IMG/VR virus record: IMGVR_UViG_3300020202_000090
Location: 1-53,195 of that record
Direction: 5' to 3' (one strand)
DNA length: 53,195 bases
Source of the DNA: a virus
The position numbers were made by a program, and so were the translations under genes. Shown one piece after another: positions 1 through 53,195 of the stretch (its first letter is position 1; each line of letters starts with the position of its first letter). The notes under the pieces are model-generated. The model searched no databases. It was not told where the DNA came from and was given only the letters and a program-made list of their open reading frames with translations.

Positions 1-1143
1 AATGTTCTGGTGATGACTTCTGATAACTATGACTCTGTTCTTAAGTGGGATGGGTCTGGCGGAACGTTTGCGACTTTACTCAATAACTCAGCTCCGACTT
101 GCCGGTTTGCGATTAATCATCAAGGGTTTTTAATCCTCCTTAACTCTACGACTCGTAAGCGTATCTTTTCTTACGAGGATGAAAATACTCAACTTACCGG
201 AGACTGGGCAGATAGCTTCGATATTCCAAGCTCTCAGGATGATGAAATTACAGCGGCTTTTGTTCTAAACCAAATCTTATATGTATCTACTCGATATTTT
301 ATTTACAGATTAACCTACGTTGGTGGAAACCCCGATTGGTCTTATAAAGAAATCAAAAACTGGGGATTTGTTCCTAGAACCGCGAAAAAGATCACCTTAA
401 AGGATATCGGCGAAGTTATTGTTGGTTTATCTTGGGATAAGCGCATTCGAATTTTTGACGGCGCGAATGACAAAATTGTATCAGATCAGATTGAGCTGGA
501 TAACAGACAATGTGATTTCTCACTAGCTAAGTTAGGAAAATCAGGGTCTGGATTAGTGGTTTCTCATGCGGTGGTGGACGAGAATGAGCAAGTTTATAAG
601 CTAAATGTAGCCATCGGCGTGAACTCTTCTGAAACGACGCATTTGATTAATTTTGATGGGCGTAAACTTTCCTTTTACCCATATCAGAATCAGATGTGGC
701 AAACCATGTGTATGGTCCAATCGGATAATCTAAGATACGTATTAGCTGGGGATCGATCAGGTTTGGTTCATATTTTAGATAGTGGGAATTTAGATGCTAA
801 CAGAACTCCAATCGATGATGTCTACGACTCGAATATTATCTTTGATAAGTCTCCTTCGGAAGTAAGTAAAGCGCACAAGATTGACCTTTATTTTAAGCCT
901 ACTTCTTCTAATACGATTAAATATATGGACCGGGTTGATTTCACAGGAAATTTCTCTGTCAGAGATAACATTATGCTTGTGAACACTGGAGCGATGATTC
1001 AGGTCAAAAAAGAAATCGATGTTCCTGTTACCACAAATATTTATCAGTTCAGAATCACGTCTTCTAGGAACACTTCTGAACCCTGGGAACTCAACCGAAC
1101 TGACTACTTCAATGACGCAAAAGGAGTTGGCGGGAATGGGTAA
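1..1143 (+). CDS. LamG-domain virion adhesion protein, 3' part (starts at 51335)
   Basis: This is the 3' end of the gene that begins at 51335 and crosses the arbitrary contig ends; codon 1 is in frame at base 1. About 380 residues are encoded here. They are rich in short beta-strand patterns with repeated W/D turns (SWDKRIRIFDGAND, LAGDRSGLVHILDSGN), suggesting a propeller-like or repeated beta domain, as in many phage tail-associated proteins. The stop TAA (1141-1143) overlaps the next start. A start at the ATG near base 10 or 13 would be an artefact of the contig end. Confidence 0.8.
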   Translation, partial: NVLVMTSDNYDSVLKWDGSGGTFATLLNNSAPTCRFAINHQGFLILLNSTTRKRIFSYEDENTQLTGDWADSFDIPSSQDDEITAAFVLNQILYVSTRYFIYRLTYVGGNPDWSYKEIKNWGFVPRTAKKITLKDIGEVIVGLSWDKRIRIFDGANDKIVSDQIELDNRQCDFSLAKLGKSGSGLVVSHAVVDENEQVYKLNVAIGVNSSETTHLINFDGRKLSFYPYQNQMWQTMCMVQSDNLRYVLAGDRSGLVHILDSGNLDANRTPIDDVYDSNIIFDKSPSEVSKAHKIDLYFKPTSSNTIKYMDRVDFTGNFSVRDNIMLVNTGAMIQVKKEIDVPVTTNIYQFRITSSRNTSEPWELNRTDYFNDAKGVGGNG

Positions 1144-1378
1144 GCTAGACCAACCTGAGCTTAGAGGTTTACCGCAAGAGTTAATTGATTTTGTAAACCA
1201 AACAGTTGAAAGATGGAATTTTGGGAAGTTCCAAAAGCAGATTGTAACCTCAGCCCCTAATTGGCGAGCACAGGCAGGGGAAGAGGTTTACATGATTACT
1301 GGAGCTACGGGAAGACTTTACGTTTGTACGTCATCTAACACAGCAAACTGGAGGGTTGTATCAACCTTCACACCATAG
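1136..1378 (+). CDS. small virion-associated protein, 80 aa
   Basis: The ATG at 1136 has an upstream GGAG and overlaps the preceding stop, so it is translationally coupled. The C-terminal half (GEEVYMITGATGRLYVCTSS then W) resembles the short beta modules found at the ends of phage structural proteins. Longer versions of the frame reach into the upstream gene but lack a ribosome-binding site. The exact role is unknown; position suggests a tail or adsorption component. Confidence 0.65.
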   Translation: MGKLDQPELRGLPQELIDFVNQTVERWNFGKFQKQIVTSAPNWRAQAGEEVYMITGATGRLYVCTSSNTANWRVVSTFTP

Positions 1379-1402
1379 AGATCATTAAGTTCTTAGGGGA
1401 TC

Positions 1403-1555
1403 ATGGATATAGATTCAGAAAAGATGAAAAAGAACCAGTATTTAACTATGTTGAGAGAATGCTGGAAGACGGTCGGATTATGGAGCTCCGAGAGTTTGAC
1501 CATCTTCATAGCGTTTTATTTTTTTCTGTTACTAATTTCCCTGATGATTATCTGA
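1403..1555 (+). CDS. possible overlapping small membrane protein, 50 aa
   Basis: The ATG at 1403 is preceded by AGGGG at good spacing. The 50-codon frame ends in a clear hydrophobic helix (residues about 31-50, SLTIFIAFYFFLLLISLMII) after a charged N-terminus. It overlaps the neighbouring gene in another frame. A tail-anchored holin-like or spanin-like peptide is conceivable, but the hydrophobic run may simply be a frame shadow of the neighbour's coding sequence. Confidence 0.3.
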   Translation: MDIDSEKMKKNQYLTMLRECWKTVGLWSSESLTIFIAFYFFLLLISLMII

Positions 1556-1782
1556 AAAAGGGTATGTGGGAGTACAAGGAAGATGATCCTTCAGGAGACA
1601 CGTTTTATATCGAGAAGATTTTTTCTAAGGGCTGGTCTAAGAAACTAACTATGAAAGTAAATGATTTAGCTTTAGCGAGCTACCCCTCCATCAAATTTGG
1701 TGCTTGGGACCGTTATGGGATAATGTCAGACAGGAGATTTACTATGAAAGTAAGGAGACATCATGCAGAACATACAAATTAA
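1459..1782 (+). CDS. hypothetical protein, 107 aa or longer
   Basis: The first ATG in this frame is at 1459. Good coding sequence extends upstream, back to about 1375 (IIKFLGDHGYRFRKDEKEP and onward), where no ATG, GTG or TTG exists. The true start may be an ATT (1384) or a similar rare codon just after the preceding stop, giving about 132 aa. It is a hydrophilic mixed alpha/beta protein with no motif I recognise. It overlaps the next start by 20 nt. Confidence 0.6.
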   Translation: MLEDGRIMELREFDHLHSVLFFSVTNFPDDYLKKGMWEYKEDDPSGDTFYIEKIFSKGWSKKLTMKVNDLALASYPSIKFGAWDRYGIMSDRRFTMKVRRHHAEHTN

Positions 1783-2395
1783 GATTCTAAATAATAGGGA
1801 ATTTGACGGTTTACCATTATCTGCTACTCGTGGGGCGGATATCTCTGACTCGATTGGTTTTGCAGATGTCCCTAATCGGCGTATTTATGTAAGAGACTGC
1901 GGTCGTGATGAGCTAAATCGTTTAGTGGTTCAGCACGAAATGGACCATCTTTTCGAACTCGAAGGAACTGATGAAGATCCGCACGTAGAAGGCATTAGAC
2001 ACAAAAAAGCCAGAGACTTTTTTAGACTATTTTGGGATCCTCGCACAATTACAAATCCTAATATCGGTCAAGAAGAGCGTAAAGCTCAGAACGCAGCCAA
2101 TGACGCTGCGCAAGCTGAACAGCAAGCTCAACAAGCGGCTCAGTCTCAACAGCAGAGTCTGATGCAGGAACAACAGCAGTCTTCTTTAACCGGTCCTTTA
2201 GGACAGTTCCAAGTGGCTTCTACTCCAGGTACGAATAAAGTTCCATCTGGTACTGGTGGTGGCCCTGCGATTCAAGGCGGTATCAATAATGGATTACTTC
2301 AAAGTCCTAATAGTAATCAGACGGATACCAATGGAGTAAGTTCAGGTTTGCTTGAAAGAGTGAAAGGCTTCTTCAGCGGAAGGAGCTCCTTCTAA
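1763..2395 (+). CDS. virion protein with N-terminal HExxH metallopeptidase-like domain
   Basis: 210 aa with a strong SD (AAGGAGA) before ATG 1763. Residues 1-85 contain a zinc-protease-type HExxH helix (QHEMDHLFE, about residues 57-65) with nearby glutamates and the sequence VEGIRHKK. The rest is a Gln/Ala-rich coiled-coil-like stretch, a flexible Gly/Ser/Thr region and a short C-terminus. The first 85 residues are nearly the same as those of the next gene, so the pair arose by duplication or domain exchange. It lies among putative ejection proteins; peptidoglycan or protein cleavage at entry is an inference. Confidence 0.6.
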   Translation: MQNIQIKILNNREFDGLPLSATRGADISDSIGFADVPNRRIYVRDCGRDELNRLVVQHEMDHLFELEGTDEDPHVEGIRHKKARDFFRLFWDPRTITNPNIGQEERKAQNAANDAAQAEQQAQQAAQSQQQSLMQEQQQSSLTGPLGQFQVASTPGTNKVPSGTGGGPAIQGGINNGLLQSPNSNQTDTNGVSSGLLERVKGFFSGRSSF

Positions 2396-3774
2396 TGAAA
2401 AATATTACTATTAAAATTCTCTCTGATAAAGAATTTGATCGGCTTCCAGTTACAGAAACTCGTGGCGCGAATATCTCTGATTCTTTAGGTTTTGCGGATG
2501 TTCACAGAAATCGAATCTTCGTAAGACAAACGGGACGTGATGAGCTTAATAGACTTCTTATTCAGCATGAACTAGAGCATCTTTTCGAACTCGAAGGAAC
2601 TGATGAAGACGAAGTGGTAGAAGGTATCCGCCATAAAAAGATGCCTAAAACACGTCAAATCTTAGGCCCTATTGCTGAAATAGCTGGACCAGTTGTTGGA
2701 AACGCTATTTTGCCAGGATTTGGTGGGGCTATTGGTGGCGCCGCTGGTTCTGCTATTAATAAAGGTATCGGCGGTGAAAAAAGGACGACGGAAGGTATTT
2801 TACCAGCTGCCGCTAAAGGTGGTGTAATTGGTGGAGTAGCCGATCTTGCTACTGGGAATTTTGGAATGGATTCTAAAACCACGAATCCCTTAACTAGATT
2901 CGGAGAAAGCTTTAAATCTGGTTTTGGAATCGGAAATATCATGGATCAGTTTAAGAACATGTTTGGGAGCGGTGTAGCTGAGGCAAGTCAAGCTGCTGCC
3001 CCAATTCTTCAAACCGGAACAGCGTTTGACCCTTTTACTGGTAAAAAGAATAATCCAGATCCATCTGGGGGGGGAAATCAACCGCCAACACAAGGTAATC
3101 AACAATCTAGCGACTCCCCTTTAAGCAGGTTTTTTCCTGGAATTGATCTTAAGGGAATTCTTGGAGCTGGAGCCTTAGCTACTGGATTATTTAAGGGAAT
3201 GCCAGAAGTTCCAGAATTACCTCAATCGGCAGAGAATTATAGAATGGCTACTAATCAGGGAACTGAGATGGGAAATTTAGCTCAAGATTTCTTAAAGCAG
3301 AATATTGATCAGCAGTTCGAACCTTTATCCGATCTAGAAATTCAGGCTTTAACAAGACAGTACGAAGAAGCTGAAAAACGAGGTGAGGACGCAATCCGAG
3401 ATCAATATCGATCAATTCGCCCAGGATCGGATCCCACTACGGATTCTGCATTAAAAAGAGATCTTGAAGAAAACAGATCTAAGTACGGTCAGTTAAGAGC
3501 AGAAGCTGTTGCTAATAGAACTCGTGATGTAAGAAATACGTTTAATCAGCAGAAGATTCTACAAGTTCAACAAGCTTTGAATGCTAATGATGCTGAAATG
3601 ACTTATCTCCAAAAGGTTGCTCAAATGGATATTGAGAGAATCATGCAGCAGCTTAACATGGATGCTGACCAAGCCGCCTTATTCAAGAATACAATGCTTA
3701 ACCTCGGAACTGGGTTACTTTTTCCAGGAGAGGAATCATCTCCAATCAATATTAATATTGGAGGTACTGTCTAA
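2395..3774 (+). CDS. virion/ejection-like protein with HExxH domain
   Basis: 459 aa; ATG overlaps the upstream stop (TAATG) after GGAAGGAG. The N-terminal 82 residues repeat the metallopeptidase-like head of the preceding gene, here as HELEH. A Gly/Ala-rich hydrophobic region follows (about residues 88-145, with GG-AAG zipper patterns), then a Gly/Pro/Gln linker and a C-terminal helical part. Glycine zippers that can insert in membranes are typical of internal virion proteins that help DNA entry. The match is by architecture, not by a recognised family. Confidence 0.6.
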   Translation: MKNITIKILSDKEFDRLPVTETRGANISDSLGFADVHRNRIFVRQTGRDELNRLLIQHELEHLFELEGTDEDEVVEGIRHKKMPKTRQILGPIAEIAGPVVGNAILPGFGGAIGGAAGSAINKGIGGEKRTTEGILPAAAKGGVIGGVADLATGNFGMDSKTTNPLTRFGESFKSGFGIGNIMDQFKNMFGSGVAEASQAAAPILQTGTAFDPFTGKKNNPDPSGGGNQPPTQGNQQSSDSPLSRFFPGIDLKGILGAGALATGLFKGMPEVPELPQSAENYRMATNQGTEMGNLAQDFLKQNIDQQFEPLSDLEIQALTRQYEEAEKRGEDAIRDQYRSIRPGSDPTTDSALKRDLEENRSKYGQLRAEAVANRTRDVRNTFNQQKILQVQQALNANDAEMTYLQKVAQMDIERIMQQLNMDADQAALFKNTMLNLGTGLLFPGEESSPININIGGTV

Positions 3775-4523
3775 TGGCTAGAAGATTCAATTTGGAAGCT
3801 CCAAAAATAAAGCCTCAAAAATCTAAGCAAAGTAATCTTATTCAGGATCAAGCCAGAAGTAATGCTCAACAAATGCAGTTAGGTCCAGGAGCTGTTGCTA
3901 CTGGTGGAACTGACCGTTTAACCGGAACATCATTCCAAACTCCAGCTGGCCAAGACTTCGAAATACAAAAGACTGTTAGAGCTAAAGCGGCTGAAGATGC
4001 GAAAAAAGCTTCTATCGTATTTCCGCTTTTAGATCAGATTGAGAATGATTACAAAACTCTTTATGCAGACATTTTAGATAAAGGAGGGATTGAAGGACAG
4101 AAGGCAGCTTATGGAAAGTATACGAATGACATTCTTTTGAAGAAAAACCCTCAAGCTGCGGCTTTGTATTCTCAACTCGAGTCTAATATTCCAATCATCT
4201 CTCGATCTTTAATGGAAGTTGGAAATTTGTCAGAACAAGAACAAGCTCGAGCTGGTAAAGGGTTACCAATTTTAGGCCCTAATAGACGTATTTCAAATTT
4301 GTTTATGCCAGATGATCCACAAACTGTCATTGCAAAACTTGCTCGTTTTAAACAGCAATTCAGAAATATTTATGAAAGAAATTTACAAGTTTCTCAAACT
4401 GGAGATGTGAGCAACTTGGGACCTAAAGGAACAGACCCATCGATGCCTGGTCAAGTTAATCCCATTGATAGAGCATCTAAACTTAATTCTATTAAAGAGA
4501 GATTTAAGCAGAGGAAACCTTGA
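3774..4523 (+). CDS. structural protein, hypothetical, 249 aa
   Basis: ATG overlaps the upstream stop (TAATGG). The protein is hydrophilic and largely helical, with Gln-rich N-terminal residues and a basic tail. It has no signal peptide, membrane helix or known catalytic motif. Being coupled to the ejection-like genes, it is probably a virion or internal head protein. Confidence 0.55.
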   Translation: MARRFNLEAPKIKPQKSKQSNLIQDQARSNAQQMQLGPGAVATGGTDRLTGTSFQTPAGQDFEIQKTVRAKAAEDAKKASIVFPLLDQIENDYKTLYADILDKGGIEGQKAAYGKYTNDILLKKNPQAAALYSQLESNIPIISRSLMEVGNLSEQEQARAGKGLPILGPNRRISNLFMPDDPQTVIAKLARFKQQFRNIYERNLQVSQTGDVSNLGPKGTDPSMPGQVNPIDRASKLNSIKERFKQRKP

Positions 4524-4525
4524 TT

Positions 4526-4744
4526 ATGTCTGAATGCCGGGTGGTTCGAGTAGGATCCGAGCAATATCCTGAACAAGCTTATCGCGGACATTTTGGGGAA
4601 TCAAAATGGCGTCTGTTGGGCCGTGACATACCATCGCAAAATGACTTAATTGAACTCGATAATGGGGATCTAGCACGTCTGAAGGTTGTAGTGTATCGGA
4701 TAAAATCAGATGCTCCCGGAGGTTGGATAGTCCAAGAAGATTAA
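4526..4744 (+). CDS. hypothetical protein, 72 aa
   Basis: The ATG at 4526 (MSECRVVRV) follows GAGGAAA and lies just after the preceding stop. An in-frame TTG at 4520 is less likely. The short, beta-rich acidic protein ends in GGWIVQED. A long opposite-strand frame over this gene is judged a shadow. Bases 4745-4887 hold only a 30-codon frame (4792-4884), which I do not call. Confidence 0.55.
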   Translation: MSECRVVRVGSEQYPEQAYRGHFGESKWRLLGRDIPSQNDLIELDNGDLARLKVVVYRIKSDAPGGWIVQED

Positions 4745-4887
4745 ACCAATAAGTAGGTTTTCCACTATAAAGAGGGTGTTTCGGTGATTCTATGACTAAA
4801 ATATATTTATCTTCACCTATTCTAGACATCCCAAAATCATACATGAAAATTAGTACGACAATAAATTCCAATAACTTGAGGTAATTA

Positions 4888-6240
4888 ATGCCTAGTCCTT
4901 ATGATGAAATTATAGATGAGCTCGCTAAAGACCCTGAGTTTCTTGAATTAGATCCATCAGAACAAGACACTCTTGTTGAGGAATTGGTTCAGGAAAAATA
5001 TGGAAAGATACCTAAATCTGAAAATATCTTAGAAAGAGCAGCTTCCCTTAGCAATGAGATTGGCGCTGTTGCCAGTTCAGCTGCTTTTCCATTCCCGCAA
5101 ATGGGTAGGGAACTATCCAGATCTCCTGTTGCAGGACCAGTTGAATATGGAAATAGACTTATTAATGGAGATCTTCCGGAAGCTTCGTTTGATTTACCAG
5201 AAGCGAAAACTGGAATCGGGAAAACAGCTTCTTTCGTAGCGCCATTTATAATGCCAAGCCTTGGACTAATAAAGGGCGGGAAAAGTGCGATTTCAGGACT
5301 TAGAACAGCTCCTATAAGAAAGGAAATACAAGGTATAGAAAGCGCTATTCTTGAATCTAAAAAATTAGAGGCTCCCATAAGAGAAGAGATTGGTCAGATA
5401 GGAAGAGTTAGGAAAATACTAAAATCAAGGGCTAGTAGGGAGGCTGAAAAGGTTTCTTTCCTTGGAAAACAAGGGGTTAAAAATGCAGTTACTAATAAAT
5501 TCAAAGAAGCGAATCGAATTTTTGGTGAGAAGTTAGATGGTTTAACATCGCAAATGGCTGATTCTGATATATCAAATATAATTCAGAAGGCATCTAAGGA
5601 TGTTGGCGCAGAATCAATACCAGGAACTCCAGGACATAAATTAATGCAGTTTGCAATCAAGTTTGGCCCAAAAGAAGTGGACGGCGTTATTCAAACTCAA
5701 CCACGCATTTATAACTCAAAAGAGGTGCAAGCAATTACTAAACAAGTATTAGATTCTATCGGAGATGAGAGAACAAAAGCTATTTTTTATAAGCATTTAT
5801 CAGATTCATTACCAGAAAGCATACAAGGTTTAAAAGAAATAAAATCATCTCACGCTCCAATCTATAAAATGGCCAAAGAGTCTAAGGAATTAACCAGGGC
5901 AAGTATTAAAAGGGTAGGAACAGGAAGAGCATCTGAGCCTGAGCTTAAAAGATTGACTGATGTTGAAAAACAAATCGGAACTAACTATATAGAAAAATCT
6001 AGCAATATTAGTAACAAAAACAAATTACAACAATATGCTTTGAATAAAAGAAACTCCCAAGCAGAAAAAAAACTATCTTCTAAAATGGCAGAGCAAGAAT
6101 ATCTTAAAGCGAAGATTCCAGATCTCGAAAGAAACATTAAAGATGTAAGGTTTAGGCAAGGAGCTGTTATTGGGGCCGGCGGGCTAATTGGAGTTGGAAA
6201 TGCTCTTTCTAGATTTTTTAATGCCGAAAGACAACGTTAA
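4888..6240 (+). CDS. internal virion protein-like, 450 aa
   Basis: TTGAGG precedes the ATG. The N-terminus is acidic and helical (EIIDELAKDPEFLELDPSEQ), followed by an Ala/Pro/Gly region, long charged helices likely to form coiled coils (residues about 135-250 and 350-430), and a short glycine-rich hydrophobic C-terminus (GAVIGAGGLIGVG). It is the last + strand gene of the virion block. The architecture fits an ejected internal protein; no catalytic motif was seen. Confidence 0.55.
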   Translation: MPSPYDEIIDELAKDPEFLELDPSEQDTLVEELVQEKYGKIPKSENILERAASLSNEIGAVASSAAFPFPQMGRELSRSPVAGPVEYGNRLINGDLPEASFDLPEAKTGIGKTASFVAPFIMPSLGLIKGGKSAISGLRTAPIRKEIQGIESAILESKKLEAPIREEIGQIGRVRKILKSRASREAEKVSFLGKQGVKNAVTNKFKEANRIFGEKLDGLTSQMADSDISNIIQKASKDVGAESIPGTPGHKLMQFAIKFGPKEVDGVIQTQPRIYNSKEVQAITKQVLDSIGDERTKAIFYKHLSDSLPESIQGLKEIKSSHAPIYKMAKESKELTRASIKRVGTGRASEPELKRLTDVEKQIGTNYIEKSSNISNKNKLQQYALNKRNSQAEKKLSSKMAEQEYLKAKIPDLERNIKDVRFRQGAVIGAGGLIGVGNALSRFFNAERQR

Positions 6241-6315
6241 TTTATTTATCGGTAAGTACAATAATCATAATAACAATTAGTGGAATCCAGCTTATTATAT
6301 CCATCTGCAAGCCCC

Positions 6316-6738
6316 CTAATATTTATATTTTGGGTTGTCTGCCCGAGGCATTAAGCCCCACGTTGTGTAGTAAGACATTCCTCGTGAGCCCTTAGAAGGC
6401 CCGTAATCAAATATATCACTAGCAACAAAAGCCGCTTCTTTAGGGTAGTAAGGACAGGATTTATTTGCATTTTCCGGATGTTGATCTAAGGTTGGTACCC
6501 CGTTAACATAGATGATCTTTCCAAGCCTTGGAACATTCGGATGTAATGGTTTACATATATCATCATTTGGCGGTGTCCCGTAACTCAATTTAAAATCTTC
6601 CTGGTATAAACACTCATAAAGCTGAAAGTTGCTTTGCGGGCAGATAATTCTAAATCTCGGCTCATAAGGTATCTTCACCTCAACATCGCTAGGCATAAAC
6701 GCCAAGGACAGTAATCCAATAATCAAAAGTTTTTTCAT
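6316..6738 (-). CDS. exported protein, 140 aa
   Basis: The start is the ATG at 6738, which overlaps the upstream gene's stop as ATGA. The N-terminus MKKLLIIGLLSLAFMPSD is a signal peptide. The mature part has several cysteines (ICPQ, LYECLY, DDICKP, KSCPYY), suggesting disulphides in the periplasm. Family unknown. The neighbouring lipoprotein gene suggests an envelope function expressed in a lysogen, or a lysis accessory. Confidence 0.6.
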   Translation of the reverse strand: MKKLLIIGLLSLAFMPSDVEVKIPYEPRFRIICPQSNFQLYECLYQEDFKLSYGTPPNDDICKPLHPNVPRLGKIIYVNGVPTLDQHPENANKSCPYYPKEAAFVASDIFDYGPSKGSRGMSYYTTWGLMPRADNPKYKY

Positions 6739-6947
6739 AAACAATTAGACTCTACCTCAGAAGCTCGGTGGTTATAAATAGATTCATCTTGTACACAATT
6801 CTCCAAAGTGTGATACTTACTTTTCCATTCATCGGCTTCATTTTCCCAATACCACGCTAGTTCTTTCCATTCTTTGGCGGTTCGTCCATCGATCTTGCAC
6901 CCACCACTACATAATATAACGACAAAAATTAAGAAGAGAACATTCAT
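6735..6947 (-). CDS. small lipoprotein, 70 aa
   Basis: The start is the ATG at 6947 (MNVLFLIFVVILCSGGC), a type II signal sequence with Cys as the first mature residue. The mature part is short, charged and Trp-rich (KEWKELAWYWENEADEWKSKY). Its size would suit an outer-membrane spanin or a superinfection-exclusion lipoprotein, but the proline-rich pattern of classic o-spanins is absent. Confidence 0.55.
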   Translation of the reverse strand: MNVLFLIFVVILCSGGCKIDGRTAKEWKELAWYWENEADEWKSKYHTLENCVQDESIYNHRASEVESNCL

Positions 6948-6986
6948 ACCCAAATTAGCTTCATAGATACCTTATGTTATAATAAA

Positions 6987-7289
6987 TTACTTCTTTTTAA
7001 CCATTAATTTGGTGCTTTTTTGAATGAAAGAATAAAATTGATCATCAATAATGCTTTTAGCTGCTGTAAGTTTATTGAATTGCTCCAAGGAGTCTTTAGA
7101 TGAAGCAATCTTCGAAGAAATCTGATAGCTATAAAAAGAATTGCAAGATTGACAGCGAACCTCTCCTGATTGTCGCGTTTCGCCAGATGGTCGAAGCGGG
7201 TAAAGAGCGATTTGACCGCTACACGACGGACAATTAAAATTTGCTACCGGAGTAGCCCATGGGACTAGATTAACCTCAGTCCATTCCAC
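6987..7289 (-). CDS. zinc-ribbon protein, 100 aa
   Basis: GTG start overlapping the upstream stop (TAGTG). Two CxxC pairs (CPSC near residue 20, CQSC near residue 46) form a zinc ribbon, followed by a helical, lysine-rich tail. Such proteins often bind nucleic acid or RNA polymerase; the actual role is unknown. Confidence 0.55.
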   Translation of the reverse strand: MEWTEVNLVPWATPVANFNCPSCSGQIALYPLRPSGETRQSGEVRCQSCNSFYSYQISSKIASSKDSLEQFNKLTAAKSIIDDQFYSFIQKSTKLMVKKK

Positions 7290-7408
7290 TAAGCTGCCTC
7301 TTTCTTTTCATTCCACTTCCTACTTTTACAAGCAGGGCATAATTGAATATTTTCTTGTCTCGGAACCCACTGATGTCCGCACCGCTGACACTTTAATTTA
7401 GTAATCAT
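7289..7408 (-). CDS. zinc-ribbon microprotein, 39 aa
   Basis: ATG at 7408 behind GGGAG. The product MITKLKCQRCGHQWVPR continues to a second pair CPAC, the compact C-x2-C-G-x2-W-x-PR ... C-x2-C ribbon common in phages and archaea. It is the first gene downstream of the leftward promoter and is coupled to the next gene by an overlapping stop/start. Confidence 0.65.
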   Translation of the reverse strand: MITKLKCQRCGHQWVPRQENIQLCPACKSRKWNEKKEAA

Positions 7409-7428
7409 AAGATCTCCCATATGTTTTG

Positions 7429-7457
7429 ATTGTATACCGATGATAGGTAACTGTCAA
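7429..7457 (-). promoter_or_regulatory. sigma70-type leftward promoter
   Basis: On the - strand TTGACA (7457-7452) and TACAAT (7434-7429) are separated by 17 nt. It would drive the 7408-to-6316 genes and faces away from the cargo promoter 40 bp away, forming a divergent control region. Confidence 0.65.
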
Positions 7458-7468
7458 AATAAATCGTA

Positions 7469-7486
7469 TTAGGACGAAAGTCCTAA
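7469..7486. promoter_or_regulatory. perfect dyad TTAGGAC-GAAA-GTCCTAA, likely operator
   Basis: A perfect 7-bp inverted repeat with a 4-nt centre sits midway between two divergent promoters. Its half-site GTCCTA recurs at 7514-7519 inside the cargo promoter and at the 35687-35714 palindrome. As RNA it would be a GNRA-capped hairpin, but no U-run follows on either strand, so an operator is favoured over a terminator. Confidence 0.45.
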
Positions 7487-7494
7487 AAAAGTTC

Positions 7495-7522
7495 TTGACT
7501 GCTATAAAAAGCGTCCTATAAT
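7495..7522 (+). promoter_or_regulatory. strong sigma70 promoter of the cargo operon
   Basis: TTGACT (7495-7500) and a perfect TATAAT (7517-7522) have a 16-nt spacer. The first gene's ATG is at 7532, 9 bases after the -10 box, where transcription should begin. No Shine-Dalgarno sequence fits between, so the first message is probably leaderless. Confidence 0.75.
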
Positions 7523-7531
7523 CCTAGATTA

Positions 7532-9157
7532 ATGGTTTTTAATCTACCCCCCCTAGATTACCCATATTTGGCCCACCTGTTCATTATTTCCATAACCTAT
7601 TTTATCACATGGGGATACATAATTTTCTCTAAGACTTCCTTCTTAATTGACGATCAGGACGGGTTAGAGAGATTCAATGATAGGTGGGACGGGGAAAAGG
7701 TCATCAATACTTACGAACATGACGAAAATGGCATTAAAACGTCCTATAACAATATTTCTTACAATCCTAGGGTTGGGCTCCCCGGTAGCGTTATAAGATG
7801 GCTCAGGCTCAATCTAGGCAAAAAATTCACGGTAATAGGGAAGAACTCCAAAGGCCACGAGGTCTTCGGGTACGTTCAGAGTCCAAGAAGGCACCACGCG
7901 ATCTCTTTCATTGTTCATTTTGCGAACGTTATTTTAACTTACTTCTTTTTAGCTCGGATCTTTGATCCCACATTAGCTTTCCTATCAACCTTACTATTTG
8001 TAGTTCATCCCGTAACTTGTCAAGCTGTTGCCTGGATCTCTGGAATCGGTTATCTCCAGTGCTTATTCTTTGCATTGGTTTCCTTTCACATTGCCTTATC
8101 CAACCCCAATCCCTACCTCCTCATGCCGGGAGTTTTTTTCTCCTCACTACTCTCGGCATGGGGACTCTTCTCAGGGGCATTTAATTTCATTCCACTTCTA
8201 TTAATAGGAAAGTTTGAAGCTGGGATCATTGCATCTTTAATTTTATTCGTTGCTTTCTTTCAGTTCGGGAAGGGGTTTGTGACCCGTCGAGTATCCGAGT
8301 TTAAAAAACAGAACATGGCACGTTCCACCTTCCTCAATCCGCGTAAGCCCATCGTCATGATAAAGACGCTCTGGTACTACCTCCGGTTGGTCATATTCCC
8401 TAAAAGACTCGGTTTGTTTCATAGCTGGGGCTACCACTATGACGAGAAACTCGAACGTATTGATGGATTATTTTGGAAGGGTCTTCTGAGCCTTGTCATT
8501 CTGATATCTCTCGCAATTCTTGGGCCATATGCAGTAACTTTTGGCATTGTCTGGTTCATTACCTATCTCCTCGTTTTTTCTAACTTTATGACAGCCATGC
8601 AGTTTGTGGTGGATCGGTATGTCTTTATTTCCTCTTTGGGATTCTGCATTGTGGCATCGTATTACTTACAAGACTATCCGGTAATCTTTAGTTTTGTCCT
8701 AGGTATTTTCCTGATGCGTACCTTGGTTCATCTTCCGACCTTTAAAAACCTTGTTTCATTCTATAAATCCAATATTGAAAACTTTCCTGATTCTGAAGTG
8801 GCTTATGGGAACCTAGGAGTTACGCTTCATCATGAAGGTAAGACTGGTTCAGCCATGGACCATTGGACTGAATCTGCAAAAATCAATCCTTACTATGACG
8901 TTCCTCATTACAACATGTACCAGGTCTACCGAATGAGTGGAATGCTTCAACAAGCTAAAGATGAATTAAACAAATGCTTAAATTCTAAAACGGTTCATTT
9001 CCCAGAAATGTGGTCTAAGGAAATGGAAGGTTTAGAAAAAACAATGGCGATTCAGTCTCGTAAGAATGAAATTAACAACGAGATTAATAAGTACTTTGCT
9101 GAAGGTAATTTTGAAAAAATGTCGGAACTTAAGAAAGAGATGGAGAATCTTAAGTGA
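7532..9157 (+). CDS. GT-C-type membrane glycosyltransferase with TPR tail (TMTC-like)
   Basis: 541 aa. Multiple hydrophobic helices hold LFVVHPVTCQAVAWISG (about residue 158), a signature resembling TMTC/DUF1736 O-mannosyltransferases and bacterial relatives. A near-N-terminal acidic patch (LIDDQDGLERF) fits the first periplasmic loop of GT-C enzymes. After the last helix two TPR-like units follow (SEVAYGNLGVTLHHEGK; YDVPHYNMYQVYRMSG), then a charged tail. These enzymes use lipid-linked sugars at the outer face of the inner membrane. First gene of the operon, probably translated from a leaderless message. Confidence 0.65.
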   Translation: MVFNLPPLDYPYLAHLFIISITYFITWGYIIFSKTSFLIDDQDGLERFNDRWDGEKVINTYEHDENGIKTSYNNISYNPRVGLPGSVIRWLRLNLGKKFTVIGKNSKGHEVFGYVQSPRRHHAISFIVHFANVILTYFFLARIFDPTLAFLSTLLFVVHPVTCQAVAWISGIGYLQCLFFALVSFHIALSNPNPYLLMPGVFFSSLLSAWGLFSGAFNFIPLLLIGKFEAGIIASLILFVAFFQFGKGFVTRRVSEFKKQNMARSTFLNPRKPIVMIKTLWYYLRLVIFPKRLGLFHSWGYHYDEKLERIDGLFWKGLLSLVILISLAILGPYAVTFGIVWFITYLLVFSNFMTAMQFVVDRYVFISSLGFCIVASYYLQDYPVIFSFVLGIFLMRTLVHLPTFKNLVSFYKSNIENFPDSEVAYGNLGVTLHHEGKTGSAMDHWTESAKINPYYDVPHYNMYQVYRMSGMLQQAKDELNKCLNSKTVHFPEMWSKEMEGLEKTMAIQSRKNEINNEINKYFAEGNFEKMSELKKEMENLK

Positions 9158-10062
9158 TTTTTTCCTGCATCATTCCTTGCTCCACTAAAGATTTAAAATC
9201 TCATAAATATAAAGAATTAGTTGATTCCATTCGCGCTCAAGACTTCCCTCAAGATCAGATTGAAATCATCACCGTCACGGAAGGTGATTCAGAGTCTGCT
9301 AAAGGGATTGGTATTAAAATGGCCACGGGAGAGATCTGCGCCATGTTTTGTGCGGATAACTATATCACCGAAAAAGATCTTTTTAACAGAGTTAGATATT
9401 TTCTTCAGTTTAGTTTTTTATCTGCTGTTTATCCGTGGCGTTATTCTTATAAAGAAAATGATAATTCTCTTAATAGATACTTCTCTTTAATCGGAGGGAA
9501 TGATCCGGTTTGTTACTACATAGGAAAGAATGACAGATACCCACATGTAGAAGAGCTTGAAATAAATACAAATTACCCAAAAAGTTTCGGCTGTAACGGT
9601 TTTTTCTACAAGGCTGATCAAATTAAAAATACTAATCTTGATAACTATTATCCAATGGATAACGCTTTAGAAGTTCCAGCTGCAATAAGGGCTTTTCCAT
9701 CATCAGGTATTTGGCATAGAACTTCGGACGATTTAATCAGCTTTTTAAAAAAGAGGTATAAATATGCAAGAGACCTTTACTGTGACCGTACAAATCGACG
9801 GTGGCGTATGCTTGACACAAAAGAAGATTACTGGAACCTTTTCCTCTTTGTCATATTTACTCTTACAGTTATCCAACCTCTTTCGGTCAGCCTCAAAGGA
9901 TTTAGAAAAATCAGAGACTTCGCCTGGTTCTGGCATTGGCCAGTCTGCGTTGGATTCCTCATTACCTACTCGATCTTAACCATTAGAAACCTATTCAAGT
10001 ATGGTGCTTTATTCCAAAAGTCTCCATCGTCATTCCGACATACAAGCGTCCAGACAGCTTAA
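9154..10062 (+). CDS. GT2-like glycosyltransferase, membrane-anchored
   Basis: GTG start overlapping the upstream stop (GTGA). The N-terminus (IFSCIIPCSTKDLKSHKY) and the region IITVTEGDSESAKGIGIKMATGEICAMFCADN correspond to the GT-A fold, with CADN where the usual DxD lies, a possible loss of metal binding. Two C-terminal hydrophobic segments (about residues 225-280) anchor it. The last 13 codons are read out of frame with the start of the next glycosyltransferase, so the 3' end is dual coding. Confidence 0.6.
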   Translation: MIFSCIIPCSTKDLKSHKYKELVDSIRAQDFPQDQIEIITVTEGDSESAKGIGIKMATGEICAMFCADNYITEKDLFNRVRYFLQFSFLSAVYPWRYSYKENDNSLNRYFSLIGGNDPVCYYIGKNDRYPHVEELEINTNYPKSFGCNGFFYKADQIKNTNLDNYYPMDNALEVPAAIRAFPSSGIWHRTSDDLISFLKKRYKYARDLYCDRTNRRWRMLDTKEDYWNLFLFVIFTLTVIQPLSVSLKGFRKIRDFAWFWHWPVCVGFLITYSILTIRNLFKYGALFQKSPSSFRHTSVQTA

Positions 10063-10793
10063 AACGATGTCTAGACAGTCTAAACAAACAGTCCTTCAAA
10101 GATTACGAGGTGATCGTTGAAGGAGAAGAAGGACCGCTTGCAGCCATTCGAAATAAAGGGGCCAGAAGAGCCTCTGGAGAATATATCGTCTTTATTGATG
10201 ACGACGTTTTCACAACTAGAGACTGGCTCAAATCCATTGTTGAAACCTTTGAAAACGAGTCTGTTGATGGCGTGTCAGGACCTGCAATCATGCGGTTACA
10301 GCATAAACGCAACCGGGACCTGTTCCGTTTCCCACGAATCAAATTCTTATACGATTTATTATTTCTTGATGGGCTCGGACGTTTGCCTGGCCATTTCACA
10401 GCCTCGGGCGCTTGGACCACGGGAGCCTCAGAAGCCCTCTGTTCCTACGAAGGAGAAGTCCATTTTCTCGAAGCTTGCAACATGGCTTTTAGGCGTTCTA
10501 CGTTTGAAAAGTTAGGAGGATTTGATGAAACCTACAAAGGTGTCGGTGATTGGTCAGAGCCAGATCTTTGTTTTAGAGCCAGAGCGAACGGATCTCGACT
10601 TTACTTTAATCCACGAGCAAAACTGTACCATGAACCATCCACAAGCGGAGCATTCTTCAAGCGTAACGTGGATTCCAGAAATCGGATGGATAATTACTTG
10701 CTCTTTTCACGGCGCTGGATCAAGCCGTGCTTTAAACACACGCTCTACAAGATCTTCATGACTCTCTACTATGCGATTAAAGCCATTAAATGA
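10011..10793 (+). CDS. GT2 family glycosyltransferase, apparent ATT start
   Basis: The protein begins KVSIVIPTYKRPDSLKRC, the classic GT2 N-terminus, then FIDDDVFTTRDW (DxD) and GGFDETYKGVGDWSEPDLCFRA (acceptor/catalytic ED region). The frame is closed upstream by TAG at 9984, and no ATG, GTG or TTG precedes the GT2 motif; the first usual start (GTG 10110) would delete it. ATT at 10011 gives IPKVSIVIP and a normal 260-aa enzyme. A -1 shift from the upstream gene or a sequence error are alternatives. Probably transfers a hexose or rhamnose to a lipid-linked glycan. Confidence 0.7.
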   Translation: MPKVSIVIPTYKRPDSLKRCLDSLNKQSFKDYEVIVEGEEGPLAAIRNKGARRASGEYIVFIDDDVFTTRDWLKSIVETFENESVDGVSGPAIMRLQHKRNRDLFRFPRIKFLYDLLFLDGLGRLPGHFTASGAWTTGASEALCSYEGEVHFLEACNMAFRRSTFEKLGGFDETYKGVGDWSEPDLCFRARANGSRLYFNPRAKLYHEPSTSGAFFKRNVDSRNRMDNYLLFSRRWIKPCFKHTLYKIFMTLYYAIKAIK

Positions 10794-11346
10794 CACTGTC
10801 ATCATTAAACATGATGCGAATACTGTTTACGACGACAATCCAGAAATTCACAGGATTGTTAAAGAAGGCCTTATCCACATACCGGAAAAGAACTCCATTA
10901 TTAAACGAAGCGAATATGCGGTTGTCGAGATGGTGGGACCGAAATGTAAATTACCTATTTATGCAGGACAAAGAATCGTTCTTAGAAGGTTCTTCGACGA
11001 AAAGAAAGACTCTTACTTTGAATACGATGGGGAACAGTATCGTTTTATTTTAGAACATTACATTACGGGATTGGAGATAGCTATGAAGATTAAGCCAGTC
11101 AAAAGAAATATTCTAGTAAAGATTTTTCAAAAAGATGAGGTTACTCAAGGCGGCATCATTCTTCCTGATACAGCTAAAGAAGAGAAGCATCAAGGAACCG
11201 TAGTTGCCTTAGCGGATGATGTTAAAGAAGATGTCAAAGAAGGGGATACTGTCATCTTTGGAAAGTATGCTGGCGAAGAGATCATGATTTGGAATGTAAA
11301 ACATAAAATGATCTCAGTAGACGATGTGCTTGCGGTGCTTGAATGA
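10771..11346 (+). CDS. tandem GroES-like co-chaperonin (two domains)
   Basis: 191 aa. Residues 1-103 read as one GroES-like barrel (MRLKPLNDTVIIK ... GLIHIPEKN ... YAVVEMVGP ... YAGQRIVLRRF) and 105-191 as a second, more canonical one (KIKPVKRNILVKIF ... GGIILPDTAKEEKHQGTVVALADD ... GDTVIFGKYAGEEI). Met105 (11083) has GGAG upstream, so a single-domain 87-aa form may also be made. Bacterial GroES has one domain of about 95 aa; fused pairs are known for chloroplast Cpn20. The product may replace host GroES during folding of phage proteins, as T4 gp31 does, or help cargo enzymes fold. Confidence 0.8.
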   Translation: MRLKPLNDTVIIKHDANTVYDDNPEIHRIVKEGLIHIPEKNSIIKRSEYAVVEMVGPKCKLPIYAGQRIVLRRFFDEKKDSYFEYDGEQYRFILEHYITGLEIAMKIKPVKRNILVKIFQKDEVTQGGIILPDTAKEEKHQGTVVALADDVKEDVKEGDTVIFGKYAGEEIMIWNVKHKMISVDDVLAVLE

Positions 11347-11576
11347 TCAAAGTTGCCGCTCATTTTTTAATGAACCACGTCGAGCCTTTAATAGACAAAC
11401 TCAGTGACGCCTTATGGTTTATTGATCAAAAAGGTATTCCTATTAATGAAAAGTCCATCAGAAAAGCGTTTAACAAATTAATTGAAAGCCAGCTTGAAAT
11501 CGAGTTTATCAGAGGAATTTTCAATCTAGCTATTGTGATCATTATCTGCTTAACCGTTTACATGATTATTCGATGA
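11343..11576 (+). CDS. small C-tail-anchored membrane protein, 77 aa
   Basis: ATGA overlap with the GroES-like gene. The N-terminal 55 residues are amphipathic (EPLIDKLSDALWFIDQKG) and the last 20 form one membrane helix (IFNLAIVIIICLTVYMIIR). Family not recognised. Its place between GroES and a dolichyl-phosphate-type transferase suggests an accessory subunit for a membrane glycosylation step. Confidence 0.5.
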   Translation: MIKVAAHFLMNHVEPLIDKLSDALWFIDQKGIPINEKSIRKAFNKLIESQLEIEFIRGIFNLAIVIIICLTVYMIIR

Positions 11577-12259
11577 AAGATCTTTCCATAGTTATTCCAG
11601 TATTAAACGAAGATCACTCAGTTGTTGAAAATTTAAGGAAGTCTTTAGTCCGTAAAGGCGCTGAGGTGATTATCGTAGATGACGGTTCTAAAAACCCATT
11701 TCCACATTCGATTAAACACGGGGTTAATTTCGGATACGGATCAGCATTAATGACTGGAATCAAGAATGCTACCAGACCTTTAATCATGACGATCGATGGA
11801 GACGGACAGCATGGTAATGAAGAAGCTAATCGACTTTATAAAGCTTACAAACTTATCGGGGAGCCGGACATGTTAGTTGGTGTTCGGAGAATCAAGAGCG
11901 AGAAATTAGTGAGGTTTCTTGGGAGGAAGTTTCTTAATTGGATCGCTTCCTTGATTTGCATGGTCTGGCTTCCCGACCTTAACTCTGGAGCTAGGATTTT
12001 CAAAAAAGACTTAGCCATTGGTTATTTTCCAATCCTCTGTAAGACATTCTCTTTTACCACAAGCATTACGATTTCCATGATGTGCGATAACTACAGAGTA
12101 GAGTTTTTCCCCATCAGAGTAGAAGACAGAGCCCACGGAAAGAGTCACGTAAACGTGATTAAACACGGATTTATTACTCTTTTTTACATTTTAAGAAACG
12201 GAATTGCTTTAAGAACCAGGAGACTTCGTAGTTGGATCAGGCCCCTTTATTCACGGTAG
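11573..12259 (+). CDS. polyprenyl-phosphate glycosyltransferase (GT2, DPM1/ArnC-like)
   Basis: ATGA overlap with the previous gene. The N-terminus DLSIVIPVLNEDHSV, the nucleotide-binding VIIVDDGSKN, and the metal-binding TIDGDGQH are all intact. LPDLNSGARIFKK and the HGKSHV motif match enzymes that load sugars on undecaprenyl or dolichyl phosphate. There are no C-terminal membrane helices. It probably makes the lipid-linked donor used by the GT-C proteins at 7532 and 18219. Confidence 0.75.
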   Translation: MKDLSIVIPVLNEDHSVVENLRKSLVRKGAEVIIVDDGSKNPFPHSIKHGVNFGYGSALMTGIKNATRPLIMTIDGDGQHGNEEANRLYKAYKLIGEPDMLVGVRRIKSEKLVRFLGRKFLNWIASLICMVWLPDLNSGARIFKKDLAIGYFPILCKTFSFTTSITISMMCDNYRVEFFPIRVEDRAHGKSHVNVIKHGFITLFYILRNGIALRTRRLRSWIRPLYSR

Positions 12260-12783
12260 ACCTGGAAGACTGGAATCATGCCTTACATGTAACCAAGGGT
12301 AAGCATTCAAGTGCACCAATTGTGAAAGATTATCTTTTACCGATTCTTAAGAAGAATAAAGTGAGAGCTATTTTTTACGTTTTGGGAAGATTTAAAAAGG
12401 AAAATGAATCTCTCGTTGAAGCTATAAGTGATGACGGCCACATTATGGGTTCACATGGACACTATCATGACCATAATGAAACCATCACTCCAAGAATTAG
12501 TTATTACACCCATCATTATAGATCTCCTTATTGGGACACAACTCCTATGCCCTGGCCCCCGAGTGGAGGTTTTTTCTTTCGGGCACTTCCGTACGCTTGG
12601 ACTCGGTGGGCTACTTTAAAATCAGGTGTATTTTGGATTCATCCTCATGACTTAGACGAAGAACATCCCAAACTTAAAAATCCATTACTAAATTGGAAGA
12701 GACATGTCGGGCTTAAAACAGCCAGAAAAAAACTAGAGAGACTTTTAAGTGAAGTTAAATTCGGAACACCATCACATAGCTAG
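12232..12783 (+). CDS. NodB-type polysaccharide deacetylase
   Basis: TTG start after AGGAG. Family motifs are visible: TVDLEDW (metal-binding Asp, about residue 10), GSHGHYHDH (metal-binding His pair, about residues 73-81), YRSPYWD and a C-terminal IHPHDLDEEHP. At 183 aa it is shorter than the usual 220-280 aa. Enzymes of this fold remove N-acetyl or O-acetyl groups from glycans using a divalent metal. Confidence 0.75.
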   Translation: MDQAPLFTVDLEDWNHALHVTKGKHSSAPIVKDYLLPILKKNKVRAIFYVLGRFKKENESLVEAISDDGHIMGSHGHYHDHNETITPRISYYTHHYRSPYWDTTPMPWPPSGGFFFRALPYAWTRWATLKSGVFWIHPHDLDEEHPKLKNPLLNWKRHVGLKTARKKLERLLSEVKFGTPSHS

Positions 12784-12895
12784 GACCGATCTTTTACAGG
12801 CTATTTGGATACCTAAACAAAATAAGGTTATTTGGATTAATTACTGTGAATGTGGATGTAAATGGAGGGAAGTATATGAGTCACAACCATCCTAA
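12749..12895 (+). CDS. zinc-knuckle microprotein, 48 aa
   Basis: GTG at 12749 behind a GAGA element; the frame bridges the space between the deacetylase and the methyltransferase, overlapping both. The product contains NKVIWINYCECGCKWRE, a beta-hairpin with C-x-C-G-C. Its smooth coding sequence removes what would be the only gap in the operon. Confidence 0.5.
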   Translation: MKLNSEHHHIARTDLLQAIWIPKQNKVIWINYCECGCKWREVYESQPS

Positions 12896-13625
12896 AGGAA
12901 TAAAGGGCGAACCTCATGAAGAAGAACTTGTCCAAGATTACGTTTCCAGACTCTATCCAAAAAGATACAGCGGAACAGGTTTTCTCTACCACGCGAGAAT
13001 CGTTACAGAGATGCTTGACGGGCTCAAGTTCCGTGATGGACGCCATTCTGACAAAGTGCTTGATGTTGGCTGTGGGATTGGTTTTGTTAGTCAGCTTTAT
13101 CCTAATTTCGATATTACTGGGATCGATATTTCTGAAGGTATGCTTAGTCACAATCCTTATAAATGGATTAAAGCTCCTGCTGAATCTATTCCGTTCCCCG
13201 ATAACACCTTTGATTTTGTTGTATGTCGTAGCTTGTTACATCACTTGGAAGTTCCTTCAGATGGACTTAGAGAAATGGTCCGCGTGCTTAAGCCAGGCGG
13301 AAAGTGGGTCTGCTGGGACCCAAATTATAACCTGCTTTCTGAGAGCTTTAGAGCCGTAGCAAGACTCACTCCGAGGTTTTCTCATATCCACAAGAATTTT
13401 AAGGATAAGGACCTCTACCGTATGATAGAGGAGTCAGGCCTCAAGATCACCTCTAAGAAGTACATCGGTTTTCTCGCTTACCCGTTAATTGGATTTCCAG
13501 ACATTATGAATTTAAATCTACCCATCTGGTTCGGAAGAACGTTAATGGCCATTGATGATTTTATTGGAAAAACGCCATTCAAAGGAATGGCTTGGAGTTT
13601 GATGGTAAAGGCAGAGAAGAAATGA
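12876..13625 (+). CDS. class I SAM-dependent methyltransferase
   Basis: ATG 12876 (MSHNHPKG) has an ideal GGAGG; an in-frame GTG at 12846 is unlikely. Motif I VLDVGCGIGFVSQ, acidic motif ITGIDIS, and post-II FDFVVCRSLLHHLEVPSDGLREMVRVLKPGG are complete, as in UbiE/Methyltransf_11 enzymes. The substrate is not evident; in glycan clusters such enzymes methylate sugars or lipid carriers. Confidence 0.75.
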   Translation: MSHNHPKGIKGEPHEEELVQDYVSRLYPKRYSGTGFLYHARIVTEMLDGLKFRDGRHSDKVLDVGCGIGFVSQLYPNFDITGIDISEGMLSHNPYKWIKAPAESIPFPDNTFDFVVCRSLLHHLEVPSDGLREMVRVLKPGGKWVCWDPNYNLLSESFRAVARLTPRFSHIHKNFKDKDLYRMIEESGLKITSKKYIGFLAYPLIGFPDIMNLNLPIWFGRTLMAIDDFIGKTPFKGMAWSLMVKAEKK

Positions 13626-13771
13626 AATCAGAAAATACACGACTGAATGTAAAAATTCCTAAAGATGTTAAAAAATCAATAAAGATTCACTGTGTAGAAA
13701 ATGGGTTGAGTATAAAGGATTTTACTATTGAGGTTTTTAAAACATACATTCGTGATAAGGCTAATTTATGA
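13622..13771 (+). CDS. ribbon-helix-helix protein, 49 aa (Arc/CopG-like)
   Basis: ATGA overlaps at both ends tie it to its neighbours. The product has the beta-strand/two-helix pattern of Arc-type repressors: TRLNVKIPKDVKKSIKIHC, turn NGLSIKDF, then helix TIEVFKTYIRD. A DNA-binding regulator embedded within the operon could control its own transcription unit or the host; the operator is unknown. Confidence 0.6.
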   Translation: MKSENTRLNVKIPKDVKKSIKIHCVENGLSIKDFTIEVFKTYIRDKANL

Positions 13772-15366
13772 GTTCAATTTACGGTGATAGAGAAGTTCAG
13801 AGAATCGGTAAAACCTTAACCATAGGCCGAGAGCTTGGCTATGAAAAGGTTAAATTGGAGGATCAGGAATTTGATAAATCTCCAAAAGAGATCCGAATCC
13901 TCTTTATTAACCCACCAGTAGATTTCTCGGTTTTTTATGCAGATATGGACTTATCAGACACGAAATCTTCGAGTCCTCCAATTGGCATTCTCCACTTAGC
14001 TTCTATCACAAGAGAGTACGGTTATCAGGTTAAGTTACTCGATGCACACGCGGAAGGTTTGAATATCGAATCTATTATCCAAAGAATAGATGATTTTAAA
14101 CCGGATATTGTCTGTCTTACAGCTATGACCATTATGATTGATGCAGCTGGCGAGATCGCAAAGGCTGTTAAGGAATATAACAAAGAAATTATCACCATGA
14201 TCGGAGGCGTTCATTTAACCGCTGAGCCAAGACTTACACTGGAAGAATATCCACAGTTTGATTTTGGAGTGGTCGGTGAAGGTGAGGTTGTAATTTTAGA
14301 TTTTCTCGATCACCTAAGATTAGGAAAAGACTTGGCTAATGTGAGGTCTTTGGTTTGGAGAAATCATCAAACTAAAGAAATTACAGTCAATCCCAGAAGA
14401 GATTTTTATAAAGACTTAGACCATTTCCCTTTTCCAGCTTTTGACCTTGTTGGTGATAAGCTTTTTTCTCACTATCGTTTAAGTGTTTTTGGAACCAAGC
14501 AATTTAGATCTATAGGATTAGTCACCAGTCGTGGCTGTACAGGGATGTGCTCCTTTTGTGATCTTGGGGTTGTTGGTCGTGGTTACAGAATCATGACTGC
14601 TGAATATTTAATTCAGCATCTTAAAGAACTCCACGCTACTTACGGCGTAAATGACCTTCTTTTCTATGACGACATGTTCACTGGAAATCGAAAACGTCTT
14701 GAAACTTTCTGTAGAGCAATGATCGACGCTGGAACTCCGTTTACTTGGAGCTGCTGTTCCAGAGTTGACTTCGTTCAGTACTTAGAGATTTTAGAACTAA
14801 TGCGAGATGCTGGGTGCCACACCATAGAATTTGGTGTCGAGTCTGGGTGTCAAAGAATCCTAGATTCGATGAGAAAGAACGTCACCAAAGAACGAATAAG
14901 AGAAGTAATCGACAAAGCTACAAAAGCTGGGATTACCACTAAAGCAAATTTTATATTAGGCCATCTCGGAGAAACTCATGACTCCATCATGGAGACTATC
15001 GAGTTTGCCAAATCTTTAAATGTTAATTATGTCCAGCATACACATCTAGTTCCACTTCCTGGGTCTGAGACTTTCGAGCTCGCCAGTAAATATGGAACCT
15101 TTGATCCTAGCTGGAAGAAAATGAACACTCTTTTAATTAACTTCATACCTACTGGAATGACAAGAAAAGATCTTGTTTGGTACTCCAAGAAATTCTGGAG
15201 AAGCTTCTATTTAAGACCAAAAATTGTCTGGCAAGAGTTTAAAAAGATAAAAGGTTTAGAAGACTTAAAAAGGCTTTGGCTAGCAATTAAAAGTTTTTTT
15301 AAGGTTACTTTGTTAAGGAAAAGTTCACTTAGAACACATAGCGGAAAGGTTGGGTTGATTCATTGA
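13768..15366 (+). CDS. B12-binding radical SAM enzyme
   Basis: 532 aa. N-terminal cobalamin-binding Rossmann fold with the DxHxxG motif as DAHAEG (residues 92-97) and GGVHLTAEP. The radical SAM cluster motif is C257-x3-C261-x2-C264 (SRGCTGMCSFCD), then GVESGCQRIL and a C-terminal extension of about 130 residues. Family members do radical methylations, ring rearrangements or C-C chemistry on lipids, antibiotics and sugars. In this cluster a lipid or glycan tailoring step is the best guess. Confidence 0.8.
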   Translation: MSSIYGDREVQRIGKTLTIGRELGYEKVKLEDQEFDKSPKEIRILFINPPVDFSVFYADMDLSDTKSSSPPIGILHLASITREYGYQVKLLDAHAEGLNIESIIQRIDDFKPDIVCLTAMTIMIDAAGEIAKAVKEYNKEIITMIGGVHLTAEPRLTLEEYPQFDFGVVGEGEVVILDFLDHLRLGKDLANVRSLVWRNHQTKEITVNPRRDFYKDLDHFPFPAFDLVGDKLFSHYRLSVFGTKQFRSIGLVTSRGCTGMCSFCDLGVVGRGYRIMTAEYLIQHLKELHATYGVNDLLFYDDMFTGNRKRLETFCRAMIDAGTPFTWSCCSRVDFVQYLEILELMRDAGCHTIEFGVESGCQRILDSMRKNVTKERIREVIDKATKAGITTKANFILGHLGETHDSIMETIEFAKSLNVNYVQHTHLVPLPGSETFELASKYGTFDPSWKKMNTLLINFIPTGMTRKDLVWYSKKFWRSFYLRPKIVWQEFKKIKGLEDLKRLWLAIKSFFKVTLLRKSSLRTHSGKVGLIH

Positions 15367-15590
15367 AAAAAGGATGCGAAATTTGTTTAAAATTTAGAAA
15401 ACAATGTATTCATTATCTACATGCTCTTTTAGAGCATTCCAGGGAAGTTGAGAAAAAATCAAAAAACGGCGTTGGCCACTTAAAAGGGGTTGCATGTTCG
15501 CATAAGCTAGGCGTTGCCTTGGATATGTTGCTTAATTTTAATTTGGGTTGCCATGATTTTGGTGATAAAGAAAAAGAATGTAAATATTAA
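15363..15590 (+). CDS. cysteine-rich small protein, 75 aa
   Basis: TTG start overlapping the preceding stop (TTGA). Cysteines at KKGCEICLK, KQCIHY, VACSHK, LGCHDF and KECKY with histidines could bind zinc or an Fe-S cluster. It lies between two B12 radical SAM genes, so an electron carrier, partner or modified peptide is possible; none can be shown. Confidence 0.55.
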   Translation: MKKGCEICLKFRKQCIHYLHALLEHSREVEKKSKNGVGHLKGVACSHKLGVALDMLLNFNLGCHDFGDKEKECKY

Positions 15591-15772
15591 TGGTAGAAGA
15601 ATTTAATTATTTAAAGAAGTCCATCGGTCCTCCTGGGGAAATGCCGGAAACATGTGGATCTTGTTTTAGCAAGATTTTGCTTCCAGACAAACTAAGCGTT
15701 TCTGTCGGATGGTATTTTGTTAAAGGAAAGTACAAGTGCAACAAATGTCATGGAGATATATTTAACGAATGA
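15590..15772 (+). CDS. zinc-ribbon protein, 60 aa
   Basis: ATG shares a base with the preceding stop (TAATG). Two pairs, CGSC (residue 22) and CNKC (about residue 50), form a ribbon around the beta-strands SVSVGWYFVKGKYKC. It is coupled to the following radical SAM gene by ATGA. Confidence 0.55.
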   Translation: MVEEFNYLKKSIGPPGEMPETCGSCFSKILLPDKLSVSVGWYFVKGKYKCNKCHGDIFNE

Positions 15773-17094
15773 AAATTTTATTTTGCAATCCTCCAAGTCC
15801 TGACGGCTACATCTATATCAGGGATATTAATAGATCAGGAAGACGTTCAAAGGAGAGAACCATCTGGCCCCAAACGTCTCTTGCAATGCTTGCATCTGTA
15901 TTCCCCGAAGATGATGTTCTTATTATTGACTGCATTGCCGAAGGAATTAGCTACAAAAACCTTTTTGAACGTATGGCGGCATTTGGACCTGATTGGGTCG
16001 TCTTCAATCCGGTCAGCACCACGATTACTCATGACATGATAGTAGCACATTATGGTAAATCACTAGGAGCAAAAACAGTATCTGTCAGCCCACACACAAA
16101 GGCGTTGAGGGAGGAATCACTTGAACGATATAAATCACTTGACCATGCAGTTGATTATACAAGGGGAGGAACCGAACCAGAATATAATCTCAGAGAACTT
16201 ATTAAAGGCATTCCAGCAGATAGAACACGATTTGAAGATCTACCACCGGCACGTCAAGACTTATTGCCCATCCAAAAATATAGCTTACCATTTATCGGTC
16301 GTGGCTACACCTTTGTTGTTACGTCCCGAGGATGCCCCTGGAAATGTATCTACTGCCGACAAACCGTAATGAACGAATCGAAAGTTCGCTATCGTCCCGT
16401 CGAAACCGTCATCGAAGAAATCAGCCGTTATAAATTAACCAATATAGCCTTTCATGCTGACACAGCAACCATGAACAAAAAGTGGATCTACGACTTTTGT
16501 GATCAGGTTGAAAAACTTCCATTCAAAGTAAGAATTGTAACAAATTCACGTGTAGATACGGTTGATTTAGATATGCTTAAACGAATGAAACAGGTTGGAT
16601 TTTGGATGATCTGCTTTGGTACAGAGTCTGGAAATAATAAGGTTTTAGAAATGAACAAAAAGGAGGCAACTGTTGAACAAGCGCGAGAAGCTAATAAAGC
16701 TGCTAAAAGAGCAGGCCTTAGAGTATGGAATTATTTCATGCTTGGACTGCATGGCGATACAAAGTCTAGTATGGAAGATACTATTAAACTTTCACTCGAA
16801 CTCCCATCAGACATTGTCAACTTCGCTATCTCTGCCCCTTACCCAGGGACTGAGTGGGGGAAAATTGCAGAAGAAAAAGGATGGATGGTTGATAAACGTT
16901 GGGAAGCGTACGATCAGAATTACTCTGCTCAAGTAAGTCAGCCGGATTGTCCGGTTGATCTTGTTAAGAAGATGCAAAAGAAAGCTTATTTTAAATGGTA
17001 TACATCCTGGCGCGGAGCCAAATTTTTTCTTAATTCTTTTCGGCCTGAATATATGGACTATTTCATTAAAACCATAGGAGACCATTTGAGATGA
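15769..17094 (+). CDS. radical SAM enzyme with degenerate B12-binding domain
   Basis: 441 aa. The N-terminal Rossmann-like domain reads ILFCNPPSPDG ... IIDCIAEG, where the cobalamin-ligand histidine position of DxHxxG is Ile, suggesting base-off His is missing. The cluster motif is C189-x3-C193-x2-C196 (SRGCPWKCIYCRQ). GTESGNNKVLEMNKKE and LGLHGDT are typical radical SAM core segments. Likely tailoring of the same product as its paralogue at 13768. Confidence 0.75.
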   Translation: MKILFCNPPSPDGYIYIRDINRSGRRSKERTIWPQTSLAMLASVFPEDDVLIIDCIAEGISYKNLFERMAAFGPDWVVFNPVSTTITHDMIVAHYGKSLGAKTVSVSPHTKALREESLERYKSLDHAVDYTRGGTEPEYNLRELIKGIPADRTRFEDLPPARQDLLPIQKYSLPFIGRGYTFVVTSRGCPWKCIYCRQTVMNESKVRYRPVETVIEEISRYKLTNIAFHADTATMNKKWIYDFCDQVEKLPFKVRIVTNSRVDTVDLDMLKRMKQVGFWMICFGTESGNNKVLEMNKKEATVEQAREANKAAKRAGLRVWNYFMLGLHGDTKSSMEDTIKLSLELPSDIVNFAISAPYPGTEWGKIAEEKGWMVDKRWEAYDQNYSAQVSQPDCPVDLVKKMQKKAYFKWYTSWRGAKFFLNSFRPEYMDYFIKTIGDHLR

Positions 17095-17222
17095 CATGGA
17101 AAGATTTTAAGGATAAGTGCGAAATGCAAGGCATTAAAGATGATGATAATATTTGGTACATAGACATTTCTGATAAATTTTTTGAATGTCAGTTAAGAGA
17201 TGGGGATTGGGTTATATGTTAA
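17091..17222 (+). CDS. small acidic protein, 43 aa
   Basis: ATGA overlap with the preceding gene. The product (MTWKDFKDKCEMQGIKDDD then IWYIDISDKFFECQLRDGDW) resembles a small beta-rich binding domain. Function unknown; it is close enough to radical SAM genes that a peptide substrate cannot be excluded. Confidence 0.5.
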   Translation: MTWKDFKDKCEMQGIKDDDNIWYIDISDKFFECQLRDGDWVIC

Positions 17223-17407
17223 ACGAGCATTTAATCAGAGAAATTGATAGGTTAGAGGAAATCGGATTTGAAGCTTTAGAAAAAGAAGCTAAAAAAGTCA
17301 GATTGTATATTGAAAGATGTTCTAAAGATCCTGCGATTTATGGGGATATGAAATATCGAAAAGAATACTTAGCTGAAATAAAAAACAGACTCAAAAAATA
17401 CGAATGA
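17216..17407 (+). CDS. small helical protein, 63 aa
   Basis: ATG 17216 overlaps the upstream stop by 7 nt; an extension to 17186 lacks a good ribosome site. Two amphipathic charged helices (EIDRLEEIGFEALEKEAKK; YRKEYLAEIKNRLKK). It lies directly before a SPASM-type radical SAM gene with ATGA coupling; a leader-peptide role is possible but it lacks an obvious core region. Confidence 0.5.
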   Translation: MLNEHLIREIDRLEEIGFEALEKEAKKVRLYIERCSKDPAIYGDMKYRKEYLAEIKNRLKKYE

Positions 17408-18291
17408 AGGTAACTTTATATGCCCAGAAACTCAAAAATCTCCACCCGTGGTTATACAAACTCGGCGCCCAAGCCTGGATCGATTATAAATTCCCAAGAC
17501 ATCTATTCATTGAAACCACAGCGGCCTGCAATCTCCGATGTGATTACTGTCCTAGGACCAGGATCAACAACCACATGGACTTCGATGTCTTCCGAGCCAT
17601 TATTGATGAATCCTCCAGATATGGTGCGAGGTCGTTTAGTCTCCACCTCTTCGGAGAGCCGTTCCTCTACCCAAAAATATTTGAAGCAATTCATTACATT
17701 AAAGAAAAAAACAGAAAACACACTATTCTCCTTACAACAAACGGTACGCTTGTTGAACGATATCTTGATCGAATTATCGACTCCGGTATTGATAAGCTCA
17801 TCTGGAGCTGGAGGCCAGAAACAAAGTTCTCCAAAGAAACGAAAGAAAGATTAACGAAATGGGGAAGACTTACCGTAAGGATGATAAAAGGCGTCACGCC
17901 CCAAAACGCGTTCGAAGAGTGGGGAAACCATCCAGGTCTAGAGATCCGAGAACTCCACAACTACGGAGGAGACATATCACTGGAAAAATTTGGTGTAAGT
18001 TCCACGGCTGGCAAGAGGTGGCCTTGTTATCACCTTTGGTATGCCCCGGCTGTGAGCTGGAACGGAGACCTCCTCATATGCTGCTCCGACCCGCACAAGA
18101 AGGAAGTCCTAGGAAATATCCGGGACATGACCATATCCGACGCATGGCAGAAACTGAGCAAGATTAGAGAGAGTCATTTAAAAGGCAGGTTCGAAGGAAT
18201 CTGTAAAGGATGTGACGTTTGGAAATCGTATCCGCCGCACCACTTTTCTTGGCAGTATACAACTTCATCTTCTTCCGAAAATTCTATTTAA
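17404..18291 (+). CDS. radical SAM protein with SPASM-like C-terminus
   Basis: 295 aa. Radical SAM motif C42-x3-C46-x2-C49 (ACNLRCDYCP), then LHLFGEPFLYPKI and LLTTNGTL. The C-terminal part has LLICCSDPHKK and ICKGCDVW, matching the extra cluster ligands of SPASM/twitch enzymes that modify peptides or oxidise alcohols, including sugar dehydrogenation. It overlaps the next gene by 73 nt. Confidence 0.75.
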   Translation: MKVTLYAQKLKNLHPWLYKLGAQAWIDYKFPRHLFIETTAACNLRCDYCPRTRINNHMDFDVFRAIIDESSRYGARSFSLHLFGEPFLYPKIFEAIHYIKEKNRKHTILLTTNGTLVERYLDRIIDSGIDKLIWSWRPETKFSKETKERLTKWGRLTVRMIKGVTPQNAFEEWGNHPGLEIRELHNYGGDISLEKFGVSSTAGKRWPCYHLWYAPAVSWNGDLLICCSDPHKKEVLGNIRDMTISDAWQKLSKIRESHLKGRFEGICKGCDVWKSYPPHHFSWQYTTSSSSENSI

Positions 18292-19454
18292 ATCCGTTTC
18301 TTAATTCGACGGGTGAGATGCAAAGCACGTTCTTACCTCAGATCTTATGGCAGGGACGAAAGTGGAGGAAATTTCAAGCCCCTCTAAAAGATTCGATATA
18401 TTACTATGAACCAGGGGCATTGCCTTTTCTAGCAACATTTTACCCACCTCAGATTCTTGTAGCAGTTTTAACAACTCTAATGTGTGTTGACGTTGCATTT
18501 GTTTTCTTGCAAATAACTCTTTTTTACCATTACTTTCTAAGCTCTCTTCTTTCATATCTTTTAATCCTCCAGTGGGCTGATCCTATTGTAGCACTTTTCG
18601 GCTCTATTTCATTAACCTATATGGCCTCTAGTATTCGGATTCAACACCCTTGTGCGGTTTACACCGTTTGCTGGATTCCTGGAATCTTTATAGGAGGGTG
18701 GATTGGGGCTGTAAGTTTAGGAATGGCTATCTTAGGAGGGTACTGGCCCATCCTGATTAACTTCCTTCCTATTATAGTAGGAGCTTATATCTTGTGGGGA
18801 TACCCCATTTGGCCCCTATTAATAGGAAGCGCACTTGCACTACCACAGATCATTTTGACCTTAAATTACTACCCTAGGTCAATCAGGACCTGGAAGAACA
18901 CCAGCAAAGCCGGAAAGGTCCCGGCATGGAAGTTTTTGGATGTTTTTTTAGGAGATAGAACCCACTGTAAAATTAACGATGTGTTCAGTTGGGAGATGTC
19001 TTGTTATTCGGGACTTGCTTTATTTCTAGCATTCTTTGGTTCCTCCACGGCTGCACTTGTGATGTTTATTTCCGCAATCCTTTCCATGACTTATTCTGTT
19101 TTTAGATTACCTTGCAGGATGCTTCATTTATTTTCATTTTGTTTGGTGTGGTGCGCTACTAGCGGACTTCAGAACCTAGACAATTCCTATACGATATTAA
19201 TTGTCTTAATTCAAGCCTTCCTCCTTCTTCGTAATGCGGATATTTACCCGTGGTATCCATTCGCAGAACCCATCCGTAAACCATCTTACTATTTTGAAAA
19301 GGAGTCCTATGATCTATCCAAGTTTCCCTACTTCACAGGATACTTCCACGAACGAGCAACTAAAGGATACACCGGTGGATTTTGTCTTAAAGAAACCGCG
19401 CTTCGTCACGGAATCACGAACCCGAACGGTGAAGGACTCCATGAAAGAAATTAG
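18219..19454 (+). CDS. polytopic membrane protein, GT-C/YfhO-like
   Basis: 411 aa, start TTG 18219 inside the previous gene. At least eight hydrophobic helices; the first loop STGEMQSTFLPQILWQG and YYEPGALPFLATFYPPQIL resemble YfhO-type GT-C proteins, which move sugars from lipid carriers outside the membrane. It lacks a long C-terminal periplasmic domain; the soluble tail (FEKESYDLSKFPYFTGYF) is overprinted by the next gene. It is likely a transferase acting after the GT2 enzymes; weak recognition. Confidence 0.5.
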   Translation: MEIVSAAPLFLAVYNFIFFRKFYLNPFLNSTGEMQSTFLPQILWQGRKWRKFQAPLKDSIYYYEPGALPFLATFYPPQILVAVLTTLMCVDVAFVFLQITLFYHYFLSSLLSYLLILQWADPIVALFGSISLTYMASSIRIQHPCAVYTVCWIPGIFIGGWIGAVSLGMAILGGYWPILINFLPIIVGAYILWGYPIWPLLIGSALALPQIILTLNYYPRSIRTWKNTSKAGKVPAWKFLDVFLGDRTHCKINDVFSWEMSCYSGLALFLAFFGSSTAALVMFISAILSMTYSVFRLPCRMLHLFSFCLVWCATSGLQNLDNSYTILIVLIQAFLLLRNADIYPWYPFAEPIRKPSYYFEKESYDLSKFPYFTGYFHERATKGYTGGFCLKETALRHGITNPNGEGLHERN

Positions 19455-19701
19455 TCAAATCGTTGCGATTAATTGTTTAGGAATGGCGATCTTAGTTGAC
19501 GCTTTTAAGTCTGCTTCTTCACACTTTGTGGAAAAATCAAAAAGACATTACGGAAACGACGAAGTCAATAAAGAGTCTTTTCTTTTTATTAGAGGTACTG
19601 CTTTGGAGTACGTATTAAAAACGTACAACATCGCGTACGACGCTGACGAGTTACGAAAAGCATTTTTTAACTTCATAGACCATAAGGAATTTATTGAATG
19701 A
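19309..19701 (+). CDS. hypothetical protein, 130 aa (or 86 aa)
   Basis: ATG 19309 has AAAGGAG at good spacing and gives 130 aa, overlapping the previous gene by 146 nt. A second ATG at 19441 with AAGGA gives 86 aa. The C-terminal part is helical (INCLGMAILVDAFKSASSHFVEKSKRH); the N-terminal 44 residues are Thr/Ser/Pro-rich. No family recognised. Coupled to the next gene by ATGA. Confidence 0.5.
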   Translation: MIYPSFPTSQDTSTNEQLKDTPVDFVLKKPRFVTESRTRTVKDSMKEISQIVAINCLGMAILVDAFKSASSHFVEKSKRHYGNDEVNKESFLFIRGTALEYVLKTYNIAYDADELRKAFFNFIDHKEFIE

Positions 19702-20687
19702 TATCTTTGATTTTTTGTCATCACAAAGGAAGGTTAATTGATCGGGCAATTGAAACAGCTTTAAAGTCTCGGAAGATTGAATTTGAAATCATTGTAGCGA
19801 CTTCTGACCCGACATTTTCTTACAACCATCCTGTTGTAAAAGTAGTTCAAATAGAAGGTGGTCCAGCTAAGAAAAGAAACTTAGCACTCCGGTATTCAAT
19901 AGGGGAATACATTGCTTTCTATGATGACGATGTGGAATTAGATATGGATTCCTTAGTTGAAATGTATCACGTTTTAATAAGACCTGAAGTGGGAATGGTT
20001 TTCGGGAAATTACTAAACATGGAGCATCGTGACAGATTTGATGAGGCTGGTGGTTTTTTAACTTGGACAGGATTCATTTGGTCGAGGGCTGAGAACAACC
20101 TAAAAGATGTTGGACAGTATGAAAACATCGAACCTGTTTTTTCTGGAAAATCAGCGGCTTGTATGATTAAAAGAAAAGTTCTTACCTCTGTAGGAGCATT
20201 TGATACCACATTTGGTATATTGGGGGAAGAGACTGATTTAGCTTGGCGAGTATGGTTATCCGGTTATCAGGTTCTATTTGTTCCTCGGTCTGTTACGTGG
20301 CACGCCTTTAATACTAAATTTAAACCCATCGATTTTTACACCCACGAACGAGTCTATTACAACGGTTGTAGAAATTACATCACGATGCTTGCGAGTAATT
20401 TAGAAACCAAGAATTTATGGAAAATTTTACCGATTCATATTATTTGCTGGATTGTTGCTGGAACCGGAATGTTTTTTAAAGGCAAGTTTCGAGCGGCGTT
20501 CTTCATATTTCGCGGATTACTATCTATACCGCATAATATTAGCTGGATCAAGATTAAGCGGGAGAAGGTTGCAAGTATCCGTAAATTAACGGATAAAGAG
20601 CTATTTAAAACAATCTATCGAAAAGTGAATCTTGGTTATTACTTAAACCGTCTTTTTCGATATTGGCAAATTGGATTGCATGGATAA
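19698..20687 (+). CDS. GT2 glycosyltransferase, rhamnosyltransferase-like
   Basis: 329 aa. Motifs include the N-terminal ISLIFCHHKGRLIDRAIETAL, YIAFYDDDVELD (DxD) and GILGEETDLAWRVWLSGYQVLFVP (catalytic ED). A C-terminal amphipathic/hydrophobic region (about residues 240-275) may attach it to the membrane. Probably extends a glycan on a lipid carrier. Coupled upstream by ATGA and downstream by an 8-nt overlap. Confidence 0.7.
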   Translation: MISLIFCHHKGRLIDRAIETALKSRKIEFEIIVATSDPTFSYNHPVVKVVQIEGGPAKKRNLALRYSIGEYIAFYDDDVELDMDSLVEMYHVLIRPEVGMVFGKLLNMEHRDRFDEAGGFLTWTGFIWSRAENNLKDVGQYENIEPVFSGKSAACMIKRKVLTSVGAFDTTFGILGEETDLAWRVWLSGYQVLFVPRSVTWHAFNTKFKPIDFYTHERVYYNGCRNYITMLASNLETKNLWKILPIHIICWIVAGTGMFFKGKFRAAFFIFRGLLSIPHNISWIKIKREKVASIRKLTDKELFKTIYRKVNLGYYLNRLFRYWQIGLHG

Positions 20688-21396
20688 TTACTGGCCTACG
20701 CTGTACGAAGACAAGTACGCAGTTAGAAGAATAAAACAATCCGTAGATCTTTTACATGCCTTGCCGATGGAAAGCGTTTTGGACATTGGTTGTAACAAAA
20801 AAGAGGCACTTAAATATCTACCCTCCAATATCTCCTATACTGGCATAGACGGCATCTACGGACACCAAATTGACGGTTTATTTGATTTAGGACGAACGTT
20901 CGATAACATTCTATGCCTTGAGACCTTGGAGCACTTAAAATGGCCCCAACAGACTTTAAAGTCAATTTATGACCATTTACGGCCTGGAGGTACAGTTGTC
21001 ATAAGCCTTCCGAACGAAACAACCCTGTTTCATAGAATAAGAGCCCTCTTTGGAGTGGTGGACGCGGAATGCTTCCAAGAATGCTCTAAACATCTCCATC
21101 TCCCAAGCCTTTCTCAAAGTCGACTGTTCCTATCCAGTTTGTTCAAGATTGAGAAAGAGAAGTATTACATTAACCCGAGCGCAACAGGATCTCGCCAAGC
21201 GTGGCTCGGAGACCTACTCAAACTAATCCCAGATAACTTTTGGCAGCTTTTGGCCAACTTAATGCCAAGTCTCTTTGCAAGAGGCTGGATATTTAGGTGC
21301 AAAAAAAATGAAGCAACCAAGGATTCTGCTTTTGGACATCGAGACCAGTCCGCTAACTTGTTACACATGGGGATTATACGATCAAAATGTGGTTAA
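20680..21396 (+). CDS. SAM methyltransferase, type 11/23-like
   Basis: ATG at 20680 (MDNYWPTLYED). VLDIGCNKKEALKYL (motif I, with Asn-Lys-Lys instead of GxG), ISYTGIDGIYG, ILCLETLEHL and LRPGGTVVISLPNE are in place. A C-terminal extension carries LGDLLKLIPDNFWQL. Likely methylates a sugar or lipid; overlaps the next gene by 89 nt. Confidence 0.65.
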   Translation: MDNYWPTLYEDKYAVRRIKQSVDLLHALPMESVLDIGCNKKEALKYLPSNISYTGIDGIYGHQIDGLFDLGRTFDNILCLETLEHLKWPQQTLKSIYDHLRPGGTVVISLPNETTLFHRIRALFGVVDAECFQECSKHLHLPSLSQSRLFLSSLFKIEKEKYYINPSATGSRQAWLGDLLKLIPDNFWQLLANLMPSLFARGWIFRCKKNEATKDSAFGHRDQSANLLHMGIIRSKCG

Positions 21397-22033
21397 AAAG
21401 ATAAAGACTTTCAGCATTCTTTCTGTTGCCTACCAATGGTTCGGGCAAAAAACAAAAGTATTAGCTTGTGATAATCAATCAGAAAAGTCTCTTCTTTCTA
21501 AACTCCACAAACTTTTAGACCAAGCAGACGTGGTCATTGCTCATAACGGAGATTCTTTTGATATAAAAAAAATAAACGCAAGGTTTATAGTTCACAAATA
21601 TAACCCACCAAGTCCCTATAAAACGATTGATACCAAGAAAGAAGCAAAGAAGGTTGCGGCGTTTGACTCTAATAGTCTGAATAATTTAGGTATTGATATG
21701 GACGAAGGCGAAAAGATCAAACACCGTGGATTTGATATGTGGGAAGGGTGTATGTCTGGGAATAAGCGAGATTGGGATGACATGAAGCGATACAATAAAA
21801 AGGACGTTGATTTATTAGCCAGAATTTATCTAAGACTAAGAGCCTGGATGAAAAACCATCCTAATGTTACTTTGTACAGTAAATCAAATCCAGAATCTTG
21901 CCCTAAATGCACTTCAGATAAAGTCCAAAGAAGGGGTTTTGACGTAAAGAAATCAAAGAAGTACCAGAGATTCCAGTGTCAGGATTGTGGTGGTTGGTTT
22001 AGTGGTATGCCGTTACTTTCCAGAAAAGTCTGA
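21308..22033 (+). CDS. DnaQ-like 3'-5' exonuclease with zinc ribbon
   Basis: ATG 21308 (MKQPRILLLDIETSP). Exo I DIET, Exo II VVIAHNGDSFDIKKINARF, and Exo III YNKKDVDLLARIYLRL (Y-x3-D) give the DEDDy catalytic set; the family resembles RNase H-like YprB-type nucleases. The C-terminus adds CPKC ... CQDC, a zinc ribbon. It is the last + strand cargo gene and is the only nucleic-acid enzyme in the operon; may be a phage replication or anti-host gene. Confidence 0.65.
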   Translation: MKQPRILLLDIETSPLTCYTWGLYDQNVVKKIKTFSILSVAYQWFGQKTKVLACDNQSEKSLLSKLHKLLDQADVVIAHNGDSFDIKKINARFIVHKYNPPSPYKTIDTKKEAKKVAAFDSNSLNNLGIDMDEGEKIKHRGFDMWEGCMSGNKRDWDDMKRYNKKDVDLLARIYLRLRAWMKNHPNVTLYSKSNPESCPKCTSDKVQRRGFDVKKSKKYQRFQCQDCGGWFSGMPLLSRKV

Positions 22034-23464
22034 AAGATGACCTAACATATACTTTGCGCCTTTTAGTAAATACTTCCAGTCATCTTTGGTACGTGCAGAA
22101 TATAGCTTTCTTGCTATAAATTGTGGCGTAATGCAAGATTTATAAATTCCTCGCGTCATACCTAAAATCTCTTCGTCTGACATTGGAGACTTCATGACTG
22201 GTTTTCGCATATCCCAATGATCCCAGTCACCAGGTTTATATTTTAACCAGTCGTTTTCTAAGCACTGACTGTAAAGAGCGGTCCCTGGATAGGGGACACA
22301 GATCGTGGCTTGAAGCGTTTTTATCCAACCTTTTTTAAATAAACTTTTGCAGAGATTGATTGTTTCTTGCGCTTCACTTTTAGTTTCCCACGGATATCCA
22401 ACCATGGTTGTGACATGCGGATCAAGGCCATACTTGCTAGCGAGTTGGCAGCTATTCTCAATATCTCCACGAGTGTATCGTTTATTAATTCTTTTGTTTG
22501 TAGCGTCATTAGCAGACTCAAATCCAAATAATATGAACCGAAACCCCGCAGAAGCCATACCTTTCCAATCTTCTTCTTTAAGGACCCCAGGTTGCATATT
22601 ACATCCCATCGTGATCCGAGCTTTTCCATGCTTTAATCCTTTATTGAATTTTCTTAATTCTTCACAGAAACTATATAACCAGTTCCCAATAGGGAATGTG
22701 CCAGTGTCGTCAAAAACTTCTCTAATTCCAAGAGAGGCACAGGCTTCGACCTCCGCCATTGCTTTACTAACTGAAGTAACTCGCCAATTTTTGAATGTGT
22801 TGGTCCAGGAGCAGAAAGTACAACCGCCCTGGTGTCTCCACCAACAGTCACGGCCAAACATAGTGTGCGTGCCCGGAAGATACTTATAGTTACCTGAGCC
22901 TTTGTCGTAGGCATAAAGTCTCCATTTCGCTATTTCTCGGTTGATGATTTGGACGTTTTCAAGTCCGTGATTTGTTCCGTAATCCAAGACTGTCCGGTTG
23001 TGGGTTTGATTTTTGGATTCGATTTCGGAAACAAGACGTGCCAAGGAAAAATCATAGTCGCCTCCTTTTAATACATAATCAGCATCACTATTAGCTATCG
23101 TTTCTTCCGGTAAAGCTGTTACGTGGTCACCGCAAATAACTACCTTACAATATGGGATTAGTTTTTTAATTTTATCCGTTATATTCCAGGTTCTCTTGAT
23201 GCTTGGAGTCTTGGATTCCATTAGAATTAACTCGGGCTCGAAAAATTCTAGCTCTTTTAGGAACCTTTCTTCATCCATTCCTTGCGCTGGCCCATCAACC
23301 CATTCAACTGCATGCCCTCCGTTTTTGAGCATGGTGGCCGCAGAGGCCAGCACCACAGGAAAAATATAAGCTCCGTGTTCAAAGTATTGTGCCTGTCTAT
23401 TTTGACTTGTTTGCGGATTTCCAGGGGCATCATCAAATGACGGATGCGCAATTATGATTTTCAT
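22013..23464 (-). CDS. radical SAM enzyme with B12-like domain and atypical cluster motif
   Basis: 483 aa, GGAG precedes the ATG. N-terminal Rossmann-type domain (IIIAHPSFDDAPGNP, VVICGDHVTALPEE); DxHxxG is replaced by DGPAQG, so base-off His is missing. The cysteines are C207-x7-C215-x2-C218 (RDCWWRHQGGCTFCSW), a longer first spacing than the usual C-x3-C-x2-C. FGFESANDATNKRINKRY and ATICVPYPGTALY are core radical SAM segments. It converges on the cargo operon with a 21-nt 3' overlap. Confidence 0.75.
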   Translation of the reverse strand: MKIIIAHPSFDDAPGNPQTSQNRQAQYFEHGAYIFPVVLASAATMLKNGGHAVEWVDGPAQGMDEERFLKELEFFEPELILMESKTPSIKRTWNITDKIKKLIPYCKVVICGDHVTALPEETIANSDADYVLKGGDYDFSLARLVSEIESKNQTHNRTVLDYGTNHGLENVQIINREIAKWRLYAYDKGSGNYKYLPGTHTMFGRDCWWRHQGGCTFCSWTNTFKNWRVTSVSKAMAEVEACASLGIREVFDDTGTFPIGNWLYSFCEELRKFNKGLKHGKARITMGCNMQPGVLKEEDWKGMASAGFRFILFGFESANDATNKRINKRYTRGDIENSCQLASKYGLDPHVTTMVGYPWETKSEAQETINLCKSLFKKGWIKTLQATICVPYPGTALYSQCLENDWLKYKPGDWDHWDMRKPVMKSPMSDEEILGMTRGIYKSCITPQFIARKLYSARTKDDWKYLLKGAKYMLGHLSDFSGK

Positions 23465-23481
23465 TTATTCTCCAATTTAAA

Positions 23482-23560
23482 GCCCACCCCACTTGAATTG
23501 CTCGACATTTAGTACTCATCCTACACTCGAGCTAAAGAACAGTTTTAAGTGCGGGTGGGC
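23482..23560. repeat. 13-bp inverted repeat GCCCACCC-CACTT / AAGTG-GGGTGGGC
   Basis: Arms at 23482-23494 and 23547-23560 pair over 13 bp with one bulged base, spanning 52 nt between the 23545 gene's 3' end and the radical SAM gene on the - strand. No T-run follows the right arm on either strand. It could be an RNA stem that insulates or terminates, or a protein site. Confidence 0.4.
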
Positions 23561-23730
23561 GTGATTAGATGACTTCTACATTCAATGGTTTTTCCAAACC
23601 AAAGATTCCACCACTTCATTGTTGGACAATACAATTCAGTTGCTATGATCTTTTCGCCAGTTTCTTCATCGTATCCGTATATAAATTCGTAACTGACTAA
23701 TTTAGTTCCACATCCTGAACAGAATTTCAT
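23545..23730 (-). CDS. zinc-ribbon protein, 61 aa
   Basis: MKFCSGCGTKLVSYEFIYG starts a zinc ribbon (CSGC); the distal ligands may be the Cys in ELYCPTMKWW and ECRSH. It is the most downstream of the leftward early genes and overlaps the stem arm of the inverted repeat at its 3' end. Confidence 0.5.
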   Translation of the reverse strand: MKFCSGCGTKLVSYEFIYGYDEETGEKIIATELYCPTMKWWNLWFGKTIECRSHLITPTRT

Positions 23731-23732
23731 GC

Positions 23733-23846
23733 TCAGGCCCCTTCCTTGGGTTGCTCACATTCGTGACTTAAAAAGTTTTCCAGAGTTACAAGCCAACGTT
23801 TACAAAGGTTACAGTATGCTTGAATATAATCATCATCGAGACTCAT
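23733..23846 (-). CDS. zinc-finger-like microprotein, 37 aa
   Basis: ATG overlaps the stop of the upstream gene and has GGAGGTGA. The product has C-x2-C and H-x-C (YCNLCKRWLVTLENFLSHEC), a compact single-finger pattern. It is a typical early phage protein of unknown role. Confidence 0.5.
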   Translation of the reverse strand: MSLDDDYIQAYCNLCKRWLVTLENFLSHECEQPKEGA

Positions 23847-24253
23847 TCATTCACCTCCGAGCCTAGGGCTTCTTTGGCTTCTAGGATGGCACGATAAAAC
23901 TCAGCTGTCGCTTCACCACCCTCATCTGCAACTATTAACTTCTCCAGAGCTTGCCGAAGCCGAGCGTTTTCTGCTTGATGCTTACCGTTATCTTTTTTCT
24001 GTTCAGCGATAACCATATAAAGATCAATTATCGGGTGTTCGTTCTTATAAAAGTAATTCTCATTCTTCAGCTCCGCGATCTGCTTCTCAAGCTCCTTACA
24101 CCTACAATCCCCACCATTCTCATGACAGCGGAGCATCCATTTGTCCATTTCGGCTATCTTATTCAGCAGAAACCGAATGTCAGCTCGGCTGTTTTCTGTG
24201 GAATACCATTCTTCCTCTGACCGTTTCTTAATCTCCTCAAGCCTCTCACTCAT
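23843..24253 (-). CDS. coiled-coil early protein, 136 aa
   Basis: Mostly charged heptads (LEEIKKRSEEEWYSTENSRAD; CKELEKQIAELKNENYFYKN). GGDCRCKE supplies a cysteine pair. The N-terminal segment with EEWYSTEN-type pattern recurs in many small phage proteins of unknown role. Confidence 0.5.
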   Translation of the reverse strand: MSERLEEIKKRSEEEWYSTENSRADIRFLLNKIAEMDKWMLRCHENGGDCRCKELEKQIAELKNENYFYKNEHPIIDLYMVIAEQKKDNGKHQAENARLRQALEKLIVADEGGEATAEFYRAILEAKEALGSEVNE

Positions 24254-24307
24254 CGTTTCCTTCTCCTTTACATATAGATTGCATGTGTAAAATAAGACAT
24301 GGTTTGT

Positions 24308-24820
24308 TTACATATCCTTTAGAAGATTGCGTTCACGGAGGAATTTGAGAGCGTCTTTTGATGCTTTCTTATGCCAATTCGCTCCAACTTCAACATTGTC
24401 ATTCATGTAATCTGCCAGCTCATCTTCGAGCTTCTTTTCTTCAGGCCTTTTTGCGCCGCATTCTAAACAAAACTTTGGTTCGTTATAAAAGTATCCATAA
24501 GACCCACAAAGCCACTCATTTTTAGGGTTTTTTCCATTACAGGAATAAGCTCTAATATGACCGCAGGGCCACTCTCTCGATTTCTTTGGCTTCAAACTCT
24601 CTGGCATCTTGAATCCTGCTCCTAATCCACATTCCTTCAGTTCTTCTAGGCCAAGTATATCTTTGGTATCTGGTTTGTTTTTAATGTTGTTCGCCTGACA
24701 ATACAAACGATCAAGTTCATCAGCCTTCTTTGAGAGCCATAATGCAATAGTTGTCTCTACCTTATCTGTATAAGATTCCAAAAGTGTTTTTAATAGTTTT
24801 TCAGTTAATTCATGCCTCAT
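24308..24820 (-). CDS. hypothetical protein with CxxC finger, 170 aa
   Basis: Helical N-terminus, then cysteine/histidine motifs (WPCGHIRAYSCNGKN, WLCGSYGYFY, FCLECGAKRP) making a probable zinc-binding module in residues 85-125, and a helical C-terminus. It overlaps the upstream gene by ATGA. Function unknown. Confidence 0.5.
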   Translation of the reverse strand: MRHELTEKLLKTLLESYTDKVETTIALWLSKKADELDRLYCQANNIKNKPDTKDILGLEELKECGLGAGFKMPESLKPKKSREWPCGHIRAYSCNGKNPKNEWLCGSYGYFYNEPKFCLECGAKRPEEKKLEDELADYMNDNVEVGANWHKKASKDALKFLRERNLLKDM

Positions 24821-25026
24821 GCGCTTTCTCCTAGGTCTTCAATTAACGCTTTTATTGCTGCGTTGCCACCTTGAACATAATCATCTACCTCTGTCTCCAC
24901 CAAATTTTCTTTTAGATATTCCTGCACCGCTTTCAGGATGGCTTCGGTTGGTTCATCATAAAAACCTTGATCAATATCAGATGACCACATTCCAATAATT
25001 CTTCTTATCTGCTCTTTGAGGTTCAT
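24817..25026 (-). CDS. hypothetical protein, 69 aa
   Basis: Helical acidic protein (LKEQIRRIIGMWSSDID). Start and stop overlap neighbours as ATGA, in keeping with the coupled early cluster. No motif recognised. Confidence 0.5.
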   Translation of the reverse strand: MNLKEQIRRIIGMWSSDIDQGFYDEPTEAILKAVQEYLKENLVETEVDDYVQGGNAAIKALIEDLGESA

Positions 25027-25091
25027 TTAGCACCACACTGTTGTGGCACTTGATGATATCCGCCACATCTAGGACAAGGGTAGAGGGTCAT
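25023..25091 (-). CDS. 22-aa zinc-knuckle peptide
   Basis: The peptide MTLYPCPRCGGYHQVPQQCG has C-x2-C plus a third Cys and a His. Its start overlaps the upstream stop and its stop overlaps the downstream start. The length is at the limit of what can be called; the tidy coupling argues for it. Confidence 0.4.
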   Translation of the reverse strand: MTLYPCPRCGGYHQVPQQCGAK

Positions 25092-25255
25092 TTAGCACCA
25101 AACCACTTATCTATAATTTTTAGATTATTCCACATGCTAATTATTACCTCTGTGGGAACATTTTTAAAAAGTCTGTCTGCAAAGACAATGAATGCCCTGC
25201 CTGATAAATCAGTCTTATTAGTTACTCGAACCTTCTTCACCTTCGGCTTGCTCAT
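25088..25255 (-). CDS. hypothetical basic protein, 55 aa
   Basis: ATG 25255 overlaps the previous stop and follows AAGGAAGAAG. Basic N-terminus (MSKPKVKKVRV), then a short helical region ending IIDKWFGAK. No motif recognised. Confidence 0.45.
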   Translation of the reverse strand: MSKPKVKKVRVTNKTDLSGRAFIVFADRLFKNVPTEVIISMWNNLKIIDKWFGAK

Positions 25256-25458
25256 TTCTTCTTCCTTGGCAATCTTTGTCCACAAGTACAGCAATAAGCA
25301 GCCAGAACTCTAGTCGATACTTTCTTTCCTGCAAACTTGATTTCCAATTGTTGGTATTCTAAAGGCCATGCATCAACCTTCTTCACTTTTTGCATACATC
25401 CAAATTTTTTACTAAACACGTCTGATTCTTTCTTAGAGGGCCATGTCTTTCGAGTCAT
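25252..25458 (-). CDS. hypothetical protein with CxxC, 68 aa
   Basis: ATG 25458 after GGAG. N-terminal basic/aromatic region, then AAYCCTCGQRLPRKKK at the C-terminus, a half zinc ribbon. Coupled to its neighbour by ATGA. Confidence 0.45.
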   Translation of the reverse strand: MTRKTWPSKKESDVFSKKFGCMQKVKKVDAWPLEYQQLEIKFAGKKVSTRVLAAYCCTCGQRLPRKKK

Positions 25459-25459
25459 T

Positions 25460-25654
25460 TTAGTTTTCACTCCTAACCTCCACTAGTTTCTCTTCATTGT
25501 ATTTTTTAACCCCAGCCCTCCAGCCTTCTTCATATGGAGAGTAGTATCGTTTTGCGCTTTCATAACCTGTTTTAAAGCCTCGATCATAAGCTTTAGGCAC
25601 TGATTCTTTGCATCCAGCAGAAAATAAAAGCATTAAAATTAAATACTTAATCAT
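25460..25654 (-). CDS. small lipoprotein, 64 aa
   Basis: MIKYLILMLLFSAGC is a lipobox signal sequence. The mature part repeats GF-TGYESAKRYY and GWRAGVKKYNE, i.e. two copies of a G-x3-GY/V-x-A/K-x-YY pattern. Likely anchored to the envelope; possibly superinfection exclusion. Confidence 0.5.
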   Translation of the reverse strand: MIKYLILMLLFSAGCKESVPKAYDRGFKTGYESAKRYYSPYEEGWRAGVKKYNEEKLVEVRSEN

Positions 25655-25688
25655 GTTTACAATTCCTCTCTAGGTTCTGGTTTACAAA

Positions 25689-25777
25689 GGGGGCTAGCAG
25701 TTGGTCTGCACGTTTTAGGACTTGAACCTTTCAGCCAAACCCAATGGCTTAACGTCGGCTACCACGCCATAGCCCCC
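25689..25777 (-). tRNA. aberrant tRNA-like sequence with GGG anticodon-type loop
   Basis: Read on the - strand: 8-bp closing stem GGGGGCTA/TAGCCCCC, a D-like hairpin GGC-GTGGTA-GCC, an anticodon-like hairpin AGCCA-TTGGGTT-TGGCT (25749-25733; 7-nt loop with GGG in anticodon position), then AGG-TTCAAGT-CCT and GCAG-ACCAA-CTGC. The TTCAAGT element lies 20 nt too far from the acceptor, so the molecule is not a standard cloverleaf. A degenerate tRNA-Pro or a tRNA mimic are both possible. Confidence 0.45.
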
Positions 25778-25787
25778 AATAATCAAA

Positions 25788-25916
25788 GCAGACTGGAAGG
25801 ACTTGAACCTCCAACATCAAATCGACTTATTGTTACGCATCAGAATAGATACCACCTAGGATTCAACTAAACCTAGCGTACATTGCGATCAGTGCTCTAA
25901 TTGAGCTACAGTCTGC
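25788..25916 (-). tRNA. tRNA-like sequence with 60-nt expanded middle
   Basis: Read on the - strand: 8-bp acceptor-type stem GCAGACTG/CAGTCTGC, then TA and a perfect D arm GCTC-AATTA-GAGC, and at the other end a good T arm GGAGG-TTCAAGT-CCTTC next to the acceptor. In between, about 80 nt replace the anticodon arm; GATCG/CGATT and TACGC/GCGTA can pair around an inner hairpin CTAGG...CCTAG. It could be an intron-bearing or otherwise rearranged tRNA. Confidence 0.5.
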
Positions 25917-25918
25917 AT

Positions 25919-26343
25919 AATTAAGAGGTTGAGGTAGGGAATTAAACTTTCTCATGACATTTCTTGCAAAGCCAAATAACGTCTAATGGCTTGCTATAAT
26001 CATGATGATGCCCCTGGATTTTTCCTTCAACCCCACACGAACTACAAAATTTTGGCTTTATTACTTTTCCAGAACGTACAGCATACTGTAACGCCCATCT
26101 AGCCTTGTATTTCTCTGGATATTTAATCCGCATCATTTTTTGAATTTTGTAATTATGCCTCTTGTTATACCTATTAACTCGCGCTTTTTCTGTCTCTGGA
26201 TTTATTCTTTTCTTTCTTCTTACCTCATAGCAAGTTTTGCAATACGAGACGCAACCTTTCGTTCTACTTGTGTCTCTATAAAATTCAGTTATTAGCTTTT
26301 CTTCTTTACAATCACAACATTTCATACGCTCTCAACCTCAATT
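25919..26343. repeat. inverted repeats bracketing the HNH gene
   Basis: AATTAAGAGGTTGAG (25919-25933) and CTCAACCTCAATT (26331-26343) are inverted copies, differing by a 2-base insertion, a few bases outside the HNH gene's ends. They may mark the edges of a mobile unit or pair in RNA to seclude the gene. Confidence 0.45.
25942..26325 (-). CDS. HNH endonuclease (free-standing homing type)
   Basis: 127 aa. N-terminal zinc motif CCDCKEEKLITEFYRDTS with KGCVSYCKTCYEVRR, then the HNH core CSSCGVEGKIQGHHHDYSKPLDVIWLCKKCH with catalytic HH and D/N region intact. It lies between two tRNA-like sequences and is bounded by inverted AATT-GAGGTTGAG copies, suggesting recent arrival. Confidence 0.75.
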   Translation of the reverse strand: MKCCDCKEEKLITEFYRDTSRTKGCVSYCKTCYEVRRKKRINPETEKARVNRYNKRHNYKIQKMMRIKYPEKYKARWALQYAVRSGKVIKPKFCSSCGVEGKIQGHHHDYSKPLDVIWLCKKCHEKV

Positions 26344-26346
26344 TGC

Positions 26347-26420
26347 GCCGGGTGCTCTACCACTGAGCTATCAAGGACCATAGGCCCATGAGGAGGAATC
26401 GAACCTCCGACACTCCCGGC
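26347..26420 (-). tRNA. apparent circularly permuted tRNA
   Basis: On the - strand the 3' half comes first: GCCGGG, variable AGTGTC, T arm GGAGG-TTCGATT-CCTCC, 3' acceptor TCATGGGCC; then 3 bases TAT; then the 5' half: GGTCCTTGA, TA, D arm GCTC-AGTGGTA-GAGC, A, CCCGGC. The halves match across the break: CCCGGC/GCCGGG would be the anticodon stem, and GGTCCTTGA/TCATGGGCC an acceptor-type stem (one mismatch, one GT). The anticodon loop lies at the ends of the element, so the anticodon cannot be read. Two unrelated fragments side by side are the alternative. Confidence 0.5.
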
Positions 26421-26429
26421 ATATCTCAT

Positions 26430-26496
26430 TTCCTTGAGCGGCAGGATTCGATGTACCTGCGGCGTTTGCCTAAACCATACAGCTACGCCCAAGGAA
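26430..26496 (-). tRNA. tRNA-like sequence lacking an anticodon arm
   Basis: An 11-bp closing stem TTCCTTGGGCG/CGCTCAAGGAA (one GT pair) is followed by TAGCTGTATGGTTTAGGC resembling a D arm, and a T-arm-like hairpin GCAGG-TACATCGAAT-CCTGC with a 10-nt loop instead of 7. No separate anticodon arm fits. It lies 9 bases from the permuted tRNA candidate. Confidence 0.4.
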
Positions 26497-26500
26497 AAAC

Positions 26501-26584
26501 TTATTTAATCTTTGCTCCACAAAAATAACAGGTGTTCTCTACCCAATAATGATTTCCGCTTATTTCGCAACAGTAAGTAGCCAT
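26501..26584 (-). CDS. zinc-ribbon microprotein, 27 aa
   Basis: GGAGGGAAG precedes the ATG. The product MATYCCEISGNHYWVENTC continues YFCGAKIK, giving two Cys pairs. It ends just before the tRNA-like cluster. Very short, but the motif and ribosome site are good. Confidence 0.45.
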   Translation of the reverse strand: MATYCCEISGNHYWVENTCYFCGAKIK

Positions 26585-26675
26585 CTTCCCTCCACTCATG
26601 CGGGTTTACTTAGCAACATCCTGCAATCGAACAATCCATTAAGTAATCGTAAGTTTCCATATCTCCATCACTCCT

Positions 26676-26816
26676 TTATTTGAGACTGCTTAGACATTCT
26701 TTACACTTACCGACAGGCCAAGTTTCCCATCCCCAAGAACCATGAACAAATATAAGTTTCTTGTGTTCAAAACATTGTTCAAACTGTCTGTTTACTAACT
26801 CTTCTTTAGTGACCAT
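26676..26816 (-). CDS. zinc-finger-like small protein, 46 aa
   Basis: ATG 26816 (MVTKEELVNRQFEQC); a longer frame from 26879 lacks a ribosome site and would overlap the better-supported 26834-26968 gene. C and H pairs (CFEHKKLIFVH, GKCKECL) surround the Trp-rich GSWGWETWPVG turn. Confidence 0.45.
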   Translation of the reverse strand: MVTKEELVNRQFEQCFEHKKLIFVHGSWGWETWPVGKCKECLSSLK

Positions 26817-26833
26817 CAGACTTCTCGTTGCTA

Positions 26834-26968
26834 TCAACCTTTGTTTCCTTCTTCGAAGGGCATCACTAGATACGAACACAACATAACGTGAAGATAAAGT
26901 TTTGCATGTATCTTCGTTCCGATTTCTTCGAGATATTTTTTATAGCCAGGACTAAATTCACTTTCCAT
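26834..26968 (-). CDS. hypothetical small protein, 44 aa
   Basis: ATG 26968 has AAGGTGG and overlaps the upstream gene by 11 nt. The peptide MESEFSPGYKKYLEEIGTK continues with a hydrophobic/aromatic helix. No motif recognised; it fills an otherwise unexplained gap in the coupled cluster. Confidence 0.4.
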   Translation of the reverse strand: MESEFSPGYKKYLEEIGTKIHAKLYLHVMLCSYLVMPFEEGNKG

Positions 26969-27245
26969 TTTTCCCACCTTCTTTAGCTTCTGCTAGGATG
27001 GCGTTTCTGATTTCTCCAAATCCGTGGAAAGTAATTTTAACTTCTCCGTCATGAGGATCACATATTCTGACAACATCCGTAGCTATCGCTATCTCCGCAG
27101 CCCTCTCAAGTCCGCGAATGTATGCGGCGCGAAGAGCTTCTGTTATCGCTTTCTTCAAACCTTGCTCTGTAATTTGGATTAGCGTGTCGCTCTCCTCAAT
27201 TAAGCCGTATGCGTTATCAATAATTTCTTCAGCTTCTTCCATCAT
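26958..27245 (-). CDS. early protein, 95 aa
   Basis: Acidic helical N-terminus (EEAEEIIDNAYGLIEESDT) and a central GLERAAEIA segment of a kind frequent in small phage early proteins. No catalytic motif; function unknown. Confidence 0.5.
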   Translation of the reverse strand: MMEEAEEIIDNAYGLIEESDTLIQITEQGLKKAITEALRAAYIRGLERAAEIAIATDVVRICDPHDGEVKITFHGFGEIRNAILAEAKEGGKNGK

Positions 27246-27257
27246 GGGGTGGTCCTT

Positions 27258-27440
27258 TTATTTATAATCTCTGCAAATAATTCGCATCTTTCCACTACCG
27301 TCATATTGAATGTGCATAATTTCAAGACGCCTTGAGCATCCTTTCATTTCTCTTTCACCCGGATCAACAATGACGTCAATATACGATGGTCTAAACTCTG
27401 GCAAAAACTTATAACCCTTCTTTGTTTTTCGTGGCTTCAT
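27258..27440 (-). CDS. hypothetical basic protein, 60 aa
   Basis: ATG 27440 with AGGGGGTAGG upstream. Basic N-terminus (MKPRKTKKGYKF), then a beta-rich acidic part with GCSRRLEIMHIQYDGSGKM and ICRDYK. No family recognised. Confidence 0.45.
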   Translation of the reverse strand: MKPRKTKKGYKFLPEFRPSYIDVIVDPGEREMKGCSRRLEIMHIQYDGSGKMRIICRDYK

Positions 27441-27441
27441 C

Positions 27442-27543
27442 CTACCCCCTAGCTTCCTTTCCTTCTCTAAAACCAATCTCGTATCCTATTAAAAGAAACA
27501 TAGCGTGATAAAAAATTAATGCTACTACAGTGTATATGTTCAC
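27442..27543 (-). CDS. single-helix membrane microprotein, 33 aa
   Basis: GTG 27543 with GAGGTGA. The product has one membrane helix (YTVVALIFYHAMFLLIGYEIG) and a charged tail FREGKEARG. The G-Y-x-x-G-x-x-x-G pattern after the helix recurs in small phage membrane proteins. Confidence 0.45.
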   Translation of the reverse strand: MNIYTVVALIFYHAMFLLIGYEIGFREGKEARG

Positions 27544-27545
27544 AC

Positions 27546-27842
27546 TCACCTCGATTCTCTAGACTGCCGCTTATTTACTCTGACTAATTTAAAAAGCTCC
27601 CATTTCCCATGCGTATAAAAGCAGTCTTTATATTTGTTATTTTTAGCATGCGCTAACTGAGAAACAGCCTGTTGGTGCGTGAAAGCGTATCTGCGAATAT
27701 CACAAGGGTTTGCTCCGCCAACAATCATCCACACATATTTAGCAGGCTTAGTTTTTGCATTTCGATCAGAATGATTCTCATAAGCTAAATTGGAGAGAAT
27801 ATCTATGGCGTTTCTTAACTTATCTTTTTCTTCTTTTTCCAT
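27546..27842 (-). CDS. hypothetical early protein, 98 aa
   Basis: Acidic N-terminus, a beta-rich core (KYVWMIVGGANPCDIRRYAF), and a basic C-terminus. The G-G-A-x-P segment and Q-A-x-x-Q-L-A-H-A helix have no clear match. It lies in the coupled early cluster. Confidence 0.5.
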   Translation of the reverse strand: MEKEEKDKLRNAIDILSNLAYENHSDRNAKTKPAKYVWMIVGGANPCDIRRYAFTHQQAVSQLAHAKNNKYKDCFYTHGKWELFKLVRVNKRQSRESR

Positions 27843-27866
27843 CTCATCCTCTATCCTTGGGGTGGG

Positions 27867-28178
27867 TTAGGCTTCATTTCCGTTCGGCATAACCGATCCG
27901 CTGGGAGGATCTGGATTATAAAATTCTTCAAGAGCGTTGAAAGCTTCAAAAACTCCTGTTGTGTTGCAAGTAGCGCAATCAAAGCCAGGGCAATTATGTT
28001 TTCTTGCTTGTCCCATTTGTTGCACGGCCCAATACAAATTTTTAAGCAAATCAACTTCTTTTCCGCAAGCTGTTAAAACTGACCCGATAGATCCGTCCGT
28101 ATTGATAACGGTACTTAACCTGCAATTAGGCTGTTTCAAAATCTCTTCCAATTCTTTAATTGTCAGCTTATCTCCCAT
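27867..28178 (-). CDS. hypothetical protein with CxxC motif, 103 aa
   Basis: Residues 1-60 are helical (TIKELEEILKQPNCR); HNCPGFDCATCNTTG makes a metal site with a fourth Cys near residue 38. An overlapping longer frame on the same strand (27851-28054) is a shadow. Function unknown. Confidence 0.5.
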   Translation of the reverse strand: MGDKLTIKELEEILKQPNCRLSTVINTDGSIGSVLTACGKEVDLLKNLYWAVQQMGQARKHNCPGFDCATCNTTGVFEAFNALEEFYNPDPPSGSVMPNGNEA

Positions 28179-28205
28179 ATACCCAATCTCCTTTTTATTT
28201 AGGCT

Positions 28206-28268
28206 GCCTCTGCCGAGTTGAACGGCTCTACGGGAGCGACCCGTTGTGCTGACGTTACACTAAGAGGC
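28206..28268 (-). tRNA. compact 63-nt tRNA-like sequence
   Basis: All four arms can be drawn on the - strand: acceptor GCCTCT/AGAGGC, D arm GTG-TAACGTCAG-CAC, anticodon-type hairpin ACGGG-TCGCT-CCCGT (read as a 4-bp stem with 7-nt loop, CGC would be the anticodon), 3-nt variable region, T arm GCCG-TTCAACT-CGGC. It is about 13 nt shorter than a normal tRNA. Confidence 0.45.
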
Positions 28269-28296
28269 TCTTGATTATTCTGTGACCATCAAAGTT

Positions 28297-28569
28297 TTAC
28301 TTGCTACTGACAGCTGGTTTCTTCACAGCATCCTCAAATGCTTCTTCCCAACTCAGACCTTCTCCTTTAATCTCAAAAGCAAAACCATAGATAACCTCTC
28401 CAACCACATACCGCATTTTTCCTGCCATTGGAATGTACTTATTTAACCAACTCTTGCTTTGTGGATTTAACTCCCGAAGCCTTTCCTCGCTCGCCACTCT
28501 TGACTTCTCACACGCTCCGTTTTTTCCGAACATCATTTTTACTTTTCTTAACGCTTGTTTGTCAGTCAT
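28297..28569 (-). CDS. hypothetical early protein, 90 aa
   Basis: ATG 28569 (MTDKQALRKVKMMFGKN) has AAAGGAGG; an in-frame upstream ATG (28617) would read through a likely promoter element. Basic N-terminus, VVGEVIYGFAFEIKGEGLSWEEAFEDA at the C-terminus. First gene below the DnaA-box region. Confidence 0.5.
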   Translation of the reverse strand: MTDKQALRKVKMMFGKNGACEKSRVASEERLRELNPQSKSWLNKYIPMAGKMRYVVGEVIYGFAFEIKGEGLSWEEAFEDAVKKPAVSSK

Positions 28570-28633
28570 GGTATCCTCCTTTTGGATACTACTATTATCG
28601 GATACGCGATTTTTCATTTTCTAACTTCTAAAG

Positions 28634-28716
28634 TGTGGATAATTATTTTCTCGAATACAAAAAAAGTTCTTGGTGGCGTTTTTCATATCACTTGTAAGCT
28701 TCAATATTTATCCACA
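28634..28716. promoter_or_regulatory. candidate replication origin: two perfect DnaA boxes
   Basis: TGTGGATAA (28634-28642) and TTATCCACA (28708-28716) are perfect consensus DnaA boxes in opposite orientation, 65 bp apart, in the 194-bp AT-rich gap 28570-28763. DnaA boxes mark bacterial, plasmid and some phage origins. The phage has no recognisable polymerase or helicase, so recruiting host DnaA is plausible. A GATAAT -10-like element also lies nearby (about 28596-28601). Confidence 0.5.
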
Positions 28717-28763
28717 GGTTCATTTTGTATTGAGGAAAAGATTTTACATTGGACATTTTTAAT

Positions 28764-28910
28764 TACTCGTCACGCATCCGGTAACACTGCTTACAAATCA
28801 TGTTGTCGCATTTTAAACCGTAATAACAATAATCACATTTTGGATCGTGTCTAAATTCTGAAAAGTCTTCTATTTCTCCACAACTAGGACACGGTGTCGG
28901 CATATCCATT
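28764..28910 (-). CDS. cysteine-rich zinc-binding protein, 48 aa
   Basis: GGAGGGAG precedes the ATG. Four Cys pairs: CPSC, CDYC, a single Cys in LKCDN, then ICKQC. Probably two zinc sites. Early gene of unknown role. Confidence 0.5.
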
Positions 28911-28927
28911 ACCCACTCCCTCCGCTA

Positions 28928-29164
28928 TTATGCTCTGCCGTCTGCAAAGCCTTCTTCGTAAGCCTGTCTGCCAACGCTTTCTGCAACCGAATCAATCATT
29001 TCCTGATGTTTTCTACTTTCAGAATCAATCGCACATTGAGAGCAAAACCACTCTTTCTTATTCCAATCCCAAATGCAGAATCTTCCTCCGGTAAAAGGAA
29101 TCGTAAAAACAGCTTGCGGCATATCCGTCAATTTCATTTCTTCACCGCAATCTTTACAGATCAT
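28928..29164 (-). CDS. zinc-binding early protein, 78 aa
   Basis: CKDCGEEMKLTDMP and WFCSQCAIDSE provide two Cys pairs around a beta-rich Trp/Phe core; the tail GRQAYEEGFADG is helical. Function unknown. Confidence 0.55.
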   Translation of the reverse strand: MICKDCGEEMKLTDMPQAVFTIPFTGGRFCIWDWNKKEWFCSQCAIDSESRKHQEMIDSVAESVGRQAYEEGFADGRA

Positions 29165-29175
29165 CCCGACCTCCG

Positions 29176-29319
29176 CTATTGGGGTTGCTCACTTAACATT
29201 TCTTTTAAACTTTTACCATTCGGATACTCAAAAATAGTACCCAAGACAAGCAGAATAGAAAATCCACCGATGTAAAATAAGCATAAAATCCCTACTAAAA
29301 TATCCCATGGATAGCTCAT
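29176..29319 (-). CDS. small membrane protein, 47 aa
   Basis: GGAGAGAGG precedes the ATG. One long hydrophobic helix (WDILVGILCLFYIGGFSILL) and a short polar tail ending LKEMLSEQPQ. A holin-like or receptor-blocking role is possible. Confidence 0.45.
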   Translation of the reverse strand: MSYPWDILVGILCLFYIGGFSILLVLGTIFEYPNGKSLKEMLSEQPQ

Positions 29320-29391
29320 ACCCTCTCTCCATCCTTAGACTTTATTTTTTGTGACCAGCTACGTTATTACTGTTTACTAAATTGGTTTTCC

Positions 29392-29834
29392 TCACGAACT
29401 AGCATTCGTTAAATTCGCCATGCAATAAACTTGTGGAGCTGTGTAATCACTCACAGTAAACGGAGCGGCAAACTTAGCATCCATCGTATAAGTGTTGTAA
29501 TCATTGAAATTACTATTCTTGTAAACTTTTAAATTATTAAACGGATTATTAATATCCACATAATCCAGCGTTATACTTTCCTTTTTCTGAGCCTCTTTAG
29601 TGCTGGCTTTTTCCTTAGAGGCAACTAAAAAGGGCGCACCAAGATCTCTACACGGTCTGGATCTGCGTCTGCTAATTCTTTCATTCTCGCCACTTTGAAA
29701 GCCGCCGCTTGTTCAGTCTTCGCTACTATCGCGCAAGGGGATAGTAAAAGCTTCTCATTCTCTTGGTGTTCTTCGCCCTCTTTTTCTACTTTCTTCTTCT
29801 TAGGTTTCTCAATTGCCGCTACCCAGTAAATCAT
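29392..29834 (-). CDS. early protein joined by a putative -1 frameshift
   Basis: Frame A starts at ATG 29834 (AAAAGGAG upstream) and codes 69 aa ending LVRPF at a TAG (29627-29625). The heptamer C CCT TTT lies immediately before that stop. Slipping back one base continues in frame for 78 more codons (LVASKEKAST ... NLTNASS) to 29392, with no start codon of its own near the join. The resulting protein is 147 aa. If frameshifting is not real, a single-base homopolymer error (TTTTT) explains it equally. A 105-nt stretch 29287-29391 beyond holds only a weak frame. Confidence 0.55.
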
Positions 29835-29967
29835 GTCTTTCTCCTTTTGGTTTGTCTTTCTTGTTTAATTCTTTACGTTCTTCCTCTGTTAACCCTGCTT
29901 CCCAGTAGGGGGCGATCTCTTCGTGACCATCTAAGTCTTGTGGATTAAATGAACTAATTTTCTTCAC
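29809..29967 (-). CDS. acidic small protein, 52 aa
   Basis: GTG 29967 overlaps the preceding stop (TTGTGA). The product (MKKISSFNPQDLDG then acidic/aromatic HEEIAPYWEAGLTEEE) ends in a basic tail. It overlaps the start of the next gene. Confidence 0.45.
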   Translation of the reverse strand: MKKISSFNPQDLDGHEEIAPYWEAGLTEEERKELNKKDKPKGERHDLLGSGN

Positions 29968-30086
29968 AATAACATTGGTACTTCAAAGGTTCCGTTACAC
30001 GCTTTACATTTACAAGTATTTCCGTCTACTTCCCAGCCCTCTTGACTCATTAACTGATTACAAATCGGACACAATCTTGGAGTAAT
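29964..30086 (-). CDS. zinc-ribbon microprotein, 40 aa, apparent ATT start
   Basis: AGGAGAG is 8 bases ahead of an ATT at 30086, and no ATG or GTG is available upstream of the first zinc pair; the product is (M)TPRLCPICNQLMSQ with KCKACNGTFEVP, a neat two-pair ribbon. A TTG four codons on would remove nothing but the N-terminus. Overlaps the next gene's start. Confidence 0.5.
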   Translation of the reverse strand: MTPRLCPICNQLMSQEGWEVDGNTCKCKACNGTFEVPMLL

Positions 30087-30102
30087 GTCAGGCTCTCCTA
30101 AA

Positions 30103-30492
30103 TTAAGCCAGATACCCTTTGTATTTGTCATAGATGTTTTGATAATCCTCCTCAGTCATTAATTTAGTTTGTTTGCTTAGGTGAATTAATTTATCTATGA
30201 GATCTTGTCCGTATTTTTTTATCATGAACTTGTAATACAAAACTTTATTACCATGCTTCATACAGTTACATGAATAACATTGTGGATGCACACAGTCCTC
30301 TTCAAATAAAATAGCGTTCATCCTTCCGTCGATAAAATGACCCGCTTGCATTTCTTTCCAGTTCTTTTTTATCCCGCAAGTAACACACGCAACAAACCCG
30401 CTAAAATCGGCGTACTTCTGTCTGATATAAGCTGAGAATGCTTTCCAAGCCTTATCTTTTAAGATTCTCTTAGAGGGTCGCTTTCTTCTCAC
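30103..30492 (-). CDS. ninG: NinG-type recombination protein
   Basis: 129 aa. Basic N-terminal helix, CVTCGIKKNWKEMQAGHFIDGR with HPQCYSCNCMKHG, the conserved Cys/His pattern of lambda NinG/Rap, which helps Holliday-junction resolution. Coupled to the upstream gene by ATGA. Lambda NinG is about 200 aa; this is a short form. Confidence 0.7.
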   Translation of the reverse strand: MRRKRPSKRILKDKAWKAFSAYIRQKYADFSGFVACVTCGIKKNWKEMQAGHFIDGRMNAILFEEDCVHPQCYSCNCMKHGNKVLYYKFMIKKYGQDLIDKLIHLSKQTKLMTEEDYQNIYDKYKGYLA

Positions 30493-30812
30493 TTCAAACC
30501 CTTTAGTTTTTTCATCATCTCGTAAAACTCAGGAGGGGGAGGAGCCGCTTCCTTTTCCGCAATTTCGACTTTCTTTTTAAACTCGTCGTCATCTCTTCTG
30601 GACCTAACAACCACCTTCTCCTGACGTATCCTGTTCATCCAATTAATAATAAATCTGTAATGATTCTTCTTTCGCTTCTTAGGGTTCGCCAGGTACCACA
30701 TCTCCATCTTCGGTAGCTCCTGCTTAAACGTTGGATACACCTTTGAAAGCCGCTCAAACAAATGATTCGGCATCGAAAAATGATCCAAAACCCAATCGAC
30801 ATTCTCAGGCAT
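30489..30812 (-). CDS. replication-associated protein, small
   Basis: 107 aa. PENVDWVLDHFSMPNHLFERL and EMWYLANPKKRKKNHYRFIINWMNRIRQE resemble the C-terminal regions of phage replication initiators and helicase loaders. A proline-rich hinge (PPPPEF) precedes the last helix. It lacks any ATPase motif, so it is not a helicase itself. Confidence 0.4.
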   Translation of the reverse strand: MPENVDWVLDHFSMPNHLFERLSKVYPTFKQELPKMEMWYLANPKKRKKNHYRFIINWMNRIRQEKVVVRSRRDDDEFKKKVEIAEKEAAPPPPEFYEMMKKLKGLK

Positions 30813-31091
30813 TCTTAGTTACCTATCTAAGGTTTACCCTGACTTTTTTATTCTTTTTAAATCTCTACCCATACGGGGGGTTTTCTTTTTTCCTGCGATG
30901 TGTTTATCGAGAAAAAAAGCAATTTTGGCCCACCAGCAACGTTATGGATCGAGAAGACTTTAAAAATTCAATTGCGAGTGACGTTATCGCAGTCGAGGCG
31001 GACAATCATAACCCCCCGAAAAAACTAGTCCGTCAGCCCTCTCTGTTTCATTGGTCTATTGTTTACGCAAATACACCGAAAGGAACGCGCC
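30813..31091. other. 279-bp stretch without a called gene
   Basis: All - strand frames are short and broken. A 9-bp perfect inverted repeat CGGGGGGTT (30874-30882) and AACCCCCCG (31010-31018) frames about 127 bp between the replication-associated gene and the next one. A + strand frame crosses it but has no good start and runs against gene order; I do not call it. Confidence 0.4.
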
Positions 31092-31343
31092 TTAATTACA
31101 GTATTCTTCCCACAATTCTTCGATGGTCTCGATTTGGGAATTAGAGATCTCCTCAGAGAAATAAGGTTCTTCTAAAGAGATGTTGTTATAAATATTCAAA
31201 ACAAAACATACGGGACAAAAATCATCTGGATCGGACGGTTCTTTATGGTCGCAGTCATCAAACTTAATTTTTTCATCATCTACTAACTCTTTGAGTTCTT
31301 TTAACTTTTCGTTTGTTTCCATAAAGCATCCGTCTACTAACAT
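31092..31343 (-). CDS. acidic early protein, 83 aa
   Basis: Start at 31343 overlaps the upstream stop (TAATG); a second ATG at 31322 is possible. CDHKEPSDPDDFCPVCFVL forms a metal-binding loop; the C-terminus is acidic (IETIEELWEEYCN). No match known. Confidence 0.5.
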   Translation of the reverse strand: MLVDGCFMETNEKLKELKELVDDEKIKFDDCDHKEPSDPDDFCPVCFVLNIYNNISLEEPYFSEEISNSQIETIEELWEEYCN

Positions 31344-31855
31344 TAAAAGGGAACCTCATCATCTGGTTTCAGTTCATCTTCTGTGACGATCATTCGAGTA
31401 TCCACGTCCATTACAGGAACTACTTTTCTAACAAACCATTGCGTTTCCTTATCCTTTCCTACTCGTTTAATGGAAACCTTGTCTCCGGGTTGAAGACCTG
31501 CATAAGAGAACGCTTTAAAGAGGGGAAGACTTCCAGATTCCAATTCACCTTCGTCAAAGACATAAACTATGGAATATCCCTGCGGGTACTCTGGAAGATA
31601 AAAACTATTCCTCATCGGGTTTCCGTCTCTACCAAGTCTTTTTTCACCGGCTTCATCAACTGCGTACTCAGGATAGGAATAGCGAAGTTGGTAGATTAAT
31701 TTCTGTTTCCAGGTCTTGGCGTTTTTCTTAGTTGGAGGGTCGTCAACATTCGGTTTTCTTTTCCAACCTTGATAAGTTAGTGTTACTTTCTGATCTTGGA
31801 AATCAGCAGGTTTTAAATATTTATTGTTTTGGCCAGGGAATGACGTGTTTAGCAT
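31343..31855 (-). CDS. ssDNA-binding-like protein with SSB-type tail
   Basis: ATG 31855 after GGAG gives 170 aa. Beta-rich core (KVTLTYQGWKRKPN ... GYSIVYVFDEGELE ... GDKVSIKRV) suits an OB fold, and the C-terminus DDEVPF matches the acidic DDDIPF tip of bacterial SSB that recruits host replication proteins. Clustered with NinG and a PD-(D/E)XK nuclease, it likely works in recombination or replication. Confidence 0.6.
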   Translation of the reverse strand: MLNTSFPGQNNKYLKPADFQDQKVTLTYQGWKRKPNVDDPPTKKNAKTWKQKLIYQLRYSYPEYAVDEAGEKRLGRDGNPMRNSFYLPEYPQGYSIVYVFDEGELESGSLPLFKAFSYAGLQPGDKVSIKRVGKDKETQWFVRKVVPVMDVDTRMIVTEDELKPDDEVPF

Positions 31856-31856
31856 G

Positions 31857-32615
31857 TTAGACTCCGAATCTAGATTTGGTTTCACCGCGTTTAATTAAAA
31901 ACTTTTCCCAATAGACTTGGCATTTAGGGTCCTTGAGAGAAAGAATTTCTAGTTTTTGATTTTTAAGATCGAAAATGACGAGCTGTTTAACCGAGTTATG
32001 GGCTTTGTAGTAAGCGATTAACTGGGTCCAATCCCAAGCACCGCATTTGAGGTCTGTTATTGAGGCAATTCCGTCGACTTCACAAACAACGTCTATTTCA
32101 CCAGAGTAGAAATGAACTTCATGAAAGACTTCTATATTCTTTTTGTGGTTTTTGAAATTGATCCTATCTTTAAACTTCTCAAAAAATTCTTTGTACTTAA
32201 TATCTTCATAGCTTAATTTTTTTAACTCAATTGATGGCTTTTCCCATTTACCCGTATCAAGCCAAGTATTAAAAATCTGATGAATCCCTGTACCACGCAT
32301 AGCAAACTCAGGATCGATTGGTAACGGTTCTGGATGAAGAATGGAATTAACAGAGACGTATCTTTTGCCGTCTTTAACTCTGATTCTTAGATGAGAAGCA
32401 TCAAGCTTTGATTTTTCAAACTCGTCATTAGCGAATTTATCCAGCTTGGATTTGATTCTTTCAAACTCAGCGTTTTCAATTGCTTCTACTTCATACAGTG
32501 GTGCACCGTTTAGTTCCAAAGTGACCTTTTGATGCCACATAGGTTTCCAGTTTTCATAGTTCCCACGATTCACCGTAATAGATGAACCGTAATTAATTTC
32601 CACAATACGTTTCAT
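31857..32615 (-). CDS. PD-(D/E)XK nuclease, RecB/Cas4-like
   Basis: 252 aa. Core motifs: RGTGIHQIFNTWL, then EVHFYSGEIDVVCEVDG, ITDLKCG and DWTQLIAYYKA, the D...(D/E)xK and Q-x3-Y signature. Usually acts as an exonuclease in recombination. Coupled to genes on both sides. Confidence 0.7.
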   Translation of the reverse strand: MKRIVEINYGSSITVNRGNYENWKPMWHQKVTLELNGAPLYEVEAIENAEFERIKSKLDKFANDEFEKSKLDASHLRIRVKDGKRYVSVNSILHPEPLPIDPEFAMRGTGIHQIFNTWLDTGKWEKPSIELKKLSYEDIKYKEFFEKFKDRINFKNHKKNIEVFHEVHFYSGEIDVVCEVDGIASITDLKCGAWDWTQLIAYYKAHNSVKQLVIFDLKNQKLEILSLKDPKCQVYWEKFLIKRGETKSRFGV

Positions 32616-32824
32616 TGAAGTTTCTCCACAATGTCATCCCACTCTGTTTTGGGGGTGTGATATTCCATCTCTCTCAAATCCGCCATTAATGAGGCGAATT
32701 GAAGGGGAGTTAATTTAGAGACTTGATAAAGGGTGTGTTGTAATGCTCGAAGCTCAGATTTTGATTTGAATTTCAAAACATCATGAAAACGTTTACGCAT
32801 TTTTTGAAATTCTTCCACGTTCAT
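32612..32824 (-). CDS. helical early protein, 70 aa
   Basis: Two charged helices (FQKMRKRFHDVLKFKSK; LTPLQFASLMADLREME). It overlaps the nuclease gene by ATGA. No motif recognised. Confidence 0.5.
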   Translation of the reverse strand: MNVEEFQKMRKRFHDVLKFKSKSELRALQHTLYQVSKLTPLQFASLMADLREMEYHTPKTEWDDIVEKLQ

Positions 32825-33039
32825 GCTTCCTCCATATGGTCGTAGTACGCTATAAGCGCATCTTGAGGAGTTTCTACGTAATATTCGCCGTGGGTTAAAA
32901 CCGTGACTCTGCTATTTAATTCCTCAAAGACACAATCACAGTGATGGCATTCGTAATAATAGGTATCCCCATCAGCGAGTTTAGGAGCGTTCAATCGTTC
33001 GCATTCAGGACAACGAAGAGAATCGAGTTCATCGAACAT
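32821..33039 (-). CDS. zinc-ribbon early protein, 72 aa
   Basis: RCPECERLNAPKLADGDTYY then CHHCDCVF gives a zinc ribbon at residues 9-37; the C-terminus is acidic. It overlaps the upstream gene by 11 nt. Confidence 0.55.
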   Translation of the reverse strand: MFDELDSLRCPECERLNAPKLADGDTYYYECHHCDCVFEELNSRVTVLTHGEYYVETPQDALIAYYDHMEEA

Positions 33040-33214
33040 CGGACACCTCTTTTAATTGTCTTTCGAGTTCTGAGACTCTTAATGAAAGCATTCCGATGGC
33101 ATATTGTTGGGCTTCAAGTAATTGTTTTAACGCAATGGTGTTTTCTGTAAGCGCTTGAATAGCCTTTGTTTCCATCTCACCTTTTTGAACCAAAATATCT
33201 AAAAGATTGTTCAT
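33029..33214 (-). CDS. coiled-coil early protein, 61 aa
   Basis: Regular heptads (LRVSELERQLKEVSDVR) in a fully helical protein. The start overlaps the upstream gene's stop. Confidence 0.5.
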   Translation of the reverse strand: MNNLLDILVQKGEMETKAIQALTENTIALKQLLEAQQYAIGMLSLRVSELERQLKEVSDVR

Positions 33215-33348
33215 AGTGCCCTCGCCACTAAGTTAAAAACAGACATCATCACCATGAACACCAAGAGATACATCACTCCTTGAAAGACACGATCAGCCCA
33301 TGATCCAGAAAACCACTTAAATCCGTAATGCGGTTCGTTACAGCTCAT
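33211..33348 (-). CDS. small membrane protein beside transglycosylase, 45 aa
   Basis: GGAG precedes the ATG at 33348, which overlaps the transglycosylase stop. One hydrophobic helix (VMYLLVFMVMMSVFNLVA) follows a short aromatic N-terminus. Adjacency to a muralytic enzyme suggests a holin-like partner, but this is inference. Confidence 0.5.
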   Translation of the reverse strand: MSCNEPHYGFKWFSGSWADRVFQGVMYLLVFMVMMSVFNLVARAL

Positions 33349-33797
33349 AACTTCTCCTCTGTTAATCGCTGATATTTTGTTAGGTACTGTTGCGTTACTT
33401 GGGGAAGGGGTTTTCCTTTTCTGAAGTGGTTAATCGCACCACCTGGACCTGCGTTGTAGAGGACTAAGCGAGTTTTGACTGTATTAGGAAGTTTATAAGC
33501 TTTAATGAACTGATCAGCGCGTTTACCTAATAACCAAACCGCCACCTTCTCACACAGAGAAGGATTGAGCATTTGATAGGATTTGTAATTGGTCTTGTGG
33601 GCTTTGTTGTAATCTTCTAAGGCGACAGGGGTAATTTGATATTTACCCCAAGCACCACCAGGATCGGCTGGATTAATAGCAAATGGAATATGACTTGATT
33701 CTATTTGAGCAATAGCCGATAGATTGACTTCAGAGGCGTGGACAGAAGAGGGGATCAACAATACAATAAGGAGAACTAAAACCCGAAGATAGGACAC
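33345..33797 (-). CDS. secreted SLT-type lytic transglycosylase
   Basis: GTG 33797 gives 150 aa with signal peptide SYLRVLVLLIVLLIPSSVHA, then IAQIESSHIPFAINPADPGG, GAWGKYQITP (catalytic-type E in IESS) and NAGPGGAINHF. The frame can be extended to ATG 33914 or 33953, but that part reads through attP. It cuts peptidoglycan for entry, lysis or prophage release. Confidence 0.65.
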   Translation of the reverse strand: MSYLRVLVLLIVLLIPSSVHASEVNLSAIAQIESSHIPFAINPADPGGAWGKYQITPVALEDYNKAHKTNYKSYQMLNPSLCEKVAVWLLGKRADQFIKAYKLPNTVKTRLVLYNAGPGGAINHFRKGKPLPQVTQQYLTKYQRLTEEKL

Positions 33798-33798
33798 C

Positions 33799-33823
33799 AG
33801 CGGTTCGATCCCGCTCGGGTCCA
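33799..33823. other. attP core: tRNA 3'-end fragment
   Basis: The + strand reads a T arm AGCGG-TTCGATC-CCGCT followed by CGGGTCC and A, exactly a tRNA T-arm, 3' acceptor strand and discriminator, with no D or anticodon arm upstream. Tyrosine integrases commonly insert at tRNA 3' ends, and the integrase gene lies 162 bp away. The host tRNA would start GGACCCG. Confidence 0.6.
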
Positions 33824-33842
33824 CGTTCTTATAAAAAAAAGA

Positions 33843-33985
33843 GGGGGTACGAGTTGGTAGGTTAGGCTTAACTAAACTACGACCAAAGGTAAGTGTGCTT
33901 TTGGTAGGACTCATACCCCCGAAGATTTTTTCAACTGAAATTTTTTTACACACTGTACACCTCTTATCGTTAATTAGTTAAGCCT
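33843..33985. repeat. attP arm-type repeats
   Basis: Between the tRNA core and the integrase: GGGGGTACGAGT (33843-33854) and ACTCATACCCCC (33909-33920), a 12-bp inverted pair with one mismatch; TTGGTAGG direct copies (33854-33861, 33901-33908); and a perfect 12-bp inverted pair AGGCTTAACTAA (33864-33875) / TTAGTTAAGCCT (33974-33985). Such repeats are the arm sites of integrases. Confidence 0.5.
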
Positions 33986-34872
33986 TAAGATAGCATAACT
34001 AAACTTTTCGGATCTGTCAAGTACATATCATAAATATTTCTAGAATTTTCTTTCGTCATATTCAAATAATGAGAAGTCATCTCTGATTTAGAGTGTCCTA
34101 ACCATTTTTGAACAATAATTTGAGGGACTGATTTTTCTAGCCATCGAATCGCACAAGAATGACGAATCATATGAGGATGAAGTCTCATTGATTGTCCAGG
34201 CAACTTATGAAGCCCTATATGCCCCAGCATTTCATCAAAAAGCCGTGTATCAGCCCTTTTCCAGTGAGAATTGACGAAGACAGCCTTTCCGTCGCAATGT
34301 TGCCTTATAAACGAGATTTGGCGTATTAATGCAGCCTTTAATCGCTCTGAAAACGGGATATAGCGAGTTCTATACTCACCTTTGGATTTTTCCTTAGGAA
34401 CACAAACAACCATTTTATTTAGATCATAATCTTGTTGATCTAATTCAGCGATTTCCCCAACCCTGATTCCGGTGTCCCAAAAAACTAATAAAGCGGTATA
34501 TTCTTGATGGGTTAATTGTGGGCTACTTAAGATCTTTTCAAAGACTTCTTCAGTAATAAATTTAGGCTCAGGGATGCGACCGCGTTTAAATTCATGGAAG
34601 GGGAATGGATTAAATGTAATATGTTTTTCGCGGGTTAACCAAGCAAAATAATTTTTAACAACCGTGGCACATTTGCTTGTTGATCGTTGTGACCAATTGC
34701 GTTTTTTTCCGATACTAATAATAGCGTTTTTGACTTCTGAGTAGTCAGATGCTTTTAATGGGTCTATTTCGCTATTAATTGCGTTAATCATCGCGACATA
34801 TTCTTTCAGTGAGTTTGGCTTAAAACATCGTTCGATGGTTAAATACTCAATATACTTTTGAACAAAATCCAT
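33985..34872 (-). CDS. int: tyrosine-family phage integrase
   Basis: 295 aa with the catalytic set R137 (DTGIRVGE), K near 164, H234-x-x-R237 (LHPHMIRHSC), H260 (WLGHS) and Y269 (SHYLNMT). N-terminal SAM-like core-binding domain. GGAG before the ATG. It integrates and, with helpers, excises the phage at a tRNA gene. No excisionase was recognised. Confidence 0.85.
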   Translation of the reverse strand: MDFVQKYIEYLTIERCFKPNSLKEYVAMINAINSEIDPLKASDYSEVKNAIISIGKKRNWSQRSTSKCATVVKNYFAWLTREKHITFNPFPFHEFKRGRIPEPKFITEEVFEKILSSPQLTHQEYTALLVFWDTGIRVGEIAELDQQDYDLNKMVVCVPKEKSKGEYRTRYIPFSERLKAALIRQISFIRQHCDGKAVFVNSHWKRADTRLFDEMLGHIGLHKLPGQSMRLHPHMIRHSCAIRWLEKSVPQIIVQKWLGHSKSEMTSHYLNMTKENSRNIYDMYLTDPKSLVMLS

Positions 34873-35125
34873 TTTCTCCGCCGATCCATAGTGAAATCCC
34901 TGATACCAAAATCATGGTTACCCTGAGGTGTAGGATCGGATTGTACTCTGATATCCTCTTTAATCTAGCCAACTTAATACTTTATTCTTACTTATGAATA
35001 CGTACGGCACTGTTTTATGTGCATTTTGGTGTAAATAGGCGCATATATGTGAAGAAACTTAGGTTATTTGCCTCAATTACTTTGCTGGTCACTTGACCAT
35101 ATTGTCCATAAGAAGACAAATTTTT

Positions 35126-35251
35126 TTACTTCAAATACTCTTTAATTAATTCGATTATCTTATCCTTCATCGTTTTGCCCTCTAATTCAGCTTTCGCTTT
35201 TAATCTTCGGCGAATTTCAACGTCTTCAATTTCTATTACTATTCGATACAT
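35126..35251 (-). CDS. ribbon-helix-helix regulator, 41 aa
   Basis: GAGGGG precedes the ATG. MYRIVIEIEDVEIRRRLKAKA then helix KTMKDKIIELIKEYLK is the beta-helix-helix pattern of CopG/Arc repressors. It faces a promoter with a dyad CTTG-CC-ATTT-GG-CAAG; likely autoregulated and part of the lysogeny switch. Confidence 0.65.
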   Translation of the reverse strand: MYRIVIEIEDVEIRRRLKAKAELEGKTMKDKIIELIKEYLK

Positions 35252-35273
35252 CCATTTCCCCTCTGTTGAACCA

Positions 35274-35303
35274 ATTATCGGCTATCTTGTCCAAATGGTC
35301 AAG
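35274..35303 (-). promoter_or_regulatory. promoter with overlapping operator for the RHH gene
   Basis: On the - strand TTGACC (35302-35297) and GATAAT (35279-35274) have a 17-nt spacer. The dyad CTTGTCCAAATGGTCAAG (35286-35303) covers the -35 and part of the spacer, so repressor binding would block the polymerase. A related sequence, ACTTGACCATATTG, occurs at 35091-35104. Confidence 0.55.
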
Positions 35304-35506
35304 TACTATTTTCTCCTATACAAATGAAAATAATTTAGAAATATGCGGAATTTAGAGTGTGAAGAAAACCAAGGTGTAAAAACCCCGCATTTTGATGGTC
35401 ACTGACAACGGGCCTTAATCTAAGAGAAAGAAGAGTAGCTAATAAGACCCTTACATTTTGAAATTAAAAGGACGATTGTACAATGTTGTGTAAGGTGACT
35501 CGATAA

Positions 35507-35575
35507 ATCGGTGAAAATCGGTCGATTTGATTGGTCTGTGGTTTAAATGGTTAAGATTGTGGTGATTTAATCGGT
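35507..35575. repeat. three ATCGGT repeats (iteron-like)
   Basis: Direct copies at 35507-35512, 35517-35522 and 35570-35575, the first two within a longer AAATCGGTGAAAATCGGT arrangement and the last two followed by CG. They may bind a regulator or initiator. No gene covers them. Confidence 0.35.
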
Positions 35576-35686
35576 CGCTACGAGAGTGAATACCTGCGAA
35601 TTTCCTCCCAAGAATCCATGATAATTAATCATAATTGAATAGACTTGTGTACATGAATAGTCATTCCTACTAGATATTGTGTATCA

Positions 35687-35714
35687 ACGTCCTATAATAG
35701 ATATTATCGGACGT
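35687..35714. promoter_or_regulatory. 28-bp palindrome with TATAAT arms
   Basis: ACGTCCTATAAT (35687-35698), AGAT, ATTATCGGACGT (35703-35714): arms differ at one base. CGTCCTATAAT also occurs in the cargo promoter (7512-7522). The palindrome gives -10-like boxes on both strands, suggesting a switch or divergent promoter. Confidence 0.5.
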
Positions 35715-35757
35715 TTCTAAGCATGACCCAGACTACCGGTACCTGTTGGATTGAGTT

Positions 35758-35871
35758 GGCGGGGCTGAACAAATTTAAATTTGATCCTCGCCTGTGAGTT
35801 ATTGAGATTGGGGACACCCCCCCCACTCTGATAATACATGATAGCTAATGCTATGAGTTGATGTAATCAAC
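35758..35871. repeat. small dyads upstream of TerL
   Basis: GGCGGGG (35758-35764) pairs with CCTCGCC (35786-35792) around AAATTTAAATTT; ATAGC-TAAT-GCTAT (35841-35854); GTTGAT-GTA-ATCAAC (35857-35871). They lie about 90-200 bp ahead of the late operon and could be operators, RNA stems or a packaging recognition site. Confidence 0.35.
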
Positions 35872-35957
35872 CGATATATAATTGATGATAAATCATAAAC
35901 AGGTTTGAAAAATAATGAGAAGGAAAAACCAGTGCTAAAGATTTGTATTGAGGACAG

Positions 35958-37466
35958 GTGTCAAGTGTCCACCGTAGAGTGTCAATGATGAATAATCATA
36001 TTCAGTTAGAAGAAAACGTCATAAAAGCGAGTGTTGTAAGCAGGGCAGAGCTGCTTCGTAAGCAGCAGGCTATGATCATCCAGGAATTGGAGGGGCGTAA
36101 GAAACTATCGGGGATGAAGTATTACGTCCCTAACAAAATGCAGTTAGTGGCGCATAAGTCGGAAGCTCGGACGATTTTATTATGCGCAGGTAACCGTACA
36201 GGTAAGAGTACATATGGAGCTATGGAGTTATGTTGGCATTTAACGAGGGATTACCCGGATTGGTATCCTCAAAGTAAAAGATTCAAACACCCTATTAAAG
36301 CGGTAGTCTCTGCTACAAGCTTCGCGATTGTCGGTAGGGTCATTGAGCCGAAGATAAGAAGTCTTCTTCCTGCTACGTATTACAAGATCAAGAGGACCCC
36401 TCAAGGTTACCTTCAGAAGATCCTTTGTAAAGATGGGAGTCAGGTGGACGTCCTCACTTTAGAAATGGATGACCGTATGTATGAGTCCGCAGACTGGGAC
36501 TTTGCTTGGGAGGACGAACCTCAACACCAGCGGAAGAGGGAAGCCATTGTCCGTGGGTTATTAGACAGAAACGGCTTAGAGGTGATCACGTTCACCCCGA
36601 TCACAGAGCCCTGGATGAAGGAGGAGTTGTTAGACAAGGTAGACGGTAAAAACATAGCCATGTTCTCCTCATCTACTAGGGACAACATGTTCGACGTTCA
36701 AGGAAACCCCATCCTTTCAGAGGAGGGTATTAAAAGGTTTGAACAGACCCTTTCAGAAGACGTCCGTGAGTCGCGTATTCACGGTGTCTTTTTCACTATG
36801 AGAGGGTTAGTCTATAAAGAGTTCGGCGACCACCACATCCTAGACTTTAATTACAAAAAACAAGGTAGGGGTACGTACCCGGTTTACTGCGTTTTAGATC
36901 CTCATGACCGCCAGCCGCATCATCTTATTTGGGCGTTTGTTGACCCTGACGACGACCTTTACGTAGATACTGAAATGATTGTTCATTGTGAACTTCCTGA
37001 ACTCGCCAAGAGGATCAAAGAACACGAACGTCAGATGGGCTACAACATGCGGATGAGGATTATTGATCCTAACTTTGGGCGTAAGCCAGCCCGTTCAGGT
37101 TCTAACGACTCCGTTATCAGGGAACTCTATAAAAACGGCGCCTCATTTTACGAACCCTGTGATGACGTGGAGTTGGGTCACATGACCGTTCGGGAGTATT
37201 TACATTACGACATGTCCAAAGAAGTTACTGCGGTTAATAAACCTAAACTCTTCTTTTCAAGGGAAAGAACCCCCAAAACCATTAAAAGTATCCGCAACCT
37301 CCAGTATCAGGAATGGACTGGTAAAACCAAAGAAGACAAAAACCCCAAAGAAGTAGAAAAGGAAAAGGACAATCATGGAGCAGACACCGTCCGATACCTC
37401 TGCATCATGCGGCCCAAGTACGCCTCGATCCACAAGGAAGAAGAAGTCGACGCTTCACCTTACTGA
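35958..37466 (+). CDS. terL: terminase large subunit
   Basis: 502 aa from GTG 35958 after GAGGA; ATG 35985 is an alternative. Walker A CAGNRTGKST (about residues 76-85), Walker B region ADWDFAWEDEP (residues 178-188), and a C-terminal nuclease part with YCVLDPHDRQPHHLIWAFVD and IDPNF acidic residues. The motor packages DNA into the prohead through the portal. Confidence 0.85.
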   Translation: MSSVHRRVSMMNNHIQLEENVIKASVVSRAELLRKQQAMIIQELEGRKKLSGMKYYVPNKMQLVAHKSEARTILLCAGNRTGKSTYGAMELCWHLTRDYPDWYPQSKRFKHPIKAVVSATSFAIVGRVIEPKIRSLLPATYYKIKRTPQGYLQKILCKDGSQVDVLTLEMDDRMYESADWDFAWEDEPQHQRKREAIVRGLLDRNGLEVITFTPITEPWMKEELLDKVDGKNIAMFSSSTRDNMFDVQGNPILSEEGIKRFEQTLSEDVRESRIHGVFFTMRGLVYKEFGDHHILDFNYKKQGRGTYPVYCVLDPHDRQPHHLIWAFVDPDDDLYVDTEMIVHCELPELAKRIKEHERQMGYNMRMRIIDPNFGRKPARSGSNDSVIRELYKNGASFYEPCDDVELGHMTVREYLHYDMSKEVTAVNKPKLFFSRERTPKTIKSIRNLQYQEWTGKTKEDKNPKEVEKEKDNHGADTVRYLCIMRPKYASIHKEEEVDASPY

Positions 37467-38016
37467 CCCGTCCGACATTTTACGCCGCAGACAAAAGTTT
37501 TTGAAAAATGCCAAGTTTAACGAGGAGCAAGTTTTGTTCATTGTTACTAATGTTGCACTGTGGAAAACGGACCGCCAGATTTTGAACTTGTTTAAAGAGA
37601 AGTATAATATGGATATCTCCAAGCAAAATGTCCACACGTATCGGTACTCCGCTAGCTACCAGCCTTTAGTCGAACAAATCCGGGACGAATTTGAACGCGA
37701 TATAAAACAAGTCGAGTTTGCTTCTAAACGAAGACGTATTGAAGAACTCACGGATATTTTTAATAACTGTAAAGAAAAATCTAAGTTCAAAGAAGCTATT
37801 GCTTGCATGGCTTCGATCCGTGAAGAAGTAGACGGTAAACGTATTAACGGTGACGTCTACATGCAATTTAATCAATTTTCCAACATGTCCGATGTTGAGC
37901 TTCGCAAAAAGGTAGAGGAAAACGCAATCGAGCTTAAAAGACTAGAAGAAAATAAATTCATCTTAGAAGGAAATCATGGCGACCAAAGCACTGAAGACGG
38001 AACCGAAAACCCCTGA
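37375..38016 (+). CDS. small terminase-like DNA-binding protein
   Basis: 213 aa; AAAAGGA precedes ATG 37375, overlapping TerL by 92 nt. A basic N-terminus, a helix-turn-helix-like TDRQILNLFKEKYNMDISKQNVHTYR segment, and long charged helices. Location next to TerL and the HTH suggest a TerS role, though TerS more often precedes TerL. Confidence 0.5.
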   Translation: MEQTPSDTSASCGPSTPRSTRKKKSTLHLTDPSDILRRRQKFLKNAKFNEEQVLFIVTNVALWKTDRQILNLFKEKYNMDISKQNVHTYRYSASYQPLVEQIRDEFERDIKQVEFASKRRRIEELTDIFNNCKEKSKFKEAIACMASIREEVDGKRINGDVYMQFNQFSNMSDVELRKKVEENAIELKRLEENKFILEGNHGDQSTEDGTENP

Positions 38017-40213
38017 ATTAACCGCAAGACACCCCTTACAAATTCCAGTCACTCCAGAAATGGAGTTAGAGTTAGTTAGAATCCTCCGGTCAGATTATGA
38101 AGCCGCTAAACAAGCTCGTGAAAAGAAAGACTTTGGACTTACGAGCAAGGGTGACAAAATCGGCCATGACGAGTTTATTAAAAGTCTTACGGATTTATAC
38201 AATTCCCGCAGAGAACCTAAAACAACGCCATGGAAGTTCTGTTCTAACCGTTCATTAAGAATCGCCACTTCCATTTTAGATACTATTTGCGCTCGGCTTA
38301 CGCCAAGTATTGTAAATCAAGATTTAATCAGATGGTTTCCGGGTGAATCTAAAGATAAACCCAAAGTAGAAAGAATTAACAAATTCATGAATTGGTGGAT
38401 TTGGGTCAGGTCTGAACTTCAAAGTTTCTTTGAAATTTACGTTAAACAAACCGCAGGATTTGGAGATTCGCTAACTGAGACCACTTACGAGATTGATCCT
38501 ATAGATACGGGAAATACAATCGAAACTCCAGTGACGGATGAGATGGGTAATCAGTTAATGGAGCAAGATGGGACTCCTGCGGTGATTAAATCTAGGGATA
38601 TACGGTTAAATGAAAAAACTTGTTCTATAGTTCACCCGAAAATGAAAGTCTTTTTACAGGAGGGTTCAAGAGACATCCATAAAGAGCCTGTTGTGATTGA
38701 AGAAGAAATGCTTTATCGAGATTTAGAAGACGGTGAAGCTCAGGGGAAGTTTGTAAACGTTCAATCAGTTTTAAAAACTTTAATTCCCGTAGAAATTTCT
38801 TCTGGAACTAATCTAAGCGACGAAGAGCAAGAAAAAATTAAAAATATAAAAATCAGAAACGTTCCCGTTAAGGTCCATAAAGAATATTTAAACTTTGATG
38901 TTGATGGTGACGGTTTTGCAGAAGATATAAAAATTTATGTCAGTCTTGAGCATAGCTTATTCCTTGGTGGAATCGCGGTTAAAAACCTTACTAAGTCTGG
39001 ACGCAGGGGATTACATTTTCAAAAATTTGATGACCGTTTAGATAGACCAACAGAGAATGACGGAGAAGGAATCCTTGAAAAAGTTAAAGAGTTAGCTGAA
39101 GAAATTGACGCTATTTTCAATCAATTAACCGATGCGAATACGTTAAGTATTTTACGTCCTGGATTTTATGACCCTATGGGAAATCTTTCCGCTGCGGTCA
39201 TGAAATTATCTCCGAATAAATTAACTCCGGTTCCTGACCCTTCTAGAAATGTTTACTTCCCAGACATGAAGGTAAAGATTGATCAATTAATTCTTGCGAT
39301 TCGTCTCGTTCTTGAATTTATTGAACGCCTCACAGCGGCATCTTCTTACGTTTTAGGAAAAGAATCTGAAACCGTTGGTGGATCTGGGACCGCTACGCGC
39401 ACGAATGCGATTATGCAATCAGCGGATACTCGTTTTGAAGCCCCGGCTAAAAGACTTCGTAGAGGTGCTTCTAAAATCCTCAAGCAGCATTTAGACATTC
39501 TCCAGCTCAACATTCCTCCAGGACTTGAAACGCGGGTTTTGGGAGAAAAAGGCGAACAAATTTTCCAAGCTGGTGAGCTCTCCGCTGAAGGAATCTCTGG
39601 GGAGTTTGATTGCTTCCTATTACCTGATCCGTCTCAAGGTTCTAAACAGACCGAACGCGATTTAGCAAATATGTTTTATGGGATCTTGATCAATAATCCT
39701 TTAGTTGGTACGGACCCAGCCAAGATTTATAAAATTACAGCGGACATTATCAAAAGTTGGGACAAAGACCCCGAAGAATTTTTAGGCCCTCAACCTGAAA
39801 TGGATGATATCGACTCTCCAGAGGATGAGAATACTCTGATTGTTCAAGGTGACTTTACCCGTGTAAGAGCCCAGCTTCCAGAGAATCATCTATTACACAT
39901 CCAGAAACACATGGATTTGATGAAAAGTCCGTCTTTATTGAAACTTCCTCCTCATTTACAGCAAGAAATCATGCAAGTAACCCAAAATCACATTATGGAG
40001 CATCAGCAGATGCTTCAGATGATGATCGCTTTATCACAAAAAGTTACAGGAGGTGGTGGTGGACCAGTTAACCCAGGAGCAGATCAAGGAGACCCTAGCG
40101 GAGCTGATAAGACTCCGGAACAATCCGGGATGGAACAAGTTGCAGGCCCGCTTGGAAAGTCGCTTGATAGTAAGAGAAAAGGAGAAAGCGGAACTCTTGC
40201 GCAGGGCGGATGA
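37976..40213 (+). CDS. portal protein
   Basis: 745 aa; AGAAGGAAATC then ATG. A long protein with KFCSNRSLRIATSILDTICARL near the start, a beta-rich middle, and helical ASSYVLGKESETVGGSGTATRTNAIMQSADTRFEAPAKRL typical of portals, ending in a Gly/Asp-rich tail. Its 3' end is dual coding with the following gene. Confidence 0.8.
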   Translation: MATKALKTEPKTPELTARHPLQIPVTPEMELELVRILRSDYEAAKQAREKKDFGLTSKGDKIGHDEFIKSLTDLYNSRREPKTTPWKFCSNRSLRIATSILDTICARLTPSIVNQDLIRWFPGESKDKPKVERINKFMNWWIWVRSELQSFFEIYVKQTAGFGDSLTETTYEIDPIDTGNTIETPVTDEMGNQLMEQDGTPAVIKSRDIRLNEKTCSIVHPKMKVFLQEGSRDIHKEPVVIEEEMLYRDLEDGEAQGKFVNVQSVLKTLIPVEISSGTNLSDEEQEKIKNIKIRNVPVKVHKEYLNFDVDGDGFAEDIKIYVSLEHSLFLGGIAVKNLTKSGRRGLHFQKFDDRLDRPTENDGEGILEKVKELAEEIDAIFNQLTDANTLSILRPGFYDPMGNLSAAVMKLSPNKLTPVPDPSRNVYFPDMKVKIDQLILAIRLVLEFIERLTAASSYVLGKESETVGGSGTATRTNAIMQSADTRFEAPAKRLRRGASKILKQHLDILQLNIPPGLETRVLGEKGEQIFQAGELSAEGISGEFDCFLLPDPSQGSKQTERDLANMFYGILINNPLVGTDPAKIYKITADIIKSWDKDPEEFLGPQPEMDDIDSPEDENTLIVQGDFTRVRAQLPENHLLHIQKHMDLMKSPSLLKLPPHLQQEIMQVTQNHIMEHQQMLQMMIALSQKVTGGGGGPVNPGADQGDPSGADKTPEQSGMEQVAGPLGKSLDSKRKGESGTLAQGG

Positions 40214-40358
40214 AGATTCTTGCAAAAAAGCCCTTTATATCCAAGGTTTATGCGACGGCTACGACCTAAGTCGTCCAGAACTCGAAAGGTACATCGACGA
40301 ACTCAATTTAAGTCTCGGTATTGACCCAGATTTTGATAATGCGGATGACGACTTATAA
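40059..40358 (+). CDS. hypothetical protein overprinting the portal end
   Basis: AGGAGG (40048-40053) precedes GTG 40059, giving 99 aa that overlap the portal by 155 nt. The product is a hydrophilic helical protein (QEQIKETLAELIRL; RLIVREKEKAELLRRADED) with an acidic C-terminus, while the portal frame here is low-complexity glycine. Possibly a head accessory protein. Confidence 0.55.
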   Translation: MDQLTQEQIKETLAELIRLRNNPGWNKLQARLESRLIVREKEKAELLRRADEDSCKKALYIQGLCDGYDLSRPELERYIDELNLSLGIDPDFDNADDDL

Positions 40359-40371
40359 TAAAGTTAAAAAT

Positions 40372-40406
40372 TTTTTGTCTACTTATCTCCCAATAGTAGA
40401 TAAAAA
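40372..40406. promoter_or_regulatory. 12-bp hairpin TTTTTGTCTACT / AGTAGATAAAAA
   Basis: Arms 40372-40383 and 40395-40406 pair over 12 bp (one GT) around an 11-nt loop, in the gap before the scaffold gene. A TATAAT box (40408-40413 approx) and AGGAG follow. It could be a promoter-proximal operator or an mRNA stem that adjusts translation. Confidence 0.4.
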
Positions 40407-40426
40407 TATAATAATAGGAGATTTCA

Positions 40427-41299
40427 ATGGGGAAGAACCAGGAAAAACCTGAGGACCAGGAATTAGAAGTAGAAGTTGAAGATAAAAAACCTGAGCAAGA
40501 AACTGTGACGGTTAACCTTGATGAAAAAAAAGAGGAAAAGCAACAACCTCAATACATTACCAAGGATGAGTTTGACAAACTCCACAAAAGAAACGAATAC
40601 ACGAATCGTAAGTTAGAAAAAGCTCTTAAACAATTAGAGGAGTTTAATTCTAGGTTTACTCAACCGCGCGAACAAGAGATTCAGCCGCAACATAACGCGG
40701 AAGATATTTTAAAAGGACGTAATGACGTCTCTCAGTTTAAAGATTCCGAGATTGAAACCATTAGCAATAAGCAGCTTGATGAAATTGCAATGGATAACTG
40801 GCAACTTGCGGTGGATATCCGCACGAAGAAAGTCATTAACGCTCAGGCTAAACAACAAAACAGATTAAATGAAGCTCAGGGACGAGTAAAAACTTTGGAA
40901 AATTCACAAAAAGCAGTTCTGGAAGCGTTTCCTGAAATTACAAATCCAGACAGCGAAGTGGCTCAAGCTTATAACGAAATTTTAAACGAAGACTCAAGTT
41001 TACTTAGTAATCCCGTGGGTCCTGAAGTTGCGATGGCTCGCATGATTAAAAAGTACGGATATAAGCCCTCTTCAATCCAAAGCACGATCAACTCTGAAAT
41101 CGAAACTGAAGTCCAGCGTCGCCAGAGGATTGGAGCAGGGTCGATTACACCTGCTAGGAATATTAACAGTAATACTGTAGTGCTGACCAAAGATCAGATC
41201 GCATCTGCAAAATCAAACAATATACCGCTAGCGCAGTTTGGAAAGATGTATCAACTGCAACAGCGAGACTTTCGTGAAGGAGTAACCGTCGATGAGTGA
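40427..41299 (+). CDS. capsid scaffolding protein
   Basis: 290 aa. Very acidic and Gln/Lys-rich N-terminus (EKPEDQELEVEVEDKKPEQ), coiled-coil middle (YTNRKLEKALKQLEEFNSRF), and a helical C-terminus. Position between portal and capsid with no fold of its own fits a scaffold expelled after assembly. Confidence 0.65.
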   Translation: MGKNQEKPEDQELEVEVEDKKPEQETVTVNLDEKKEEKQQPQYITKDEFDKLHKRNEYTNRKLEKALKQLEEFNSRFTQPREQEIQPQHNAEDILKGRNDVSQFKDSEIETISNKQLDEIAMDNWQLAVDIRTKKVINAQAKQQNRLNEAQGRVKTLENSQKAVLEAFPEITNPDSEVAQAYNEILNEDSSLLSNPVGPEVAMARMIKKYGYKPSSIQSTINSEIETEVQRRQRIGAGSITPARNINSNTVVLTKDQIASAKSNNIPLAQFGKMYQLQQRDFREGVTVDE

Positions 41300-41858
41300 C
41301 GAGAAGAAGAATCCATTAAGTTTTTTTAATAAAAAACCGGAGCAATCCGAGACTAAGACCCCAACTGAGGCGCAACCAGAAATTCAGCGAATATTAATGA
41401 GCGAAGCTGACGCTTACATTGCGGACCTCATGAAAGGTCAACCCAAGACCCTTGATGAAGTGCAAGTAAAGGTGATGGACAAAGATACCAATGTCCACCG
41501 TCTTTCGCTTCCTAAAGAGCTTGAGCAATTTGAAGACAAGTTTGTTTTTCGTTGGTTAATGAAAGACAAGCGCAGTCTTGATTATTCCTGTGGAGTCAGG
41601 GGATGGGTGATCGTAAGTTCACGCCATTTCGGTAATCTCCCAAGACATTTATTTACCGCCAACGGCTCGATTGAACGAGGAGACTCGATTTTGGGATTTA
41701 TTTCCCGGGAAAGAGCTGAAGAGATTCGTCGGGAACCTGGTGAGAAATCCACTAACTTAATTAAAGGCACATTTCAAAAACACAAAGATGATCCTCGCTA
41801 TTACACACCGGACGCTTCTACTAATGAAGCTGAGGGCCGTGAAGTGGTGAGAATCTAG
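41292..41858 (+). CDS. head morphogenesis protein, hypothetical
   Basis: 188 aa, overlapping the scaffold by 8 nt. Disordered N-terminus, then a compact region (KFVFRWLMKDKRSLDYSCGVRGW; RERAEEIRREPGEKS). No family recognised; a capsid accessory role is inferred from position. Confidence 0.5.
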   Translation: MSDEKKNPLSFFNKKPEQSETKTPTEAQPEIQRILMSEADAYIADLMKGQPKTLDEVQVKVMDKDTNVHRLSLPKELEQFEDKFVFRWLMKDKRSLDYSCGVRGWVIVSSRHFGNLPRHLFTANGSIERGDSILGFISRERAEEIRREPGEKSTNLIKGTFQKHKDDPRYYTPDASTNEAEGREVVRI

Positions 41859-41867
41859 GAGTAGAGA

Positions 41868-42479
41868 ATGGCTAACGACGATGCAATTGCAGCGCGTGGC
41901 GGGTTACTCCCTGTTCAGTTTCCTTACGGAAATTTTCGTAAGGGACTTTACAAATTAACAACGTCGGCTGTGGCTGTTTACATTGGCCAACCGATGGATC
42001 TTGACTCAAATGGTCAAGTTGTTCCGGCGACGGTCGGTGACAATGCGTTCATTTTGGGTCCTGTTGTTGGTTTTACTGATACGAACAAGGGCGGTCTTCC
42101 AAGCGGCATGAATTCACTTTCACAGGGCGGATATTTACCCGCATTAACTGATGCTTATGTTCAGATCGCTGATGACCCGAATCAGCTTTTTATGATTCAG
42201 GAAGACACTGGCGGTTCTGCACTTACGCAGTCTGCTGTAGGAAATACAGCCGCGATTATACCGAGAACTTCAAGCGGAAGCACTGTAACTGGCTACTCAA
42301 CATTTGAACTTGACCGTTCAGATATTGCTGCCGATTCAGCTGGTTCTTTAAAAGTTGTCGGATTGGTTGATTACATGAATTCTGACGGAACAAGCAACGA
42401 TTTTGGCAACTACTCAAAACTACTGGTCAGAATCAATCATCACAGATTAGGCCAAGGTAGCTTGAGTGCAGCCATCTAA
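41868..42479 (+). CDS. head decoration-like protein
   Basis: 203 aa of beta-rich sequence with many Gly/Ser/Asp, such as MANDDAIAARGGLLPVQFPYG and YLPALTDAYVQIADDPNQLF. These features and the position directly before the capsid gene fit the decoration or head-stabilising proteins seen before HK97-type capsids. Confidence 0.6.
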   Translation: MANDDAIAARGGLLPVQFPYGNFRKGLYKLTTSAVAVYIGQPMDLDSNGQVVPATVGDNAFILGPVVGFTDTNKGGLPSGMNSLSQGGYLPALTDAYVQIADDPNQLFMIQEDTGGSALTQSAVGNTAAIIPRTSSGSTVTGYSTFELDRSDIAADSAGSLKVVGLVDYMNSDGTSNDFGNYSKLLVRINHHRLGQGSLSAAI

Positions 42480-42493
42480 CAAGGAGATAGGAA

Positions 42494-43414
42494 ATGAATC
42501 GAAGTCAGTTTAATAAATCGGTCGTTCCGGGACTCTTCTCGTTTATGGTTGATGCCTATAGACGCAGAAACTCGGAATCAATCTGGAAACAACTGGTTAC
42601 AGTTAAGGAATCTAAGCGGGCTTATGAGGAATCTGCCTACTTCGGAGGCCTTGGCTTACCAGCTAAGAAACCGGAATCGCAACCCATTGTGTACGATGAC
42701 ATGGTGCAAGGTCCCACAAAACGCTGGACCCACATCACTTACGGTCTAGGTACGACTATTACGGAAGAAATGATCGAAGATAACCTCTACGATGACATTC
42801 CGACCGAAATGGCTGATCAGACCAAAGAGATTGGATCTAGCTTTGCTGAACTTTGGGAAGTATTGGTTCATGACATTTTTAACAACGGCGCGAATACAAA
42901 TAACCACACAGCAGGAGATGGTTTAGCAGTTTTTTCAGCCTCCCACGTTTCTTTACGTGGCGGGACTTGGTCTAACTTGTTAGCCCCGGCTTCTGATTTG
43001 TCCGCAACCTCTCTTCAAACCGCTATTCAGACGTTTGAGCAAACCAAAGACGATTCTGGTAAATACCAGATCATCAAGCCTAAATTCATTCTTGTGAATC
43101 CTCAACAGGAATGGAAAGTGCGTGAGCTTTTGGATTCTCAATTCGATCCTGAATCTGCCAACAATGCAGTCAATACGATTACATCTCGTAAGTTGAAGCC
43201 CATCATCTCTCCGTACTACACGGATACTGATGCCTTCACGTTGATTGCAGATCCAGCGAACTCCAAATCCGGCATCATTGCCTTCTTCCGGCGCAAACCT
43301 AAATTTGCGATGGACGGAGATTTTGATTCTGGTGATGCGAAGTTCAAAGGAACGGCACGGTTTTCGGTGGAAGTGAATAAACCAAATAATTTGTTCCATT
43401 CTGCGGGAGCCTAA
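42494..43414 (+). CDS. major capsid protein (HK97-type, Mu gpT-like)
   Basis: 306 aa; AAGGAGATAGG before the ATG. N-terminal helix (NKSVVPGLFSFMVDAYRRR), the E-loop/P-domain region RWTHITYGLGTTITEEMIEDN, and LAVFSASHVSLRGG with FRRKPKFAMDGDF near the C-terminus. The pattern resembles gpT-like heads. Expected to be the most abundant virion protein. Confidence 0.75.
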   Translation: MNRSQFNKSVVPGLFSFMVDAYRRRNSESIWKQLVTVKESKRAYEESAYFGGLGLPAKKPESQPIVYDDMVQGPTKRWTHITYGLGTTITEEMIEDNLYDDIPTEMADQTKEIGSSFAELWEVLVHDIFNNGANTNNHTAGDGLAVFSASHVSLRGGTWSNLLAPASDLSATSLQTAIQTFEQTKDDSGKYQIIKPKFILVNPQQEWKVRELLDSQFDPESANNAVNTITSRKLKPIISPYYTDTDAFTLIADPANSKSGIIAFFRRKPKFAMDGDFDSGDAKFKGTARFSVEVNKPNNLFHSAGA

Positions 43415-43421
43415 CCAAATT

Positions 43422-43443
43422 GAGGGGTCCGAAAGGGCCCCTC
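43422..43443 (+). terminator. GC-rich hairpin after the capsid gene
   Basis: GAGGGGTCC-GAAA-GGGCCCCTC, 9 bp with one GT and a GNRA tetraloop, starts 8 nt after the capsid stop. The following TAATTTAAA is only a weak U-tract, so it may be a partial terminator or an mRNA stabiliser that raises capsid expression. Confidence 0.55.
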
Positions 43444-43490
43444 TAATTTAAAGCCCTTACTTTGCTTTAGTGGTAAGGCGAAAGGAAAAA

Positions 43491-43886
43491 ATGCCTTCAA
43501 GATTTCCGTATGGAATTAGCTTTGTTAAACCAGGCGTAGCCTCTTCGGAATACACGTTTACCGCTGGCGATCAAACTCCAGACGTTTCATTTGGAACCTA
43601 TTTCGTTACAGGAGCATCATCTTTAACTATTACTCGTTTCGATGGTGGTGAACGTGGAAAAATTATTTTCTTACGTTGTAACACTGGCGGAGCTGTAACG
43701 ATTCAAAATAGTGCTGGCGGAATCAATATTTCAAATATTGTTTTAGCTAATGTTGGGACTGCTCTGATTTATTCTGCATCTGGTGGTAACGCAGTGATGT
43801 TGAATAATGAAGTTATGGCGTTTGCTTGTAACGGTACAGATTGGGATTACGTCGGAACTAGGACTGTTTTTAGTTCGCAGGTTTAA
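43491..43886 (+). CDS. virion fibre-like protein, 131 aa
   Basis: AAAGGAAAA precedes ATG 43491; an upstream in-frame GTG lacks a site. Beta-strand repeats (SSLTITRFDGGERGKIIFL, VTIQNSAGGINISNIVL) ending in NGTDWDYVGTR, a pattern of short trimeric beta-helix modules. Shares this module with the next gene. Confidence 0.5.
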   Translation: MPSRFPYGISFVKPGVASSEYTFTAGDQTPDVSFGTYFVTGASSLTITRFDGGERGKIIFLRCNTGGAVTIQNSAGGINISNIVLANVGTALIYSASGGNAVMLNNEVMAFACNGTDWDYVGTRTVFSSQV

Positions 43887-43888
43887 TA

Positions 43889-44446
43889 GTGGCTAGGATA
43901 AGCCGCTTCCGAAAGAAGGATTCTGAGAGATCAGGATTCACCTATAAAGAACAACAATTAGTTTTAGATGAAGGTGTTCTTGTAGGTCCCGATGAGTTTG
44001 ACACCCCTCCACCGTCTAAAAAATCTTTAGGCGGGGAGGGTGAGGTCACTCCTGGAAACACTCGTTCTGATTATGAAGATTACGAGACTCCAGATGAGAA
44101 TCAGATCAAGACTCAATATGTAACTACCAGCGGGATAAGGTTTGATCGTAAGAGTTATGAGTCGTCCGGTGAGACGCTTCCCGCTGGATATTTCTACATA
44201 GTCGGTAGTAATCAAGAAGTCAATATTACTGCGAATCCTCAAGTTTCTTTAGGTCAGCAAAACGATAGACTTACTTTGGAGTGTGTCGGGTCTGCTGTCA
44301 TCCTCGAAAATGGAAGCGGTCTTAATCTTCGCACTATTTTCCGCATGGATTCAGGTGCAATTCTCAATCTTTTTTTTAGCGCAACAGATAATCTTTGGCA
44401 TGAAACAAGTCGAAGCCATAGAACAAAAAATTTAGGAGCTTATTAA
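43889..44446 (+). CDS. virion protein with disordered N-terminus, 185 aa
   Basis: GTG start. N-terminal basic/acidic disordered part (FDTPPPSKKSLGGEGE) and a C-terminal beta module (RLTLECVGSAVILENGSG ... LFFSATDNLWHETSR) similar to the preceding gene, suggesting a duplicated fibre/knob domain on the capsid or tail. Confidence 0.5.
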   Translation: MARISRFRKKDSERSGFTYKEQQLVLDEGVLVGPDEFDTPPPSKKSLGGEGEVTPGNTRSDYEDYETPDENQIKTQYVTTSGIRFDRKSYESSGETLPAGYFYIVGSNQEVNITANPQVSLGQQNDRLTLECVGSAVILENGSGLNLRTIFRMDSGAILNLFFSATDNLWHETSRSHRTKNLGAY

Positions 44447-44447
44447 C

Positions 44448-44744
44448 ATGGCAAATAAGATGGTAGGAAACACCTACATCATAGATACAAGCTCAGGAAA
44501 TACGGCTTTGCCTTGGTTTTCTGATGCTAAAGTTCAAGCAATTAGTTTTTGGGGATCAGGAACGACTTCAATAATTAGGCTTTCAGGTTCTGATACTACA
44601 AATATTGTTGCAACTCTTGCGATTAGTCAAGCACCGACCGGAGGAGCAGGTGGGACTGACAATATTTATTTGGGGGGTGTTTCTTTTAGTGAAATGAAAG
44701 TTCCGACATTAACAGCTGGAACAGCTTGGATTTATTTCGTATGA
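44448..44744 (+). CDS. small beta-rich virion protein, 98 aa
   Basis: Short strands and glycine turns (NTYIIDTSSGNTALPWFSD; TLAISQAPTGGAGG). Starts 1 base after the preceding stop. No family recognised. Confidence 0.5.
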   Translation: MANKMVGNTYIIDTSSGNTALPWFSDAKVQAISFWGSGTTSIIRLSGSDTTNIVATLAISQAPTGGAGGTDNIYLGGVSFSEMKVPTLTAGTAWIYFV

Positions 44745-45037
44745 CCATTTACGAGCATAAAACATCAATGACAGTGAGCGCTGGATCAGTCTCAACGTTA
44801 ACTTTAAATATTCCAGGAGGAATTTTAAAGAATGTTTTAGTGAGAGCAAATACGAGTACGACGATTTTTCGAGCGAATCTTACAGATGGTGTAGACACCA
44901 GAGTTAATTGGGATTACGAACAAGGCGAATTAAACGATCAAACCATTTCTTTCCCAATGTCTGGAACTTACACGTTTAACATTACGAATGCGAGCCCAAA
45001 TGACACTTTTCGGATTATTCTCTCGGTCCAAGAATAA
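44741..45037 (+). CDS. small beta-rich virion protein, 98 aa
   Basis: ATG 44741 overlaps the preceding stop (GTATGA). The product (MTIYEHKTSMTVSAGSVSTL ... GTYTFNITNASPND) has an Ig/jelly-roll-like strand pattern. Likely a head or tail accessory. Confidence 0.5.
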   Translation: MTIYEHKTSMTVSAGSVSTLTLNIPGGILKNVLVRANTSTTIFRANLTDGVDTRVNWDYEQGELNDQTISFPMSGTYTFNITNASPNDTFRIILSVQE

Positions 45038-45212
45038 AAATAAAGAAATTGAGAAGAACTCTTTCGATTTAGGTTTTATTTCTGGTTACGAGCAAGGTTT
45101 TAAAAAAGGTTTAGATCTAAGCCAAGAGATTACTGAAAAGACAATTAAGCAAATTAAGTCTAAGACAATTGAAGAAACGATAAAAAGGCTTAACAATGCC
45201 GACGGTTTATAG
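45000..45212 (+). CDS. small charged protein, 70 aa
   Basis: ATG 45000 (MTLFGLFSRSKNKNKEIEKN) or the ATG at 44988. N-terminal basic stretch, GFISGYEQGFKKGLDLSQE and a lysine-rich helix. It overlaps both neighbours. Possibly a structural adaptor. Confidence 0.45.
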   Translation: MTLFGLFSRSKNKNKEIEKNSFDLGFISGYEQGFKKGLDLSQEITEKTIKQIKSKTIEETIKRLNNADGL

Positions 45213-45495
45213 ACGTTCTACAAATTTATTAGCTTCTGTTTTAACCACTCGGTTAATTAACATTCCAACCTCTCCAACGACTGTGGTAAGAATTACTTCT
45301 GGAGCGAAAGCGATATTTTTCACCAATATTGGAGCTTCAACGGTTGTTTTTGGAGACACTTCACTTACTGCTGGGAGCGGAAATATTTTATTTTATTCGA
45401 TGTCAGATGGTTTTAATCCAGTACAGGGAGATTTTGCTATCTACTTTATTGCAGACTCAGCACAAGGCCGAATTGCGGTCAATGAGTATGTATGA
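45196..45495 (+). CDS. beta-rich virion protein, 99 aa
   Basis: Alternating strands (TTRLINIPTSPTTVVRITSG; AIFFTNIGASTVVFGDTS) with NEYV end. Similar in style to the two preceding small virion genes. Position suggests a fibre base or head fibre. Confidence 0.5.
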   Translation: MPTVYRRSTNLLASVLTTRLINIPTSPTTVVRITSGAKAIFFTNIGASTVVFGDTSLTAGSGNILFYSMSDGFNPVQGDFAIYFIADSAQGRIAVNEYV

Positions 45496-47135
45496 GCGGG
45501 ATACCTCCACTCAAGATTTCAACGACTGACGGTTCCTTTGCTCAAATTCCTGTTTTTGAGTTGGAATTGTCCGGTGGAACTCTCCAGAAATTAAGTCCTT
45601 CAAAAGTCAGACTTCTTATTGGCGGCGCCCAAGGTCCTTCTGGACCTCCAGGAGCTTCAGTGGTTTATGCTCCAACAGGTGGACCTTATGTTACTTTCGC
45701 TACCGACGCCGGTCTCTCAAATGAGCATGTTTTAACAGCCTCTGACAATATCACAATAACTACGAGCGCGACCGCCGTCCTAATTTCTGCAACCACTTCT
45801 AATATTTCAGGAAAACAAGATTCCATCACATTCCCTTTATCAATTGGAAGCGGCGGTACTGGAAGATCCACTACTGGAAACTATGCCACAATTCTAGGGA
45901 ATAGTGCTGGTTTTCAATTCTTTGCTATTCAAGCTTCGGACAATATTACGATTACTAATGCTGGTACAAGCATTTTAATTAGTGCAACTACAAATGCCGG
46001 AGGAGGTTCTGGTGCCTCTACAGCTGGAAATTATGTTGTCTTTTCTTCAGACACTGGATTATCTAACGAGAAGGTTTTGACAGCTGGATCAAGTGTCAAC
46101 ATTACGACTGATGCTACAGCAATTTACATTAATGCTCTTACGAATGCTGCTGGTGGAGTTGTTTATGCCCCGACAGGGGGTTTTTACATAACCTATACTG
46201 CTGATACATTACTTGCTTCAGAGAAAGTTCTTGCTGCTGGTTCCTCTGTAACTATTACAACCGATTCTACTTCTATATTTATTAACGCTCTTACAAACGC
46301 AGCTGGTGGAGTTGTATATGCGCCAACAGGTGGAAATTACATAGCCTTTGCGGCTGATTCCAATTTATCCAACGAGAAAGTTTTACAAGCCAGCAATGCG
46401 ACTATAAGCATAGTTACTGATTCCACTGGTTTTTACATTTCCGCAAACACTGGCGCTGGAAGCGGGAGTGGAACTGTAAACACAGGCTCTGCTACTTATT
46501 TAGCCTATTATCCAGCCTCTGGAACTACAGTAGATGATACGACAATTAGCGTTTCTACTGGTTCTGGTATTGCCCCATTCAATGTCTCAATTTTAACTTC
46601 TGGGATTGCTTCGCCATCTAGTGGAGACTTCTGGACTCAAAGTTCCAGTAATCAAATTTTGATTGGCGTTAGAAGTAATAACTCTAATTATTTCACAATG
46701 GCGATGACTGGTTGGTACCTTCCTTTGGTTAGTACTTCTGGATACATAACTACGGCTCAGACGACCACAGATACTAATTTGGTTAATATTACAAATATGA
46801 GATTTCCAATTGGAGCAAATGAAATTTGGAGTGCTGAATTTTACGCAAGCACTGGAGAGTCTGGTGCAGCGGGCGGTCGTTTCGGAGTGAATGTTCCTGT
46901 TGGTGCTACCCTTGGTGGTTCCGGTCGTGGAACCGTTGCTTCTGGAGAAATTATTGTTAACACGGCATCAACCGTGGCGGTAACAGTTGCTAGCGCATCG
47001 GTTGTGCTCCAAGTCTTAATCCAAAACAGTTCAAATGCTGGAGATGTCCAAATGCGATTCGCATCCGCTAATACTACTATCACTACAACGGTAAATGGCA
47101 ATGGAACCTATTTCTTCGCAAGAAGAATACTTTAA
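45492..47135 (+). CDS. tail fibre with collagen-like and tandem repeats
   Basis: 547 aa. Residues about 38-56 contain GPSGPPG (collagen-like). Then about five imperfect 50-aa repeats, three with VVYAPTGG at start and NALTNAAGG near end (from 45661, 46157 and 46310). The C-terminal 200 residues are a globular beta domain with receptor-binding character (WYLPLVSTSGYITTAQ). Repeats would let recombination vary fibre length. Confidence 0.65.
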   Translation: MSGIPPLKISTTDGSFAQIPVFELELSGGTLQKLSPSKVRLLIGGAQGPSGPPGASVVYAPTGGPYVTFATDAGLSNEHVLTASDNITITTSATAVLISATTSNISGKQDSITFPLSIGSGGTGRSTTGNYATILGNSAGFQFFAIQASDNITITNAGTSILISATTNAGGGSGASTAGNYVVFSSDTGLSNEKVLTAGSSVNITTDATAIYINALTNAAGGVVYAPTGGFYITYTADTLLASEKVLAAGSSVTITTDSTSIFINALTNAAGGVVYAPTGGNYIAFAADSNLSNEKVLQASNATISIVTDSTGFYISANTGAGSGSGTVNTGSATYLAYYPASGTTVDDTTISVSTGSGIAPFNVSILTSGIASPSSGDFWTQSSSNQILIGVRSNNSNYFTMAMTGWYLPLVSTSGYITTAQTTTDTNLVNITNMRFPIGANEIWSAEFYASTGESGAAGGRFGVNVPVGATLGGSGRGTVASGEIIVNTASTVAVTVASASVVLQVLIQNSSNAGDVQMRFASANTTITTTVNGNGTYFFARRIL

Positions 47136-47145
47136 GGAGAATTAA

Positions 47146-47457
47146 ATGGCAGTTAATCACATAGCTTTTAACGATCAAACAACTCACGGGAGACTTTTAC
47201 GTCGAGCACTACAACAGCAGGAAGAAGGTCTACAAAACCTAAATGAAGTCATCGCTACCATGGCATTGATGATTGATGGTGACGGCTCAGATGCAACGCA
47301 TTTCGCCTACGCAACACCTAAGTTTGGATTCACCAATGACGCGGCGGCAAAGGCAGCGTGGGATGAACTGAATAGTCTCGCGGGAAAACTGAACACCGAT
47401 GGCAGTGTCACGTTCGTAAACGCTGCTATGAAACAGGCATTCAACAAATTCAGATAA
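47146..47457 (+). CDS. hypothetical virion protein, 103 aa
   Basis: AAGGAGA precedes the ATG. Helical N-terminus (GRLLRRALQQQEEGLQNL), then an alpha/beta region. No family known; between two fibre genes. Confidence 0.5.
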   Translation: MAVNHIAFNDQTTHGRLLRRALQQQEEGLQNLNEVIATMALMIDGDGSDATHFAYATPKFGFTNDAAAKAAWDELNSLAGKLNTDGSVTFVNAAMKQAFNKFR

Positions 47458-47461
47458 GACG

Positions 47462-48865
47462 ATGTCTCTTCTAACAGATCTCATATCTCACTGGAAATTA
47501 GATGAAGCAAGCGGTAATGCCACTGATTCTCACGGCACTAATACGCTAACTGAGACTGATGGAACTATAGCGAGTGCTACTGGAAAGGTTGGAAATGCCC
47601 GCGATTTCGAGGCTGGTGATACCGAGTACTTCACCATTGCCGATAACGCGAGTCTATCTACCGGAGATATTGATTTCACATGGGCCGGTTGGGTTAACGC
47701 GGAATCTCTCCCAACAAACAATAATAGTTTTTACATTGCTTCAAAACATGGAACGAGTGGAAACTTTGAATATGGTGTTCTCATAGACAATGCCGCTAAT
47801 GTCATTCGTTTCAAATTCAATGTCTCCAATAATGGAACGGCTATCGTTGAAGCGACGGCTAATAATTTAGGAACTCCTTCCACGGCTACATGGTATTTCG
47901 TTGTGGCTTGGCATGACGCTTCAGCGAACACTATCAATATTCAGGTCAATAATGGCACAGCGGACTCAGCTTCTCACACAACCGGGGTAAGAGATGGAAA
48001 TGGCGGATACAGCATAGGCGCATTTGGCGCTGGGCCGTCCGCATACTTTGATGGTCTGATAGACTCCGTCTCATTTTGGAAACGCGTATTAACAAGCGCT
48101 GAACGCACCCAACTTTACAACGCTGGATCTGGCCTCGACTATGAAGACTTCACTGCTGATATCACTTCCAATCTCGTTGCTCGCTGGAAATTCGATGAAG
48201 GTTCAGGAAATCCGCAAGATTCAAGTGGAAATGGAAATCACGGCGTATTGGAAGGTAATGCGGGCTATACAACTGGGAAAATAGGTTCTAACTCTCTAAC
48301 GCTCGATGGGGCTGGAGACGCTGTCAGCGTTGAAGGCGTTGATTCGCTTTCCGGAGATATGACTGTGTCTTATTGGGCTAAGACCACTCAAACCTCTCTT
48401 GCTGTAATTACAGGCTTTGGCGACAACTCCTCTTTAGGTTTTCAGTCCGGTATAAATATTAATGGTACTGGAGGGTTGGAATTTACAACGGCTGGTTCGT
48501 GGGTTGGTGTAACTAACGCTATTGATGATGGTGAATGGCATCACGTAGCGGTAACTCTGAGTGGAACTTCGGCCAAAGGTTACTTGGATGGTGCTTATGG
48601 TGGATTCACCCAAACAGTGGATGCTTTGGAAGCTTACACTGGAACAAAACGCATTGGTTCATTCCACAGCAATCCTTCTACCTTTAGTTATGATGGGGAA
48701 ATAGACGATCTTCGGATTTATAGCCGCGCTTTATCACCTGTAGATATAGAAGAACTTTATAACTTTGTAGAAACCGAAGGAATTACAAAATACACAAAAT
48801 TAAGTATCTCAAATTCTAGAATTAATGTTCTTGCTAATACAAAACTAACTTTAGTCGGTATTTAA
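47462..48865 (+). CDS. double LamG-domain adhesion protein
   Basis: 467 aa. Two LamG/concanavalin-like domains, about residues 5-225 (LISHWKLDEASG ... GLIDSVSFWKRVLTSAE) and 230-440 (LVARWKFDEGSG ... GEIDDLRIYSRALSP), followed by a short tail. Both hold the HxxVxxG/D-G sandwich strands. Probably glycan binding on the virion surface. The domains resemble those of the 51335 gene. Confidence 0.75.
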   Translation: MSLLTDLISHWKLDEASGNATDSHGTNTLTETDGTIASATGKVGNARDFEAGDTEYFTIADNASLSTGDIDFTWAGWVNAESLPTNNNSFYIASKHGTSGNFEYGVLIDNAANVIRFKFNVSNNGTAIVEATANNLGTPSTATWYFVVAWHDASANTINIQVNNGTADSASHTTGVRDGNGGYSIGAFGAGPSAYFDGLIDSVSFWKRVLTSAERTQLYNAGSGLDYEDFTADITSNLVARWKFDEGSGNPQDSSGNGNHGVLEGNAGYTTGKIGSNSLTLDGAGDAVSVEGVDSLSGDMTVSYWAKTTQTSLAVITGFGDNSSLGFQSGININGTGGLEFTTAGSWVGVTNAIDDGEWHHVAVTLSGTSAKGYLDGAYGGFTQTVDALEAYTGTKRIGSFHSNPSTFSYDGEIDDLRIYSRALSPVDIEELYNFVETEGITKYTKLSISNSRINVLANTKLTLVGI

Positions 48866-48866
48866 C

Positions 48867-49079
48867 ATGAATCAAGAAGATCACGATTTACTTACTCAAA
48901 TAGCTAACGATGTAAAGCATTTAGTAAAGAATTTTGATAAGCACATTCAGGAAGACAAGGAAAGTTTCAAGTCTCAAGGTAATGATATCAAGTGGAACTC
49001 AAAGATTATTTGGATGGGACTTGGAGCTTTGGCTTTGATTCAATTTCTTGTCAATATTCCTAAACTGGGTGCTCATTGA
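48867..49079 (+). CDS. holin-like (XhlA-type) membrane protein, 70 aa
   Basis: An acidic coiled-coil N-terminus (DLLTQIANDVKHLVKNFDKHI) and a single C-terminal membrane helix (WMGLGALALIQFLVNIP). This layout matches XhlA-type holin partners. No endolysin lies next to it. Confidence 0.5.
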   Translation: MNQEDHDLLTQIANDVKHLVKNFDKHIQEDKESFKSQGNDIKWNSKIIWMGLGALALIQFLVNIPKLGAH

Positions 49080-49198
49080 AAAAGAGACCTTGGTGGGTTA
49101 AGGCTCTTTTAAAAATGCGAATCGTTGTCAATTCAGAAGACGAAGATTTTGGAACTAAAATGAAATTTGGAATTAAATTTATGGGGATAAAATTTTGA
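49076..49198 (+). CDS. hypothetical basic protein, 40 aa
   Basis: TTG start overlapping the preceding stop. Basic Trp-rich N-terminus (KKRPWWVKALLKMRIVV) and a positively charged C-terminus. Coupled by TTGA to the HNH gene. Confidence 0.4.
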   Translation: MKKRPWWVKALLKMRIVVNSEDEDFGTKMKFGIKFMGIKF

Positions 49199-49713
49199 GC
49201 ATAGGTTTAAAGTGGTGTTATAAATGCAAATCAGAAAAATCATATTCTGAATTTGGCAAAAACAAAGGTTCTAAAGATGGTTTTTGTTACGAGTGCAAGC
49301 CTTGTAAGAGGGAAAAAGAGCGTCTTTTTCGTTTGAGAAATCCTGAAAAAACAAAACTCCACAATAAAATTCAAAAACAGAAAAGAAAGTTAAAAATAAA
49401 TTTTTATAATAACTATGTTCCAAGGGGTAAATACAACTGCCTTCGTTCCCAAGCTCGGCAAAGAGGTATTTTTATGGACTTATCATTTGAACAATTTCTG
49501 GGATTTTGGGAAAAACCTTGTTTCTATTGTGGATCTGAAATAAAGAACGTTGCTTTGGATAGGATTGATCCGAATTTTGGATACTCAATTTTAAATGTTA
49601 AGCCATGTTGCTGGGTTTGTAATCACATGAAAAAGAGAATGGGTTTTTCTGAGTTTATAGGTCACTGTAGAAAAATTTCTGAGAGGTTTAATGAGTATAG
49701 CATCGCTGTTTAG
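49195..49713 (+). CDS. HNH endonuclease inserted in the virion block
   Basis: 172 aa. N-terminal zinc motif (CYKCKSEKSYSEFGKNKGS), basic linker, and the HNH-type core CFYCGSEIKNVALDRIDPNFGYSILNVKPCCWVCNHMKKR. Likely a free-standing homing nuclease. It has AT-rich codon use unlike the neighbouring virion genes. Confidence 0.7.
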   Translation: MSIGLKWCYKCKSEKSYSEFGKNKGSKDGFCYECKPCKREKERLFRLRNPEKTKLHNKIQKQKRKLKINFYNNYVPRGKYNCLRSQARQRGIFMDLSFEQFLGFWEKPCFYCGSEIKNVALDRIDPNFGYSILNVKPCCWVCNHMKKRMGFSEFIGHCRKISERFNEYSIAV

Positions 49714-49978
49714 AAATATTCCTCATCCCAAATATGGGAAATGTGGGGGAGCTAAATTAGATTGTTCTCCTAAGCCTCCTAAAGATGAGATGGATGAGCT
49801 ATTCGAAGATCACGATATTAATCTTTTCCAAGCCGATCAACTTCCCAAAGAAGAGAGAAAATCAGCAAGAAAAGAAGCGGATAAAATCTTATATGAAGGT
49901 CTCAAAAAATTAGATGCCTCGAAACTAAACTGGTACGGAAAATTATATCGTCAAATGGCGATGGTTGTATTTAGGTGA
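49691..49978 (+). CDS. phospholipase A2-like virion protein, 95 aa
   Basis: The start lies within the HNH gene. NIPHPKYGKCGGAKLDCS could be a calcium loop, and DEMDELFEDHDINLF carries the H-D of PLA2 catalytic helices. The family is common in phages as a short tail-associated protein, and would hydrolyse membrane lipid during entry. The match is partial; function inferred. Confidence 0.45.
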   Translation: MSIASLFRNIPHPKYGKCGGAKLDCSPKPPKDEMDELFEDHDINLFQADQLPKEERKSARKEADKILYEGLKKLDASKLNWYGKLYRQMAMVVFR

Positions 49979-49981
49979 TTA

Positions 49982-51085
49982 ATGCCAAAAAATATTAGTG
50001 AAATTCCTTATACAGAGATCCAGGAAAGAGTCCTAGAGATTGGACGCATACCACCCAATTCTATTAGAAAAGTTCGTGGTGCGATTCAGTATGTTTATAT
50101 GTTCGATATTCCTTCCAAGTTTGACTGGAATTTCCTACTCGTATCTTCTGGGCTGACGACGGTAGATCAATACAACGCTGGAACAGTTTCTGTAAACACT
50201 CAAGGAACAACGGTTACATTTTCTTCCGATGTTGTTTTAACGGCTGCAATGACTGGACGTAAACTTCGTATCAATGGAAACGATGTTATTTATGATTTTA
50301 CATTCAGTAATACAACTGGCGGAACGATCAATCCACCGTTTAACGGTCCTGCTAATGCTTCTGCAAATGGGTATACAATTTTTCAACCAACATATCCCTT
50401 AGCTCATAATTTTGATCGATTTCCAGAAGATGGAGGAATTTATAAGTGGGAAGGTGGGAAAAAGAAGATTCTACCGGAAGAACCTTATCAAGAATACGTT
50501 GGAAACTACTCTGGTCAGCCGGGAAACCCTGAAAAAGTAAGAGTTGTTGGAACAGATACGAGGGGCACTCAACTTATCGAGTTTAGACCAGCTCCTAAAG
50601 ATGCCCGTAATTACGGCTATGACTACATTAAAAAGCTTACACCGCTGACTGAAACATCATCCGGTTTCGTAACTATTTCAGCTGGAGGCACAAACGTTAC
50701 GGGAATTTCAAGTAAATTTACTGAGGCTAATACTGGAGATTACCTTCGTATTAATGCCTTCGGAACGCATCAAGATTCTGAATGGTACAAGATTATTGCA
50801 ATCGCGAATGACTCGTCATTGACTTTAGCTACGGCTTTTGCAAACTCAGCTGTTACAAGTGCTGGATACGTCATTTCGAAAGCTCCAGAGTACCCAGCCA
50901 GAGTCCATTTAGCTGTTATTTACGGTACTTTAAGAGCGACTGCTTTGGATCAAAACGACAACAACTCTGCGGTTTATGATGTCAAATTAGCAGAAGTTCT
51001 TTCAGATTCTAAACGAATCCATGTTACTCGGGTTTATTCTCAGGATATGCACGGCGTACATGAAGATTACATGTACAGGAGATAA
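49982..51085 (+). CDS. virion protein, likely tail/connector
   Basis: 367 aa, mostly beta with some Ig-like stretches (TTVTFSSDVVLTAAMTGRKLRIN; SGFVTISAGGTNVTGISSKF repeats a strand motif twice). The C-terminus is helical (ARVHLAVIYGTLRATALDQND). No tail-tube match, but position next to the adhesion gene suggests a connector or stem. Confidence 0.55.
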   Translation: MPKNISEIPYTEIQERVLEIGRIPPNSIRKVRGAIQYVYMFDIPSKFDWNFLLVSSGLTTVDQYNAGTVSVNTQGTTVTFSSDVVLTAAMTGRKLRINGNDVIYDFTFSNTTGGTINPPFNGPANASANGYTIFQPTYPLAHNFDRFPEDGGIYKWEGGKKKILPEEPYQEYVGNYSGQPGNPEKVRVVGTDTRGTQLIEFRPAPKDARNYGYDYIKKLTPLTETSSGFVTISAGGTNVTGISSKFTEANTGDYLRINAFGTHQDSEWYKIIAIANDSSLTLATAFANSAVTSAGYVISKAPEYPARVHLAVIYGTLRATALDQNDNNSAVYDVKLAEVLSDSKRIHVTRVYSQDMHGVHEDYMYRR

Positions 51086-51087
51086 AA

Positions 51088-51342
51088 ATGGCTATTGAAG
51101 ACAAGATCAAAGCAGCCGAGCCTTTTTCAAGAAGAGTATTCGAGATTGAAAGTTTAAATTTTGGAGCCACTACCGAAAATGGTGGCCATTTCCTAACGTT
51201 TAAAGGTCGAAAAGTTTTAGAATTTAATACGCTTCAAACGGCTTCTGATAATGCCACTGATTTAAACACGTTAATCAATCCAAAAATAACAACCATTCGC
51301 CAAGCTGTTCGCCAACAAATTCAAGATATCTTAAATGCTTAA
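51088..51342 (+). CDS. small virion protein, 84 aa
   Basis: Hydrophilic helical/beta protein (KIKAAEPFSRRVFEIESLNFG). Its stop overlaps the start of the split adhesion gene. No motif recognised. Confidence 0.5.
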   Translation: MAIEDKIKAAEPFSRRVFEIESLNFGATTENGGHFLTFKGRKVLEFNTLQTASDNATDLNTLINPKITTIRQAVRQQIQDILNA

Positions 51343-53195
51343 AAATGCTGTTGATCAGAATAGTGACGATTTTTCACCTGGGTTAAACACCTCTCCTAAT
51401 TTCTTTAATTTAGAGAAGGGTCAGACTCCAAACGTGATGGATGTCAAAGTCAGGTTTGATGGAGCTTTGACTAAACGACTCGGGACAAACACTCAAAACT
51501 TGGTGAGACTAGGTTCAACCGTTGCTGCTGGATTCTTAATTAATAGTGGTGGAACGCTTACCAATAACCTAATTTCATTCTGGAAAATGGATGAGACGGC
51601 TGGAGAAAGAGCGGATGCTTATGGGGAAGATCCTTTAAGTGATAATAATTTGGTTAGTTTTGCTAATGGAATTAAGAAGAACGCCGCTACTTTTATTCCC
51701 GCAAATTCTCAGTATCTATCAAGAATTAATGACTCGTCTTTCATTACTGGTGATATAGATTTTTCGATTTCTACATGGGTTTATTTAGACACAGCTGGGC
51801 TAGAAAATTACATTTTAACAAAAGCATCCATAGATACTTCCGAGCTACTTTTATGTCATTTCAACGGAGCTAATAGCTCTACTTCTATTCAGGATTCTAG
51901 CTTTTGGAACAGAACTGTTACAGCCAACGGAAACGCCGCCCTAGATACATCTCAAGCTAAATTTGGTTCAGCTTCTCTACGTTTAGATGGTAATGGTGAC
52001 TATATTACGGTTAGTCCATCTTCGAATTTTGATTTCAGCACCGGACATTGGACATTTGAAGCGCAAATTAGGGCAGCAGACATAAGAACAAATTCTAGAA
52101 ATACTATTTTTTGGCATGGAACAAACGATGCCCTTGGCGCAGAAGGAAATGATAATACTCATCGGTTAGAAGTTCAATCTGGCGGTACTCTCTTATATGC
52201 GGCAAGAAGTGAGGGAGCTTTTGGTATGCAACTTGTTTCTTCTGCCGGACTTATCGGCACAGCAAATTGGTACCATGTAGCAATAACTCAAAGTGGAAAT
52301 ATATATAGTTTATTTATAGATGGTGTTCTTCAAGCCACTACATCTACATCTATACGTATTTTTCCTTTAGGTGCACAACCGCCATTCATCGGGGCTCAAA
52401 GTTTTTCAACGGTTAGATATTTTTGGAATGGTTGGATTGATGAGGTGAAAATCAGTAATATTTCAAAATATAATTCAAACTTTACTCCTCCAACAACTCA
52501 GTTTAACAAAGATTATGAATATGCTTTATTTGTTAATACTGACAACATCGTTACATTTCGAGCTTCAAGTTCTGGAGATACATTTACTCATCAAGTACAG
52601 GCAACGAGTTTTGGAGCGGTGACGACGGCTACTTGGTATAACGTTCAGGCTTGGCATGATACTGGGGATAGGATTGGAATATCGGTTAATTTATCGGTAA
52701 ATACTGCTTCCATGACAGGTGGATTAAGAGCTGGTTCTGCGCCTTTACTAATTGGAGCTATTAGTAGTTCTCAAACCGGACTTTCCGCAACAAAATTTTT
52801 AAGCGGAAGAGTAGATGAAACCGGATTTTGGAAAAAAGTATTAACCTCTCAAAATAGATCAGATCTTTATAACGGTGGCTTAGGAAATACTTGGGATACT
52901 GGTTTTCCAAATTACACTTGGGGATCGTATGACTTCGGAGCTTCTAATAAACGCTGGTATACCGTGGCCGCCGGGACTGGTGTTCACGCCTCTTCAGATC
53001 TTGGTGTAAATTTCACCGTCATAGCTACTGATAGATCCGCTACTTATCAGCACTTCGAACGTTCTAAGAATGTTCTGGTGATGACTTCTGATAACTATGA
53101 CTCTGTTCTTAAGTGGGATGGGTCTGGCGGAACGTTTGCGACTTTACTCAATAACTCAGCTCCGACTTGCCGGTTTGCGATTAATCATCAAGGGT
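51335..53195 (+). CDS. LamG-domain virion adhesion protein, 5' part (continues at 1-1143)
   Basis: The ATG at 51335 overlaps the stop of the upstream gene, and the frame stays open to the window end. Joined to 1-1143 it gives 958 aa. After about 65 residues comes a LamG/concanavalin-like beta-sandwich (starting LISFWKMDETAG). At roughly residue 165 it is interrupted by a complete second LamG (starting LLLCHFNGANSS) of about 225 aa, after which the first domain resumes (ATWYNVQAWHD ... GRVDETGFWKKVLTS). The C-terminal part, after the join, looks like a beta-propeller-type region. LamG folds bind glycans or proteins, so a role in tail adsorption is likely. It is the largest virion protein and is followed by other tail or ejection candidates. 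Confidence 0.75.
   Translation, partial: MLKNAVDQNSDDFSPGLNTSPNFFNLEKGQTPNVMDVKVRFDGALTKRLGTNTQNLVRLGSTVAAGFLINSGGTLTNNLISFWKMDETAGERADAYGEDPLSDNNLVSFANGIKKNAATFIPANSQYLSRINDSSFITGDIDFSISTWVYLDTAGLENYILTKASIDTSELLLCHFNGANSSTSIQDSSFWNRTVTANGNAALDTSQAKFGSASLRLDGNGDYITVSPSSNFDFSTGHWTFEAQIRAADIRTNSRNTIFWHGTNDALGAEGNDNTHRLEVQSGGTLLYAARSEGAFGMQLVSSAGLIGTANWYHVAITQSGNIYSLFIDGVLQATTSTSIRIFPLGAQPPFIGAQSFSTVRYFWNGWIDEVKISNISKYNSNFTPPTTQFNKDYEYALFVNTDNIVTFRASSSGDTFTHQVQATSFGAVTTATWYNVQAWHDTGDRIGISVNLSVNTASMTGGLRAGSAPLLIGAISSSQTGLSATKFLSGRVDETGFWKKVLTSQNRSDLYNGGLGNTWDTGFPNYTWGSYDFGASNKRWYTVAAGTGVHASSDLGVNFTVIATDRSATYQHFERSKNVLVMTSDNYDSVLKWDGSGGTFATLLNNSAPTCRFAINHQG
53069..53195. repeat. 127-bp terminal repeat identical to 1-127 (assembly overlap)
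   Basis: The final 127 bases are identical to the first 127 bases, with no mismatch seen. A 127-nt overlap equals a common largest k-mer in short-read assemblers, so it is most simply an artefact of closing a circular or circularly permuted genome rather than a biological terminal repeat. The reading frame of the gene entering from 51335 continues correctly into position 1, which supports the closure. Confidence 0.9.

Follow-up and report, generated by a model that had tools for sequence, protein, structure and literature searches.

A conserved glycosyltransferase and radical SAM cassette in a clade of ~50-kb tailed phages, with a candidate role in host envelope glycan modification

What a phage gains from a long block of glycosyltransferase and radical SAM genes is the question raised by the environmental virus genome IMGVR_UViG_3300020202_000090. 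The window analyzed here, the whole 53,195-nt stretch, is a closed genome with a 127-bp direct terminal repeat (unit genome, 53,068 bp), in which about 19 tightly packed genes run in one direction from 7532 to 22033, directly downstream of the structural genes and on the same strand.

Organization and distribution of the cassette

The original prediction described an operon filling about 27% of the genome, with almost every start overlapping the previous stop. Both statements hold: the 14.5-kb block occupies 27.3% of the unit genome and is conserved as a unit with its own promoter, and 15 of the 18 junctions between genes overlap, the remaining three having gaps of 91–142 nt. Its products include four GT2 enzymes, three radical SAM enzymes, two methyltransferases, two polytopic membrane proteins, and one each of a deacetylase, a tandem GroES, and an exonuclease (Table 1). 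All enzyme classes named earlier (GT2, deacetylase, methyltransferases, and three radical SAM enzymes) were recovered by Pfam matches, but the earlier list omitted the tandem GroES, the exonuclease, a number of small ORFs, and another radical SAM gene, the fourth. This last gene (22013–23464) is counted with the cassette; a homologue lies at the cassette end in all eight phages compared.

Table 1. Features of the cassette, in window coordinates
Feature	Position	Strand	Evidence
Predicted sigma-70-type promoter, TTGACT-16-TATAAT	7495–7522	+	11/12 match; 9 nt 5' of first start codon
Polytopic membrane protein with C-terminal TPR domain, probable GT-C glycosyltransferase	7532–9157	+	~10 hydrophobic segments; TPR profile match
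GT2-like glycosyltransferase, one C-terminal hydrophobic segment	9154–10062	+	Weak PF00535
GT2 glycosyltransferase, apparent ATT start	10011–10793	+	PF00535, E=5e-16; frame and start codon
Tandem GroES co-chaperonin	10771–11346	+	Cpn10, two stretches
77-aa protein, one C-terminal TM segment	11343–11576	+	Same-sized protein at this place in 8/8 phages
Polyprenyl-phosphate glycosyl synthase (DPMS/ArnC/GtrB-type GT2)	11573–12259	+	PHROG 841 GtrB-like, E=1.5e-14
NodB-type polysaccharide deacetylase	12232–12783	+	PF01522 and DUF3473
SAM-dependent methyltransferase	12876–13625	+	PF08241, E=4e-23
B12-binding radical SAM enzyme, CX3CX2C	13768–15366	+	PF04055 and PF02310
75-aa ORF	15363–15590	+	No counterpart found in relatives
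60-aa Cys-rich ORF	15590–15772	+	No counterpart found in relatives
Radical SAM enzyme, CX3CX2C	15769–17094	+	PF04055, E=4e-24
73-aa ORF	17186–17407	+	No counterpart found in relatives
Radical SAM/SPASM enzyme, CX3CX2C	17404–18291	+	PF04055 and PF13186; orthologue in all 8 phages
Polytopic membrane protein, possible GT-C or transport function	18219–19454	+	~10 hydrophobic segments
Small protein, one hydrophobic segment	19441–19701	+	Orthologues in most of 8 phages
GT2 glycosyltransferase, C-terminal hydrophobic segment	19698–20687	+	PF13632/PF00535; in all 8 phages
SAM-dependent methyltransferase	20671–21396	+	PF13489
RNase-H-like exonuclease with InsA-type Zn ribbon	21308–22033	+	PF13482, PF03811
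B12-type radical SAM enzyme, CX7CX2C, at cassette end	22013–23464	-	PF04055, PF02310

A TTGACA box lies 35–38 nt 5' of the orthologous first start codon in six of the seven other phages tested (TTGACT in the window). TTGACA at this spacing was found in 6 of 8 phages, the window included, versus 2 of 602 other genes (Fisher p=1e-11). With this spacing, the pattern was not found in G010, G016, G018, and G022; the promoter is thus common rather than universal. From these sequences, the cassette is predicted to have its own conserved, near-leaderless, host-type promoter. The conserved promoter weakens the view of the block as part of a late operon only, which was first prompted by its position and by GroES.

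The search for a conserved equivalent in other genomes was successful: gene order and locus are common to the window and ten other phages (11 viruses), as opposed to homologues scattered with no shared order. The cassette-bearing records, three of which are closed (the window, G004, and G007), all fall within one MCP clade (UFBoot 95), and in the closed sister phages G021 and G026, which lack the cassette, replication genes directly follow the structural genes. The cassette was therefore probably gained once in the lineage. The cassette tree and the structural tree agree on the clades G003+G004 and G009+G010. Some relatives carry extra nucleotide-sugar genes within or next to the cassette: GDP-mannose dehydratase, RmlD-like, and DegT aminotransferase genes are present in G001, and, judged from sequence similarity, G008 has a nucleotidyltransferase and a HAD phosphatase and G009/G010 have a cupin isomerase and an epimerase. 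One genome-collection scan returned no close bacterial copy of the cassette. The first ~40 kb of the 95-kb G022 contig resemble a different tailed phage.

Predicted enzymes and related systems

The GT2 enzyme at 11573–12259 matched the ArnC, DPMS, and sll0501 profiles, and a polyprenyl-linked sugar is likely from this DPMS/ArnC/GtrB-type chemistry, in line with the lipid-linked saccharide proposed originally. Orthologues of 9154–10062 share 36–65% identity in seven phages. The label "GT-C-like" fared less evenly. It stands weakly for 7532–9157, which has an invariant D40-D41 in eight orthologues and a weak profile–profile match to PMT_2 proteins (E=2.5e-4, probability 43%), but found no sequence support for 18219–19454, whose seven orthologues matched no Pfam family save one chance-level match; kinship of the latter with YfhO was also unsupported (probability 4.5%). 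AlphaFold models of the two polytopic proteins were too poor for use (pLDDT 58 and 38), and the best matches in a fold search were TPR proteins with E>0.001. The two proteins, one with its PMT_2 match, are candidates for a GtrC-like transferase.

All four radical SAM proteins showed PF04055 matches above the cut-off, each with a Cys triad. The nearest solved structure to 13768–15366, which is 75–82% identical in three phages, is AprD4, a sugar deoxygenase from aminoglycoside biosynthesis. The catalytic motifs inspected are retained; the D, HxxxH, and later motifs of the deacetylase, for instance, are invariant in four phages. Relatives carry a single-domain GroES orthologue at the place of the tandem protein, and homologues of the exonuclease, which we regard as a co-located passenger, were found only in G007 and G008 among eight phages. 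Homing-type nucleases also occur inside the block. With GroES, the exonuclease, and these nucleases present, a glycan role is not common to all of its genes.

The gtrABC serotype-conversion operons of P22/Sf-type phages comprise three genes (PMC3688519). The cassette resembles them in being phage-borne and in combining a GtrB-type synthase, a polytopic protein, and its own promoter; it differs in lacking GtrA, in having three more GT2s, a deacetylase, two methyltransferases, and four radical SAM enzymes, and in its fixed position beside the structural genes. At about 15 kb it is, as predicted, much larger than the usual serotype-conversion cassette. Glycosyltransferases also accompany radical SAM cassettes in the host-recognition cluster of pelagimyophages, which was proposed to change the host surface (PMC7029224); that cluster is a hypervariable region of T4-like myophages, whereas the present cassette is an order-conserved core module in a different lineage with genomes of ~50 kb. 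Nucleotide-sugar genes, GT2/GtrB, and B12 radical SAM enzymes are likewise virus-borne among the viruses of methanogens and methanotrophs, which include carriers of O-antigen genes and a huge virus with 15 radical SAM enzymes, but the parts of that report consulted do not describe a common ordered operon (PMC9723712). In Lawsonia and on Solidesulfovibrio plasmids, a related B12 radical SAM gene lies near glycosyltransferase and epimerase genes, and in Lawsonia also near methyltransferases and a sugar kinase. These surface-saccharide clusters share the gene kinds and the association of B12 radical SAM with GT2 genes, but homology could be detected for no genes other than the radical SAM genes and one GT2 (about 20–28% identity), and the order differs. 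A GT2, a deacetylase, and a B12 radical SAM enzyme also occur together in the HpnI/HpnK/HpnJ hopanoid cyclitol pathway.

Candidate roles of the cassette

On balance, we favor the view that the cassette modifies a host envelope glycan along gtrBC-like lines, with added radical SAM, methyl, and deacetyl tailoring, and that it defines its clade, an undescribed lineage of tailed phages with ~50-kb genomes, in which it has been kept by vertical descent. The shared order, restriction to one clade, agreement of the cassette and structural trees on two clades, promoter, GtrB/ArnC/DPMS-type synthase, nucleotide-sugar genes of relatives, AprD4 kinship, and gene neighborhoods in Lawsonia and on Solidesulfovibrio plasmids count for it; the missing pathway families, the weak GT-C assignment, and the non-glycan genes in the block count against it. 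Expressed from its own host-type promoter, the cassette would first make a polyprenyl-phosphate-linked sugar (11573–12259), to which the remaining GT2 enzymes would add sugars. These may be tailored through deacetylation and SAM methylation and through B12/radical SAM chemistry, for example a deoxygenation or C-methylation. At the outer face of the inner membrane, one polytopic protein or both would transfer them to a glycan or lipid of the host surface, flipping being supplied by the host or by an unrecognized cassette protein. The probable benefit is a masked or changed receptor, by which infected or lysogenic cells would exclude competing phages. The gene set, its order and clade distribution, and the conservation of promoter and inspected motifs are observed directly; substrate, acceptor, benefit, and what each radical SAM enzyme does chemically are what we infer, and the operon may serve a single product.

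In ten cassette phages, no GtrA (PF04138, controls positive), initiating phosphoglycosyltransferase (PF02397, as distinct from the WecA type), or Wzx-type flippase (PF01943) was found, and general Pfam matches gave no Wzy among the cassette proteins. Host steps must therefore be borrowed, and the complete pathway for a whole modified surface polymer was rejected on the absence of the three searched families.

Within envelope modification, lysogenic conversion proper, in which a prophage would express the genes as a gtr-type serotype-conversion operon, is a somewhat unlikely sub-case. The host-type promoter, GtrB-like synthase, and XerC-like recombinase encoded in the window agree with it, but an integrase Pfam match was obtained for the window only among four phages tested (none in G001, G003, and G004), G010 has an XerC-like match at only 22%, GtrA was not found, and the one genome-collection scan gave no bacterial copy. 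Lysogeny of these phages is doubtful, and the proposed action during lysogeny is correspondingly weak.

It is less plausible that capsid or tail proteins are decorated, by cytoplasmic GT2s or the TPR-bearing GT-C protein, for shielding or adhesion. Adjacency to structural genes on the same strand, the TPR domain fused to a membrane transferase (suggesting a protein acceptor), and the capsid-folding factor GroES, located in the head module in HTVC023P and QDWS535, are consistent with such virion glycosylation. However, two polytopic proteins and a polyprenyl-phosphate-sugar synthase indicate work in the periplasm, which speaks against it since virion proteins are assembled elsewhere, as does the cassette's own promoter.

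Quite improbable is a released or membrane-bound small glycoconjugate (a glycolipid or an antimicrobial, whether aminoglycoside-like or not) in place of an altered surface glycan. In its favor, the density of radical SAM enzymes is out of the ordinary, three of them score best against the HpnJ family, and AprD4 comes from aminoglycoside biosynthesis. However, the HpnJ scores (193.9, 148.8, and 123.1 bits) fell far below the NCBIfam cut-off of 577.6, by which an HpnI/K/J-type hopanoid glycolipid was rejected; neither hopanoid core genes nor an exporter or resistance gene were seen; and the number of GT2s and membrane proteins better matches surface sugars. An assembly error that fused host DNA to the phage, or an accidental accumulation of unrelated cargo genes, can practically be set aside, as the closed genomes and the identical order in divergent phages and other contigs rule out a host/phage misjoin.

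Surface-conversion units of phages are usually small, variable cargo, whereas this cassette, about 15 kb in genomes of ~50 kb, is kept in fixed order although the proteins have diverged to 41–59% identity; it must therefore repay its cost. Tentatively, it may belong to the core genome of the lineage and not to its optional cargo, as a glycoconjugate pathway with radical SAM tailoring that makes a sugar structure absent from the host; the phage would depend on this pathway in nature. The cassette offers a compact set of uncharacterized B12 radical SAM enzymes, likely acting on sugars, and the clades with and without it provide a comparison for asking what the module is worth to the phage. Overall, an environmental family of bacterial viruses spends over one-fourth of its genome on a sugar-transfer and radical-chemistry set, most likely redecorating the surface of the infected cell.

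Gene content and order of the cassette

The window genome is closed or terminally redundant (53,068 bp), since the first 127 of its 53,195 bases are identical to the last 127. Pfam bore out the enzymes originally predicted for the operon, with four GT2 transferases, a pair of methyltransferases, a single NodB-type deacetylase and three radical SAM enzymes (a B12-binding domain in one, a SPASM domain in another); two polytopic membrane proteins are also encoded. The proposed near-universal overlap of starts with preceding stops held at 15 of 18 junctions. The original gene list omitted the tandem GroES, an exonuclease bearing a zinc ribbon, and, on the opposite strand immediately past the end of the block, a fourth radical SAM gene (table).

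The terminase, the major capsid protein (MCP), the membrane/TPR protein and two of the radical SAM proteins served as queries against viral contigs and brought up related phage contigs of about 48–54 kb. The cassette gene order is common to the window phage and contigs G001, G003, G004, G007, G008, G009 and G010, and is likewise kept in G016, G018 and G022/G014, giving 11 distinct viruses (G014 corresponds to the second part of G022, and the pair was counted as one). The window, G004 and G007 are closed genomes. Of the two B12-type radical SAM genes, G009 and G010 contain one; in G022 the fourth radical SAM gene shares the strand of the cassette. G017 and G023, both outside the count of 11, also contain cassette genes; in G023, the membrane/TPR gene and two radical SAM genes lie on opposite strands. 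Pairwise identities among eight phages were 41–59% for concatenated cassette proteins and 49–74% for structural proteins. Nearly all window genes at 23.5–34.9 kb had no match in the relatives compared; thus, the cassette belongs to the conserved genome and this early region does not.

Individual genes vary. GroES at the cassette position is a single domain in the relatives, as opposed to the fused tandem of the window. The exonuclease is found in the same place in G007 (69% identical) and on the other strand in G008 (36%). The GT2 frame at 10011 has no ATG, GTG or TTG ahead of its conserved N-terminus, and, judging from the relatives, it appears to start at an ATT codon that overlaps the preceding gene. 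The fourth radical SAM protein has the cysteine spacing CX7CX2C rather than CX3CX2C (CX4CX2C in G004), and in G003 and G004 its orthologue is missing most of the B12-binding portion at the N-terminus. In several relatives, ORFs for HNH or LAGLIDADG-like endonucleases, recognized by sequence inspection alone, lie between cassette genes (table), which suggests homing-type insertion into the operon. G022 is a 95-kb contig in which a complete-looking long-tailed phage gene set (1–40 kb) seems to be joined to a phage of the cassette lineage, as a chimera or as two adjacent phages.

Features of the window and related contigs
Genome	Position	Strand	Feature
Window	6316-7531	-	Three small genes
Window	7457-7429	-	Promoter-like site, TTGACA-17-TACAAT
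Window	7532-9157	+	Membrane/TPR protein, first cassette gene
Window	10011-10793	+	GT2 transferase
Window	10771-11346	+	Tandem GroES, two fused Cpn10 domains
Window	11573-12259	+	ArnC/DPMS/GtrB-type protein
Window	13768-15366	+	B12-binding radical SAM protein
Window	18219-19454	+	Polytopic protein without assigned family
Window	21308-22033	+	RNase-H-like exonuclease fused to InsA/IS1-type zinc ribbon
Window	22013-23464	-	Fourth radical SAM protein
Window	33985-34872		XerC-like tyrosine recombinase
G001	26532-26972		Endonuclease ORF
G007	28732-30150		Endonuclease ORF
G008	42292-43917		Endonuclease ORF

Predicted promoter and origin of the cassette

In the window, TTGACT-16-TATAAT ends 9 nt upstream of the first cassette ATG. 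TTGACA begins 35–38 nt upstream of the orthologous start codon in G001, G003, G004, G007, G008 and G009, and occurs at that spacing in 2 of 602 other genes (Fisher p = 1e-11, the genomes being related and not independent samples). In G001 and G003 the -10 box is weak, and TTGACA was not seen at this spacing in G010, G016, G018 or G022. A transcript from the predicted promoter would begin at, or a few bases from, the start codon. Separately, three small genes and a divergent promoter-like site lie between the structural genes and the cassette in the window phage alone; no homologues of these genes were found in the relatives.

In the MCP tree, all cassette-bearing records form one group (UFBoot 95), and closed phages without the cassette (G021 and G026), in which convergent replication genes directly follow the large internal virion gene, fall in its sister group. 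The simplest reading is that the cassette was gained once, or lost once in the sister group; absence was read from these two closed genomes, the short records (G019, G020, G024, G027 and others) being uninformative on it. The clades G003+G004 and G009+G010 appear in the structural tree as well as in the cassette tree; the two disagree at other nodes, so some exchange is possible. Against isolated phages, the membrane/TPR protein had no match, and the radical SAM and GT2 queries had distant matches alone (23–28%). The MCP is about 30% related to those of HTVC023P-like, Planktothrix and Alcaligenes phages; in the two inspected, GroES lies within the head module, and the stretch read held no annotated cassette genes.

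Predicted function and placement among known systems

The ArnC/DPMS/GtrB-type protein groups with synthases that charge polyprenyl phosphate with a sugar. The polytopic membrane/TPR protein carries its TPR domain at the C-terminus and weakly matches PMT_2 transferases (E = 2.5e-4, probability 43%; unrelated or YfhO profiles, 0.1–0.4%), and its acidic pair D40-D41 is kept in all eight orthologues. The deacetylase retains its metal-binding motifs. The closest PDB entry to the 13768–15366 enzyme is AprD4, an enzyme known to deoxygenate an aminoglycoside sugar. G001 has additional nucleotide-sugar genes assigned by Pfam (GDP-mannose dehydratase, RmlD-like and DegT proteins), and G008, G009 and G010 have further ones by resemblance alone. 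Saccharide genes surround the related radical SAM gene on two bacterial plasmids, though not on the one from Azoarcus, which was the best match.

Glycosyltransferase and radical SAM gene sets have been noted in pelagimyophages (PMC7029224) and in viruses of methane-cycling archaea (PMC9723712). Within the open-licence literature, a core module this large, kept in order across the clade and preceded by a conserved promoter, appears to be new.

GtrA, a WbaP-type initiating transferase and a Wzx-type flippase were not found in the ten cassette phages searched, with positive controls. Without GtrA, the cassette cannot be filed as gtrABC; judging from its genes, its action would best resemble that of an enlarged gtrBC-type surface-conversion unit. 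Lysogeny of the window phage is possible because a XerC-like recombinase is present; G001, G003 and G004 had no integrase Pfam match. Since these three proteins were not found, the cassette most probably alters or supplements something already made by the host.
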